The notes under the pieces: generated by a model
The model's input: only the letters and a program-made list of their open reading frames with translations
What the model was told of the DNA's origin: nothing
The model's database searches: none
Position numbers and translations under genes: made by a program
Assembly (NCBI GenBank): GCA_916613615.1
Contig: OU744727.1
Location: forward strand, 2,138,593-2,202,592
Direction: 5' to 3'
DNA length: 64,000 bases
DNA from: Steromphala cineraria
Lineage: Eukaryota; Mollusca; Gastropoda; Trochida; Trochidae
Part shown: one piece after another, positions 1 through 64,000 of the stretch
Position numbering within the stretch: the first letter of the stretch is position 1
How the letters are laid out: every line of letters begins with the position of its first letter

Positions 1-413
1 TTTGTATTACTGAAGGAGGTTAATAAAACTTTCGTCCTAAATTAGACCAGATTTTTAACGGACTTTTGTTCATACCTGACTTCCATTTTTACGCCTTGAA
101 GTCTCTTGTAATTGACTTGATTATTTATTGTCCTGAAACACTTGTTTGGTCAAACTGTGCAAAATACTGGTTTCTGATTGGCTGCTCTGAAAAATCAGAG
201 GGCGTATAATTTGGTTATGTGGTGCTCTGTTTACTTTGTCTAATGCACAAGAACTCATTTGTTGCCTAGCAACAAGTAGTTCTCAAATAATACTGTTGTG
301 ACGGAAATTTGCACACAAAAATGCCATTATTGCGTTTTCAAATATGTACATTATTTATAAAATGTATTCAAACTTTCAGTTCAGATTTCCTGTTGGCATG
401 GTCTGTCATTCGG

Positions 414-1023
414 CATTCTCTCCCCACAGAGGCAACTCAGTCATACCCCAGTTAGGCTCTGTTCCATTACGCCAAAATCCTGGGGTTCCGGCAGATCGCC
501 CTAGCGGCAAAAAGTTGTAACTTGAGATATCTCCCTTATTTGCAGCCACTGAAAACACCTTTTGGATGTCCACGACTTCGGGAATACTCAACGGTCGCTC
601 AGTGACTTTTAAAAGAATCATGCCTTTAGGTTTCTTTTTCATTAACAGTGTGAGTCTCAGAGAGGGAAACTATTTCAAACTCAGATATGTATAGGGTTTT
701 TCATTAGAAACATATTGTTTTATAATTGTGTAAATTGTTCTTCGTTTTATGATTAATTTTATTTTAATAATTCACCAAATAAAAACCAATGCGAAGGTAA
801 AAAGCGATTGTTTTGTAGAAGAAAGAGTTATCTCCCTTTGATGCGGATCCACACGGGAATAGCCGAACTTTTGCGAATGACCACTTTTGAAACGGCGTCG
901 CTGATTGCACAACTAACTTCGATTGCCTCCAATCAGATTTCTACCTTTCTATCCCGTATGTTTGCCGTAATAGAACAGAGGCTAATTCAGGTATGACTGA
1001 GTTGCCTCTGTGGGGAGAGAATG
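414..1023. mobile_element. TIR element (MITE-like), copy A
   Basis: The left arm starts with CATTCTCTCCCCACAGAGG at 414. Its reverse complement ends at 1023. The arms align over about 60 bp and continue into a shared GTATGACTGAGTTGCC-type segment. The interior is about 490 bp and has no recognisable transposase. The same element sits at 37070-37679 in copy B. Two short open frames inside it (406-642 on - and 808-996 on +) are open in both copies, but they contain the inverted arms and match no family I recognise, so I do not call them genes. No clear target duplication was seen. Confidence 0.6.
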
Positions 1024-1439
1024 GTCATTCGGTGGCGTTAAACGAAAATCGGCCCGACAGTTTAACCGGCCAGAATATCATACAAATATATATCAAAATG
1101 CGGGTTACACTTACCTTAAATTTATTTACAACACCAATGCAATAATACCGACGCCATGTTCGTGAATATATGCAGAACTTAACATTTTCAAAACAACCGT
1201 CACAAAATAATAAAATGTCTACTGAAGAGAGTGAGCTCCCTTTGCAGCATTCGGATATTTGTCGGTAATGTCCAAGGCCTACTATAAGTAACGTCTTTCG
1301 AGATTACCAAATCCGTCAGCACTGTTTGAATGTCGCTCCCACATCGTATACGGGCATCTTGACGCAGCATGCTTGAGTTAATGCGAAAGAATATATTTCG
1401 ATTTTAAATCGTTTTATGGTAGAATGGAGACAAACATAG

Positions 1440-1572
1440 TGTATTTGGAAATCAGCGGCATATAACGGAATTATTATAGCTCTAAATAATCAATTTAAAG
1501 CCTTACGCTACGCGTTCGACTTTAAATCAAATTATAAAATAATTCCGTTTGTGCCGGTGATTTCCAAACACA
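1440..1572. mobile_element. Foldback element, copy A
   Basis: The arms are inverted copies of roughly 37 bp (left from 1440, right ending about 1572), built on TTTGGAAATCAGCGGCA-like sequence. The loop is CpG-containing (CTTACGCTACGCGTTCG). The copy at 38097-38229 has better-matching arms than this one, where GCCGGTGA replaces GCCGCTGA. It resembles the foldbacks near 31.6, 56.7 and 63.8 kb in layout but not in sequence. Confidence 0.6.
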
Positions 1573-3020
1573 ATAAGTTTATTTCCTAATTAGATCAAAT
1601 TATTGAATAATATTGAATAATGGCATGTATACATCTTGTACGTTTTGTTTTTAATGTACACATTCCCTTTCCAAAACCTGTGTTAAGAGTTGTAATTTGT
1701 AAACATTACGAATTTTCATTTCATTACCACTCAACTGGAATTGTACTTTGACATGTATTAAAATATATCATTAATGCATGCATGTTTCACAAAAGACCGC
1801 TTGTTATAAAATATGAGTAATTATACCCAAGTAAAGATATTAAATAACCTTCAAATCTGGTTGGAAAACAAAGGCGACCGACTAAAATTGAGGAGACGTT
1901 TGTTTTGTTTGCTTTCAATGTAGTATTCTGAGTAAGGTCACTTTCACATGGTAAAATATACTTCATCAATATTCAAAGGATTCATTTAGTAAAATAGTGT
2001 TATGATGGTGGTCATGAGAGAGAAAAGTCGTCTCGTCAGGATTTGGGATTTTACTGGCGCATCTAGAACTGCATGAATTACTTCCCTTGTATTACATTAG
2101 GAAAATATCTGAGCTAAAAAGCCTAGCCCGCCGTGTGTGTAAACATAAGAAAACCAATCTTTTAACTCCTACTTATTGCATTGTTTGCTTTTGCTTTTCT
2201 GGAATGTATTTACCATTTGTCTGTCTGCAACGATAATAAACATGAGATGAGATTTTTTTTAAATGGTTTTGTAAATCCTTACCCTGTAGATCATCATTAA
2301 CACTAATTATATAATTATGTGGTCTTGATTAAAAATTCATTGATAAATCAAGGAGATTTTGTGATTCATTGATTATATGATCATTGTTGCTAATTGGAAA
2401 TGATCTGTTGATGATTTAATTATGTGCAGTAATTGGTTATTGATATGGTGATGACGATCTCGCTGTGGTCTGGTGTCAATTCGTTGATTTTGTTGTCAAA
2501 GGTATCTTGTATATCAGCAGTCACTTTTCATTTGGGTCAGTATCAGTAATATTTACTTGTACGGGAAAGTGATCACTGTTTAATAATTATACAAAGTTAT
2601 TACACATTGTTTAATAACATCGCGCGCTGACCGACGTGTTAGATCGTATAACGTGACAATGTCAGCGAGCCAGTCGTGATGGTAATGTTGGCTAGTTTCT
2701 TTACATTTTATGACGATGTAATGAAGCCAGGAATAAAAAACTACCAAACTCACCCCTTTTGATAACATGTGAATGGAATCTGTTATAAACTTTTTATTCT
2801 ACTTTCGTTAAATACCAAATCATCCAGTCGTTTCATAAAAAGATTATTAAATGAGACGTCGTTTAGTATTTTCTATTTATCATATGTTTACTGGTGAAAT
2901 ACGGGGATCTCTTGATACAAATGAAACCTATAATCCGTCACTTACTACTAGATATAAAGGTGTAATCAACTACAATAACTACTTTATTGGCCTGTGACCG
3001 CTATGCTAATTTTTGGCTTT
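1573..3020. other. No gene seen (inside segmental duplication)
   Basis: AT-rich sequence shared with 38230-39680. It holds only short open frames (60-62 aa, 1787-1969 and 2580-2768 on -). These are open in both copies only because the copies are nearly identical, and they have no recognisable domain. Confidence 0.6.
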
Positions 3021-3024
3021 TTGG

Positions 3025-3140
3025 ATGATTAAACAAGGAAGACAAGAGTAATTCTATGGATGAACAACTTCTTTATCTTTTATCTTGTCTTCCTTATACC
3101 ATCAACTTCTAGAATGCCACTGAAACAGCTCATGATTAAA
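3025..3140. repeat. Palindromic dispersed element (relative of 25.2 and 53.2 kb)
   Basis: An AAGGAAGACAAG / CTTGTCTTCCTT inverted pair brackets GGATGAACAACTTC. It is followed by CAACTTCTAGAATGCCACT, which recurs as CAACTTCTAAAATGCCACT beside the palindrome at 53187-53302 and in reverse complement near 25215. The duplicate of this copy lies near 39690-39780. Confidence 0.5.
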
Positions 3141-3495
3141 CTAGGTAAGTGAGTTGATTTAAACATAACTCGGTACATATGATATGTTGTCGCGTCAACA
3201 AAAAGGTTTACTATTTTATGACAAGAAGGTTACGATCTATTAAGAACATTAAGAAATAGATTATTATCATGCTACGAGGTAAAGGGAAGACCGGGGCAGG
3301 CACGATCCCGGGGCATGTTCATCTTTTCTCTGTAATATTTATTCGGGGCAACTTTAACTTAAATTGGTAATTCCTAACAGACAACATGACCTTACTCCCA
3401 CATTGACTTTAAAATGGTGACAATCCAACATATTCTTTACAAACTGTGGAAGCAAATCCGTTTTTCTTCTAGTTCTTCTAGTAATTTATTCGACT

Positions 3496-4066
3496 TCAGT
3501 TCACCATGTTTTTGACAAATGTTGACTGTGCATAGGAATATGATCTTAAGTGAGCATAAACCAACATGTCGAGACGTATATGTAACAAACAAGTTATTTT
3601 GTTATGAGGTCTGTATTTTTTCGTAGCAAAGAAAAAAGAGCAAACGTGGTTTGTGGGGTACATTCGGTCATTACAGACGGGGCACATTTGGCCGTGAGGA
3701 CGAGTAAAAAAAAAATTAAGGTCCTCCTCGAAACCATTTTTCTTAAGGTCCTCCTCCTCAAAAGGACCCTCTTGGAAAATCTCGGAATTCTTTTCGTAAT
3801 AGAAACTTAACTGAGTCCACATCATTATAAAATATATCTTTGTAAAGTAATGTACTATTATTTCTGTCCACAATATTGAATATTATGAGTAACATCTCAT
3901 CTCTCTTTAATTGTTGTAGGCTAAACATGTTCTGATTGTTCCCAAGGATGGCCGAAGATGCCCCTGAGAGAAAACCGAACCTGCCCCGCGAACCTGCCCC
4001 GAGAGAGAGAGAGAGATTCTTTATTTCCTCCAGTAAAAACCGAAGATTACATCTTCGGGTTTTCAA
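3496..4066 (-). other. Unassigned open frames, possible decayed coding
   Basis: Two overlapping minus-strand frames (3496-3873, 125 aa; 3758-4066, 102 aa) have protein-like composition. The first carries a CPVCNDRMYPTNHVC pattern resembling a zinc-binding motif. In copy B only the second survives (40396-40650), and the equivalent of the first is broken by indels. I recognise no family, and loss in one copy argues against function. A 50-bp insertion with a short GA run at about 4003-4045 distinguishes copy A from B. Confidence 0.15.
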
Positions 4067-4079
4067 CTCGTTGTCTTTA

Positions 4080-5620
4080 AAGCATAGTTATTCGGCAAGC
4101 AAGTAACTTTAGGCACTTTCAACAATTATTGCAATAAAGTTAAGATATGTCTCAATAAATGTACGAACGTACATGTACACAAGTATATGGCAAAAAAAAC
4201 CCTCATTATCTCATTATTTTAGTGCAAAGGGGACGTACGGGCACCGGTCTCCCCTTAAGCCTGATGTTGTACGAACTTTGTAATTATCTTTTTCGCGATC
4301 TCATGTTGTTCCTTAAAAGATACCTTGATGCTTTTTGTGGAAAAGGGACCTATGATTAATAAAATTGCAAAATTGAGTCATGTCAGAAAAGCTGTGACCT
4401 TTGATATCTTTCGTATTTACAATCTTTTCACCGTGGGTACACTTCCTCCTGGTACATTGGTACCTTTGGATTCTAGATTATGCAAAATGAATTTTCAATC
4501 GGTTATCTGTAGTCACATAAGAATGTGTCGCCTATCAATCGATGACTGCATATGGCGGTGTTTGTGTGAACATCTATAAACCATTTAGTGGAGGAATACC
4601 AGTTGGCGATTTCAACCGAACCAGGTACATAAATTTGATATATTTTTGTAATCGGTAACGTTGTTTTGATAATCTCCAGCTAAAATTGGATTAATCTGCT
4701 GGTTGTGCATTCGTGTTATTGTAGAATTCCGTTTCGTTTGGTAACATTTCATTGTTCAAGTATTTGAATAATATCAAACGCTAGTATAAGTTCTGATCGC
4801 TACAAATCCAAAGTGGTTGCCTAAAAACACCAGTATAGGAAAAATGGAATTGTACGCTGTTTTACGCAAGACAAGCCAACCATAGCAATATCTGCCAGTA
4901 ACTTAAAGTGCAAAAAATTAGTTGATAGTCATAAGTGTCCTTTAATTGATTTGATAACACAACGATGATCCATTACACGTAAAAGATGCTGTTTCATACT
5001 TGCATGCGGTTCAAGATGAAATTTAGCTATTGAGAAAAAAAAAACATCACTTTGTAGAAAAATCTTTCTTCGAAATTTTGATATCACATTTACATTTTAA
5101 TCAACAATAAAATACTTATTTCGACGCAGAGAGCACAGTGCCCCCTGTAAAATCGGCATAGCATTTAACGAACCCGCTTTCATTATGCGTGTAGGATTTA
5201 CGTGTCTCAACTACCGTAATTGCGTTCGATGGGTATCAACTTTGACAGCAACGAATACCTAATTCGGAGAAAAAGAAAATAAAATCTAGTTGAGCGCGAC
5301 AAAGACATTTTCAAGTGTATATTAAGAAACCGGAAGTTATGAAATGGCAACACTTGATTCGCCCTTATGTCGACTGCCGTTTCTGTATTTTTTGGTAAAT
5401 TATCTCCTATTTAATGAATTTTGATTCGATTTTCCCAAGATTGGTCACTAAAGATTGCAACAACAAAAAACAAGGAAAACAGTAAAATTACTTTAAAAAT
5501 ATTGAACTCTGATATTGGATCTTTAAGTAATTAGTTATCAAGCCAACAAGAGAAAATTAAGTCCTATAGGAGACTATGACTGTATAAATATCATTTTATT
5601 GTCTTCTGTTATAAAACTTT
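4080..5620. other. No gene seen
   Basis: A frame at 4325-4579 (84 aa, +) is also open at 40924-41178 but has no recognisable features. About 550 bp from 4979 to 5523 is present here and absent at about 41570 in copy B, where the flanks join directly at a CGT/TAAGTAATTAG junction. I could not decide whether this is an insertion here or a deletion there. Confidence 0.5.
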
Positions 5621-6145
5621 GATCGACAACCAATTTTTTTTGTTAAGTTTTCATTTCCCATGAGATGCTTATATTTTACATTTGTTTGCTGCTTACTGAC
5701 AATGATAATACACATTATGCATTTGAATACAAACAAAAGAAGAATAATATATACACATTTCACCATTAGATATTGCAGGTAACAATCAGTATTCACTATA
5801 AAATTCATATCATCTTCAGTTCTTAGGATCATAATACAACCAATTTTAATCATGATAATGTATGCATATTTTGTTTTTTCAAAATTCACTGCATGTGAAT
5901 CATGATAAATAAAATTGTAAACTGAGTAATCACTGCATATGATCAAGTCACCAAACATCTCTACATCAGCCAATAAGTCCACATTAAGTAGAGGAAAATT
6001 GAATTCATTTGATGAGTGACTGGAGCTGTCCCGAATGCCCTTTTAATTACAGAAGGTACTGGACTACTAGTGACCACTGGGCAAGTCACAGGGAGCAACC
6101 GCATTGGATGGGTTGATGGGAATATTAGTTCGTGCAGGTCAGAGC

Positions 6146-7867
6146 TCCCTACGCTGGCCCTTGTCTGACCACACACTTCACCTTCTGTAGCCTCTAATTG
6201 GCTGTATTTGTCAGAGCTCCCTACGCTGGCCCTTGTCTGACCACACACCTCACCGTCTGTAGCCTCTAATTGGCTGTAGTTGTCAGAGCTCCCTACCCTA
6301 GCCCCTGTCTGACCATACACCTCACCTTCTGTAGCCTCTAATTGGCTGTAGTTGTCAGAGCCCCCTACACTAGCCCCTGTCTGACCATACATCTCACCTT
6401 CTGTAGCCTCTAATTGGCTGTAGTTGTCAGAGCTCCCTACCACACACCTCATCTTCTGCCGCCTCTAATTGGCTGTAGTTGTCCGAGCTCCCTACGCTGG
6501 CCCTTGCCTGACCACACACCTCACCTTCTGTCGCCTCTAATTGGCTGTAGTTGTCAGAGGTCCCTACGCTGGCCCTTGTCTGACCATACACCTCACCTTC
6601 TGTAGCCTCTAATTGGCTTTAGTTGTAAGAGCTCCCTACGCTGGCCCTTGTCTGACCACACACCTCACCTTCTGTAGCCTCTAATTGGCTGTAGTTGTCA
6701 AAGCTCCCTACGCTGGCCCTTGTCTGACCACACACCTCACCTTCTGTAGCCTCTAATTGGCTGTAGTTGTCAGAGCTCCCTACCACACACCTCATCTTCT
6801 GCCGCCTCTAATTGGCTGTAGTTGTCAGAGCTCCCTACGCTGGCCCTTGCCTGACCACACACCTCACCTTCTGTCGCCTCTAATTGGCTGTAGTTGTCAG
6901 AGGTCCCTACGCTGGCCCTTGTCTGACCATACACCTCACCTTCTGTAGCCTCTAATTGGCTTTAGTTGTAAGAGCTCCCTACGCTGGCCCTTGTCTGACC
7001 ACACACCTCACCTTCTGTAGCCTCTAATTGGCTGTAGTTGTCAAAGCTCCCTACGCTGGCCCTTGTCTGACCACACACCTCACCTTCTGTAGCCTCTAAT
7101 TGGCTGTAGTTGTCAGAGCTCCCTACCACACACCTCATCTTCTGCCGCCTCTAATTGGCTGTAGTTGTCCGAGCTCCCTACGCTGGCCCTTGTCTGACCA
7201 CACACCTCACCTTCTGCCGCCTCTAATTGGCTGTAGTTGTCAGAGGTCCCTACGCTGGCCCTTGTCTGACCACACACCTCACCTTCTGTAGCCTCTAATT
7301 GGCTGTAGTTGTCAAAGCTCCCTACGCTGGCCCTTGTCTGACCACACACCTCACCTTCTGTAGCCTCTAATTGGCTGTAGTTGTCAGAGCTCCCTACCAC
7401 ACACCTCATCTTCTGCCGCCTCTAATTGGCTGTAGTTGTCCGAGCTCCCTACGCTGGCCCTTGTCTGACCACACACCTCACCTTCTGCCGCCTCTAATTG
7501 GCTGTAGTTGTCAGAGCTCCCTACGCTGGCCCTTGTCTGACCACACACCTCACCTTCTGTCGCCTCTAATTGGCTGTAGTTGTCAGAGGTCCCTACGCTG
7601 GCCCTTGTCTGACCATACACCTCACCTTCTGTAGCCTCTAATTGGCTTTAGTTGTAAGAGCTCCCTACGCTGGCCCTTGTCTGACCACACACCTCACCTT
7701 CTGTAGCCTCTAATTGGCTGTAGTTGTCAAAGCTCCCTACGCTGGCCCTTGTCTGACCACACACCTCACCTTCTGTAGCCTCTAATTGGCTGTAGTTGTC
7801 AGAGCTCCCTACGCTAGCCCTTGTCTGACCCTTCACCTCACCTTCTGTAGCCTCTAATTGGCTGTTG
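6146..7867. repeat. 72-bp minisatellite with 343-bp higher-order period
   Basis: The unit is 72 bp (e.g. TCAGAGCTCCCTACGCTGGC through CTCTAATTGGCTGTAGTTG) and there are about 24-25 units. Every few units one carries a 17-bp deletion (55 bp). This gives a higher-order period of 343 bp (4x72+55; block starts at 6414, 6757 and 7100) and then 271 bp (3x72+55; 7371). Because 72 is a multiple of three, both strands show long open frames. On the minus strand the 24-residue period begins VGSSDNYSQLEATEGEVCG. Copy B holds only about one degenerate unit (43352-43411), so the expansion followed the segmental duplication. Confidence 0.95.
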
Positions 7868-8285
7868 TTGTCAGGCGCACGTGACGTGGACAGTAGACTG
7901 GGTGAACCAACGTTCTCATATACTTGTTTGATTTCAATTTGGTGTGTATCTTTTACAAACGAATTGACACAATACCATAGATGACAAAGTTCTTCAATCT
8001 CTAGTCTCAGTCGTGACATTGGCACCAGATGGCATGGTTTACAAGGCGCACGTGACGTGGACAGTAAGTTGGGTGAACCAACTTTCTCATATAATTGTTT
8101 GTTTATAACTTTGATGTTATTCATCTTTTGTCTATTTGCGTGCATATTCCTGAACAAGAATGAACAAAATACTTAATTTCTTTAATCACTGTTGTCAGTC
8201 CTCACATTGGAACTAGTTGGCAGTGTTTGTCTCGCACACGTCAGTGAACCAATTTTCTGTTTTACTGGTCGGATTACAAGTTTGG
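7868..8285. repeat. ~185-bp tandem repeat with CACGTGACG core, copy A
   Basis: Units begin GGCGCACGTGACGTGGACAG at about 7875 and 8045, with a degenerate third near 8235. The homologous array in copy B (43411-44360) has about six. Each unit holds an E-box-like CACGTG next to GACGTG; a regulatory role is not shown. Confidence 0.8.
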
Positions 8286-8295
8286 AGCGTTGTAT

Positions 8296-11200
8296 CTTGG
8301 GTTGAGGCCTACTGACATAGTGATCACGCACCTTCAAGACTGGGGTTGTATCTTGGGTTGAGGCCTACTGACATATAGATTACGCAACTTCAAAGACTGG
8401 GGTTGTATCCTGGGTTGAGGCCTACTGATAATATATATTACGCACCTTAAAGACTGGGGTTGTATCTTGGGTTGAGGACTACTGACAAACAGATTACGCA
8501 CCTTCAAGACTGGGGTTGTATCTTGGGTTGAGGCCTACTGACAAACAGATCACACACCTTCAAGACTGGGTTTGTATCTTGGGTTGAGGCCTACTGACAT
8601 ACAGATTACGCACCTTCAAGACTGGGGTTGTATCTTGAGTTCAGGAATACTAACAAACAGATTACGCACCTTCAAGACTGGGGTTGTATCTTGGGTTGAG
8701 GACTACTGACATACAGATTACACACCTTCAAGACTGGGGTTGTATATTTGGTTGAGGCCTACTGACATAAAGATTACGCACCTTCAAGACTGGGGTGGTA
8801 TCTTGAGTTTAGGACCACTGACAAACAGATTACGCACCTTCAAGACTGGGGTTTGTATCTTGGGTTGAGGACTACTGACAAACAGATCACAAATCTTCAA
8901 GACTGGGTTTGTATCTTGGGTTGATAACATCTGACAAACAGATCACGCAGCTTCAAGACTGAGGCTGAATCTTGGGTTGAGGCCAACTGACAAACAGATT
9001 ACGCACCTTCAAGACTGGGGTTGTATCTTGGGTTGAGGCCTAGTGATAAACTGATTATGCAGCTTCAAGACTGAGGCTGAATCTTGGGTTGAGGCCAACT
9101 GACAAACAGATTATGAACCTTCAAGACTCGGTTTGTATCGTGTGTTGAGGACTACTGACAAATAGATTATGCAACTTCAGGACTGGGGTTGTATCTTGGG
9201 TTGAGGACTACTGACAAACAGACTATGAACCTTCAAAGACTGTGGTTGTATCTTGGGTTGAGGACTTCTGACAAACAGATCACACATCTTCAAGACTGGG
9301 TTTGTATCTTGGGTTGAGAACATCTGACAAACAGATCACATAGCTTCAAGACTGAGGTTGAATCTTTGGTTGAGGACTACTGACATACAGATTACGCACC
9401 TTCAAGACTGGGGTTGTATTTTGGGTTGAGGACTACTGACATACAGATCATGCACCTTCAAGACCGGGGTTGTATCTTGGGTTGAGGACTACTGACATAC
9501 AGATTACACACCTTCAAGACTGGGGTTGTATCGTGAGTTGAGGACTACTGACAAACAGATTATGAACCTTCAAGACTGGGTTTGTATCTTGGGTTGAGGA
9601 CTACTAACAAAGAGATTATGAATCTTCAAAGACTGTGGTTGTATCTTGGGTTGAGGACTTCTGACATACAGATCACGCACCTTCAAGACAAGGGTTGTAT
9701 CTTGGGTTGAGGCCTCCTGACAAACAGATAACGCACCTTCAAGACAGGGGTTGTATCTTTTGGGTTGAGGCCTCCTGACAAACAGATTACATACCTTCAA
9801 GACTGGGGTTTGTATCTTGGGTTGAGGACTACTGACAAACAGATCACAAATCTTCAAGACTGGGTTTGTATCTTGGGTTGATAACATCTGACAAACAGAT
9901 CACGCAGCTTCAAGACTGAGGCTGAATCTTGGGTTGAGGCCAACTGACAAACAGATTACGCACCTTCAAGACTGGGGTTGTATCTTGGGTTGAGGCCTAG
10001 TGATAAACTGATTATGCAACTTCAGGACTGGGGTTGTATCTTGGGTTGAGGACTACTGACAAACAGATTATGAACCTTCAAGACTCGGTTTGTATCGTGT
10101 GTTGAGGACTACTGACAAACAGATTATGAACCTTCAAGACTGGGTTTGTATATTTGGTTGAGGCCTACTGACATAAAGATTACGCACCTTCAAGACTGGG
10201 GTGGTATCTTGAGTTTAGGACCACTGACAAACAGATTACGCACCTTCAAGACTGTGGTTGTATCTTGGGTTGAGGACTTCTGACAAACAGATCACACATC
10301 TTCAAGACTGGGTTTGTATCTTGGGTTGAGAACATCTGACAAACAGATCACATAGCTTCAAGACTGAGGTTGAATCTTTGGTTGAGGACTACTGACATAC
10401 AGATTACGCACCTTCAAGACTGGGGTTGTATTTTGGGTTGAGGACTACTGACATACAGATCATGCACCTTCAAGACCGGGGTTGTATCTTGGGTTGAGGA
10501 CTACTGACATACAGATTACACACCTTCAAGACTGGGGTTGTATCGTGAGTTGAGGACTACTGACAAACAGATTATGAACCTTCAAGACTGGGTTTGTATC
10601 TTGGGTTGAGGACTACTAACAAAGAGATTATGAATCTTCAAAGACTGTGGTTGTATCTTGGGTTGAGGACTTCTGACATACAGATCACGCACCTTCAAGA
10701 CAAGGGTTGTATCTTGGGTTGAGGCCTCCTGACAAACAGATAACGCACCTTCAAGACAGGGGTTGTATCTTTTGGGTTGAGGCCTCCTGACAAACAGATT
10801 ACATACCTTCAAGACTGGGGTTTGTATCTTGGGTTGAGGACTACTGACAAACAGATCACAAATCTTCAAGACTGGGTTTGTATCTTGGGTTGATAACATC
10901 TGACAAACAGATCACGCAGCTTCAAGACTGAGGCTGAATCTTGGGTTGAGGCCAACTGACAAACAGATTACGCACCTTCAAGACTGGGGTTGTATCTTGG
11001 GTTGAGGCCTAGTGATAAACTGATTATGCAACTTCAGGACTTGGGTTGTATCTTGGGTTGAGGACTACTGACAAACAGATTATGAACCTTCAAGACTCGG
11101 TTTGTATCGTGTGTTGAGGACTACTGACAAACAGATTATGAACCTTCAAGACTGGGTTTGTGTCTTGTGTTGAGGACTACTTACAAACAGATTATGAACC

Positions 11201-12664
11201 TTCAAAGACTGTGGTTGTATCTTGGGTTGAGGACTTCTGACAAACAGATCAAACATCTTCAAGACTGGGTTTGTATCTTGGGTTGAGAACATCTGACAAA
11301 CAGATCACATAGCTTCAAGACTGAGGCTGAATCTTTGGTTGAGGACTACTGACATACAGATTACGCACCTTCAAGACTGGGGTTGTATTTTGGGTTGAGG
11401 ACTACTGACATACAGATCATGCACCTTCAAGACCGGGGTTGTATCTTGGGTTGAGGACTACTGACATACAGATTACACACCTTCAAGACTGGGGTTGTAT
11501 CGTGAGTTGAGGACTACTGACAAACAGATTATGAACCTTCAAGACTGGGTTTGTATCTTGGGTTGAGGACTACTAACAAAGAGATTATGAATCTTCAAAG
11601 ACTGTGGTTGTATCTTGGGTTGAGGACTTCTGACATACAGATCACGCACCTTCAAGACAAGGGTTGTATCTTGGGTTGAGGCCTCCTGACAAACAGATTA
11701 CGCACCTTCACGACAGGGGTTGTATCTTTTGGGTTGAGGCCTCCTGACAAACAGATTACGCACCTTCAAGACAGGGGTTGTATCTTGGGTTGAAAACTAC
11801 TGACAAATAGATTACGCACCTTCAAGACTTGGGTTTGTATCTTGGGTTGAGGACTACTGACAAAAAGATTATGCACCTTCAAGACTGTGTTTGTATCTTG
11901 AGTTGAGGACTACAGACAAACAGATTACCCACCTTCAAGACAAGGGGTTGTATCCTGGGTTGAGGACTACTGACAAACAGATTATATACCTTCAAGACTT
12001 GGTTTGTATCTTGGGTTGAGGACTACTGACAAACAGATTACGCACCTTTAAGCCAGGGGTTGTATCTTGGGTTGAAAACTACTGACAAATAGATTACGCA
12101 CCTTCAAGACAAGGGTTGTATCTTGGGTTGAGGACTACTGGCAAACAGATTACATACTTTCAAGACTGGGGTTGTATTTTGGGTTGAGGACTACTTACAT
12201 ACAGATTATGCACCTTCAAGACTGGGATTGTATCTAGGGTTGAGGACTACTTACATACAGATTACGCACCTTCAAGACTGGGATTGTATCTAGGGTTGAG
12301 GACTTTTACTGACATACAGATTACGCACCTTCAAGACAAGGGTTGTATCTTGGGTTGAGGACTACTGGCAAACAGATAACGCACCTTCAAGACTTGAGCT
12401 GTATCTTGGGTTGGGGACTACCGACAAACAGATTACATACTTTCAAGACTGGGGTTGTATTTTGGGTTGAGGACTTCTTACATACAGATTACGCACCTTC
12501 AAGACTGGGGTTGTATCTTGGGTTTAGGCCTACTGACATACAGATCACGCACCTTCAAGACTGGGGTTGTTTCTTGGGTTGAGGCCTACTGACATACAGA
12601 TTACGCACCTTCAAGACAAGGGTAGTATCTTGGGTTGAAGCCTACTGGCATTCAGATTACGCAT
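8296..12664 (-). repeat. 56-bp minisatellite (~78 units) derived from exon 3 end + splice donor
   Basis: Read on the minus strand, the unit is CCTCAACCCAAGATACAACC, then CCAGTCTTGAAG|GTGCGTAATC, then TGTATGTCAGTAGT. The first part is the last codons of VWA5A-like exon 3 (LNPRYNPSLE) followed by its splice donor. The functional gene has about 7 such units at 23527-23900; here there are about 78. A higher-order period is visible: the block at 9570-9887 recurs unchanged in translation at 10582-10899 (offset 1012 bp), and partly again near 11585. The array runs without a break into the relic exon 3 at 12665. The 105-residue frames inside it are repeat translations, not genes. Confidence 0.95.
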
Positions 12665-12893
12665 CTTCGAGACTGGGGTTGTATCTTGGATTGAGGACTG
12701 TTGGCAGCATGAACTTGAGAGACCCGTCAGTTTCCAGACTCATTTCCGTTACGAAAGAGAACTTGATGCCAGCCTTTGATTTGGGAGGAAGATTACCCAG
12801 CATGCATTTGAAGATATCACCGGAACTGTCGTGTTCCTCCATCAGTACTGCAGATCGTCCACTCCTAACAGCTTCCTCCTATGTCCAACGAGC
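12665..12893 (-). pseudogene. Relic of VWA5A-like exon 3 (inverted copy)
   Basis: It aligns over its full 229 bp with functional exon 3 (23298-23526) at roughly 93% by eye and encodes the same VIT-domain segment (MEEHDSSGDIFKCMLGN...). Three lesions are visible. There is an in-frame TAG near the start (ACATAGGAGGAAGC where the gene has ACATACAATGAAGC). The acceptor AG is one base upstream of the homologous position, which would add a base. The donor is lost (GAAG|ATGCG instead of GAAG|GTGAG). It is the distal part of the VIT domain and cannot be expressed as such. Confidence 0.9.
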
Positions 12894-13240
12894 CCTAAGA
12901 GAGAGAAAGGAATGCTTAATAATGTCATGCTTTTTAAAATGTATAATAAGGGATTTAAGTTTGTGTCATATTTTTCGGATAGACGAAATCACGAAGGTTG
13001 ATTTTGACGCAAATGCCACCTTTCTGTCAATTTATACAAATCGCGATTTCTAAAAACTATTTCGCCAGAGTTACCATCATTCACGGACTATCATATCGAA
13101 ACGTCTGTAAATTTAACCATGGCTTTAATTGGCCACTGCCTTTAGGGAAGCATATTGATGAAAATGAGTTTTAAAAGATTCAAAAATCTTTGACAAGAAT
13201 TACGGAAACAACCTCGTTTACAGTTTTGTAACACTTTTAC

Positions 13241-13408
13241 TTGTTGCTGCTCCTAGACCTCTGCTGTGATGTTTCTTGTCGTCCATGGGGAAGACGTAGA
13301 CGACCTCGATAGTGTCTGTTTCCAAATCGTTTATGTACTGGAGATTCGCCTCCACATTGGCCAGGAAGCCCTGCACGCTGACTCTCACATCCACCCCGTG
13401 CATTGGAA
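13241..13408 (-). pseudogene. Relic of VWA5A-like exon 2 (inverted copy)
   Basis: It corresponds to functional exon 2 (22724-22929, 206 bp) and matches at roughly 93%, but lacks 38 bp after GACGACA (the segment encoding NSAVYKLEANIDG), which shifts the frame. The acceptor (CTCTCTGTCCAG) and a GT donor (CAACAA|GTAAAA) are still present. The intron between this and relic exon 3 does not align by eye with functional intron 2, so the exons look far more conserved than the intron. No relic of exon 1 was found between 13.9 and 16 kb on the minus strand. Confidence 0.9.
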
Positions 13409-13915
13409 CTGGACAGAGAGACTTTGTTATAAAATACGATATTGAATTTGGTATCTATAAACTGACTCTCACATCCACCTCGTGCAGTGGAACTGGGTAG
13501 AGAGAGGTGTTGTTATCTATATACTGACTGTCACATCTACATCGTGCAGTGGAACTGGGTAGAGAGACTTTGTTATAACATGGTATTGAATTAGGTATCT
13601 ATATACTGACTCTCACACCAACCCCGTGCAGAGGAACTGGGCAGAGAGACTTTGTTTTAACATGGTATTGAATTAGGTGTCTATATACCGACTCTCACAT
13701 CCACCCCGTGCAGAGGAACTGGGCAGAGAGACCTGTTGTTATAACATGGTATTGAATTAGGTATCTATAGACTGACTCTCACATCCACCCCGTGCAGTGG
13801 AACTGGGCAGAGAGACTTTGTTATAACATGGTATTGAATTAGGTATCTATATACTGACTCTCACATCCACCCCGTGCAGTGTAACTGGGTAGAGAGACCT
13901 GTTGTTACTACATGG
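13409..13915 (-). repeat. ~82-bp minisatellite derived from exon 2 acceptor (inverted copy)
   Basis: About six units, each holding on the minus strand CTCTCTACCCAG|TTCCACTGCACGGGGT followed by GATGTGAGAGTCAGTATATAG. This is the polypyrimidine tract, the acceptor AG and the first codons of exon 2. It is the same repeat as the one at 22424-22723 in the functional gene, seen here next to the relic exon 2. Confidence 0.93.
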
Positions 13916-16050
13916 TATTAATGTTGTTTTCTTTTTACTACTTTGTTACGAACAGTATTAAAAGGTATTACAAAGGACATAGATGACAAAATTATATGTA
14001 TTTTCATCACTGTGAAATTTACATGGACTTAAACATTGCAAGGCGAGTATAGAAGGTGAGAAACATACACTGAATGTGTCTTTAAATGGATCAAATGCTG
14101 GATTTAAAATTTTCATATGGGCAACGAGAGTCTTAAAGATGTTACTTAAACTGAAGGAAGTCTATGTGCCTTCTTACCGATGTATAGAAACGATGTATAA
14201 GGCATAGTTTCTTTCAATTTGGTATAATCAGTGACAGAGGGAAGGCATAGTTAATTTCCATTTGGTGTTTAATCGGTCACTGAGGGAAGAACTTAATGGT
14301 AGTTTGTTAGGATTTGTTGCCGAAAGGACAGGATCTTGATTAACAGATAGATCAATACAAGTCTGCATGTTTTCATCACCAACAGAAGCTGTATTCATCA
14401 TCTCACTTTCTTATCCTAGGATCATAAATTAGCGTTTACTTCCGGGTTGGCTGAAGGCGAGATATAGTGTATGTAAACACCCTACTTGCTTGGTCTATTC
14501 TGTCCCTGTATGATAAGTCCGTATATAATCGTCATTTTCCTTGCTTGTGATGAAGTATAGACAAGTAAAGCTTGGATCAAAACTCCACCATGAAAGTCTT
14601 TGCCTGCTGAAGTGAGCGAGTGACGTTATGTTTATCTCAGTAAATTGCACCGGAAGATCGATATCTATCAGAGCGTGAAGACACAATGTGACCGAGAGTC
14701 ACATGGACAGGTGTGGTTGATGCTTATTCACACGTCTACATTGACAGGTCAAAGGTTATGATAAGTAAATCAATGCGTTGCTGGGTGTACCAGGATGTAC
14801 CCCTTTTGCTGTGATCACGTTGTATCCGGGTGTCAAGGAGAAGTAGACCCTTTGAAGAAAGACCTTTCGATGGAACACACAAAAGATCGGGAAGCATTAA
14901 ATTTCTATTTAGCAATATAAGTCTCTAAACTGTGACGGATCCAATTTGGTAAAATACATGATTTAATCTATCTTTTTCCCGTATAGAATTGTCTTTCGGC
15001 TAAATCATCCAATCATCAAACCGGAATAGATAGAGGATAAAGCTTGATTACTTTGAATACGTTATAATTTCAATATTTCTACACCTGTTACACTTACATT
15101 GATTATTATAGGCGCAGTAGTACGTTCATAAACAAAATTATCTTCAACTTTGCTCAATCTAAAAACATATTGAAGCACAATATATTTTTTGCTGAAGGTA
15201 ATCAATTAAATCATTACAAGCTTTCATGTACAAGTGAAAATTGCACGTTGCCATTCAAGTGTGTTTACCAATACTATTCAAGTTAAGGAATTGGGAAAGG
15301 TGCAGCTTTGCCGAGCACGTTAAAAATTAATGTGTGAAAACATACTAACGATAAAACGATAAAAAACTTTAAGAAAGGATCTGGTGAATTGGAAAACCCA
15401 AAATATATAGACTCTAAAAATAAATAATCTTGGTATGGTTTGGGACATTAGGAAAATACTCCATTTTATACTTATTTTGCCAAGGAATATATCCATTCAT
15501 GCAAAGAAATATTTCAAAATTACACAAAGTTATTAAAGAATTGAAAGAATTTAAAGAATTGTTTCTGTTGATCATGAAATTACATAGCCACAAGCAATAA
15601 TTGTTATGATTTTTTTTCTGACAAATTAATTCCAAGTATTCAAAATATAAACGTAATGCACATATGGTGACACATTTACTAAACATTGTGTTTACCCATG
15701 TTAATATGCATATTTATCTCTGCTCAATTGCTTGTATTCCTGCCTGTAATTGAAATGGGATCAAATAAAAGAAGATAAACAAAACTAAGCAAAAGTTAAA
15801 TACTTTCTATGCTGACCTGCACATATTGAAAATATGTCACTTCTTACATGTGTCACCATACAACTATGAATAAGTATGTTTAGGAATGCATTTCTATTTT
15901 CTATTGAACAGTTTTCCTTTAATTTTTCCAAACCTTTTCGTAGTGTCCCTGCTGAGTACATAGATAAAGGTCTTGTGAGGATATTCTCTGTGTCAAGGTA
16001 AACAACAGGAAAATCCCTTCATAACCCATATCCTTTTCTGAGCAAGTGTC
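13916..16050. other. Upstream region of the VWA5A-like gene, no gene seen
   Basis: About 2.1 kb of AT-rich sequence between the relic exons and the TATA box. Only short frames occur (14495-14686 and 15414-15686, both -), without recognisable features. It could contain the promoter-proximal elements of the + gene. I searched it for a minus-strand counterpart of exon 1 and saw none. Confidence 0.5.
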
Positions 16051-16058
16051 TATAAATA
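16051..16058 (+). promoter_or_regulatory. TATA box of the VWA5A-like gene
   Basis: TATAAATA lies 175 bp upstream of the ATG at 16226. Transcription would be expected to start near 16080, giving a 5' UTR of about 145 nt with no intron needed. This is inferred from position and motif only. Confidence 0.6.
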
Positions 16059-16225
16059 GCTGCTTCCTCAGATAAGCAGATATTGCGGTGTTTACTAACC
16101 ACCCGCATACGCAGATACCTCATCTGTTCAGTTAGCACGCTCAGTGAGAACGTGCATTCAGTTTTTAACTCTGTGATTTAAAGTGTCATTGAATTTATAG
16201 CTTGATTTGATTTGATACACACACC

Positions 16226-16271
16226 ATGGCGATCAAATATGGACTTATTATACAGGGCCAAAAAAGAACAG
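16226..16271 (+). CDS. VWA5A: VWA5A-like exon 1 (start codon)
   Basis: ACACCATGG gives a strong start context (A at -3, G at +4). It encodes MAIKYGLIIQGQKRT and ends in phase 1 with a consensus donor, CAG|GTAAGT. The leftover G joins TT of exon 2 to give Val, producing KRT-VPLHG, which fits the VWA5A N-terminus (a YGLL-like start followed by PVPL-like residues). The exon is too short to be found by ORF length; phase, the family's N-terminal pattern and the upstream TATA box support it. Confidence 0.82.
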
Positions 16272-19200
16272 GTAAGTTGAACTTTTTACATTTTGGATCT
16301 CGATCTAACTGGGAAGTAGTCTTGACTTTCTTAAAGTCGTGACGGATTAATAAACATCGACTTACATGTTTTTAAAATATAACGCCTTTATTTTGCCAAT
16401 AATTCAAAGGCCTAGGATAATAATAAGACTTGTTGGGTTGATTATTGGATTAGGAAGTTTAAGGGTTGAGACATAAAACCTGGTGCTGTTGTAAATAATA
16501 ATAATAGGCTTCTTTATCAAAGGGAAATAACTCTGCCCTCTTAATCGATCATGCTCACTGTTTCATAGGGCTTTTTTCTAGAAGTACAATGGAATTATAT
16601 TATGTTTTTCCCTGTATTTGAAATATTTGTTTACCTATAAGTTAATACAAGAATCTGGTTTTTTTCTTACATCTATAATTTGAAAGTTAGGCCGTTATTT
16701 CTTTAAAAAAACAGTCATTTTTAGATTTGAAAAAGGCAAAGTCGAAAAATATAGCTTTAGATGATTACACCTAGTACATATTCCAATGACTTAATACTTT
16801 GCTATAATTGCCTTAAGTACTCTTTTATTCGTTTAAGCTTGTTACTGTGGATATAATCATTATGCGATGTCAAAATCTGATATTGAAATGATAATTAGAG
16901 CTGCTTGGGTCATTTCCTCCAGACCAATTTTCGACGAAAAGATGCCAATTTTTTTGCGACAAAGAGTGCCACCAAAACACTTGCAGCACAAAATTATATC
17001 CGTCATCGTATGTCACAGCAATAAAGATTTCATAACATATTTTTGTCTTGTTAAAAAGACATTAACCGAATTTAGGGGGTCGTTTGTCTGAAGAAGATAT
17101 TCGACCATAAGAGCCTGTTATCGGCCCTGTTTTGACCATATGCAATCGCCGTGAATGGTGCTTAAAACCTGAGGGTCAATATGTTAATATATAGGAGAGT
17201 CTGGTTTGGTGATACATCACAATTTCACCCAAAACTGTGAAATGGATAACAGTTTTTCTTGGTATTGTTTACTGTCGATGAAATCAAAATTGACCTTTAA
17301 GTGTATTTAAAAGCTCAACAGATTCGTTATAGATGTGATAATGAAAGTAACTAAATCCTACAAACAATACCTGCTTAATAAGTTATTTTGGGAGAATTTG
17401 AAAAAAAGTCTGTACATCAACAACATCTACGAACGTTAAATGCATCAGGTTATGGTCTGATGGGGGGAGTTTCCAAGCATTATGATGTGCATTCGCATAC
17501 AGCACGCCACATGTTCCAAATGGTCTCAGACTGATTATAGTTGATTGGAGTTGAGATATTGCCCTTACTGTAAATACCTTCCAACAATACAAGAGTCTGT
17601 GTCTAAAATACAATGTAATTTCGTCAATTAAGTGTCATATGCATTCAGCTTGCTTTGTCCAGGGTGTCAACTACTGCTAGTGCTTCCCCTTCCACTGGTG
17701 CATAGCGGGATTCCGCAGCATGGGTGAAGCGACTGCCTACCAGGGTAACCTTCCAGCTTTCACGACAGCAAAAGGGCGTTGTCTTGGGACATTGGCAGTG
17801 TTTTTGAAATAGCCAAAACCCAATTCCATTCTTTGACCATTCTGTAGCAAGGCAAGTAGGTTTATTTGCGTCGAAGATACGCACACCGTCTTCAATTTCA
17901 TTAACGATGATGGTTTTGGATTCTTGAAACAAACAGTCCAGATTGTTGTCCCAATGAAATGGTGTACCTGGCTTAAGGAGTTGACGAAATGGTTGCATCC
18001 TTTCAGCCATGCTGAATGCATATGACACTTGATTAACGAGTCCGAACCAAGAACGCATATCTGTGATGTTCTTTGGTGTAGAAAGTTCATAATGGCTTGT
18101 AAGAACTTTGAGCAAGGGCGAACACAGTTTTGGGTAATTTCAAAGCCTGCAAACTCGACCGTGTCTTGTGCAAATGTGAACTTGTCAGGATTTAAAGTGA
18201 TACCATTTCTTCCACAGATCTCAAGCCAGTTGCATGCTTGGAAGAAGGCTTTCTCAATGTTGTCAGCCCATAAGAGTGTGTCATCAACACATTTTGTTTT
18301 GTTTGGCACATCAAATACAATCTCATCGAAACGCCTTGTGTATCCATCTCCAGATGCGATATATCCTTGTGGAGCAGTGCGGTATCGGTAACGACCCCAA
18401 GGCGTGATGAACGTGGTCACGTTTTTTTCCTCCTCACGAATGGGGACACTGTGGTAACCATTCCATGCGTCAAAGACAGTTTTTTTCTTGTTCTGTGGCA
18501 CTGATCTGGCTTGGTGGCAGGGAGATTGGGTGTGGTGTGTCTCTCGGACCGCATGGGCATTGACTTGTTGGGCATCTGGGTCAACCATCAGTTTCATGGG
18601 GGGTCCATTAATAAGGGGTGGTTTGATGCTCACAGGTGTTGAAGGTGCTAGACTTGTACAGGTCGAGGAGGTATTGTTCGAGTCTACCACGGTTCTCTTC
18701 CGTCGCTGGGAATGGTAAGTTGTTAGGTGTCGGGGGAGGAAGTTCTCGCTTCGGGCAATCACATTTGACATCATTTATTGCTGAGGTGATTATCGTTGAT
18801 GGCGCTGTTGTGCACGACTTCTCCGATGGTAGGGAATTTCTCTTTGATCATCCCCAGTGAGATACATGCCTCATGACTCAAGAAGAACTTGTCAGAGTTG
18901 TCTGTGATATATACAACTTGCCTGGTCTCAATTGTTTTTCCTGTTGGACTCCTGCCGGACAACCTTGCAATAAGGGCACCAAGGATGTTGATGCCTCTCT
19001 GTTTGCAGTGCGCATCTTCAGACTAACTGGATGAGGCTGTTGGTCCTAGTTTATGAGCAACCTTTATGCCAGCGAGACAGCTTTGGTAGCCAGTGTCAGC
19101 CATGACGGCAACAGAGGTGCTCTTGGGGATTGAGGAGATCATTGTCCTAGGACAAGTCTGCTGTAATCGTCCGAATGAACAGACATTGTTAGGTTGAGGA

Positions 19201-22200
19201 AGGGCTGGGGCTTGGAGACTTGCTTGGTCCAGGTGTCGGCCATCTGATCGTATAAGTGGTGATCGAGGTAGAGTAATTTCTTACCATCATGCCAGCCAAT
19301 GTTGGTGACAGAACAGAGCATGTCGAAGACTGCACCTTCATCTTCTTCGTCAGGTTTTGAGGACTTCTCTGATCTAGGTTTCCCTTTGTTCTGGCACACT
19401 GTGTCGAAGTTCATGAAATTTATTATCAAGATGTATTCATCACTAAGTGCTTGTGTGAGAACTGATACTGGACTATCATCTTATTTCAAGTGCAATGTTG
19501 GCACTAGGCAAGGCTGTGTCTTAAGTCCTCAACTGTTCATAATTTTTATCAACCAATTATCTCAAATGCTTGAGAGTGATGACGGAAGAGGTATTTTTAT
19601 ATCCTCGCAAATAGATGATGTCTTTTCTCTTATGTTTGCTGATAATGTCTCCTCTGTATCTGACAGTGCAATGCAATTACAAAGAAAAATCAATGTTATT
19701 GAAAAATTTTGTGCTCAAACTGGGATGAAAGTGAATCTCAATAAGACTAAAATAATGGTATTTCGCAATGGAGGTCCTCTTAGAGAGTATGAGAAATGGT
19801 TTCTTAATGGAACACAAATTGAAGTTGTTAATATGTACAGATACCTTGGTATTGTGTTCACTCCAAAATTATCATGGACAAAAGCAAAATCTTGTCTATC
19901 TTCCCAAGCGAGAAAGGCCATATTCTCAATTAATAGTTATCAAAAACAATTTGGATATATTAATCATCATGAACTCTTTAAGATATTTGATTCAATGATT
20001 TCACCAATACTGTGTTATGGTTCAGAGATATGGGGACACATTATTGTAAAAGAATTGAATCTGTGCATTTTAGATTTTGTAAGTCATTTCTCAAAGTAAC
20101 TAAAACCACAAACAACAACATGGTTCTGGGAGAGTGTGGGAGAGCCCCTCTCCAGTTTCAATATCTTTCAAGAGCAGTCAAGTACTGGTGCAGATTGATT
20201 CAGCTTCCACGGAAGAGACTTCCTTATCATGCTTATTTAATGATGAAATCTTTGGACGATAATGGAAAAATAACATGGGCTTCCCACATAAGATTGATTT
20301 TATTTCAATATGGATTCGGAATCGTATGGATATCTCAAGATATAGGATGTATTTCAACTTTCATGAAAATCTTCAAACATAGATTTTACGACTGCTTCAC
20401 CCAGGACTGGCATTCATCGCTTCTTTCATCTTCTAAATGTTACTACTACTCTCAATTCAAATCACTCCTCACAGTTGAACCATATTTAACCAATGAATTA
20501 TTACCAAGCCAGCGAGCAATAATAACCCAATTTAGATGTTGTAACTTCAGACTTGCAGTGGAATGTGGCCGCCATTCAAATACCCCATATAATGATCGTC
20601 TTTGCGTGTATTGCCATGCTGTTGGCCTTGACTTCATGGAGGATGAATTCCATGTAATGTTAATTTGTCAGAAATATTCCCACTTCCATAATGACTGTTT
20701 TCAAAATTATCAGATTAAACCACCAACGACTGAAACTTTCCTTCGACTGATGTCATCTGACAATATTAATGTACTAAAATCAATGTGCAGATATCTAACG
20801 CAAGTCCGCCGCATCCGGAATTTAAAGATATAAACGATAAATGAAATATCAGCATGTATATCCTTTTCACTTTCTCAATTTTCATTGTATTATGGGCCTG
20901 AGGCCTTAACTACTGAATAAATATGTCTGTCTGTCTGTCTGTCTGTCTGTTTCGAAGTGGTTATAACGGTTGCAGGAAGAACATACTCGACCGAAAGCAG
21001 GGCAGTGCTTTTTCCTGGTTCTGTGGGATGTGCCTTTTCCATGTCCCTTCTTTCCACAGTAGGAGCATGTTTCAGATGGATCCTGTTTTTTAGGGGCGTT
21101 GTTAGCCGCATTCCTGCTTCTCCTGTAGCTGCTTCTAACAGCTTCTGCTGATTGGGAGTCCAGGAGACGAGACGCTGAGCGTTTGCCAGATTCGTTTGCT
21201 TCGACAAACTGGAACACCTGTTCTAGAGTCATGTCCTGGTTCTTGTCTCCGAGGAGGTTCATTTGGATTTCAGGGTCATTAAGTCCACGGATTAACACGT
21301 CACGTAGGATTGTCTGTATAATTCACCTCCTGAGTGCACAAAGGACAAGCAGTGAGGAATTTACATACGCCTGCCTGGCCTCTTATTCTTGCACCGAAGG
21401 AGCGAACCGTTTCATCGAGATCCTGAGTCATGCTGTGTAAGGTAACACTGGCTACCATGGTATTTTCCTCTCTGACAGCAAGAACTCTAATAGCCTTCAG
21501 GACGTCTTCCTCAGATTTGTCTGTAAGGGATCCACCGGCTGAACGTGTAAGATCTCTGCACAGCGTTTCAGCATTCAAGGAGTTGCACTACTCTGTCTTT
21601 TCCTGTTACTTTTGTCGCCTCTACATAGTCTGTCCACCTGGATGTGAAGTATGACCAATCCTCGCTTGTTCCAGCAGATGATATGCTTGGTCGTTTCACT
21701 TTCTCAACCTTGGCTGAGATGACATGTCCTGTGGAGTGGACGGTTGCATTAGCTGTCAACAGGGCCGCTACCACCACAGAGTCGAGGTCGTCAGTTTCAA
21801 AGTCACAGGAAGGAATAGGACATCCTACAATCGGCATCCTTGATCAATGATGTGTTAGTTTCTGTGTCCAATCTCCATCATAAATAAGCAGGCGATACTT
21901 TTTACCGATGCTTTATTCAGACATCACAAATGATGGAGATCTGCAATGGAAATACAGATGTAATCATTAACATGTATAACTAAATAATAAAATCCTCTAG
22001 TGTCACCACCCTTATGTATCTTTATTGTGAATAGTTTCTCTTCTTAAGAGTATACGCCACTAATCGCCGAAATATCGCCCAAGCTGAGTAAACAATAGCT
22101 CACCCCCTCGTAAGATTACGTTCCAACAAAATAACCCCTCTCCATCAATAAATGTTGGTTTAGATTGCATACGTACAACATGAAAAGTGACGGACTCAAT

Positions 22201-25200
22201 AAACAACCATGCCGAACTCAACTCACGGCCTCTTTCTACTCCATTCGACTATATACGGGTAGAATATGAGTGTCAGCAGAAAGATGACGAAATCAACTAC
22301 ATGTTATTCGAAGCGCTTTTCTTTCCACTTCACTACACGGGGTTGCTATAAGTTTCGGTATTAAAATCAATATCAATACCATCTCATAACAAGCACAAAT
22401 TCATATTATCATTCGATGCATCTCTCTAGTTCCACTACATATATATATATATAGATTGTATACAGATAATACAAATTCAATACCATGTTATGACAAAATC
22501 TCTACCCAGTTCCATTGCACAGTTACTATATAGATACCAAATTCAATACCATGTTTTAACAAGGTCTCTCTACCCAGTTCCACTGCACGGGGTAGATGTG
22601 AGAGTCAGTATATAGATAACAACACCTCTCTCTACCCAGTTCCACTGCATGAGGTGGATGTGAGAGTCAGTTTATAGATACCAAATTCAATATCGTATTT
22701 TATAACAAAGTTTCTCTGTCCAGTTCCACTGCACGGGGTGAATGTGAGAGTCAGTGTGCAGGGCTTCCTGGCCAATGTGGAGGCGAATCTCCAGTACATG
22801 AACGACTCGGACACAGACACTCTCGAGGTCGTCTACATCTTCCCCATGGACGACAACAGCGCCGTCTACAAACTGGAGGCCAACATCGACGGCAGAAACA
22901 TCACAGCAGAGGTCCAGGAGAAGCAACAGGTCGGAAATCTATCATCTTTTGAGATTTTAACCACTTTGAAAGATTCAAGTTTTGGCCGTTTAACTAATAA
23001 CATGACACAGTGCATCCAAGCATTTGATATTTTTCCATAGAAATTGGACGACATCCCTATAGCTAATTATTTCCAGCAAACAAAGACTGTCATTCAATGA
23101 ACATGAATACTGGTTAGATAATATATTTTTAACCTTTTAGGATGTGTCCTCATATTGTCATTTGAATGGTGTCTGAAAGTTATTATTAGCATAACCATAT
23201 ATATGCATATAATCACAAAAATAGGCTTAATTCAAATCATTTTGAAATGAATTGACACGAGGGTGACATTATGAACCATTCCTTTCTCTCTATGAAGGCT
23301 CGTGAGACATACAATGAAGCTGTTAGAAGTGGACGATCTGCAGTCCTGATGGAGGAACACGACACTTCCGGTGATATCTTCAGATGCATGCTGGGTAATC
23401 TCCCTCCCAAATCAAAGGCTGACATCAAGTTCTCTTTTGTAACGGAAATGAGTCTGGAAACTGACGGGTCTCTCAAGTTTGTGTTGCCAACAGTACTCAA
23501 CCCAAGATATAACCCCAGTCTTGAAGGTGAGTAATCTGTATGTCAGTAGTCCTCAACCCAAGATATAACCCCAGTCTTGAAGGTGCGTAATCTGTATGTC
23601 AGTAGTCCTCAACCCAAGATATAACCCCAGTCTTGAAGGTGCGTAATCTGTATGTCAGTAGTCCTCAACCCAAGATACAACCCCAGTCTTGAAGGTGCGT
23701 TATCTGTATTTCAGTAGTCCTCAACCCGAGATACAATTCCAGTCTTGAAGGTGCGTAATCTGTTTGTCAGTAGTCCTCAACCCAAATACAACCCCAGTAT
23801 TGAAGGTGCGTAATCTGTTTGTCAGTCGTCCTCAACCCAAGATACAACCCCAGTCTTGAAGGTGCGTAAGTCTATATGTCAGCAGTCCTCAATATCAGAT
23901 ACATGTCATGAGTTGAAGAGTTCTTTCTGCCAGGTGTCTATAAACCAGATACAGTCCCAGCCTTGAAGGTACCTCAATATCCGATAAAAGTTTTGAAGAT
24001 ATTTTCAGCATTAGACCCGTAAAGCTGTACAACACAAATTTGAAGGTGTTTGATTTATGCATAAGTACCTTCAACAAATGCTACTTCTAAAATCTTGAGG
24101 TTTTCTCCTTTATTCATCAGGGGTTACGATTACCAATTAGGTGTAGAACGAATAATTTGTGTCATTACATGACGAGTAATCAAGTCACCTCTTCATCTAA
24201 AACTTTCTTGAAATATGAATTTATTCCATTTATGAGTAGACGGTAAACCTATATTAAAGTAAAAATGTTCAACCTACGATCGAGTTGAATGTCGATTTAT
24301 TTTGTTCAGTTGGGTTTGACTAGAATTGCTATTGATTCTATTGGCGACACACAAATTTAATTGATAGAATTTTAAAGAAATTCAGTCACATTTCGTGGTG
24401 ATATTTTGTTCAGATTAAAAGTCTGTTTTCATCACAGATGGGGGATCCAAGGAGGACACCAGTTTCTCTGCCATGAACCAATGTCATTACGACCTGACCT
24501 TCAAGGGTTCCGTGAGCTCTCAGCACGGAATTTCCCGAGTCTGGTCGGACAGTGACGAAGTCAGGACAAATCATGTTGATGCAGCAGGGAATATCTATAT
24601 AATCGAGGTTGTATCCCCTAGCCTGTAGCACTGATATAACAGTTTACTTACTGGTGGTGACGTCACATCTTAAGTTAACATTAATGATGTTGTAGTGGAT
24701 TGATAACGTGAATAAAAATGTTAAACATTTAGGAATTCATTAGTACAGTAAACATACATTTTCTTCCCACGTATAAAGTCAGATAACCAACAATTTTTAC
24801 AACTGAATCCCGCAATATGAGTCATATACGACGAATCCATGACCTTCGGCTATACCAACCATCTGGTGTACCAGGTGTAGATGGATTGAGACTGGTGAAA
24901 TGGGATTTTCATTTTATAACAAGCTGTGCAGATTATATTATTCACAGATACCTCCAAATGGTCTAACAAAAGTTCATTGACCTAATCTTCATTTAAGACA
25001 GAATATTTTAACACCGTTTTTACTTGATCATCCACCCAGCTTGTTGCATAGCAATAGGAGGCGTGCACAGCTCTAAATGGTGGTGCTGCTACTGGGTCAT
25101 TATATTTTTCACACTTTAAAACAATACAAATGCTGCAAAGTAAACTTGACGTTTCCTCGAAGTATCCAGCGTTAAACTATAGAGCAAACTAATAAGTCAA

Positions 25201-28200
25201 ATTTTAGCTCCTTTTTAGAGGCATTTTAGAAGTTGGAATGACAAAAATGCTGAGGAATATATGGATGACAACTTCTTTGTTCATAATATGCGACGTTTCC
25301 CTATTGCTTGAGAACGACACAAGAATATGTGTCGAAACGTCGCATACAATGAACATATGTTCCACAGCTTTATTGAAGTTTAGCTCTTAGATGCTTATGC
25401 ACTGTTACGTATATAACGGTGTGATACAGATTTTGATAGCAAAACAAAATTGCAATTTGAATTATTGATATACTATTGACCATGTATTGATAAAACCTAA
25501 TTTGATTTGTTTCATAGAACTGTAAATGTGTTGACTTGTGTACGTACATGCATATCTATAATTTGTCTCAGAACTGATGAATATTTTTTACAGTTCCAAC
25601 TGGATGGTCCCCCCAGACTCGATCATGATATCTCCTTAAATGTTCTGTATGAGAATTGTCATAAACCACAGACAACACTGGAAAAGGGCGATCAAGGTGA
25701 AACACTGTCTTTATCAAATATACTATCTATTATCAATTCATATATGTTCAACAAAGCAAATCCAAGGACAAGGACGGAGGTTTTATAGCTTCTAATGTTT
25801 ACAACAGTTTTTGACCAGAAGCATTATTCCATTTTATAAAATTATGAAAACAACACATCGACACTACAATTGTGTCAGGAAATTTGTCCCATCAACACTG
25901 GCGCTGAGGGAAACGGATCAATCATTACTCAAAATCTAGTTAAGAATAAGATAGACACTCAGGGACAAAAGAAACGATGCCATTTAAAATGTTTGATAAA
26001 GTTATCATTGATATTTGCGGCTGAAATATGGTAATATCACTAGTTAAAGAGCCAACTTACTTTTGTACTTCTAAGCTATATATGAAAGGTTGTATAAAAG
26101 TCTCCGGAGAAGGGCAATCAAGGTCAACTATCAACTATGTTCTTAAATTGACTATCGATTGGTGATGTGACCATACCTTTTTATAGGCCAAATAAAACTA
26201 GATTGATCGATGACCAAAGATCCCCATACACAAGATGTTGACAAAAAAAATAAGTTTGACAATGATTGTTTCGTCGCCGTTTTTTAACAAAGATATATAT
26301 TCTAGTGCAATATGGATTACTGAATAGATTCTGGCATCAAGAAGTTTATTTCAAGTAAAGATAAATGTCCTTGATATTTTTGTCATAACATTTGTCTTTA
26401 ATTATTTGCTGGTTATTAAACTTGTTCTAAAGGAGAAACACGACTAAAGAATTGAATAGCAACGATTGGCAATTAGCTTGTAGTGTATTAGAGTAAATAA
26501 GGGATTTAAAATGATTTCACAGACAAAGAGGGTCTGATGAGAAAGGATCTGCTGATGTTGTCCTTCTATCCTGATCTAAGTTCCTCAACAACTTCCGGTT
26601 CAGCAGAGTTCATCTTCATCATCGACAGATCAGGTGAAAATACCACTTTTTATCAATATGTGTGTTCGTGATAGAACAGACAGATGGAATAACATCGATT
26701 GTCCTTAATTCTGAGAAAATACATATGATTTGTATTTTCGTTTTGAACCACAGTGCATTGTGATATGTCCTGAGTTTCTAGACCATGTTTTTTGTATGTG
26801 CATTCCATATTTATTTCCACTAAAACGAGAGTTGCAAGGGCGACAACTTGCCTGATAAACATAAAAACTGCATACCGCAAATATATTAAAAATAGTTCAC
26901 TCTCGAACAATATGTAATAATAAGAGGTAAGAATGATTCATTTCGACTGCAAACCATAGAATACTAGTATATACTAGTTTTAGTAACTGTTGTGAAGAAA
27001 TTAATATTAAAACGGTAAACAGATCCATTTTCTATGCTTAAATGATTTTACGGTGTTCCCTCTAAAATTACTTGATACTCGAAGACAACTGGTAATCCGC
27101 TTGGAACATGTGATGTTTGACCCTATGAAGGTATACATTTGTCATAAACTTATATTTTGGGGACGAATTGAAGAAATTACATTTTAAAAAGTGTTATTTA
27201 ACCTTCAAGTACTTTTGTTTTCTATTCTACAATTTTTCATACCAACAGTGTAAAACGAACAGTTTGCCTTGTGTGTAGTAAATAAAATGTGAAAATGACA
27301 TTTTATTCGGATAAACGTCACTTTTTAATTGAATTCCAATAATATTCATGTGTTCTGCAGGCAGTATGGATGGAGAGTCCATTCAAAGTGCAAAGGAGGC
27401 GATGCTTTTCTTCCTGAAGAGTTTACCGGTTGACTGTTTCTTCAACATCATAAGCTTTGGCAGCTCATACAAAGCTTTGTTTCCTGGGTACGCATATTTA
27501 CCATATATAAACTTTCAAAAGGGTACTTTTTAACAAAACAGTACAAATCGGTACTGCGATGATGATTCCTAACCACGCATCAGTGAATTGAATTTTGATA
27601 CATCACATATTTGGTAGATCACCGTTTTAATGTTTATAGGAAATAAACGATTTACAAGATGATCATTCAGCATAAATGATACATGTATTAAAATGACATG
27701 ATATGTTTTTCAATTTTCAAAGTAAGAAGGTTCTAAACCACAATGTGACCGAAAGATGACAAACTCGGTCTACAAAGATCTCCAAATAATATCCATAAAA
27801 TCTTCGTCACTGATGTATTCCAACACCAACCAGATGAATGTTATAATGTAACAATGCAACCCCATATGTTCACAAACGTGTCTAAATAATTATTAGCGGG
27901 AGCATGCAATACAAGGAAGGGACACTGAAACAAGCAATGAACCTCCAAGAACATCTGAGAGCAGACATGGGAGGGACGGAGATCCTGAGACCTCTCGAGT
28001 TCGTGTACAGGAAGAAAGCTCAGGCTGGATATCCCAGACAGGTACTGGTGAAAGAAACGTCTACTTTTCGATGTCTTTGCATTATTACGTTTTCACTTTG
28101 CCTTGAAAGGGCATGATGCACAATCCCTTTTTTTCTGTTCAAAACGAAAGGTACATGTAACATTTAAACATGATCAGGTCTAGAATATTATTTCAACTTA

Positions 28201-31200
28201 TGCATCATTAGAAACAATTAAATAAGAATAAACTTCGATATGCGTTGAGAATTTCTTTGATTTTACTTCTGTAATTTCACACTGTAAAATTAGAAGTTTT
28301 ATAACAATAATCCTCTGTTATTTCAATGCTCATGTAATTGAATAAGTGTTTTCATGCATACTGCATTAGTGGACAGTTTTTCAATTTTTATGTTTTTATC
28401 ACTGAATGTGGTGAAATCCTCAACATTTTGAAATGTGATTTTAACTAACAAATTACACTTCTGGCACTATTAAAAGATCTTCCTTCTGACTGACGGGGGT
28501 GTGTCTAATGCTGGAGAAGTGGTTTCCTTGGTGAAAAGAAACTCTTATGACAGCAGGTGAAATGCATTTGTTTTTTATGTGGTATTTACATAATTGATTC
28601 AACGTTTTAAGTAAGTGGCCAACTCAACGGAACATCTGGTTTTAGCTGAGATAAAAGGTGATAGGACATACGTGGCATTGATTGGTGAGATTTTTTTAGG
28701 CATAAGATAATGAATATTATAATTGTTTCTCATAACTTGTACCAGAGACTCAATGTTCTCCATCCAATTTATTGAGTCAGAAAAAAGAAACAACATGTAT
28801 GTTGATCTATGTATTGACAGAACAGCTTTAAATATATACATAACATAACATAACATAACGTAACGTAACGTAACGTAACGTAACGTAACGTAACGTAACG
28901 TAACGTAACGTAACTTAACGTAACGTAACGTAACGTAACGTAACGTAACGTAACGTAACGTAACGTAACGTAACGTAACGTAACGTAACGTAACGTAACG
29001 TAACGTAACGTAACGTAACGTAACGTAACATAACATAACATAACATAACATAACATAACATAACATAACATAACATAACATAACATAACATAACATAACA
29101 ATATTTTCCAATCTTCATTTTCTTTACAGAGTGTTCACAGTTGGTATCGGAGCCGGAGTCTCCACGACCCTCGTCAGGAATGTTGCTAAAGCTGGAGGAG
29201 GAGAAGCTGAATTCGTCACAGATAGTCTCAATCTGCAGCAGAAGGTGATGGAGGGTCAAACATATGCATAGTTCAAACACTAGTATTAGATTGACTATCT
29301 TATATGAAATAATTACCTTAAGCACTGACAGTTTTAATCTGCAGTAGAAGGTAATGCAGGGTCGAAAATAACTCAAATGCTAGTATTAGATCGACTTTCT
29401 TGTATATGATATTAACACCTTAAGACAGTCTCATATGTAGCAAAAGTTGGTGCTGAGTCTAAATACCTCAAGTACTCGAATTGGATCTACTATCTTAATT
29501 TAAATTAACTTGAATTAAAATCAACAACTCTGTTGACCTTTACGGAGATAGAAGATTTAATGTTTTCCTCTATATCGCTTTTATTTGAAGTTTTGATCTT
29601 TTGGTTTAGAATAACAACAAGTATTTAATCCCCAGGTGATGAAACTTCTGAAAGCTGCCTGTCAGCCGGCTGCAACTGATATAGCACTTGACCTTGACCT
29701 TCCTTCCGGACTCACAGTGGATCTGATGCTGCCCAAGGATATGCCGGTCATCTTCAGTGGACGGAGGGCCTCCATATTCGTCTTCTTGAGTGGACAGGTA
29801 AATGATTTCCCTTTAAGTACATCCGGCCTGTAAGGCAAAGGATTTAAATGCTTTGAAAATCAAAATCATTATAACTGTTGACTGTTAACATTTATCTCCT
29901 AACGAAGAAGGGGCTAGACATATCTTATCGTATTGAGAACAAATTCTTTATCAATCAATAATTAATAAAGAATAAGATGATTTGGTGGCTAATACTGTAG
30001 GGCTACTTTCCTAAACAACCACGATACTTTACATTGTAGAAATGAATGTTCTTTTCAGAATTATCAACAACTCTTTCGAGCGGAAAACCTTCAATGTTTT
30101 TTAATTACTTGTTACATTGAGCTTAAAATGTTATAAATTAAATATTATTAAGTACCTTGATACTTGCATCATTTACATAAATAAAAAATGTCAAAGGGTC
30201 ACTTTTATTTCTAAGGCGGCCACATCCGAGGGCAAAGCTCATCTGTCTGGAAAGATTTCCGGGACAAGCTTCAAGCACTCGATGGAGTTTGACTTGCAAA
30301 CAGACGCCCAGGTCAACTCTGGTCAGTTCATCCACAGGATGGCCATGAAGGGCTTGATCAAAGACCTCGAAATGGACGAAATAGGTAGGTACCTATGGTG
30401 TGGTTGATGGATTTTATAACACTTAGTTCAGCATGGAAGTATTTCATACAGTCCGAAGCCATATTCATAAGAACACTATAGCATATGTCACTCAAAGGTT
30501 TTGGTTTACTAGATAGCCTACTGTTATTTGTGTAGGAAATTAAAAACACTAAAGTTGTAAATACGTTTGGATTATAATGAGTATGTTATGCGGTTTCAGA
30601 TTCCAAAGGCGAGAAGAAAAGGGAGATAATCCTAGCGAGCACTGCCAGTAACCTCATCTCCAAGTACACATCATTTGTTGGCGTCGACAAGGAGAGGAAC
30701 GAGAAGATCACGGAAGCTGTCACCTATCATGTTACACCACCGTCTAGGTTCCACGCATATGCACTGTATGTTAGTTTGTTACTTCTCTAGTGTTCAATAG
30801 GGATACAGATGCAAATTTCAAAGGTCAAGGTCGGAACTTTTTTCAAAAATTCCGATGACGTCACAAGCGTTAACATTTTGAACGCATTTAGCAACGGAGA
30901 GAGTCATTACAATATTGATTATACACTGCATAAACATTAATCTAAGAAATAACAACAAAACTGTGTGGGTCTTAAGCCATACGTATGACTTGTCAGTGCT
31001 AAAACAGTAAAACACTGTCATCATGATTTGAATGAAACCGACCGAACAATTTTACTCACAGGTACCAAAGGCAGTAACTGTTCAAGTCTCATGTTCAAAC
31101 ACGTCATTTACCCATCTTCGGTGTTTCTTTAATATTGTTAAGTTTGGATTCGGAAATCCACAGAATATCATCTAGTTTAGCTCTCCGGCCATGTTCGTTC

Positions 31201-34200
31201 AATTGCTGTCTCAACACTGCCATGTTGTAACATAGGCGAAGGGAAGCAACTCTTGCCCCTTGGTGAGATTGACTCGTCCTCTCGAGGTCCTCCTCTCGAT
31301 GACGTCGGATTAAAGAACGTCAGTTCGATCCCGTCAAAGACCATTTAAAATGTTTCTAATTTTTAAAATCATCGTATTTTATAGATTTTTAAATTTCAAA
31401 ACTTTGGAGTCGTGACAAAATAACTCAAACGGCAATAAAAGGCATATATAAGGAGGAATTATATTTTGTCAATTCACCGTCAGAGTCATTGCTCAGTTCA
31501 TTTGCATATATCAATGCGCGAATCTTAAAACAATTTCAACTATTAAAATAGTATTATCAAGCATTTTTTCGAATTAAATTTTTAAATGACATTGTATGAT
31601 GAAGAAGTTATGCTCGTGTGTTTTGCGATCGTAAATATCCTGCATTAGGAATTAACACTATGTATTTAGCTCGCCAAGGCTCGCAAAATTCAATGTTAAT
31701 TCCTAATGCAGGATATTTACGATCCCAAAACACACTCGCATGATAACCTCTATATAACAACTTAAATTGCTACCCCTAACACGCATTTATTTAACAGTGG
31801 TGCGTTGCCAACATTCTGTGGAGCACTGCCGCCGCCACCACCGAGGAAAATTAGAGCACCACCAGCACCACTACAATATCTACGATCATCTTCAGGACCA
31901 CCAGCACCACCACCATCACGGAGTTGTGGTGCACCACCACCGCCACCGCCATCATCATCTCCAGATATTTTTGAAAACTGGGCTGATTTTTGTGCAGAAG
32001 ACGAAGACGACTTTGAAGAAATTTACGACTTGTGTTGCACTCAACGACGTCCATTACCTCCAGCCCGCCCAATAGTACAGTCAAAGGGAAATCAAATGTT
32101 TTCATCTCAGGGTAAGATTGGACCTTTATCTGAATTAGGAATATTCCTAATGTGAATTGAAATTGAAATTGAAAAAAAAATCATAAGATCATGCAAAATA
32201 GCATCTCATCTTTATACATGTGTCGAGGATACAAGTTGATGTTCTCCTTGTAGCGGGAGAGATGGTGATGCTACAAGATATTTTTGAAAATAGCTTGGCT
32301 GATTTTTGTGCAGGAGACGAAGACGACTGCGAAGAAATTTACGACTTGTGTTACACTGTGGACGACGCAACTGCACCGCCGCCTCCACGACGTCCATTAC
32401 CTCCAGCCCGCCCAATAGTACAGTCAAAGGGAAATCAAATGTTTTCATCTCAGGGTAAGATTGGACCTTTATCTGAATAAGGAATATTCCTAATGTTAAT
32501 TGAAATTGAAATTGAAAAATAAATCATAAGATCATGCAAAATAGCATCTCATCTTTATACATGTGTCGAGGATTCAAGTTAATTTTCTTCTTGCATGTCC
32601 CCAGCGGGAGAGATGGTGATGCTACAAGCCTTTGATGGATCCTGGGAGTTGGATGGTCAACTTTCAAAACTCATCAATGTGACAACAGACAATCTGTTAA
32701 AGGCGACCGGAATCAAGGTATTATTTTAGTCCCATTTTAGTGTTTTGAAAGCATAAAGAGATTTTTTTGTAATGAGTATATAGATAATCTCACCTAAGTG
32801 TCTTCTGATTTCAAAAATAAAAACTTAAGCTGATCAAAGTAACACAGTCTTTAAGGAGGTTGGATACAAAATATTGAGGTATTAAGAAATAGCTAAATTT
32901 GGTCTTATTTTGTTTAAAAATATGTCTTGAATCCAATTGTGTCATAAAAATACCATGTCACCACAGTTTTTGTTCGAAAAAGGGCCCATCCGATAGGGCA
33001 CCCAATGATGAAAATACAATAATTTAAAAACTCCTTTTCAAGATAACTTTTGAATATAATTGTTATTTAAATGTTTTTCTATTAAGGCATTGCAGTATGG
33101 AAATAAACAAAGTCAGAAAAAAAGGAACTTGAAAATAATATGAAGTAAATTCATACAAATAACCTTTTTTTTGTATGATTATTTTTGTAAAATATTATTC
33201 TTTTATGAAAAAAAATCGATTTCTCGTATTAAGATTTTTTTGAAAATTATATATTTTATAGTTAATACACACTAGAATAAGATTAAAAAGAAAAAACAAT
33301 ATGTCACCAGGGGATAACAGAGATATTCACATTCAATTTAGCCACATCAATGAAAATTAACATCCAGGGGAGATAACTCTTCATTGTCAACATTACCATT
33401 TTTTAGAAATTTTCATTAGTACTTACAGTTAATTAGTGAAATAAATTTTATCATAAAACAAATACTTATGTTCACAAATATAACATAGTCATTGTTTTTT
33501 ATTAAACTAAATCATTATTTTATTTTTTTATCTCACACTTTCAGTGAAAAATAAACAAAACAGCATAAACTTTGAAATAGCACAATCTGACTGTTGCGGA
33601 TGTGCAGTAACAAAGGTATCCAACCTCCTTAATTCAAAACGAATGTTGATATAATTTATATTAGGAAACACGAGGGTGAGATTTTATTATTGTCCAAAAT
33701 CATTTTTATTACTTTCCGTGAAAAATCTCTGACCTCTGAGCTGCCTTATAACTTCAAAACGGTAATAATGTTTACCGTTATAGCATTGTGAGGTCGCTAT
33801 GTTTATGATGACATACGATGTCATTATTTGAGTATGCAAAACGTTTGTGCCATTGCATGGTATCATTCAAAATATATTGATTGATACACGATTTTTTCTA
33901 TTTTTTTCAATTTTGATGATAAAAAATACAAATAATTACAATTCCTTTAAGTAAGCCATGTAAACACTAAATGGAGTTTTAGTAAGTTTTCCTTGTTGTC
34001 TTTGGTTGGTTGAATGCACTTGATATGTAAATACTATAATTTGTACATCCTAGTTCTCTTTATGTAAGACTGTATGTATCTCACATAGGACAAGAATGTG
34101 CTGGCTACTGTGCTGCTGTGTGCTGTACATTCTAGTTCTCTTTATGTAACACTGTATGTATCTCATACAGGACAACAAGGTGCTGGCTACTTGTGCTGCT

Positions 34201-36458
34201 GTGTGCTGTACATCCTAGTTCTCTTAATGTAAGACTGTATGTATCTCATACAGGACAACAAGGTGCTGGCTACTTGTGCTGCTGTGTGCTGTACATCCTA
34301 GTTCTCTTAATGTAAGACTGTATGTATCTCACACAGGACAACAAGGTGCTGGCTACTTGTGCTGCTGTGTGCTGTACATCCTAGTTCTCTTAATGTAAGA
34401 CTGTATGTATCTCACATAGGACAAGAATGTGCTGGCTACTGTGCTGCTGTGTGCTGTACATCCTAGTTCTCTTTATGTAACACTGTATGTATCTCATACA
34501 GGACAACAAGGTGCTGGCTACTTGTGCTGCTGTGTGCTGTACATCCTAGTTCTCTTAATGTAAGACTGTATGTATCTCACACAGGACTAGAAGGTGCTGG
34601 CTATCTGTGCTGCTGTGTGCTGTACATCCTATTTCTCTTTATGTAACACTGTATGTATCTCACACAGGACAAGAAGGTGCTGGCTACCTAGTTCTCTTTA
34701 TGTAAGACCGATGTATCTCACACAGGACAACAAGATGCTGGCTACTTGTGCTGCTGTGTGCTGTACATCCTAGTTCTCTTTATGTAAGACTGTATGTATC
34801 TCACACAGAACAAGAAGGTGCTGGCTACCTGTGCTGCTGTGTGCTGTCCATCCTAGTTCTCTTTATGTAACACTGTATGTATCTCACACAGGACAAGGAG
34901 GTGCTGGCTACCTGTGCTGTTGTGTGCTGTACTTCCTAGTTCTCTGTTTGTAACACTGTATGTATCTCACACAAGACAATAAGGTGCTGGCTACCTGTGC
35001 TGCTGTGTTTGTAGATCCTAGTTCTCTTTATGTAACACTGTATGTATCTCACACAGGACAAGAAGGTGCTGGCTATCTGTGCTGTTGTGTGCTGTATATC
35101 CGAGTTCTTTTTATGTAAGACTGTATGTATCTCACACAGGACAAGAAGGTGCTGGCTACCTGTGCTGCTGTGTGCTGTACATCCTAGTTCTCTTTATGTA
35201 ACACTGTATGTATCTCACACAGGACAAGAAGGTGCTGACTACCTGTGCTGCTGTGTGCTGTACATCCTAGTTCTCTTTATGTAAGACTGTATGTATCTCA
35301 CACAGGACAAGAAGGTGCTGGCTACCTGTGCTGCTGTGTGCTGTACATCCTAGTTCTCTTTTTTTAAGACTGTAAGTATCTCACACAGGACAAGAAGGCG
35401 CTGGCTACTTGTGCTGCTGTGTGCTGTACATCCTAGTTCTCTTTCTGTAAGACTGTATGTATGTCACACAGAACAAGAAGGTGCTGGCTACCTGTGCTGA
35501 TGTGTGCTGTACACCCTAGTTCTCTTTCTGTAAGACTGTGTGTATGTCACACAGAACAAGAAGGTGCTGGCTACCTGTGCTGCTGTGTGCTGTACATCCT
35601 AGTTCTCTTTATGTAAGACTATATGTATCTCACACAGGACAAGAAGGCGCTGGCTACTTGTGCTGCTGTGTGCTGTACATCCTAGTTCTCTTTATGTAAG
35701 ACTATATGTATCTCACACAGGACAAGAAGGTGCTGGCTACTTGTGCTGCTGTGTGCTGTACATCTTAGTTCTCTTTATGTAACACTGTATGTATCTCACA
35801 CAGGACAAGAAGGTGCTGGCTATCTGTGCTGCTGTGTGCTGTATATCCCAGTTCTCTTTCTGTAAGACTGTATGTATCTCACACAGGACAAGAAGGTGCT
35901 GGCTACCTGTGCTGCTGTGTGCTGTACATCCTATTTCTCTTTATGTAACACTGTATGTATCTCACACAGGACAAGAAGGTGCTGGCTACCTAGTTCTCTT
36001 TATGTAAGACCGATGTATCTCACACAGGACAACAAGATGCTGGCTACTTGTGCTGCTGTGTGCTGTACATCCTAGTTCTCTTTATGTAAGACTGTATGTA
36101 TCTCGCACAGGACAAGAAGGTGCTGGCCACCTGTGCTGCTGTGTTTGTATATCCTAGTTCTCTTTTTGTAAGACTGTATGTATCTCACACAAGACAAGAA
36201 GGTGCTGGCTACCTGTGCTGCTGTGTGCTGTACATCCTAGTTCTCTTTATGTAAGACTGTATGTATCTCACACAGGACAAGAAGGTGCTGGCTACCTGTG
36301 CTGCTGTTTGCTGGCTCACCGTGAAGTGTTCAGAGGAGCGATCAGTCTGGGAGATGGTGGTCGACAAGGCTAAGCAATGGTTGCTAAGGACGCTAGGAGA
36401 CCAGATGAAGGTGGACAAACTGATGGAGGAGGTCCGGGAGGCTTTCTTCAAGAACTGA
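16226..36458 (+). CDS. VWA5A: VWA5A-like protein, whole gene (17 exons, 879 aa)
   Basis: The assembled coding sequence uses exons 16226-16271, 22724-22929, 23298-23526, 24438-24607, 25594-25696, 26523-26633, 27361-27487, 27897-28041, 28477-28556, 29130-29244, 29636-29797, 30216-30384, 30600-30765, 31798-32111, 32254-32454, 32605-32717 and 36276-36458. The total is 2640 nt, every junction keeps phase, and all introns are GT-AG. Predicted domains: VIT (about residues 10-155); VWA (about 278-450) with an intact metal site, DRSGS at 286-290, Thr358 (GGTEI) and Asp385 (TDGG); a proline-rich and acidic linker (about 612-780); and a C-terminal domain (about 784-879) with the GSWELDGQL motif also seen in VWA5A and PARP4 tails. 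There is no signal peptide or membrane segment, so it is probably intracellular. The molecular role of VWA5A in other animals is poorly known (a candidate tumour suppressor in human). The order VIT-VWA-tail and the motifs make the family call firm; whether it is 5A or a sister 5B-like paralogue is less sure. Confidence 0.93.
16272..17639. other. Intron 1, 5' part; nothing recognised
   Basis: AT-rich, with AGGGAAATAACTCTG at about 16520, a motif type common in molluscan repeats. A frame at 16867-17091 (+, 74 aa) and one at 17383-17613 (-, 76 aa) have no family match. The latter lies just beyond the truncated end of the Gypsy element and could be unrelated sequence. Confidence 0.4.
17640..19410 (-). 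mobile_element. Ty3/Gypsy-like retrotransposon, pol part (decayed, antisense in intron 1)
   Basis: Read on the minus strand, the order is aspartic protease (DTG at about 19089-19097, in MADTGYQ), reverse transcriptase (18774 down to about 18100, with TAPQGY and a CVDDTLLWA catalytic box near 18254-18290) and an RNase H-like segment (18115-17645). The frame shifts at about 18100, and in-frame stops lie between protease and RT. Nothing of an integrase or LTR is visible; similarity ends near 17640, so the 3' part is missing. Together with 20952-21837 it is one element, split by the LINE at 19411-20951. It sits antisense to the host gene and cannot be autonomous. Confidence 0.85.
19411..20951 (+). 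mobile_element. 5'-truncated LINE (non-LTR retrotransposon) nested in the Gypsy element
   Basis: It is flanked by a perfect 7-bp target duplication, TCGAAGT (19404-19410 and 20952-20958), which interrupts the Gypsy gag reading. The coding begins mid-RT (GTRQGCVLSPQLFIIFINQ near 19500). The catalytic box reads FADN instead of FADD (Asp to Asn near 19637-19648), and a frameshift near 20040-20060 splits the ORF into 19299-20099 and 20012-20833. The C-terminal part keeps a CVYC...H...C zinc-like motif followed by LICQKY (20580-20680), typical of many LINE ORF2 ends. The 3' end is a (TCTG)n run (about 20923-20950). It is inactive. The clade was not assigned. Confidence 0.88.
20952..21837 (-). mobile_element. 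Ty3/Gypsy-like retrotransposon, gag part
   Basis: Minus-strand gag is carried in three frames (21837-21568, 21578-21300, 21298-20952), joined by frameshifts near 21570 and 21300. The last holds a zinc knuckle (CSYCGKKGHG..., with further CSSC) just before the LINE insertion point; the reading resumes as DTVCQNKGK at about 19410. No PBS or LTR was identified in 21838-22423. It is a decayed intronic passenger. Confidence 0.82.
21838..22423. other. Intron 1, 3' part; possible element flank
   Basis: About 590 bp with no coding. It could include the missing 5' LTR or leader of the Gypsy element, since gag begins at its left edge, but I see no direct terminal repeat partner in the window. Confidence 0.35.
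22424..22723 (+). repeat. Exon-2-acceptor minisatellite (functional gene)
   Basis: Four to five units of 65-83 bp lead up to exon 2. Each carries CTCTCTACCCAG|TTCCACTGCACGGGGT and GTGAGAGTCAGTATATAG, a copy of the real acceptor plus the first ~30 nt of exon 2. Splicing into a decoy gives VPLHGVDVRVSI followed by TAG, so only the last acceptor (22722-22723) opens into the gene. Confidence 0.93.
22724..22929 (+). CDS. VWA5A: VWA5A-like exon 2 (VIT domain, first half)
   Basis: The acceptor is CTGTCCAG at 22722-22723 and the donor CAG|GTCGGA. Residues 16-84 include VPLHGVNVRVSVQGF and VYIFPMDDNSAVYKLEA, the VIT core pattern (FxFPMD...AVY.FEA). It ends in phase 0. It has an inverted relic at 13241-13408. 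Confidence 0.93.
23298..23526 (+). CDS. VWA5A: VWA5A-like exon 3 (VIT domain, second half)
   Basis: Acceptor AG at 23296-23297; donor GAAG|GTGAGT. Residues 85-160 begin ARETYNEAVRSGRSAVLMEE and end VLPTVLNPRYNPSLE, the conserved VIT end. Phase 1 at the end. The last 32 nt plus donor are the seed of the 56-bp minisatellite that follows. Confidence 0.93.
23527..23980 (+). repeat. 56-bp exon-3-end/donor minisatellite (functional gene)
   Basis: About seven units of 56 bp follow the exon directly, each repeating CCCCAGTCTTGAAG|GTGCGTAATC; the last ones decay toward 23980. Successive donors lie at 23527, 23583 and 23639. If a downstream donor were used, the reading would stop at once, because GGTGAGTAA places TAA two codons after Glu. 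It is the same repeat as 8296-12664 on the other strand. Confidence 0.95.
24438..24607 (+). CDS. VWA5A: VWA5A-like exon 4
   Basis: Acceptor TTTTCATCACAG at 24436-24437; donor GAG|GTTGTA. Residues 161-217 include HYDLTFKGSVSSQHGISRV, matching the inter-domain segment after VIT in VWA5A proteins (a ...SQHGI.. motif). G from exon 3 plus AT gives Asp at the junction; the end is phase 0. The donor is a weak match to consensus. Confidence 0.88.
25215..25390. repeat. Palindromic dispersed element in intron 4
   Basis: GTTCATAATATGCGACGTTTC and its near-complement bracket a CGACACA-AGAATA-TGTGTCG stem followed by AAACGTCGCATA. It shares GGATGACAACTTCTTTGTTC and the CAACTTCTAAAATGCC-type edge (reverse complement at 25215) with the palindrome at 53187-53302. 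Confidence 0.6.
25594..25696 (+). CDS. VWA5A: VWA5A-like exon 5
   Basis: Acceptor TTTTTTACAG at 25592-25593; donor CAAG|GTGAAA. Residues 218-251 include FQLDGPPRLDHDISLNVLYE, the strand-rich stretch that precedes the VWA domain in this family. Phase 0 in, phase 1 out. Confidence 0.87.
26523..26633 (+). CDS. VWA5A: VWA5A-like exon 6 (start of VWA domain)
   Basis: Acceptor at 26521-26522; donor TCAG|GTGAAA. Residues 252-288 include LMLSFYPDL and AEFIFIIDRSG. The Asp and Ser (286, 288) are the first half of the DxSxS metal-ion-dependent adhesion site, completed by exon 7. Phase 1 both sides. Confidence 0.93.
27361..27487 (+). CDS. VWA5A: VWA5A-like exon 7 (VWA domain)
   Basis: Acceptor TTCTGCAG at 27359-27360; donor CTGG|GTACGC. 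Completes the metal site (GSMDGESIQSAKEAM; Ser290) and encodes FFLKSLPVDCFFNIISFGSS, a strong VWA5A-type stretch. Ends in phase 2. Confidence 0.93.
27897..28041 (+). CDS. VWA5A: VWA5A-like exon 8 (VWA domain)
   Basis: Acceptor TTATTAG at 27895-27896; donor ACAG|GTACTG. Encodes LRADMGGTEILRPLEFVY; Thr358 in GGTEI is the expected second-loop metal ligand. Phase 2 in, phase 0 out. The polypyrimidine tract is weak (ATAATTATTAG). Confidence 0.9.
28477..28556 (+). CDS. VWA5A: VWA5A-like exon 9 (VWA domain)
   Basis: Acceptor TATTAAAAG at 28475-28476; donor GCAG|GTGAAA. Encodes IFLLTDGGVSNAGEVVSLVK; Asp385 in TDGG is the third metal-site loop. The exon is only 80 nt and the acceptor is poor, but its phase (0 in, 2 out) and the motif fit. 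Confidence 0.88.
28838..29100. repeat. (AACGT)n/(AACAT)n pentanucleotide array
   Basis: About 52 units. A core of roughly 35 TAACG units (one TAACT interruption near 28914) is flanked on the left by about 4 and on the right by about 14 TAACA units. It ends about 30 bp before the exon 10 acceptor and directly abuts its polypyrimidine tract. The switch CG to CA is what methyl-CpG decay would give. Long minus-strand frames here are repeat translations. Confidence 0.97.
29130..29244 (+). CDS. VWA5A: VWA5A-like exon 10 (VWA domain end)
   Basis: Acceptor TTTCTTTACAG at 29128-29129; donor GAAG|GTGATG. Encodes RVFTVGIGAGVSTTLVRNVA and AEFVTDSLNLQQK, matching the FGIGEG...LI..IA..SGG..EFI pattern of VWA5A. 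Phase 2 in, 0 out. Confidence 0.92.
29222..29480 (+). repeat. ~104-bp decayed tandem repeat from exon 10 end
   Basis: Three units start at about 29222 (the real exon end, GATAGTCTCAATCTGCAGCA then GAAG|GT), 29325 (GACAGTTTTAATCTGCAGTA then GAAG|GT) and 29427 (more degraded). Each is followed by an AGTATTAGATYGACT-type spacer. The second unit keeps a donor-like GAAG|GTAATG. This is another array seeded on an exon-intron junction. Confidence 0.85.
29636..29797 (+). CDS. VWA5A: VWA5A-like exon 11
   Basis: Acceptor TCCCCAG at 29634-29635; donor ACAG|GTAAAT. Residues 445-498 include VMKLLKAACQPAATDIALDL and MPVIFSGRRASIFVFLSGQ, the post-VWA beta-sandwich region of the family. 162 nt, phase 0-0. 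Confidence 0.92.
30216..30384 (+). CDS. VWA5A: VWA5A-like exon 12
   Basis: Acceptor TTTCTAAG at 30214-30215; donor ATAG|GTAGGT. Residues 499-554 include AHLSGKISGTSFKHSMEFDL and HRMAMKGLIKDLEMDE, matching the G.v.L.y.l.g..f...v.F and IHRLAAKSLL-type positions of VWA5A. Phase 0 in, 1 out. Confidence 0.91.
30600..30765 (+). CDS. VWA5A: VWA5A-like exon 13
   Basis: Acceptor GTTTCAG at 30598-30599; donor CACT|GTATGT. Residues 555-609 include ILASTASNLISKYTSFVGVD, the family's 'SGVISSFTAFIAIN' position, then KERNEKITEAVTYHV. Phase 1 in, 2 out. Confidence 0.92.
30805..31755. repeat. ~0.95-kb dispersed repeat in intron 13 (second copy at 63.0-63.96 kb)
   Basis: It aligns with 63020-63955 from TTTCAAAGGTCAAGGTCGGA to GATAACCTCTATATA in the same orientation, with many substitutions (about 85% by eye). 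It contains AATTCCGATGACGTCACAAG (a CRE-like palindrome) and GAAGGGAAGCAACTCTTGCC, and near its right end a foldback unit (31612-31745). No coding capacity or LTR was seen. The class is unknown. Confidence 0.85.
31612..31745. mobile_element. Foldback unit inside the dispersed repeat
   Basis: Arms of about 50 bp in inverted orientation, built on GATCGTAAATATCCTGCATT, around a loop holding GCTCGCCAAGGCTCGC. The homologue at 63811-63943 has the same structure. Either the foldback inserted first and was copied with the larger repeat, or it is an integral end structure. Confidence 0.75.
31798..32111 (+). CDS. VWA5A: VWA5A-like exon 14 (proline-rich and acidic linker)
   Basis: Acceptor TTAACAG at 31796-31797; donor CAGG|GTAAGA. 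Residues 610-714 begin LGALPTFCGALPPPPPRK, followed by several poly-Pro runs (up to six Pro). After these come DIFENWADFCAEDEDDFEEI and RPLPPARPIVQSKGNQMF. The low-complexity linker joins the VWA part to the C-terminal domain and could bind SH3, WW or EVH1-type domains (inference). Phase 2 in, 1 out. Confidence 0.88.
31964..32627 (+). repeat. Tandem duplication creating chimeric exon 15
   Basis: The segment from GATATTTTTGAAAA in exon 14 (31964) through the intron to GAGATGGTGATGCTACAA recurs starting at 32277. The offset is 313 bp on the exon-14 side and 351 bp between the exon-15 and exon-16 starts (32254, 32605). The two intron copies (after 32111 and 32454) are nearly identical, including GTAAGATTGGACCTTTATCT. 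The duplication is therefore young. Confidence 0.93.
32254..32454 (+). CDS. VWA5A: VWA5A-like exon 15 (chimeric duplicate)
   Basis: The first ~23 nt copy the start of exon 16 (AGEMVMLQ) and the rest copies the second half of exon 14 (DIFENSLADFCAGDEDDCEE ... RPIVQSKGNQMFSSQ), with an extra DDATAPPPPRR stretch. Acceptor TTGTAG at 32252-32253; donor CAGG|GTAAGA. It is 201 nt (67 codons) with phase 1 on both sides, so it can be included or skipped without breaking the frame. Whether it is used in mRNA is unknown. Confidence 0.75.
32605..32717 (+). CDS. VWA5A: VWA5A-like exon 16 (C-terminal domain)
   Basis: Acceptor TGTCCCCAG at 32603-32604; donor CAAG|GTATTA. Residues 782-819 read AGEMVMLQAFDGSWELDGQL then SKLINVTTDNLLKATGIK. 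The LQ..DGSW.L...L..LI pattern is typical of VWA5A tails and also of the PARP4 tail. Phase 1 in, 0 out. Confidence 0.93.
32851..33632. mobile_element. TTAA-flanked MITE (piggyBac-like ends) in intron 16
   Basis: TTAAGGAGGTTGGATAC at 32851-32867 is mirrored by GTATCCAACCTCCTTAA at 33616-33632. The reading is a 13-bp terminal inverted repeat (GGAGGTTGGATAC) with TTAA target duplications, about 780 bp in all. The interior is very AT-rich and has no ORF. TTAA duplication suggests mobilisation by a piggyBac-type transposase; the TIR sequence itself was not matched to a named family. Confidence 0.75.
33633..34051. other. Intron 16 middle; nothing recognised
   Basis: About 420 bp of AT-rich sequence between the MITE and the 83-bp array. 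Confidence 0.5.
34052..36275 (+). repeat. 83-bp minisatellite (~27 units) derived from last-exon acceptor
   Basis: The unit reads TCTCTTTATGTAAGACTGTA TGTATCTCACACAG|GACAAGAAGG TGCTGGCTACCTGTGCTGCT GTGTGCTGTACATCCTAG. This is a polypyrimidine-containing stretch, acceptor AG and the first codons of exon 17 (DKKVLATCAAVC), then a TAG. Variant units with a deletion (CTGGCTACCTAGTTCTC) occur at about 34681 and 35983, indicating a ~1.3 kb higher-order duplication. Each unit also has a donor-like TTAT|GTAAGA. The true acceptor is the last of the series (36274-36275). Confidence 0.95.
36276..36458 (+). CDS. VWA5A: VWA5A-like exon 17 (C-terminus, stop)
   Basis: Residues 820-879: DKKVLATCAAVCWLTVKC, then RSVWEMVVDKAKQWLLRTLG and the end EEVREAFFKN, TGA. 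It matches the helical tail of VWA5A (W.....AL.WL......W..v..KA..WL). The first 30 nt are the seed of the preceding array; the real exon diverges from decoys at CTGCTGTTTGCTGGCTCACC. Confidence 0.93.
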   Translation, partial: DKKVLATCAAVCWLTVKCSEERSVWEMVVDKAKQWLLRTLGDQMKVDKLMEEVREAFFKN

Positions 36459-36652
36459 AGACGAACTGAAAGTGATCCGCAGATATAGTTTACCCAAGGA
36501 GGCGTTCTTCAAGAACTGAAGACGACCTGAAAGTGATCCGCAGATATAGTTTACCCAAGGAGGCGTTCTTGAAGAACTGAATTTGTACTGAAAGTGGTCT
36601 GTAGGGATAGTTTACCCAAGTAGGCTTTCTTCAAGAACTGAAGGAAGTAGGG
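36435..36652 (+). repeat. Stop-codon-region tandem repeat at 3' end
   Basis: GGAGGCTTTCTTCAAGAACT (EAFFKN and stop) recurs at about 36500, 36560 and 36625, separated by AAAGTGATCCGCAGATATAG and TTTACCCAAG spacers. There are about four units of 60-70 bp, ending where segmental copy B begins. No AATAAA was seen before 37434, so the polyadenylation site is undefined. Confidence 0.9.
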
Positions 36653-36655
36653 GAA

Positions 36656-39600
36656 TTTTGTATTGCTGAAGGAGGTTAAGAAAACTTTCGTCCTAAATTA
36701 GACCAGATTTTTAACGGACTTTTGTTCATACCTGACTTCCATTTTTACGCCTTGAAGTCTCTTGTAATTGACTTGATTATTTATTGTCCTGAAACACTTG
36801 TTTGGTCATGCTGTGCAAAATACTGGTTTCTGATTGGCTGCTCTGAAAAATCAGAGGGCGTGTAATTTGGTTATGTGGTGCTCTGTTTACTTTGTCTTAT
36901 GCACAGGAACTCATTTGTTGCCTAGCAACAAGTAGTTCTCAAATATTACTGTTGTGACGGAAATTTGCACACAAAAATGCCATTATTGCGTTTTCAAATA
37001 TGTACATTATTTATAAAATGTATTCAAACTTTCAGTTCAGATTTCCTGTTGGCATGGTCTGTCATTCGGCATTCTCTCCCCACAAAGGCAACTCAGTCAT
37101 ACCCCAGTTAGCCTCTGTTCCATTACGCCAAAATCCTGGGGTTCCGGCAGATCGCCCTAGCGGCAAAAAGTTGTAACTTGAGATATCTCCCTTATTTGCA
37201 GCCAATGAAAACACCTTTTGGATGTCCACGACTTCGGGAATACTCAACGGTCGCTCAGTGACTTTTAAAAGAATCATGCCTTTAGGTTTCTTTTTCATTA
37301 ACAGTGTGAGTCTCAGAGAGGGAAACTATTTCAAAATCAGATATGTATAGGGTTTTTCATTAGAAACATATTGTTTTATGATTGTGTAAATTGTTCTTCG
37401 TTTTATGATTAATTTTATTTTAATAATTCACCAAATAAAAACCAATGCGAAGGTAAAAAGCGATTGTTTTGTGGAAGAAAGAGTTATCTCCCTTTGATGC
37501 GGATCCACACGGGAATAGCCGAACTTTTGCGAATGACCACTTTTGAAACGGCGTCGCTGATTGCACAACTAACTTCGATTGCCTCCAATCAGATTTCTAC
37601 CTTTCTATCTCGTATGTTAGCCGTAATAGAACAGAGGCTAATTCAGGTATGACTGAGTTGCCTCTGTTGGGAGACAATGGTCATTCGGTGGCGTTAAACG
37701 AAAATCGGCCCGACAGTTTAACCGGCCAGAATATCATACAAATATAAATCAAAATGCGGCTTACACTTACCTTAAATTTATTTACAACACCAATGCAATA
37801 ATACCGACGCCATGTTCGTGAATATATGCAGAACTTAACATTTTCAAAACAACCGTCACAAAATAATAAAATGTCTACTGAAGAGAGTGAGCTCCCTTTG
37901 CAGCATTCGGATATTTGTCGGTAATGTCCAAGGCCTACTATAAGTAACGTCTTTCGAGATTACCAAATCCGTCAGCACTGTTTGAATGTCGCTCCCACAT
38001 CGTATACGGGCATCTTGACGCAGCATGCTAGAGTTAATGCGAAAGAATATATTTCGATTTTAAATCGTTTTATGGTAGAATGGAGACAAACATAGTGTAT
38101 TTGGAAATCAGCGGCATATAACGGAATTATTATAGCTCTAAATAATCAATTTAAAGCCTTACGCTACGCGTTCGACTTTAAATCAAATTATAAAATAATT
38201 CCGTTTTTGCCGCTGATTTCCAAACACAATAAGTTTATTTCCTAATTAGATCAAATTATTGAATAATATTGAATAATGGCATGTATACATCTTGTACGTT
38301 TTGTTTTTAATGTACACATTCCCTTTCCAAAACCTGTGTTAAGAGTTGTAATTTGTAAACATTACGAATTTTCATTTCTATACCACTCAACTGAAAATGG
38401 TACTTTGACATGTATTCAAACATATCATTAATGCATGCATGTTTCACAAAAGACCGCTTGTTATAAAATATGAGTAATTATACCCAAGTAAAGATATTAA
38501 ATAACCTTCAAATCTGGTTGGAAAACAAAGGCGACCGACTAAAATTGAGGAGACGTTTGTTTTGTTTGCTTTCAATGTAGTATTCTGAGTAAGGTCACTT
38601 TCACATGGTAAAATATACTTCATCAATATTCAAAGGATTCATTTAGTTAAATAGTGTTATGATGGTGGTCATGAGAGAGAAAAGTCGTCTCGTCAGGATT
38701 TGGGATTTTACTGGCGCATCTAGAACTGCATGAATTACTTCCCTTGTATTACATTAGGAAAATATCTGAGCTAAAAAGCCTAGTCCGCCGTGTGTGTAAA
38801 CATAAGAAAACCAATCTTTTAACTCCTACTTATTGCATTGTTTGCTTTTGCTTTTCTGGAATGTATTTACCATTTGTCTGTCTGCAACGATAATAAACAT
38901 GAGATGAGATTTAGAAATGGTTTTGTAAATCCTTACCCTGTAGATCATCATTAACACTAATTATATAATTATGTGGTCTTGATTAAAAATTCATTGATAA
39001 ATCAAGGAGATTTTGTGATTCATTGATTATATGATCATTGTTGCTAATTGGAAATGATCTGTTGATGATTTAATTATGTGCAGTAATTGGTTATTGATAT
39101 GGTGATGACGATCTTGCTGTGGTATGGTGACAACTCGTTGATTTTGTTGTCAAAGGTATCTTGTATCAGCAGTCACTTTTCATTTGGGTCAGTATCAGTA
39201 ATATTTACTTGTACGGGAAAGAGATCACTGTTTAATAATTGTACAAAGTTATTACACATTGTTTAATAACATCGCGCGCTGACCGACGTGTTAGATCGTA
39301 TAACGTGACAATGTCAGCGAGCCAGTCGTGATGGTAATGTTGGCTAGTTTCTTTACATTTTATGACGATATAATTAAGCCAGGAATAAAAAACTACCAAA
39401 CTCACCCCTTTTGATAACATGTGAATGGAATCTGTTATAAACTTTTTATTCTACTTTCGTTAAATACCAAATCATCCAGTCGTTTCATAAAAAAATTATT
39501 AAATGAGACGTCGTTTAGTATTTTCTATTTATCATATGTTTACTGGTGAAATACGGGGATCTCTTGATAAAAATGAAACCTATAATACGTCACTTACTAC

Positions 39601-42600
39601 TAGATATAAAGGTGTAATCAACTACAATAACTACTTTATTGGCCTGTGACCGCTATGCATTATTTTTGGCTTTTTGGATGATTAAACAAGGAAGACAAGA
39701 GTAATTCTATGGATGAACAACTTCTTTATCTTATCTTCCTTATACCATCAACTTCTAGAATGCCACTGAAACAGCTCATGATTTAACAAGTTAAGTGAGT
39801 TGATTTAAACATAACTCGGTACATATGATATGTTGTCGCGTCAACAAAAAGGTTTACTATTTTATGACAAGAAGGTTACGATCTATTAAGAACATTAAGA
39901 AATAGATTATTATCATGCTACGAGGTAAAGGGAAGACCGGGACAGGCACGGTCCCGGGGCATGTTCGTCTTTTCTCTGTAATCTTTATTCGGGGCAACTT
40001 TAACTTAAATTGGTAATTCCTAACAGACAACATGACCTTACTCCCACATTGACTTTAAAATGGTGACAATTCAACATATTCTTAACAAACTGTGGAAGCA
40101 AATCCATTTTTCTTCTAGTTCTTCTAGTAATTTATTCGACTTCAGTTCACCATGTTTTTGACAAATGTTGACTGTGCATAGGAATATGATCTTAAGTGAG
40201 CATAAACCAACATGCCGAGACGTATATGTAACGAACAAGTTATTTTGTTATGAGGTCTGTTTCGTAGCAAAGAAAAAAGAGCAAACGTGGTTTGTAGGGT
40301 ACATTAGGTCATTACAGACGGGGCACATTTGGCCGTGAGGACGAGTCAAAAAAAATTTAAGGTCCTCGAAACCATTTTTCTAAAGGTCCTCCTCCTCAAA
40401 AGGACCCTCTTGGAAAATCTCGGAATTCTTTTCGTAATAGAAACTTAACTGAGTCCACATCATTATAAAATATATCTTTGTAAAGTAATGTACTATTTTT
40501 TCTGTCCACAATATTGAATACTATGAGTAGCATCTCATCTCTCTTTAATTGTTGTAGGCTAAACATGTTCTGATTGTTCCCAAGGATGGCCGAAGATGCC
40601 CCTGAGAGAAAACCGAATCTGCCCCGCGAACCTGCCCCGATGCGGGGCATCTTCGGGTTTTCAACTCGTTGTCTTTAAAGCATAGTTATTCGGCAAGCAA
40701 GTTACTTTAGGCACTTTCAACAATTATTGCAATAAAGTTAAGATATGTCTCAATAAATGTACGAACGTACATGCACACTAGTATATGGCAAAAAAAAAAA
40801 CTCATTATCTCATTATTTTAGTGCAAAGGGTACGTACGGGCCCCGGTCTCCCCTTAAGCCTGATGTTGTACGAACTTTGTAATTATCTTTTTCGCGATCT
40901 CATGTTGTTCCTTAAAAGATACCTTGATGCTATTTGTGGAAAAGGGACCTATGCTTTATAAAATTGCAAAATTGAGTCATGTCAGAAAAGCTGTGACCTT
41001 TGATATTTTTCGTATTTACCATATTTTCACCGTTGGTACTCTTACTTCTGTACTATTGGTTCCGTTTGATTCTAGATTATGCAAAATGTATTTTCAATCT
41101 GTTATCTGTAGTCACATAACAATGTGTCGCATATCAATCGATGACTGCACATGGCGATGTTTGTGTGAACATCTATAAATCATTTAGTGGGGAAAACGAG
41201 TTCGCAATTTCAACCGAACCAGGTACATAATAAAAAAATATTTTTTGTAATTGGTAACGTTGTTTTGATAATCTTCAATGAAAATTTGGATTGATCTGTT
41301 GGATCTACGTGTAATTGTAGAATTCCGTTTCGTTTGGTTACATGTCATTGTTCCAGTATTTGAATAATATCAAACGCTAGTTCTGATCGCTACAAATCCA
41401 AAAGTATTTGCTTAAAAACACCAGTATAGGAAAAATGGAATTGTACGCTGTTTCACGCAAGCCAAGCCAATCATAGCAATACCTGCCATCAATTGAAAGT
41501 GCAAAATTCTATTTATAGTCATAAGTGTCCGTTAATATTTTTGATAACACAACGTTGATCCATTACTCGTTAAGTAATTAGTTATCTCTGCATTTCGTGA
41601 GGTCAACCAAACATCACTACAGCAGTAGTGAACCTACAAGAAGAGGTCATGTCGAATATTCAGTTCTATGGGAGGCTGTGGCTGTAATCAATGTGCTTTT
41701 ATTGTCTTTTGTAATAAAACTTTGACCCACAACTACTTTCAATCATGATAATGTGTGCATATTTTGTTTTTCCGAAATTCACTGCATGTGAATTATGATA
41801 AATAAAATTGTAAACTGAGTAAACACTGCATGTGAATCATGATAAATAAAATTGTAAACTGAGTAATCACTGCATGTGAATCATGATAAATAAAATTGTA
41901 AACTGAGTAATCACTGCATGTGAATCATGATAAATAAAATTGTAAACTGAGTAATCACTGCATGTGAATCATGATAAATAAAATTGTAAACTGAGTAATC
42001 ACTGCATGTGAATCATAATAAATAAAATTGTAAACTGAGTAATCACTGCATGTGAATCATGATAAATAAAATTGTAAACTGAGTAAACACTGCATGTGAA
42101 TCATGATAAATAAAATTGTAAACTGAGTAATCACTGCATGTGAATCATGATAAATAAAATTGTAATCTTAATAATCACTGCATGTGAATCATGATAAATA
42201 AAAATTTAATCTGAGTAATCACTGCATGTGAATCATGATAAATAAAAATGTAATCTGAGTAATCACTGCATGTGAATCATGATAAATAAAATTGTAAACT
42301 GAGTAATCACTGCATGTGAATCATGATAAATAAAATTGTAAACTGAGTAATCACTGCATGTGAATCATGATAAATAAAATTGTAAACTGAGTAATCACTG
42401 CATGTGAATCATGATAAATAAAATTGTAAACTGAGTAATCACTGCATGTGAATCATGATAAATAAAATTGTAATCTTAATAATCACTGCATGTGAATCAT
42501 GATAAATAAAAATTTAATCTGAGTAATCACTGCATGTGAATCATGATAAATAAAAATGTAATCTGAGTAATCACTGCATGTGAATCATGATAAATAAAAT

Positions 42601-43853
42601 TGTAAACTGAGTAATCACTGCATGTGAATCATGATAAATAAAATTGTAAACTGAGTAATCACTGCATGTGAATCATGATAAATAAAATTGTAAACTGAGT
42701 AATCACTGCATGTGAATCATGATAAATAAAATTGTAAACTGAGTAATCACTGCATGTGAATCATGATAAATAAAATTGTAAACTGAGTAATCACTGCATA
42801 TGAATCATGATAAATAAAATTGAAAACTGAGTAATCACTGCATGTGAATCATGATAAATAAAATTGTAAACTGACTAATCACTGCATGTGAATCATGATA
42901 AATAAAATTGTAATCTGAGTAATCACTGCATGTGAATCATGATAAATAAAATTGTAAACTGAGTAATCACTGCATGTGAATCATGATAAATAAAATTGTA
43001 AACTGAGTAATCACTGCATATGAATCATGATAAATAAAATTGAAAACTGAGTAATCACTGCATGTGAATCATGATAAATAAAATTGTAAACTAAGTAATC
43101 ACTGCATGTGAATCATGATAAATAAAATTGTAAACTGAGTAATCACTGCATGTGATCAGGTCACCAAACATCTCTACAGCAGCCAATAAGTCCACATTAA
43201 GTGGAGGAAAATTGAATTCATTTGATGATTGGCCGGAGCTGTCTTGAATGCCCCCTTAATTACAGAAGGTACCGGACTACAAGTGACCACTAGGCAAGTC
43301 ACAGGGAGCAACCTCATTGGATGAGTTGATGGGAAGATTAGTTCGTGCAGGTCAGAGCTCCTAACACTGACCATGCATACACCTCACCTTCTCTGCCTCT
43401 AATTGGCTGTAGTTGTCAGGCGCACGTGACGTGGACACTAGACTGGGTGAACCAACTTTCTCCTATTCTTGTTTGATTTCAATTTGGTGTGTATCTATTT
43501 GTCCGATTATTACGAACAAGAATGGACACAATACCATAGATGACATATTTCAGCCTTTAATCTCTGGATCTCAGTCGTGACATTGGCACCAGATGGCATT
43601 GTTTGTCAGGCGCACGTGACGTGGACAGTAGATTGGGTGAACCAACTTTCTCATATCTTGTTTCTTTGCAACTTTGATGTTATTCATCTTTTGTCTATTT
43701 GTTTGTATTTTCCTAAACAAGAATGGACAAAATACCTTATTTATTGTCAGTCATCACGTTGGAACCAGTTGGCAGTGTTTGTCAGGCGCACGTGACGTTG
43801 GCAGTAGATGACGTTCGGTGAACAACTTTTCTGTTTAACTGGTCGGGCTACAA
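36656..43853 (+). repeat. Segmental duplication, copy B (direct, ~7.2 kb)
   Basis: Counterpart of 1-8296 in the same orientation. It begins about 200 bp after the VWA5A-like stop. It includes copies of the TIR element (37070-37679), the foldback (38097-38229) and the palindromic element (about 39690-39780). Relative to A it lacks about 550 bp at 41572 and about 207 bp near 41735, has almost no 72-bp repeat, and has a 44-bp array instead. Matching ends near 43853 (GGTCGGGCTACAATTTTGAA). Confidence 0.93.
41778..43155. repeat. 44-bp minisatellite (~31 units)
   Basis: The unit is TAATCACTGCATGTGAATCA TGATAAATAAAATTGTAAAC TGAG. A variant trio (AATCTTAAT, AATTTAATCTGAG, AAATGTAATCTGAG) occurs at 42160-42260 and again at 42465-42560, a higher-order copy of about 308 bp (7 units). 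Copy A has just one unit (5885-5945), flanked by TCACTGCATGTGA and TCACTGCATATGA. Confidence 0.96.
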
Positions 43854-44360
43854 TTTTGAAGTGTATCTATTTGTCCGATTATTACGAACAAGAATGGACA
43901 CAATACAATAGATGACAACTTTCGTCAATCTCTAGTCTCAGTCGTGACATTGGCACCAGATGGCATTATTTGTCAGGCGCACGTGACGTGAGGAGGTTAT
44001 AAAGTAGACCTTTTCTCAGATATTTGTTTGATTACAATTTTGATGTTATTCATCATCCATCTATTTGCTTGTATTTCCTAAACAAGAATTGACACAATAC
44101 GAAATTTCTTTAATCTCTTTTGTCAGTTGTCACATTCGAACAAGTTGGCATTTTTTGTCAGGCGTTCGTGACGTTGCCAGTAGATTGTACAGTGGACACT
44201 TTTACATATACTTGTTTGATAAAAATTTTCATGTTATTCATCATGTATCTATTTGCTTGTATTTTCCTGAACAAGAATGGACACAATACCAAAATTTCTT
44301 TCTATCCCTAGTCTTAGCCGTGACAGTGTTTGTCAGGCGGACGTGACGTGGGCAGTAGAT
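43411..44360. repeat. ~185-bp tandem repeat with CACGTGACG core, copy B
   Basis: About six units starting near 43417, 43608, 43793, 43976, 44159 and 44338, each with GTCAGGCGCACGTGACGTGG or a variant. It extends beyond the end of the duplication, so B has more units than A (about three). Confidence 0.85.
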
Positions 44361-46719
44361 GCCACTGGGTGATGCAGATCCCTGTCTTACTATGTGTTGT
44401 CCCCCGCCGGAATGGGGGACATTGTATTCAGCGCCGTCCGTCCGTACAAACGTCAGGGTCCTAGTTAACGTGATATCTCACGAACCGTTGCACCCAATGT
44501 ATTCAAATTTGGTCACAGTCTCACTTTTTATACATGTTAAGAAAATAAACGCCTGCTGTTTAATGAGTTAATTACGCTAATCAATCTCTCATGTTTCCTT
44601 TGATACATTGTCTGAATCAAGAATGGCAACATTTTGATGCATGTTAAGAAAACAAGAAAAGCCTTTAAAAAGGCAAGCTTTGGGGCACCCGGTTCTGTAT
44701 CACTATATAGAAAGAGAAGATTTATGTTAGGGAGGACGGGGACGGGGACTTTTACTTGAATAAATTGTTCAAAACGGAGACGCATGTTCTTTGCTCTTTT
44801 TTTTTGCTTTAAGAGAGAGCTTACGGTGAGTTTAATACAAGAGGCAGTGATTAATTATAAGATAAATCGTTGCGCTAGATAACTTTCAGGGATCCATTGT
44901 CTTCCAATACACGCAAATTCAGTTTAAACCCGACGAATTTTCCATTGACTTTCAGGTTTATTACATGTTGCAAGAATAATTTTCCTTAATTGAATGTTGA
45001 TCGAATTACAACCGAAAGTTGCTGATAAAATTAGAAGTGATCTCAGCTACAACTTTATGTTTTGAAACATGAAATTTGATAATGGCCTGTTCAGTACCAT
45101 TTTTTTCGTGAAGCGATGAGATGCATTGAGTTAACGATCAGTCATTGACAAGGCGTTACATTCAGCGCTCGCGTTATAGCAAAAAAAATTGAAGGAATTC
45201 CTAGTTGATACAAAAATGGAATGTCGTTTCCGAATGTGGAATGTAAACCAATACACCGAATAACTACAAAACAACTCACATGCATATGCAAAATTGATAT
45301 TTATTAAGGGTGTAAACGCTCATCCATATATTGTTGAAAATATACGATATGTTTTACATCATAACATAATTATCAAAATCAGTTTCCAAATTAAAGCTTG
45401 CCAATTATTTCGTACCACCCACATGGTCACGTGGATATAAATTTGCTACAGCTCTGTCCATTGGTCGTTCGAAATACCAGGATATGCATAAAACAAATTT
45501 CATTGGCAGAAACTTCTCTTCAAGAGTAATATAGAGAGAAACTTCTGCCATTGGTTAGTATCAAATGTAAAGCAATAAATGTCAGTCAATACTAATAGTT
45601 AAGTCTAACAGAGGTAATGTACACAGTTATGTTTTGAGTATAATACATGTTGTGCTAAAAATAAAAGTCCATTTCTATAGCACATATATCAATGCACATT
45701 ACATGCTAAAAGCGCAGAGTGACATAATACCCCTGATCAACGAGAACAGAACACTTCCTCAGAAAAAACAGCCGATCGCCTGTCAGGCGCGCGAGGTTAA
45801 AATTGGTGGACAGAGGTACGCTTCGAATAAAGTCACTTACCCAGGGTGACACCACAAGTTTCTCAACTCATGTCACTGGGGGCAGGGAATTAACCCTTCA
45901 AGCTTTCAGATTATCCAGCAAAGGGTTACCCACCTATCCAGCGAGCTGCGCCCGTTGTTGCTGAACTACACTGATAACGGTCGACTGAGCATTGCACAGG
46001 ACCACGTACCACAAGAATATCTGTAAGGGAGAGCCATTACAAAATTCTAGCCCAGTGGATTACATTTTACAATGAATTAAGTTGAACCTTCAATTAGGGT
46101 TTGGCATAATGTTCTTTGAATGTTTGGTTATGTCTAGCCTAAGCGTCAAATTTAAGAAAAAGTCAATCAATTGGAAACTTTTCATTAATCGGCGCATCAA
46201 TAAACCAAATAAACATTTATTTTCTCTAAAACCAAAGAGACGTGAATAGCTGTTAGCAAGCACCATGAGATGCTTAAGGAAATCTCCTTATACATCTTTT
46301 TAACTTTATCTTTATTTTTTATCAGACTTAAAGTGTACCCTAAGCCGGATGAGGATCGATCTAAGCTGATTTTTCATCTGAATTCCATGGACAAGAAAGA
46401 TTTGAATTGATCACAGTAATTCATTCACAAGACAACTTAATACTTATTCTTTCGTTATCCTTAAAATTCGCCAATGTTAGTAGTTGTATTTAAAAGCTTA
46501 ACAAAGCGTAATGAACTAGGACTGGAATTTACACATATACTTAATGCGTGAAACTATAACAATAGCATCAAGCTATAAAGACTGTATGTGAGTGAAAATA
46601 TTGATTTCAGTGTCGCATGTGACCTTCCCCAGCATCAATGCATGCCTGTACACTTGGACCTCAAACGTTGGTTGGGGTTACCCTTGACGATGTCAACATA
46701 AGTGCTGCTTTGACAACGA
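44361..46719. other. No gene seen; dispersed-repeat-like sequence
   Basis: GTCCCCCGCCGGAATGGGGG at about 44399, followed by CGCCGTCCGTCCGTACAAAC and a GATATCTCACGAACCGTTGC stretch, reads like a molluscan interspersed repeat, but there is no second copy in the window to prove it. A degenerate tRNA-like patch occurs near 45880-45960 on the minus strand (see rejected). Short frames (45634-45849, 44537-44785) have no recognisable domains. Confidence 0.4.
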
Positions 46720-47575
46720 CATTTTAATCACTGTCGAAATGTCATATTTAGAGAGTACTGACAATATGTGACAATACAAATTTAATCCCTGTCGAAATGT
46801 CATATAAAGAGAGTACTGACAATATGTTACCAACAAAAAATTAATCACTTTCGAAATGTCATAATTAGAGAGTACTGACATTATGTGACAACTAAATGTT
46901 AATCATTGTCGAAATGTCATATTTAGAGAGTACTGACAATGTGTGACAACAAAATTTTAATCACTTTCGAAATGTCATATTTAGAGAGTACTGACAATGT
47001 GTGACAACAAAATTTTAATCACTTTCGAAATGTCATATTTAGAGAGTACTGACAATGTGTGACAACACAATTTTAATCACTGTCGAAATGTCATATTTAG
47101 AGAGTACTGACATTATGTGACAACTAAATGTTAATCACTGTCGAAATGTCATATTAAGAGAGTACTGACAATATGTGACAACACAATTTTAATCACTGTC
47201 GAAATGTCATATTTAGAGAGTACTGACATTATGTGACAACTAAATTTTAATCACTGTCGAAATGTCATATTAAGAGAGTACTGACAATATGTGACAACAC
47301 AATTTTAATCACTGTCGAAATGTCATATTTAGAGAGTACTGACAATGTGTGACAACAAAATTTTAATCACTTTCGAAATGTCATATTTAGAGAGTACTGA
47401 CAATGTGTGACAACACAATTTTAATCACTGTCGAAATGTCATATTTAGAGAGTACTGACATTATGTGACAACTAAATGTTAATCACTGTCGAAATGTCAT
47501 ATTTAGAGAGTACTGACAATATGTGACAACAAAATGTTAATCACTGTCGAAATGTCATATTTAGAGAGTAAATGC
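46720..47575. repeat. 58-bp minisatellite (~15 units)
   Basis: The unit is AATCACTGTCGAAATGTCAT ATTTAGAGAGTACTGACAAT GTGTGACAACAAAATTTT. Main variants are CTGTC/CTTTC and ACAATGTGTG/ACATTATGTG. Pairs of variants recur in blocks, suggesting local higher-order copying. It sits in intergenic AT-rich DNA. Confidence 0.95.
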
Positions 47576-48650
47576 AGTATGTTCAAAAGAATGGATTACC
47601 CTCTTTGACTCGCATGAACTCTTCCTCATTTTAACATTTACTGTGGAAAAATGAAATAATTCAACCTAGAGTTTCTTTACTAAATTTATTGTCTCGAGCA
47701 TCTGCAGTTGTTGTTTTATTTGTTGGAATAATGCTTAAGATGAGATTTATGTTTATGTTAAGTGGACTCCATTAAAATGAGAAGATAACAGAAAGTGTTT
47801 AACTTTTCCGAAATAGTATTAAGTCAAAACGACAAAAGAGATTAATGTATAAGAGTTTATAACCTTCAGTTTAATTAAATAAGAAATAAAGAAAGTTTAG
47901 AATTTTCTGACATTGTAATATGTGAAAACGACATAAGATATATAGATAAGTTTACCATTAAAAACTCCATAACAAGCGTGGGGTCAAACAACAGATCATA
48001 TTTACCCATCAAGATATTACATCTTGATATGCTTGAAACTGTTTCTTTGAAGTCATTGCTGGGAACAGTTGAAAGAAAACTCTAATGGTTTATTTGATGT
48101 CACCATTCATGTTGCAAACTCAAGAATAGACGCATATTACTCGGCAGAGTAATACATTTATTCCTATGTGACACTATTAAACTTGCCTTGGCTTCAAGAG
48201 TAACTTCACAAGATCAGTAAAATATTGTGTTAGTGTACATCAACGTACTTCGTTTCAAAGATATATTTTGTTTAACCGAGTACAGAAAGGGTAAAGGAAA
48301 ATGTGTTGATATATATATATTATTTGTTATAGTGCAAGATTATAAAATTTGAACTAGTAATAAGAAATTGATGTTACTTTAATTTAAACAAAATTTTGAT
48401 TACTTTGATTGTTCATATTGCTGCAAAAGACCGTGTACTTGTCTGTTTCACGTGAGGTCATTCTCTTACCGACCCATGCAAGTTTCTTAAGGATAATTTG
48501 TTTTCAAATTACCTGTCCTTTGTGTGTTTTGGTCATTGAAAATTGACAAATGCTTTGACATGAATATGGCAAATTCTTATTTAATTGCAGATTTAAAAAA
48601 AATTCAGTGCATGCTCAAGAACTAGAAATATCATCAGAAAGCTTTCTACC
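47576..48650. other. No gene seen
   Basis: AT-rich DNA without long frames. The stretch 48465-48620 (CCATGCAAGTTTCTTAAGG...) is repeated at about 49320-49450 in the same orientation, so it belongs to a dispersed element. Confidence 0.5.
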
Positions 48651-49160
48651 TACAGCTGCGTATCTTAAGTTTGTTCACTTACCTTCGTACTCTAGTGCAA
48701 ATATCATGTAATTTGTAACGTCTGTGAGACATCATATCTTTGTCAAAACGAAACCGATAATGATGAAATTTCACTGCATAAGTTAGGATTCACTTTGCGT
48801 TAACATATTCGTATGTCATGCCTAGCAGATAGCTGTTACAGATTTGGCAGGTCATTGAAGTGACCAGGGGTCAAAATTTCGAAAACACTGATGTCTTTTT
48901 TGCTCTACAAAATCCTTCATAAGTGATCAACAAATATGACCCCATCTGTCTATTAAACAATGCCAAATATCGACATTCAGCACCAGTGACAAGATGATCC
49001 CGAAATATGGTTTGGGAATGTTTATTTTACACATGGACAATTGATGATCTTATGTAAGTGGTCCTGGAGTTACTTTATGAACATCAAAACGAAACCCAAA
49101 TTACATGATATTTGCACTATGATCACAAGCAGGTGAACAAGCTTATGGTATGCAGCTGTA
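48651..49160. mobile_element. TIR element (~510 bp)
   Basis: The left arm 48651-48717 begins TACAGCTGCGTATCTTAAG and the right arm 49096-49160 is its inverse, ending TATGCAGCTGTA. The arms share the GTGCAAATATCATGTAATTTG end. The interior (TTGGCAGGTCATTGAAGTGACC...) recurs at about 58470-58905, where the right end is kept and the left is lost. No transposase; no clear target duplication. Confidence 0.7.
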
Positions 49161-49789
49161 AATAACTGAGAACACAAAAGTTTTACTAAACACTTGAACT
49201 TGTGAAGCCTTTCCTCCAGGCAAAATCAATGTGTGTTGAACATGGCTCGCAAATCAACCAATGTAGCATTTTCATTGGCTATTCAAATCTTGGGTGGATG
49301 AAATAAGTACTTATTCTACTGCCAACCTATGCAAGTTTCATTAGGAAAATTTGTCATCAAATTACCTGTCATTGGTTTGTTTTGGTCAATGACAATTAAC
49401 CAATGCAAGGACTTGAATTTGCAGAGTTTTAACAATATTTTTTCCAGTGTATTTCACAAGAAAGCTTGTTACCCCATTGACTTAGAAACACAATAGTATA
49501 AGTATATACTTGAACTTGAAAAACGTCCCGTTAAAGCAAAATCAACATGGTTCACAGTTCAAAGCAAGGAAGCAGTTTCATTTGATATATCAAATATTGG
49601 GTGAATGATATCAGTAGTAATTGTCTTTATGAAACTCCCGGGGATGGTAAAGTGAAGAGCATTGCAATATTCGGTTCTGGGTAGCAAAAGATACGTGATG
49701 ACTGAATAATCATCTCATTTCTACAATTTATAAGTAGTTTCTGTTAAAGCACAGAATACGTGTACGATGATTACATTAAAGCGAAACAA

Positions 49790-52100
<2,311 letters not shown>

Positions 52101-52272
52101 GCCTTCAATCATTCACTTTTTCACTTTACATTTACTTTCATTCTCCATCCTCTCCTTTCAGTTTATAAGCTTGGTTAACATCAGGGGAGTCATTATCCTG
52201 GAGCTTTCCTACTGTGTATTCTCAAGTAACCAAGCTTATTTATTACATTCCGTAATACGATTTATCATGAAA

Positions 52273-53186
52273 TTTACACACCAATTGAACGTACAGCACA
52301 TTAAAACAAAGGAGACAGCTGCAAGAAAAGTTTAAATGTTTAAATCGAGTAATTACCGCATCTATCATCATTTAAAGATAATACATAAAAGAAAGATTGG
52401 CTGAATTACAAACTTTCATTAGTTATAGGAGTACATTCTGTACATTTTAGAAGAACAAAAATAGAATTTAGAATTTCTGTAAGATCGACAAGATAATCAG
52501 TGACTAGATAGACAAGTCATTAAGTCATTAAAAGCTTGTGATCAAAGCATTTTTCTGATGTTTCAACACATTTCAGCCGGCAATTAACCTTTAAAGCATG
52601 TGATGAAAGCATTTTTTGTATTGTGTGAAACATATTTCATTGTGCAAAATACATGCATTTAATTACTATATCAGTTTCTAAATCTTAGTTCACTTCATAG
52701 TTATTTCACAACATTAAATTATTTACGAATAAATATAAAGTTTTTATGCGGTTATTTGACTACAGAATTGTATAATCCTGCTAATTCAACTATATAAAGC
52801 CGCAGAAGGACACTAAACAAGCAAAAGATCTCCTCTAGTTACTTCCGGATTCAGTGTATGTGCCAAAAATCATTTTTTTAAAAGAGAGAAAAAAAGGATT
52901 TAAATTCCTTACTGACTTGAAAATTCAATGATTCATCAAAGTTTTTTTCAGTTAAGAATACTTTGAAAGGCATATTACATCTAGACCGTCTATTACATAT
53001 ATATACATATGCATATGTGTTTATTTCAACTTGCGTGTTTCTTGCGAAAATTGACGATTAAAAGCGCAAAATCTACAACAACTATATATAATTGATTTTG
53101 TAACTACTTGAGACAGTCTGTATTCGAACAAAGCTTTATTATGCAAATCGTTTCATTGTAACTTAATCAATCCAACTGATCACAAT
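52273..53186. other. No gene seen
   Basis: AT-rich. TATATAAAG at 52791, followed by GCCGCAGAAGGACACTAAAC, looks like a TATA promoter core, but no exon is recognisable downstream. Confidence 0.35.
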
Positions 53187-53302
53187 CAAATAAGGACGCT
53201 ATTTATGGATGACAACTTCATGAAAACGATACAAGAATCTGTATCGAAACGTCGCACCCTATGAATAAAGAAGTTGTCATCCATAAATAGCGTCCTTATT
53301 TG
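53187..53302. repeat. Perfect 33-bp palindrome with inner stem
   Basis: The left arm 53187-53219 and right arm 53270-53302 are exact reverse complements over 33 bp (GGACGCTATTTATGGATGAC core). The 50-nt loop holds a second stem, CGATACA-AGAATC-TGTATCG, followed by AAACGTCGCAC. Related elements lie at 25215-25390 and 3025-3140. Confidence 0.9.
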
Positions 53303-55879
53303 ACCTTCAACTTCTAAAATGCCACTCAAAGAAGTGATCACAATCATTTTATAACTGACTAGAGGCTTAGAGGGCCTACTTATTGAAAGGGGAAACTAAT
53401 TAACTAAAAACAGGAGAATACAATTACAAACCACTTAATAGCATATAAATCTAATAAAAATAAAATAAAGAGATAAAGAACACCTATTCGATCTTCTCGT
53501 TCACGTTTACTTTTCAATAACCAAAAAACGAAATTACACAGCCAATGGTATTCTCGTCAACAGGTGGTCTGGTTAAATATTTAATCTGGAAAGTATTTTA
53601 ATGTGGAAAATGGTAACGGATGGTAGCGTGAATAGACAACTACCTACTTTCTCATTCAGCTTGAAGACTAGGTCGAAGCAGTGTTAAGTGTTAACCTCCC
53701 AGGACCTTGAAAACTTTTCTAGGGAAATAGCCATTTGTGATTTGATCTCTGAAGGAACTAATTCCAATCCTTCATTTCTTTACACCACAAACCAGCACCT
53801 GAAGTGGATCTGTCTCAAAACCGATATACAGCTGTAGAAGTTCAAATCTCTTACATGGAAAAATTACATTTCCATCGTCTCCAAAATATTTGAAACGTTC
53901 TGTTTTTGCCTACACAAGTCTGAATCTTCAATCTACAGTTGTTCAAGGATTGAGAGTGATTAGTTAACACCAGAAAAGAATGGTGGTGTTCTGTAGCAAA
54001 TGCTAAAAGTAGATTTTTACCGTCATTGGCAAAAATTGAATTTTCAAATTGTATAATAAATTTTATATCTTGTGAGAAACAATTTATTCTATTGAGTATA
54101 AAAAATATTTACAGAAAGGGAGTAATCATTGAATATCTTCATGAACAAAATTGTGCAGAGAGACGCTTACATGGCAATGTAAATATATAGCATTGAAGTT
54201 TCGTAATTTGCATTTTTTATAGAATGTCCCCCTTTCATAAAAATTCAAAACACAAATGATTATTCAAGTTATCAAATATAATTAATGCTCTCACCAGAGA
54301 TGAGGTATGATTAGTGCTCGTATAGAATGACATTTGAATAAGACTTGAGCACCAGGTGATGAAGCCTCACCTTTCATGACTTTCAATTAGGAAAAACGGT
54401 TCTCTTGTCTGGGACTCTCTGACACCAGGTGGCGCTGTTACTGTTAAGGGCAGACAACTCTCATGGGGAAATGGTAAAATAGACAAAAGGGTTGTTTTAC
54501 ATGTGTAAGTTCATCTTTTCTTTTATTAACTGAATATAAAAGAGAAATAATGTTTAATGTAAACACTAGGGTGAGAATGTTTTAACTTTATACGATCCTT
54601 TTTTTTACGCATGAATATGTTTAAAACATAGAAACATGGCCAATTGCATTTTTCATTTTTTGGCATGGTAATCAATGAGAACATAAGTATGACTATATTA
54701 AGTCAAATGTTGGTTTGTTCATTTTAAAACATCAAGCGCTCTTTGGTTTTAAGTCGTAATTAATTTGTAAGCTTTCGCCTTTACATTGTGATGACGATTT
54801 CATTTTGATCCCAAACTACCAAATGACACGAATAGTAGCCTAAGACAAGGAATCAAATCTTCTATCATTTATTTCGATCATATTGTCTTCACTGACATGT
54901 AAGATTATAAAGAGGTGTTCTCGCTGTCCGCCAGCATTTTTCAATTTTTAAATCTACATTTTATCGGGTTGAGTTATGAGGCGTTTTTAACATTTGTCAT
55001 CACTTTGATGGACATAAACTATTAATCACTGATGAAATGTGACATTAAAACACCTTTACACCGCCCCTCTGAGCCGTGACTTTAATCGAGAAGGAGCTGG
55101 AGAGTCACCTCGATCCAGACAGGAAACCAAAATGCTTTGCTGGATCAAATCTCATATTCAAGTTCACGTTTCTCTTTATTCTCGAAGTGTGTACTTATCA
55201 GTTTATTTATACACATACTTGAACCGCTGCCCCATTTGGTCTTGAAAGATATCTATTTAAAAAATCTATTTAATGACTGAAATTACATAGCATGAAATAC
55301 AGCATTTTCCAGCATTACAGCATTTTTCTAAATTTTTATAATAAACATAACCATTTCTTTTCAGTAGGATGCTGCCAGTAGAAAGGAAATATAATTGTTT
55401 TCATGATGTTATCTTTCATGTTGCAAAATCAAATATGGTGCAAATGTCTGAACGATATCAATATGTCCAATGAGAAAAAACAATTCATAATGAGTTTTGT
55501 GGCTTAAGGAATCAGTTCACAAGATTAACCTGACTCTGAGTATATAAAGTCAACGTTTTTACTTTCAAAGTCCGGTAGCGTATAGAGTCAGATATATCCA
55601 CACTTCCTTCGGTGCATCACTCAATACACCTCCTGTTTGAATCGTGTTTCCTCTGCTCCATAACGCTTCGCCTCGAAGACCCAAGATTCAAGGAGGAGGT
55701 GTATTCAGCGATACACCTCGACAAGTGTTGGTATATCTATTACATACATCTCGGGTTTATGAAAAAAATTGCATATCTGTGACAAGAAAACCAAGTATTT
55801 CAGATCAAGATCAAGGGAACCTCTTAAACAAGCAAGAGAACTTCGCACAGATGACAAAGTACGAAATGTAGCAATTTGA
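53303..55879. other. No gene seen; dispersed repeat pair member
   Basis: The stretch 53610-53830 (GACTAGGTCGAAGCAGTGTTAA ... CCAGCACCTGAAGTGGA) resembles 57240-57435 in the same orientation, a diverged repeat of about 200 bp. Frames at 55039-55245 and 55644-55871 have no recognisable family. Confidence 0.45.
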
Positions 55880-56224
55880 AGATGGATAGCAAGATATTGG
55901 CAATAACATCACGTTTAGGTCCTACTCTTGGTGAATACAGAGATGCTGAACATGATGCCTATCAAATGTTGTTTGCATTCATAAGAAGCTTTCTCTTTGA
56001 ATCTAAACACTAATTTCTATGGTGGAACTAACAGACAAGTTGGTTGGTTGCTTACATGACTGAACAAGGTGTACAAGAAATGCAAAAAGCATTCGTTGCA
56101 AATTGAGACTGAATTTGGGGATAGTTTGATCATATTTCCATATGCGCAAGGTGAAGTTTTGGTCATCCCGCATGATATATCTGTAAAAGAACTTGCTGCT
56201 GAAAATATGAAACTAAATGATTAA
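55880..56224 (+). pseudogene. Decayed coding fragment of an unnamed multi-copy family
   Basis: The end is a clean 41-codon frame, 56099-56224, reading QIETEFGDSLIIFPYAQGEV and then LVIPHDISVKELAAENMKL, closed by TAA. Just upstream, in a different frame, comes VAYMTEQGVQEMQKAFVAN, so one frameshift lies near 56097. Farther up (from 55882), MDSKILAITSRLGPTLGEY is followed by stops. The EFGD...F..GQ.EVLV...ISVKELAAEN pattern is familiar to me from unnamed repeated molluscan proteins, but I cannot name the family or its role. Confidence 0.45.
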
Positions 56225-56667
56225 CTTCGGTTTTTGACTGAGAAAAGGTCACATTCATTGAAAAAAGTTGAGAAGCCGCTTTGATAGTAAGGAAGGATAT
56301 CAAATCAAATCAAACTGAAATGAAACAAAATGGCCACCCAATCCAAGTCTTCTTGGTCCAGAAATATAAAATGTGCCTGAATCACTAACAACATTTCTTA
56401 ACATCCTTCTTACAGGTGACAAAGTCAAAATTCTCTCCTCCAAATCCCATCGACTGATACAAGCTCACAGAATGTCATGTATAACGTCAGTGGTGGAACT
56501 TTCTATACTCCCAAAACATTTTCTGTTTCCATAGGTTGTAAAGACATTTACTGGAAATGTTGATAAGAATTCTCAAAAGACTTGGTCATGGAATATCTTA
56601 TTCAAAGTCGGAACGGATGGAAACAGCACTTTGTCTTCAAAGGTCAGCCGTAGAAGAAATATAGGGT

Positions 56668-56800
56668 ACTAATTGGCCTTCCATTTAATACTATTTTTAT
56701 TAAACGAGTAAATGATTGAATATAAAACGAGCGATCGAGTTTGATACCAAATCATTCACGAGTTTAATAAAAATAGTATAAAATGGAAGGGAGATTAGTA
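56668..56800. mobile_element. Foldback element
   Basis: Inverted arms of about 45 bp built on AATACTATTTTTATTAAACG and CTTCCATTT bracket a loop with CGAGCGATCGAG. Layout is like the foldbacks near 1.4, 31.6 and 63.8 kb (AT-rich arms, CpG-bearing loop). Confidence 0.65.
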
Positions 56801-59800
56801 TTCTGTTAATTACTTACCCTCAAAATCAAGCAAAACCGGCGACAGTTTGCTGAAACGAACCTTTCCGCGACTCGGCAGCCATTGTGACGGCGCGCTTCAC
56901 ACACTGACGTCACAACCACACACTACTGTGACGTGATACTTCAATTGTGTTATTACACTAGTTTAATATTGCCATATAAATATATCCCTGCAATATCTTA
57001 CACGGGCGAGTAATAAACTGTTTGTATTTCATTCCTACTGATATCTGTCAACCAGTGCCAACAACTCTTGCCTTGACATCGACAGACTTGAGGAGGAACA
57101 TCTAACAGAAATTATCATTCACATGAAAATCATTATAATAAAATTATTAAGATCTCAGAGTAATTTGCATTTTTGTTAGTTAAACTAATATTTTCAAACG
57201 CTTTTCTCACGAAAGCAATTTAAAGTGAGAAATGGTAATTGATGGTAATCGAACAAAAATCAACCCTGTTTCTGGTTCAGCGTCAAGACTAGGTCGAAGC
57301 AGTATTAAGAGTAAACCTCCAAGGAGCTTGACAAAGTTTTCTCGGTTAATAATCATTTGTGCTTCTTTCTCCAGGGTAATGAATGCAAACCTCCATTACC
57401 TGACAGCACCAACTACCATCTGAAGTGGACATGTCTCTAGCTGGGCTGTGGAAAACCCATTAGTTCCTAGCACATTTAACATGGAAATTGTCTGTCTCAA
57501 AAGCATTGTTCTTTGAACATAATGCCCACACATGTTCAGTCCTTATTTAGTTGTAGATCAGCGACCAGATGGGGCCCGAATTAATTTCAATTTCTTAATT
57601 CCTTAAAATCTGAAATTTCGGAGTTAATCACTTTTTACATTTTATGATGTTCATGAGTCCGACGTTTTTTCATTGTAACATCAATTATCTACAATGATTA
57701 ACCAATTTAAGGAACAAAGCGAACTTAAACGAACTTGCAGAAACTGAAAGTATACAGTACATTTTTCAAATTGATGTTTTGGCGTGCCTCTAAGTTCTTA
57801 GTTTCGACTTTCAATAGTTCGAGGTATAAAACCAACTCATTTTGAATAAGACTAAACTACATTTGCATCCTTAAACTCTTACCACCCACGATTGTGTGGA
57901 CTTGCAAATATCTCTAATTTGTAGTGTCTTTAGGGCGTACCTAGAGCTCTTGTTAAAAATGGTCTACAACTAAATCTTGATTGAGAGTAATTATTTAAGC
58001 ACCGCTTTGGCAACATTTTAGGCACGAGCGGAGTTAATCTTAAGTGACATTAGTTTTTAGTGTAGTATATGCGTCAAACCGTCGTATACTGTTGTCTTTT
58101 TATCGAAAGATCAGCTGAAAATGTGTTTTTATTAAATGCTTGTCACTTCAGTAAAATGGCAAAATACACATTTATATCGTGACAAATCATCAAAACGAAC
58201 AGTGAACAGCGGCTGGTGTGCCAATGAGTTGAATTTTAGGAAAATAACCGGCAGTCGGATTATCATTTAAACCTTTTTCAATACCAGATAAAAAGATAAA
58301 ATACAAGTTGTGTGGAGGTTTGTATGTCTTCGCCACCCTGACAGCTACATGAGCCGGATCGTGTATGGACGGAACAACCATCTTTAGAGGTAAGACGAAA
58401 CCCAAACGTACTACAGGCCAGGCCTGTGGCCTATTAGTATTGGATAAAGATCGATTAATTGATAAATGTTGAAATTTCACTACACAAGTTAAGAATTTCT
58501 CGTTTACATGTTTTGTAATACCTTTCAGTTACACATACTAATTTTGGCAGGTCATCGAAGTGACCAGGGCTCAACTTTTTTATTTTTCTCTATAAAATAA
58601 GTGATCAAAAGCATTAGGCCTAAGTCATATTTGTTCATTTGCTCTATGTCAATGTTGATGAGCTGGCATTTTTTCTCCGGGAGTCGATATGGAATATTGA
58701 GACATAATTTTCAGAAAATCGGAATAAGACCCCATACGAATTGCACCATTCAAAATTTGTGAATGATTTCAGTGTGGTTGTTTTACACAATGACAATTAG
58801 TAATCATTTGTCAGTGTTGCTGTATTTGATTGACGTCCAAACGAAACCCAAATAACATATTTGCACTAAGATCCACTAGCAAGTGAACAAACAAAAGGTA
58901 CGTAGTTGTATTCCAAAAAAAGGGATATATCTTTGAATGAATAGCTTCATTTTCTGGTTAATGTCTCTGGAAACTGATTATCGAAGGTTTTTTTAGTTCG
59001 AGGAATTTAATCGATTGACACAAAGCAGGAGTTCTGATTTAGTTTAAGACTTTATTATTGATTCTAGAGCTCTCGCCTTGAATAGAATTTCCGTAAACAT
59101 CACCACTTTTGGTGTAGTTTGAAATACACATTGATTAATGGCACCTTTATCTGTCTCCGTTACATATGAATGTACATACATATATATTTATATAACAGCT
59201 GGCTGTTCATGGTTATATTTATATAATATATATTTTTTGTAAAGAATAGTGATATCAGTTTCGTTGTATAAGAACATTGAATCTTTGTCATAAATGCTTT
59301 CTCAATATACAGTTGTGTTCATTTTTCGATGTACAACCAAAATCGATATTCAATTAAAATCGATGTTCAACCAAAATCAATGTTCATCCTAAGGAAATAG
59401 ATACTGATTATACAACGTTGACATACAGATTAATGACTTTTATTAACCATCCTTAACCGAGGGTTCAAATGGTATTATTAATAAACCTTGATATAACAAG
59501 GTTTGATGTATCGGATTTAAGGGCCGAAGATGATAACAACCTGTGTTTGAATCCGAAGGATATACGAACAAGTCCAAAGTGAACCAGAGAAATAAGTACT
59601 ACGATATAAGTTAAACTCCTCATATTTCTCCTCAGGGAGAGGTGACGATGACCAAAACTCCACATGAATATGTAGAGAGGGTGAGATCGAAGGAAGCGCC
59701 AACACTTACGAAGAAGCGAAGTTAATATTCATTGGCAAGGTTGACAAATGTGAAAGTGGCTCTTTAATAGTTTATCTGCTAGTGATGCAAGCTGCAGTAT

Positions 59801-59869
59801 CGCCTGGGAACCGATAGAGATTTGTGAGCGTACACTCGGTATCGTGGCCTGCACGTATCGATTGGAATA
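56801..59869. other. No gene seen; repeat relatives
   Basis: Contains the second member of the ~200-bp repeat (57240-57435) and a left-truncated copy of the TIR element (58470-58905, related to 48765-49160). A 96-codon minus frame (58190-58480) and paired short frames near 59465-59705 have no recognisable domains. Confidence 0.45.
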
Positions 59870-60018
59870 TTTCGTGAAGAGCCGCTCTCTAATTCATTGA
59901 ACACATCCTATCGTGGAGGCAGGCCAGCAGACGGGGACTCTGCCTGTAGAGGATCGCGCTCTCGGTTCAACCAGGCGCTCGGCTCACCGGAGTTACACTC
60001 AACTGCCGACATCCATCC

Positions 60019-60068
60019 GTCTGTCCCTCTCTCCCTCTCTCCCTCTGTCCGTCTGTCTGTCTGTCTGT
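60019..60068. repeat. CCGTCTGTC/CTCTCTCC simple repeat
   Basis: A C/T-rich run of CTCTCTCCCT and GTCTGTCTGT units. It lies in the putative 5' UTR or promoter of the exon candidate that follows. Confidence 0.8.
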
Positions 60069-60122
60069 CCTCCGAGGCAGTGGTTCATCCTCTCGTGTAG
60101 GTTGTGCATTCGGACAATAAGC

Positions 60123-60155
60123 ATGGATATCACGCCTCTTGACAGCACTTCCACG
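60123..60155 (+). CDS. Possible first coding exon of a downstream gene
   Basis: AAGCATGGAT gives a strong start context (A at -3, G at +4), then MDITPLDSTST, then a near-perfect donor ACG|GTAAGT. Upstream, 59.87-60.12 kb is distinctly GC-richer than its surroundings, as expected for a 5' UTR. The rest of the gene would lie to the right. There is no homology support, and a chance ATG plus donor is possible. An alternative is that this is non-coding. Confidence 0.3.
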
Positions 60156-61879
60156 GTAAGTGATGTTCCATATCATAAATATCTCATGTCTGTTTGACAC
60201 ATCTCTCTGGTTGAATTTCATATCAAGCCAGCATCTGACTGCTCTGTGTCTGCTGTGTTATGATCGAACTGGGAGCGACCAGATATGTCTCATCTCAAAT
60301 GGTAAAATTGTCAGCAGAGACAGTGCTGATTGCAGATATAACATTTATCGCCTAGTTTGTATGTAATATATGTCAAGAACATAACGCCTGACAAGTGTTA
60401 TGTACACCGCATGTAAGTGTCTCATGTGTCATGTATGTGTCAGATATGTGTCAGTTGAAATAAGGACAGCCTTTAACGGTATGAGGATGAAGAAGGCTAC
60501 CACGGAGTTTGAAATTATCCCCGAGTTGCCCAGTCGTCTGACATCTGTTGCACACTGCCAGTAACATTTCGTGGACAGGCCTGTGGAACTCTACCTTATA
60601 TGCATAATGTATGGAGGGCGACAGCCACCAAATTTGCCAATTCTCGCCAAGCGTATTCCGAGATTATCACAGTCACATATAGCAGAGCGTTTTTAACTGT
60701 GTATGGTAGCACTTTAAAGCTCTTCGCTGCGGAGAGTTATAAAGAGAACATAAAAACGTAGATTGACTATTGAGGAAAATAATTGACTATAAAGTCTTGG
60801 GTGTTTTTGGAATTTGCCGTTATGAAATTCATAAGATGGAATGATGAATGGTGAAAACGATTTTATACGCAAGACAGTATTAAGGAAACCTGCATTTTTG
60901 ACTATAAAAAACCCACAACAAATGGAAAAAAATTATAGAAATAATGAAAGTAATAATGAATCTTGTAATGTTTAATTGTCCGGTCTGATGTTAAACAAGA
61001 GGGGTTGTTCCAAGGCTTCAGTTAAGGCTTGCAGGTCCACATGCACAAATCGATGTGTACAAAAAAGCAGCCCCGGAAGAGATTGAGCTTTATCAAAGCC
61101 ACTTCGCTTTATTTTGGGATGGATACGTGATATTTCTTTATACATTCCGTCGAGTCCTTTCCGCTGTTAACATGGACGCATCTGTTGATAAAAGGTTTTC
61201 TTTCTTTGTATATGAAATCTACCCATGAAAAGATTGTTACATTAAGTTTCCGATACGGTGTCATTTGCACATAACACACTTGCAGACCAATCTGCTTCAT
61301 CTTTCTTCCACAGAAGTCTATTTACATAAAACACACTCTGAGACCGCCATGGCGCTGTGCTTCATTTAACCGGGAGATAACGAGTTATTTACACAGCTCT
61401 ACATGCGATACCAGAGCATCTGTGTGAGATAAAACGTGTAACACTGACTCTCAATTGCGTTAAACATTGATTTGCCAATGGTGTAATGGCTTTGACGTGT
61501 TGCCTAGTTTTTTCTCTTCTGTTCAGTTTGTCCAAGTGGACATCATTGATTTGGTATTTAATTCAATGATTTCGAATTATGTGAAATACGAATTTTCTGT
61601 AGACTTATGAAAATTGGAGGGCAACTGTCGGTAATAGTGAGTGAATTAGTAAAGTTTGATGTGCTGTCAGATCCAGTTGTCAGTATCATGTGAATGTTGT
61701 AATGCGACAGGAGGCTGGTCGATCTGGACAACTTTCTTATGAAATAATAAAAATATGACAGAATGATTAAATGTCATGCAATCAGGAAAACCAACAGTTT
61801 ATCTCAAGTTCTATAGATCAGGAAATATCATTTTACTTAACATTTATCATAATGAATACAGTTTACAGAATACAGTTAT
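60156..61879. other. No gene seen
   Basis: If 60123-60155 is an exon, this is its first intron. It contains the CCGGGAGATAACGAG motif at 61370 and no long frames. Confidence 0.4.
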
Positions 61880-62320
61880 CTCCAGGGTTTTTACTTCAGA
61901 AGGATCTTAAGCAAACCAAACTTTCTGAATCTAAGCGAAACAATTGATATCTATTTTTCCCCTTAACATTTTTTCCAGGGTTTTACTTCAGGAGGATCTT
62001 AAGAAAACCAAACTTTCTGAATCTCAAGCGAAACAATTGATATCTATTTTTCCCGTTAACATTTTTTCCAGGGTTTTACTTAAGAAGGATCTTAAGAAAA
62101 CCAAACTTTCTGAATCTCAAGCGAAACAATTGATATCTATTTTTCCCGTTAAATTTTTTTCCAGGGGTTTACTTAAGAAGGATCTTAAGCAAACCAAACT
62201 TTCTGAATCTAAACGAAACAATTGATATCTATTTTTCCCGTTAAATTTTTTTCCAAGGTTTTACTTAAAAAGGATCTTAAGCAAACCAAAATTTCTGAAT
62301 CTAAGGGAAACAATTGATAT
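61880..62320 (+). repeat. 93-bp tandem repeat (~5 units) with acceptor-like motif
   Basis: The unit is CAATTGATATCTATTTTTCC CGTTAACATTTTTTCCAGGG TTTTACTTAAGAAGGATCTT AAGAAAACCAAACTTTCTGA ATCTCAAGCGAA. The period is 93 bp (31 codons), leaving an open frame of 93 codons (61944-62225). Each unit has a T-rich tract then CCAG|GG, a good splice-acceptor look-alike. It is reminiscent of the boundary-derived arrays in the VWA5A-like gene, but no exon is known here. Confidence 0.93.
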
Positions 62321-63019
62321 CCCTTTTTATTGACGTCATGCATGTGATGTAGAAGTTTTGCCTGAACAGTAAACAGTTGGTTGATTGTCATCTTTTGTGG
62401 ACCAAAGAGAAAACATTGTGCATTATCTACCATCGTTTAAACTTAATTAAGCAATCTTTAAACTCTTGGAAAAAAAAATCAACGAAGATTAAATTTGTTG
62501 TTATATTACCGTAAGGCATGCAACATTATCGTAATACTAATGTATCGCAATACAGATTGTGCAATAGAATTGATGCAATATTATTTTCTTTGAACAATAT
62601 ACAGCAATACTTGGACGAAATTATATGACGTCAAACTTATTCACATGTCTTGTTTTAAGGCACAGTTACACGCAAATCGTGCAAGAAAAACCTTTTGGCG
62701 TGCAAGAATATGACATGGTGATGTGCTGTTTAAAAATGACAATAAACATTTTTGATATACCTGCAATTAATATTTACGTGTAAATTTTTTATCTTTTTGA
62801 ATGCAAGGTTATTTTCGAAAGATCTGAAAATGCATTTCATAAATGTATAATGTTCAAATTGCATCAAATATCTTGTAAAACAGTTGATTATAGAAATCAT
62901 TCAATTTATTGCAATCTTCTTTCAGTGCATTAGCTGTATATCGCAATTTATCATACAATGGATAGTGTTCTCGGCATAATAAAGCCAACGGATATTTTCG
63001 ATATCCGTTGGGGTCATAT
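62321..63019. other. No gene seen; short palindrome
   Basis: AT-rich. The palindrome CCAACGGATAT-TTTCG-ATATCCGTTGG occurs near 62986-63012, just before the dispersed repeat copy. Confidence 0.5.
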
Positions 63020-63955
63020 ACGGATAGAGATGCTAATTTTAAAGGTCAAGGTCGGAACTTCTTTTGAAAATTCCGATGACGTCACAAGCGTTAATATTTT
63101 GAACGCCTTTGGTAACGGAGAGAGACATGAAAATATAAATATTACAATGTATAGACACTAATTTAGGAAAAAGCAACAAAACTGTATGGTTCTTTAGCCA
63201 CATGTATGACTTAGCAGTGGAAAAACACTGCCATCGTGAGTTGAATGAACCGACCGATCAATTTTACTCACAGGTACCAAAGGAAGTTCACGATTCATGC
63301 TTAAACGCTTCATTTTCCGTTCTTCGGTGCTCTTTACTTTAGGCTTGTTTAGTTTTAGTTAGAGAATGCACAGCCTATCTTCTTGTTTAGTTCTCCGTTT
63401 ATGTTGGTTTTTTCAACGCAAGCTGCCATTGCAACTTAGCCGAAGGGAAGCAACTCTTGCCCATGAGTGAGATAGGCTCGCCCTCTTTTTTACCGGAAGG
63501 CGATAGAATGTGTGTTCGAATCCGTCAAAGACACGCTTAAATGTTTTTTATTTGAAAATCATCGGTTTTTATAGTCTTTTGAATTGTTAAAACTTTGGAG
63601 TAGTGAAAAAATAACTTAAACGGTACTTAAAGCCATTTATAAGAAGGAATTATATTTTGTCAATTCACTGTCACTGTCATTACACCGTTCATTTGCATAT
63701 ATCAATGCGCGTATCTTCTAAAACAATGTCAACTATCAAAATGGTATTATCAAGCATTTATTTCGAATAAAATTTGAAATGACATTGTATGATAAAGAAG
63801 TTATCATGCTCGTGTGTTTTGGGATCGTAAATATCCTGCATTAGGAATAAACACTATGTATTTAGCTCGCCAAGGCTCGCAAAATACAATGTTTATTCCT
63901 AATGCAGGATATTTACGATCCCAAAACACACTCTCATGATAACCTCTATATATTG
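63020..63955. repeat. ~0.95-kb dispersed repeat, second copy
   Basis: Homologue of 30805-31755 in the same orientation, including the GATGACGTCACAAG box and the foldback near the right end (63811-63943). Both copies end at GATAACCTCTATATA. The foldback arms match slightly better here. Confidence 0.85.
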
Positions 63956-64000
63956 CAATACAAGTTTAATGCAATGCTCTGTCCTATATACTAGCACAGC

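Follow-up and report, generated by a model that had tools for sequence, protein, structure and literature searches.

A minisatellite of human IFI6 was reportedly described by Turri in 1995 as producing multiple splice donor sites. Amphioxus repeats that span exon edges are termed mirages, with Canestro 2002 (NAR 30:2871) as a cited reference. According to PMC3087553 and PMC3902484, mirages occur in Adh3, the globins BflGb6 and BflGb9, PGBD5, troponin C and other genes, in variable number and beside an intact edge, and have been proposed as an origin of new introns; the repeats measure 10-160 bp and lie over the 5' or 3' exon edge, many with AG/GT (PMC3087553). Internal tandem repeats at exon-intron boundaries are also described by De Grassi and Ciccarelli 2009 (PMC2812944) for human genes in segmental duplications, where they are transcript-supported and have units averaging 30 bp, repeated 4 times. 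In IFI6, two downstream minisatellite repeat units serve as donors (PMC4526556).

Here, repeats of this known but seldom noticed kind are described in a VWA5A-like gene of the gastropod Steromphala cineraria, within a window of 64,000 nucleotides (the whole stretch of DNA that was analysed). Like amphioxus mirages, the snail's tandem units span exon edges on either side, mostly keep AG/GT and lie beside the real edge. Unlike them, they have a gastropod host, five are found in one gene, they reach about 90-110 copies and they have spread by segmental duplication. As in the human genes of PMC2812944, these are boundary minisatellites in recently multiplied genes, variable among paralogues and with the potential to change gene structure, although the snail units are 56-100 bp long. 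The donor arrays resemble the IFI6 minisatellite in repeating a splice donor; donor use is reported for IFI6, whereas the snail copies are known from DNA alone. A sequence-only reading of the window had held that no standard description of such a pattern exists, which is incorrect given the amphioxus and human accounts. A search of open-licence papers found no mollusc case of edge-spanning minisatellites.

Gene model and edge arrays

The VWA5A-like gene consists of 17 exons separated by 16 GT-AG introns with matching phases, and its 880 codons form one frame with a single terminal stop (Table 1). The product possesses Pfam domains VIT (7.3e-31) and VWA_3 (4e-25). Exon 1 was located via an exon 1 relic adjoining the inverted pseudogene, and its phase fits exon 2. 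In most of seven relatives compared (six Haliotis or Mytilus, one Owenia), the coding edges can be aligned. The predicted exon boundaries are supported by splice signals, phases, frame, domains and this alignment. Retroelement-like frames were also noted by eye in intron 1.

Table 1. Features of the VWA5A-like gene and the inverted pseudogene in the window (TRF, tandem-repeat finder rows)
Feature	Position	Strand	Details
Inverted pseudogene relic, exons 2-3	8289..13919	-	same two arrays as window gene; exon 3 interrupted by a stop codon, exon 2 with a deletion
Exon 3 donor array of inverted pseudogene	8289-12699	-	78 copies
Exon 2 acceptor array of inverted pseudogene	13378-13919	-	6 recognisable copies
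Exon 1, VWA5A-like gene	16226..16271	+	MAIKYGLIIQGQKRT + first base of next codon; donor GTAAGT
Exons 2-17, VWA5A-like gene (VIT + VWA domains)	22724..36458	+	stop TGA 36456-36458
Exon 2 acceptor array	22424..22755	+	spacings 62-84 bp; 4 recognisable copies incl. real edge; TRF 22565-22684, 62 bp
Exon 3 donor array	23484..23970	+	56-bp unit; 7 recognisable copies; TRF 23492-23892, 56 bp
Exon 10 donor array	29217..29496	+	spacing ~100-106 bp; 2-3 degenerate copies in window gene; self-comparison 29217-29496, 71% identity
Tandem duplication running from within exon 14 into exon 15	31963..32628	+	shift 313 bp
Extra intron from exon 14-15 duplication	32112-32253	+	predicted
Exon 14b, extra in-frame exon	32254-32454	+	67 codons; predicted from open frame and splice signals
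Exon 17 acceptor array	34040..36313	+	83-bp unit; 28 copies; TRF 34042-36313, 83 bp, split over several rows
Stop-codon array	36437..36643	+	61-bp unit; 3.4-4 copies extending into 3' untranslated region; no splice site; TRF 36437-36643, 61 bp

Five arrays that had been reported at the edges of exons 2, 3, 10 and 17 and at the stop codon were all recovered at those places by TRF or by self-comparison, the latter for the degenerate exon 10 array, which lies below the reach of TRF at score 50. The units combine exon and intron sequence over the predicted acceptors of exons 2 and 17 and donors of exons 3 and 10. The real end of exon 3 is the first copy of its array and the real start of exon 17 is the last copy; the edge copies hold 32 (exon 2), 35-43 (exon 3), 28 (exon 10) and 38 (exon 17) coding nt. 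Across the five arrays the coding share is about 22-43 nt per unit, so that a coding part is present as had been claimed, although somewhat larger than the 10-30 nt given for it. The proposed seeding of the arrays from real exon edges is supported: their coding part is conserved VWA5A sequence also present in other molluscs, of which the surplus copies are diverging duplicates. Misplaced boundaries, with the repeats being common intronic satellites or sequences brought close to exons by transposons, would find some support in the frames of intron 1 and in the sequence-based exon model, but are extremely unlikely given the exact phases and one open frame across 17 exons and the alignment of the units' coding parts to Haliotis and Mytilus proteins.

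Spread among gene copies

At least eight copies of the VWA5A-like gene were identified on chromosome 7, where the cluster was sampled as 200 kb in 20 stretches and as eight 3.3-kb loci. The five window arrays recur in gene copies and pseudogenes, with 1 to about 90-110 repeat copies, and were therefore counted as roughly five events that took place in a single ancestral gene. For most arrays, a separate origin in every gene copy is rejected, as the same units occur across the cluster and in inverted pseudogenes. Over the scanned loci, and including the edge copy, the number of copies ranges from 4 to 37 (exon 2 acceptor), 1 to 78 (exon 3 donor), 1 to 91 (exon 10 donor), 19 to 68 (exon 17 acceptor) and 2 to 4 (stop). 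The exon 10 donor array has 91 recognisable copies in gene copy A4, where it occupies 10.9 kb, and 80 in A5. Array length differs strongly among gene copies in this comparison of paralogues from one assembly; the VWA5A-like gene is a multi-copy gene in segmental duplication whose repeat number at an exon-intron boundary differs among paralogues.

Between gene copies the real edges are closer than the arrays, with distances of 0.019 versus 0.122 for exon 17, 0.035 versus 0.092 for exon 10, 0.066 versus 0.172 for exon 3 and 0.097 versus 0.164 for exon 2. In the four arrays measured, the within-array mean distance is barely under the between-array mean, showing weak homogenisation.

Most surplus copies in the four splice-edge arrays keep the splice dinucleotide intact (122/127, 153/175, 172/174 and 207/216), at a conservation above that of the mean column (0.980 vs 0.919, 0.937 vs 0.911, 0.994 vs 0.935 and 0.979 vs 0.929). 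This would fit retention of the arrays for function, as a splice-site reserve or a length-variable intron element that adjusts how a multi-copy gene is spliced or expressed. However, 12-30% of adjacent column pairs are conserved equally or better (rough combined P 0.17), one and the same edge carries 1 to 78 copies, gene copy A2, in which exons 2-4 are present, carries only one exon 3 copy, and the longest scanned exon 3 array belongs to a pseudogene. Selection may act on the surplus splice sites, the excess of their dinucleotides over the mean column being non-significant; retention of the arrays for function is very unlikely.

Among six gene copies compared for the duplication across exons 14 and 15, both marker sequences are doubled in the window copy alone. 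Exon 14b is likely a recent new exon, born by the edge-crossing duplication between exons 14 and 15.

Frequency of duplications at exon edges

Under random placement within the gene, finding 5/5 arrays at edges has a P of 1.1e-5 (whole gene) to 6.8e-5 (exon 2 to stop). The gene was chosen after the pattern had been noticed; assuming that 5,000-20,000 genes were inspected, the chance of one such gene is 5-74%. Of nine distinct short-unit local duplications in the gene family, six cross an edge, against 1.33-1.91 expected. These counts exclude the TAACG microsatellite at 28841-29099 and other units under 10 bp, as well as the wholly exonic repeats of exon 14 (24 and 90 bp), because the chance model omits exonic positions.

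As a control, eight stretches from two families (myosin and CCT genes; 71.8 kb) were picked irrespective of repeats. Local duplications are dense there, 21 being identified, of which 14 hold no exon edge. The short-unit count, omitting six with a shift over 180 bp, gave four of 15 crossing exon edges versus 2.03 expected (P 0.115). Edge duplications occur in three of the eight stretches, and two of these duplications lie on either side of one intron of a single myosin gene. Such duplications are 1.23-1.34 times easier to detect (simple model, assumed settings), which accounts for only part of the lean. A fifth candidate, the edge at 121 of L029, was dropped, as the exon begins at 244; the near misses L034 3449-4970 and 5781-5977, L035 6963-7197 and L031 3427-3662 have units lacking exon sequence, and the edge-listed spans L029 5112-5935 and L036 7911-9163 (shifts 711 and 571 bp) consist of repeat pieces lacking an edge. 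With four of 15 crossing edges, edge repeats are therefore not rare in this snail, and the control is insufficient to establish a special edge-copying process.

The expectation that ordinary minisatellites would not meet splice junctions so often fits the low P within the gene, but that gene was a post hoc choice. The proposed DNA-copying process at exon edges found a lean in its direction and was not established. An active genomic process preferring exon edges for duplication, such as transcription- or splicing-coupled breakage or R-loops, would account for the arrays of the window gene, for a separate, sixth case at the exon 8 donor (seen in one copy, A2) and for the control stretches with edge duplications, including the pair around one myosin intron. 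It is quite unlikely in view of the control count, the absence of an edge from most control duplications, the stop-codon array, which has no splice site, and the coding-strand GC skew of nine units, which is of mixed sign (-0.35 to +0.32). This mixed sign does not fit R-loop seeding as a shared cause, one of those that had been offered as examples.

Origin and significance of the arrays

The arrays are probably edge-spanning minisatellites (mirages) that arose by ordinary tandem duplication, were tolerated by splicing, and then underwent unequal exchange and gene multiplication. Segments of about 50-180 bp straddling an exon edge by chance would have been duplicated through slippage or end joining that used a few shared bases (three joins were viewed by eye). 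Such a duplication would be tolerated, since splicing could still take place at the copy adjoining the exon body and would yield a normal mRNA, as the unbroken frame and the conservation of the real edges suggest. The surplus copies, whose differences in number are observed, would then have expanded, contracted and drifted by unequal exchange, and the entire gene with its arrays is seen to have multiplied on chromosome 7. An edge-crossing duplication may also yield a new exon, as exon 14b appears to illustrate at the DNA level.

Ordinary tandem duplication is supported by the closeness of real edges relative to arrays, the variable copy numbers, the dense control duplications and the amphioxus mirages. 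Against it, five of five at edges is hard to obtain by random placement and both the family and control sets lean to edges; the weak within-array homogenisation and the non-significant excess of intact surplus dinucleotides also count against it.

Within the literature searched, edge-spanning minisatellites were previously known from lancelets and some human genes, and are now described in a gastropod. The five in the snail family, together with four in three of eight control stretches, point to a possibly wide occurrence where genomes abound in tandem duplications. New exons and introns could plausibly originate from such minisatellites, exon 14b being a likely recent example. A genome-wide bias of tandem duplication to exon edges, with transcription, splicing or exon-linked chromatin setting the birthplaces of minisatellites, is unlikely; if true, a mutational process common to amphioxus and top shells would steadily feed in duplicate splice sites, new exons and new introns.

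Arrays at exon edges of the VWA5A-like gene

The VWA5A-like gene of the window is encoded by 17 exons in a single open frame of 880 codons (stop included) with exact phases. Its product possesses VIT and VWA_3 domains (Pfam, 7.3e-31 and 4e-25, respectively), and among the relatives listed for it the five best are VWA5A-like proteins of Haliotis. Retroelement-like frames (pol-like, non-LTR reverse-transcriptase-like and zinc-knuckle gag-like) were recognised by eye on both strands of intron 1.

TRF and self-comparison located all five of the minisatellites that the sequence-only reading had placed on coding boundaries of this gene; the exon 10 array is degenerate and was missed by TRF. The intact edge is the array copy nearest the remainder of the exon, while the surplus copies are intronic or, for the stop array, lie in the 3' untranslated region. 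Within the array units, coding sequence (exon 2 start, exon 3 end, exon 10 end and exon 17 start) falls in stretches that are alignable in most of seven relatives (of which P0001 is without the N terminus and P0007 without most of the C terminus), showing that the exon edges are older and that the arrays are copies of them.

Recognisable copies and mean distances of the arrays (ranges across scanned loci include the edge copy)
Array	Copies, window gene	Copy range	Loci	Distance within/between arrays
Exon 2 acceptor	4	4-37	9 (one a pseudogene)	0.156/0.164
Exon 3 donor	7	1-78	9 (one a pseudogene)	0.142/0.172
Exon 10 donor	2-3	1-91	7	0.063/0.092
Exon 17 acceptor	28	19-68	6 (one cut by stretch end)	0.109/0.122
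Stop codon	4	2-4	6	

Gene copies on chromosome 7

The reading covered 20 stretches (200 kb) of C7:1.68-2.13 Mb. Together with the window, these contain eight gene copies with exons 2 and 3, on both strands (copy C being read partially), as well as the end of a ninth copy and inverted exon 2-3 pseudogenes. Array copy number varies from one gene copy to another: the exon 3 donor is single in A2, and the exon 10 array has 91 recognisable copies in A4 and 80 in A5, occupying approximately 9-11 kb of intron. The arrays were probably mostly inherited, with the gene copies representing non-independent events.

The 5' exons of A4 group with the window copy and its 3' exons with A5, as if gene copies had recombined. 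A 72-bp array in the window recurs next to several inverted pseudogenes of the cluster; its minus strand carries an open 24-residue repeat.

Coordinates of features (plain numbers refer to the window)
Feature	Coordinates	Details
72-bp array	6138-7874	
VWA5A-like gene	16226-36458	
Retroelement-like frames	17645-21843	intron 1
Exon 14-15 duplication	31963-32628	exon 14 interior to exon 15 interior
Gene copy A4	G000:C7:1765200-1789100	
Whole exon 13 duplication, A4	G000:C7:1783884-1784833	
Whole exon 13 duplication, A5	G000:C7:1827376-1828342	
Exon 8 donor duplication, A2		two matches, shift ~140-178 bp
Control L029, donor	L029 8482-8728	131 bp
Control L029, next acceptor	L029 8964-9320	101 bp
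Control L032, donor		78 bp
Control L034, donor		87 bp
Myosin-head exon cluster	G000:C2:78028951-78836376	both strands

Frequency of edge-crossing duplications

Self-comparison of seven gene copies, with hits grouped by position by the analyst, gave 13 distinct local duplications. An exon edge is crossed by eight of them, namely the five arrays, the exon 14-15 duplication, the exon 8 donor of A2 and the whole of exon 13 in A4 and A5; the other five, of which three are in A1 and one each in A2 and B, stay clear of edges. Chance was modelled by placing each unit length randomly over the gene, leaving out positions wholly within an exon. The resulting P values are post hoc, as the pattern is the reason that the gene was reported: 1.1e-5 (whole gene) or 6.8e-5 (exon 2 to stop) for five of five window-gene arrays on edges, 0.0017-0.018 for 8/13 duplications of all sizes (2.95-4.20 expected) and 0.0005-0.0034 for 6/9 with units <=180 bp (1.33-1.91 expected).

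Eight control stretches (71.8 kb) were chosen through myosin-head (PF00063) and CCT (PF00118) exon matches and fetched before repeats were looked at. They comprise four myosin stretches and the four shortest of nine multi-exon CCT-type loci, and are partly non-independent (L030 and L031 are related myosins). HMM matches and homologues identified 61 exons; some were probably missed, so the expected edge-crossing count may be too low. Of 21 local duplications, 15 have a shift <=180 bp. An exon edge lies in 7/21 of the spans against 5.08 expected, a count made before one L029 exon edge was corrected. Four of the 15 cross an exon edge, each read base by base, vs 2.03 expected (P 0.115). The sequence-only reading had suggested that a process copying DNA at exon edges may act; such a process is a possibility with no support other than a slight lean in small counts. 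In a simple model that assumes values for divergence and exon share, edge duplications are 1.23-1.34-fold easier to detect. Edge-spanning duplications are thus not rare in Steromphala cineraria, and their excess over chance is non-significant.

Two of the control duplications flank a single intron of the myosin gene in L029. Elsewhere, myosin-head exons are densely clustered on G000:C2, suggesting that myosin heavy chain genes are present there in many tandem copies.

Origin and change of the arrays

An array most likely begins with tandem duplication of a segment across an exon edge. The copy next to the exon body would still be usable, presumably for splicing, so that the change would be tolerated. 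Surplus copies then drift and change in number, probably through unequal exchange. Real edges stay alike between gene copies while surplus copies diverge, and any concerted evolution inside the arrays is weak, mean distances within arrays being only slightly below those between them. How the duplications form we infer from the few bases that, by eye, are shared where copies meet in those at exon 3, exon 17 and exon 14-15. Splice dinucleotides are intact in 122/127, 153/175, 172/174 and 207/216 surplus copies of four arrays; they exceed the mean column in 4/4 arrays, yet 12-30% of adjacent column pairs are equal or better (rough combined P 0.17), so selection may or may not act on them.

Relation to known repeats and a possible exon gain

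Tandem repeats spanning exon edges are known from amphioxus genes, Adh3 and globin genes among them, where they are named mirages (PMC3087553, PMC3902484). There, RT-PCR suggested undisturbed splicing and the authors called the origin unclear. Minisatellites at exon-intron boundaries differ among paralogues of human segmental-duplication genes (PMC2812944), and human IFI6 carries a minisatellite with several splice donors (Turri 1995, as cited in PMC4526556). No mollusc case was found in the open-licence literature searched, from which absence does not follow.

The markers of the exon 14-15 duplication are both doubled in the window gene alone among six gene copies compared; each occurs once in A3, A4, A5 and B, and one is absent in A2. 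At the DNA level the product is an extra in-frame exon (201 nt, 67 codons) and an extra intron, a possible recent exon gain. Outcomes of this sort were proposed for amphioxus mirages (PMC3087553). The pattern first noticed in this gene, for which no standard description had been known to the sequence-only reading, is confirmed and belongs to a known kind of repeat, that of the amphioxus and human reports.
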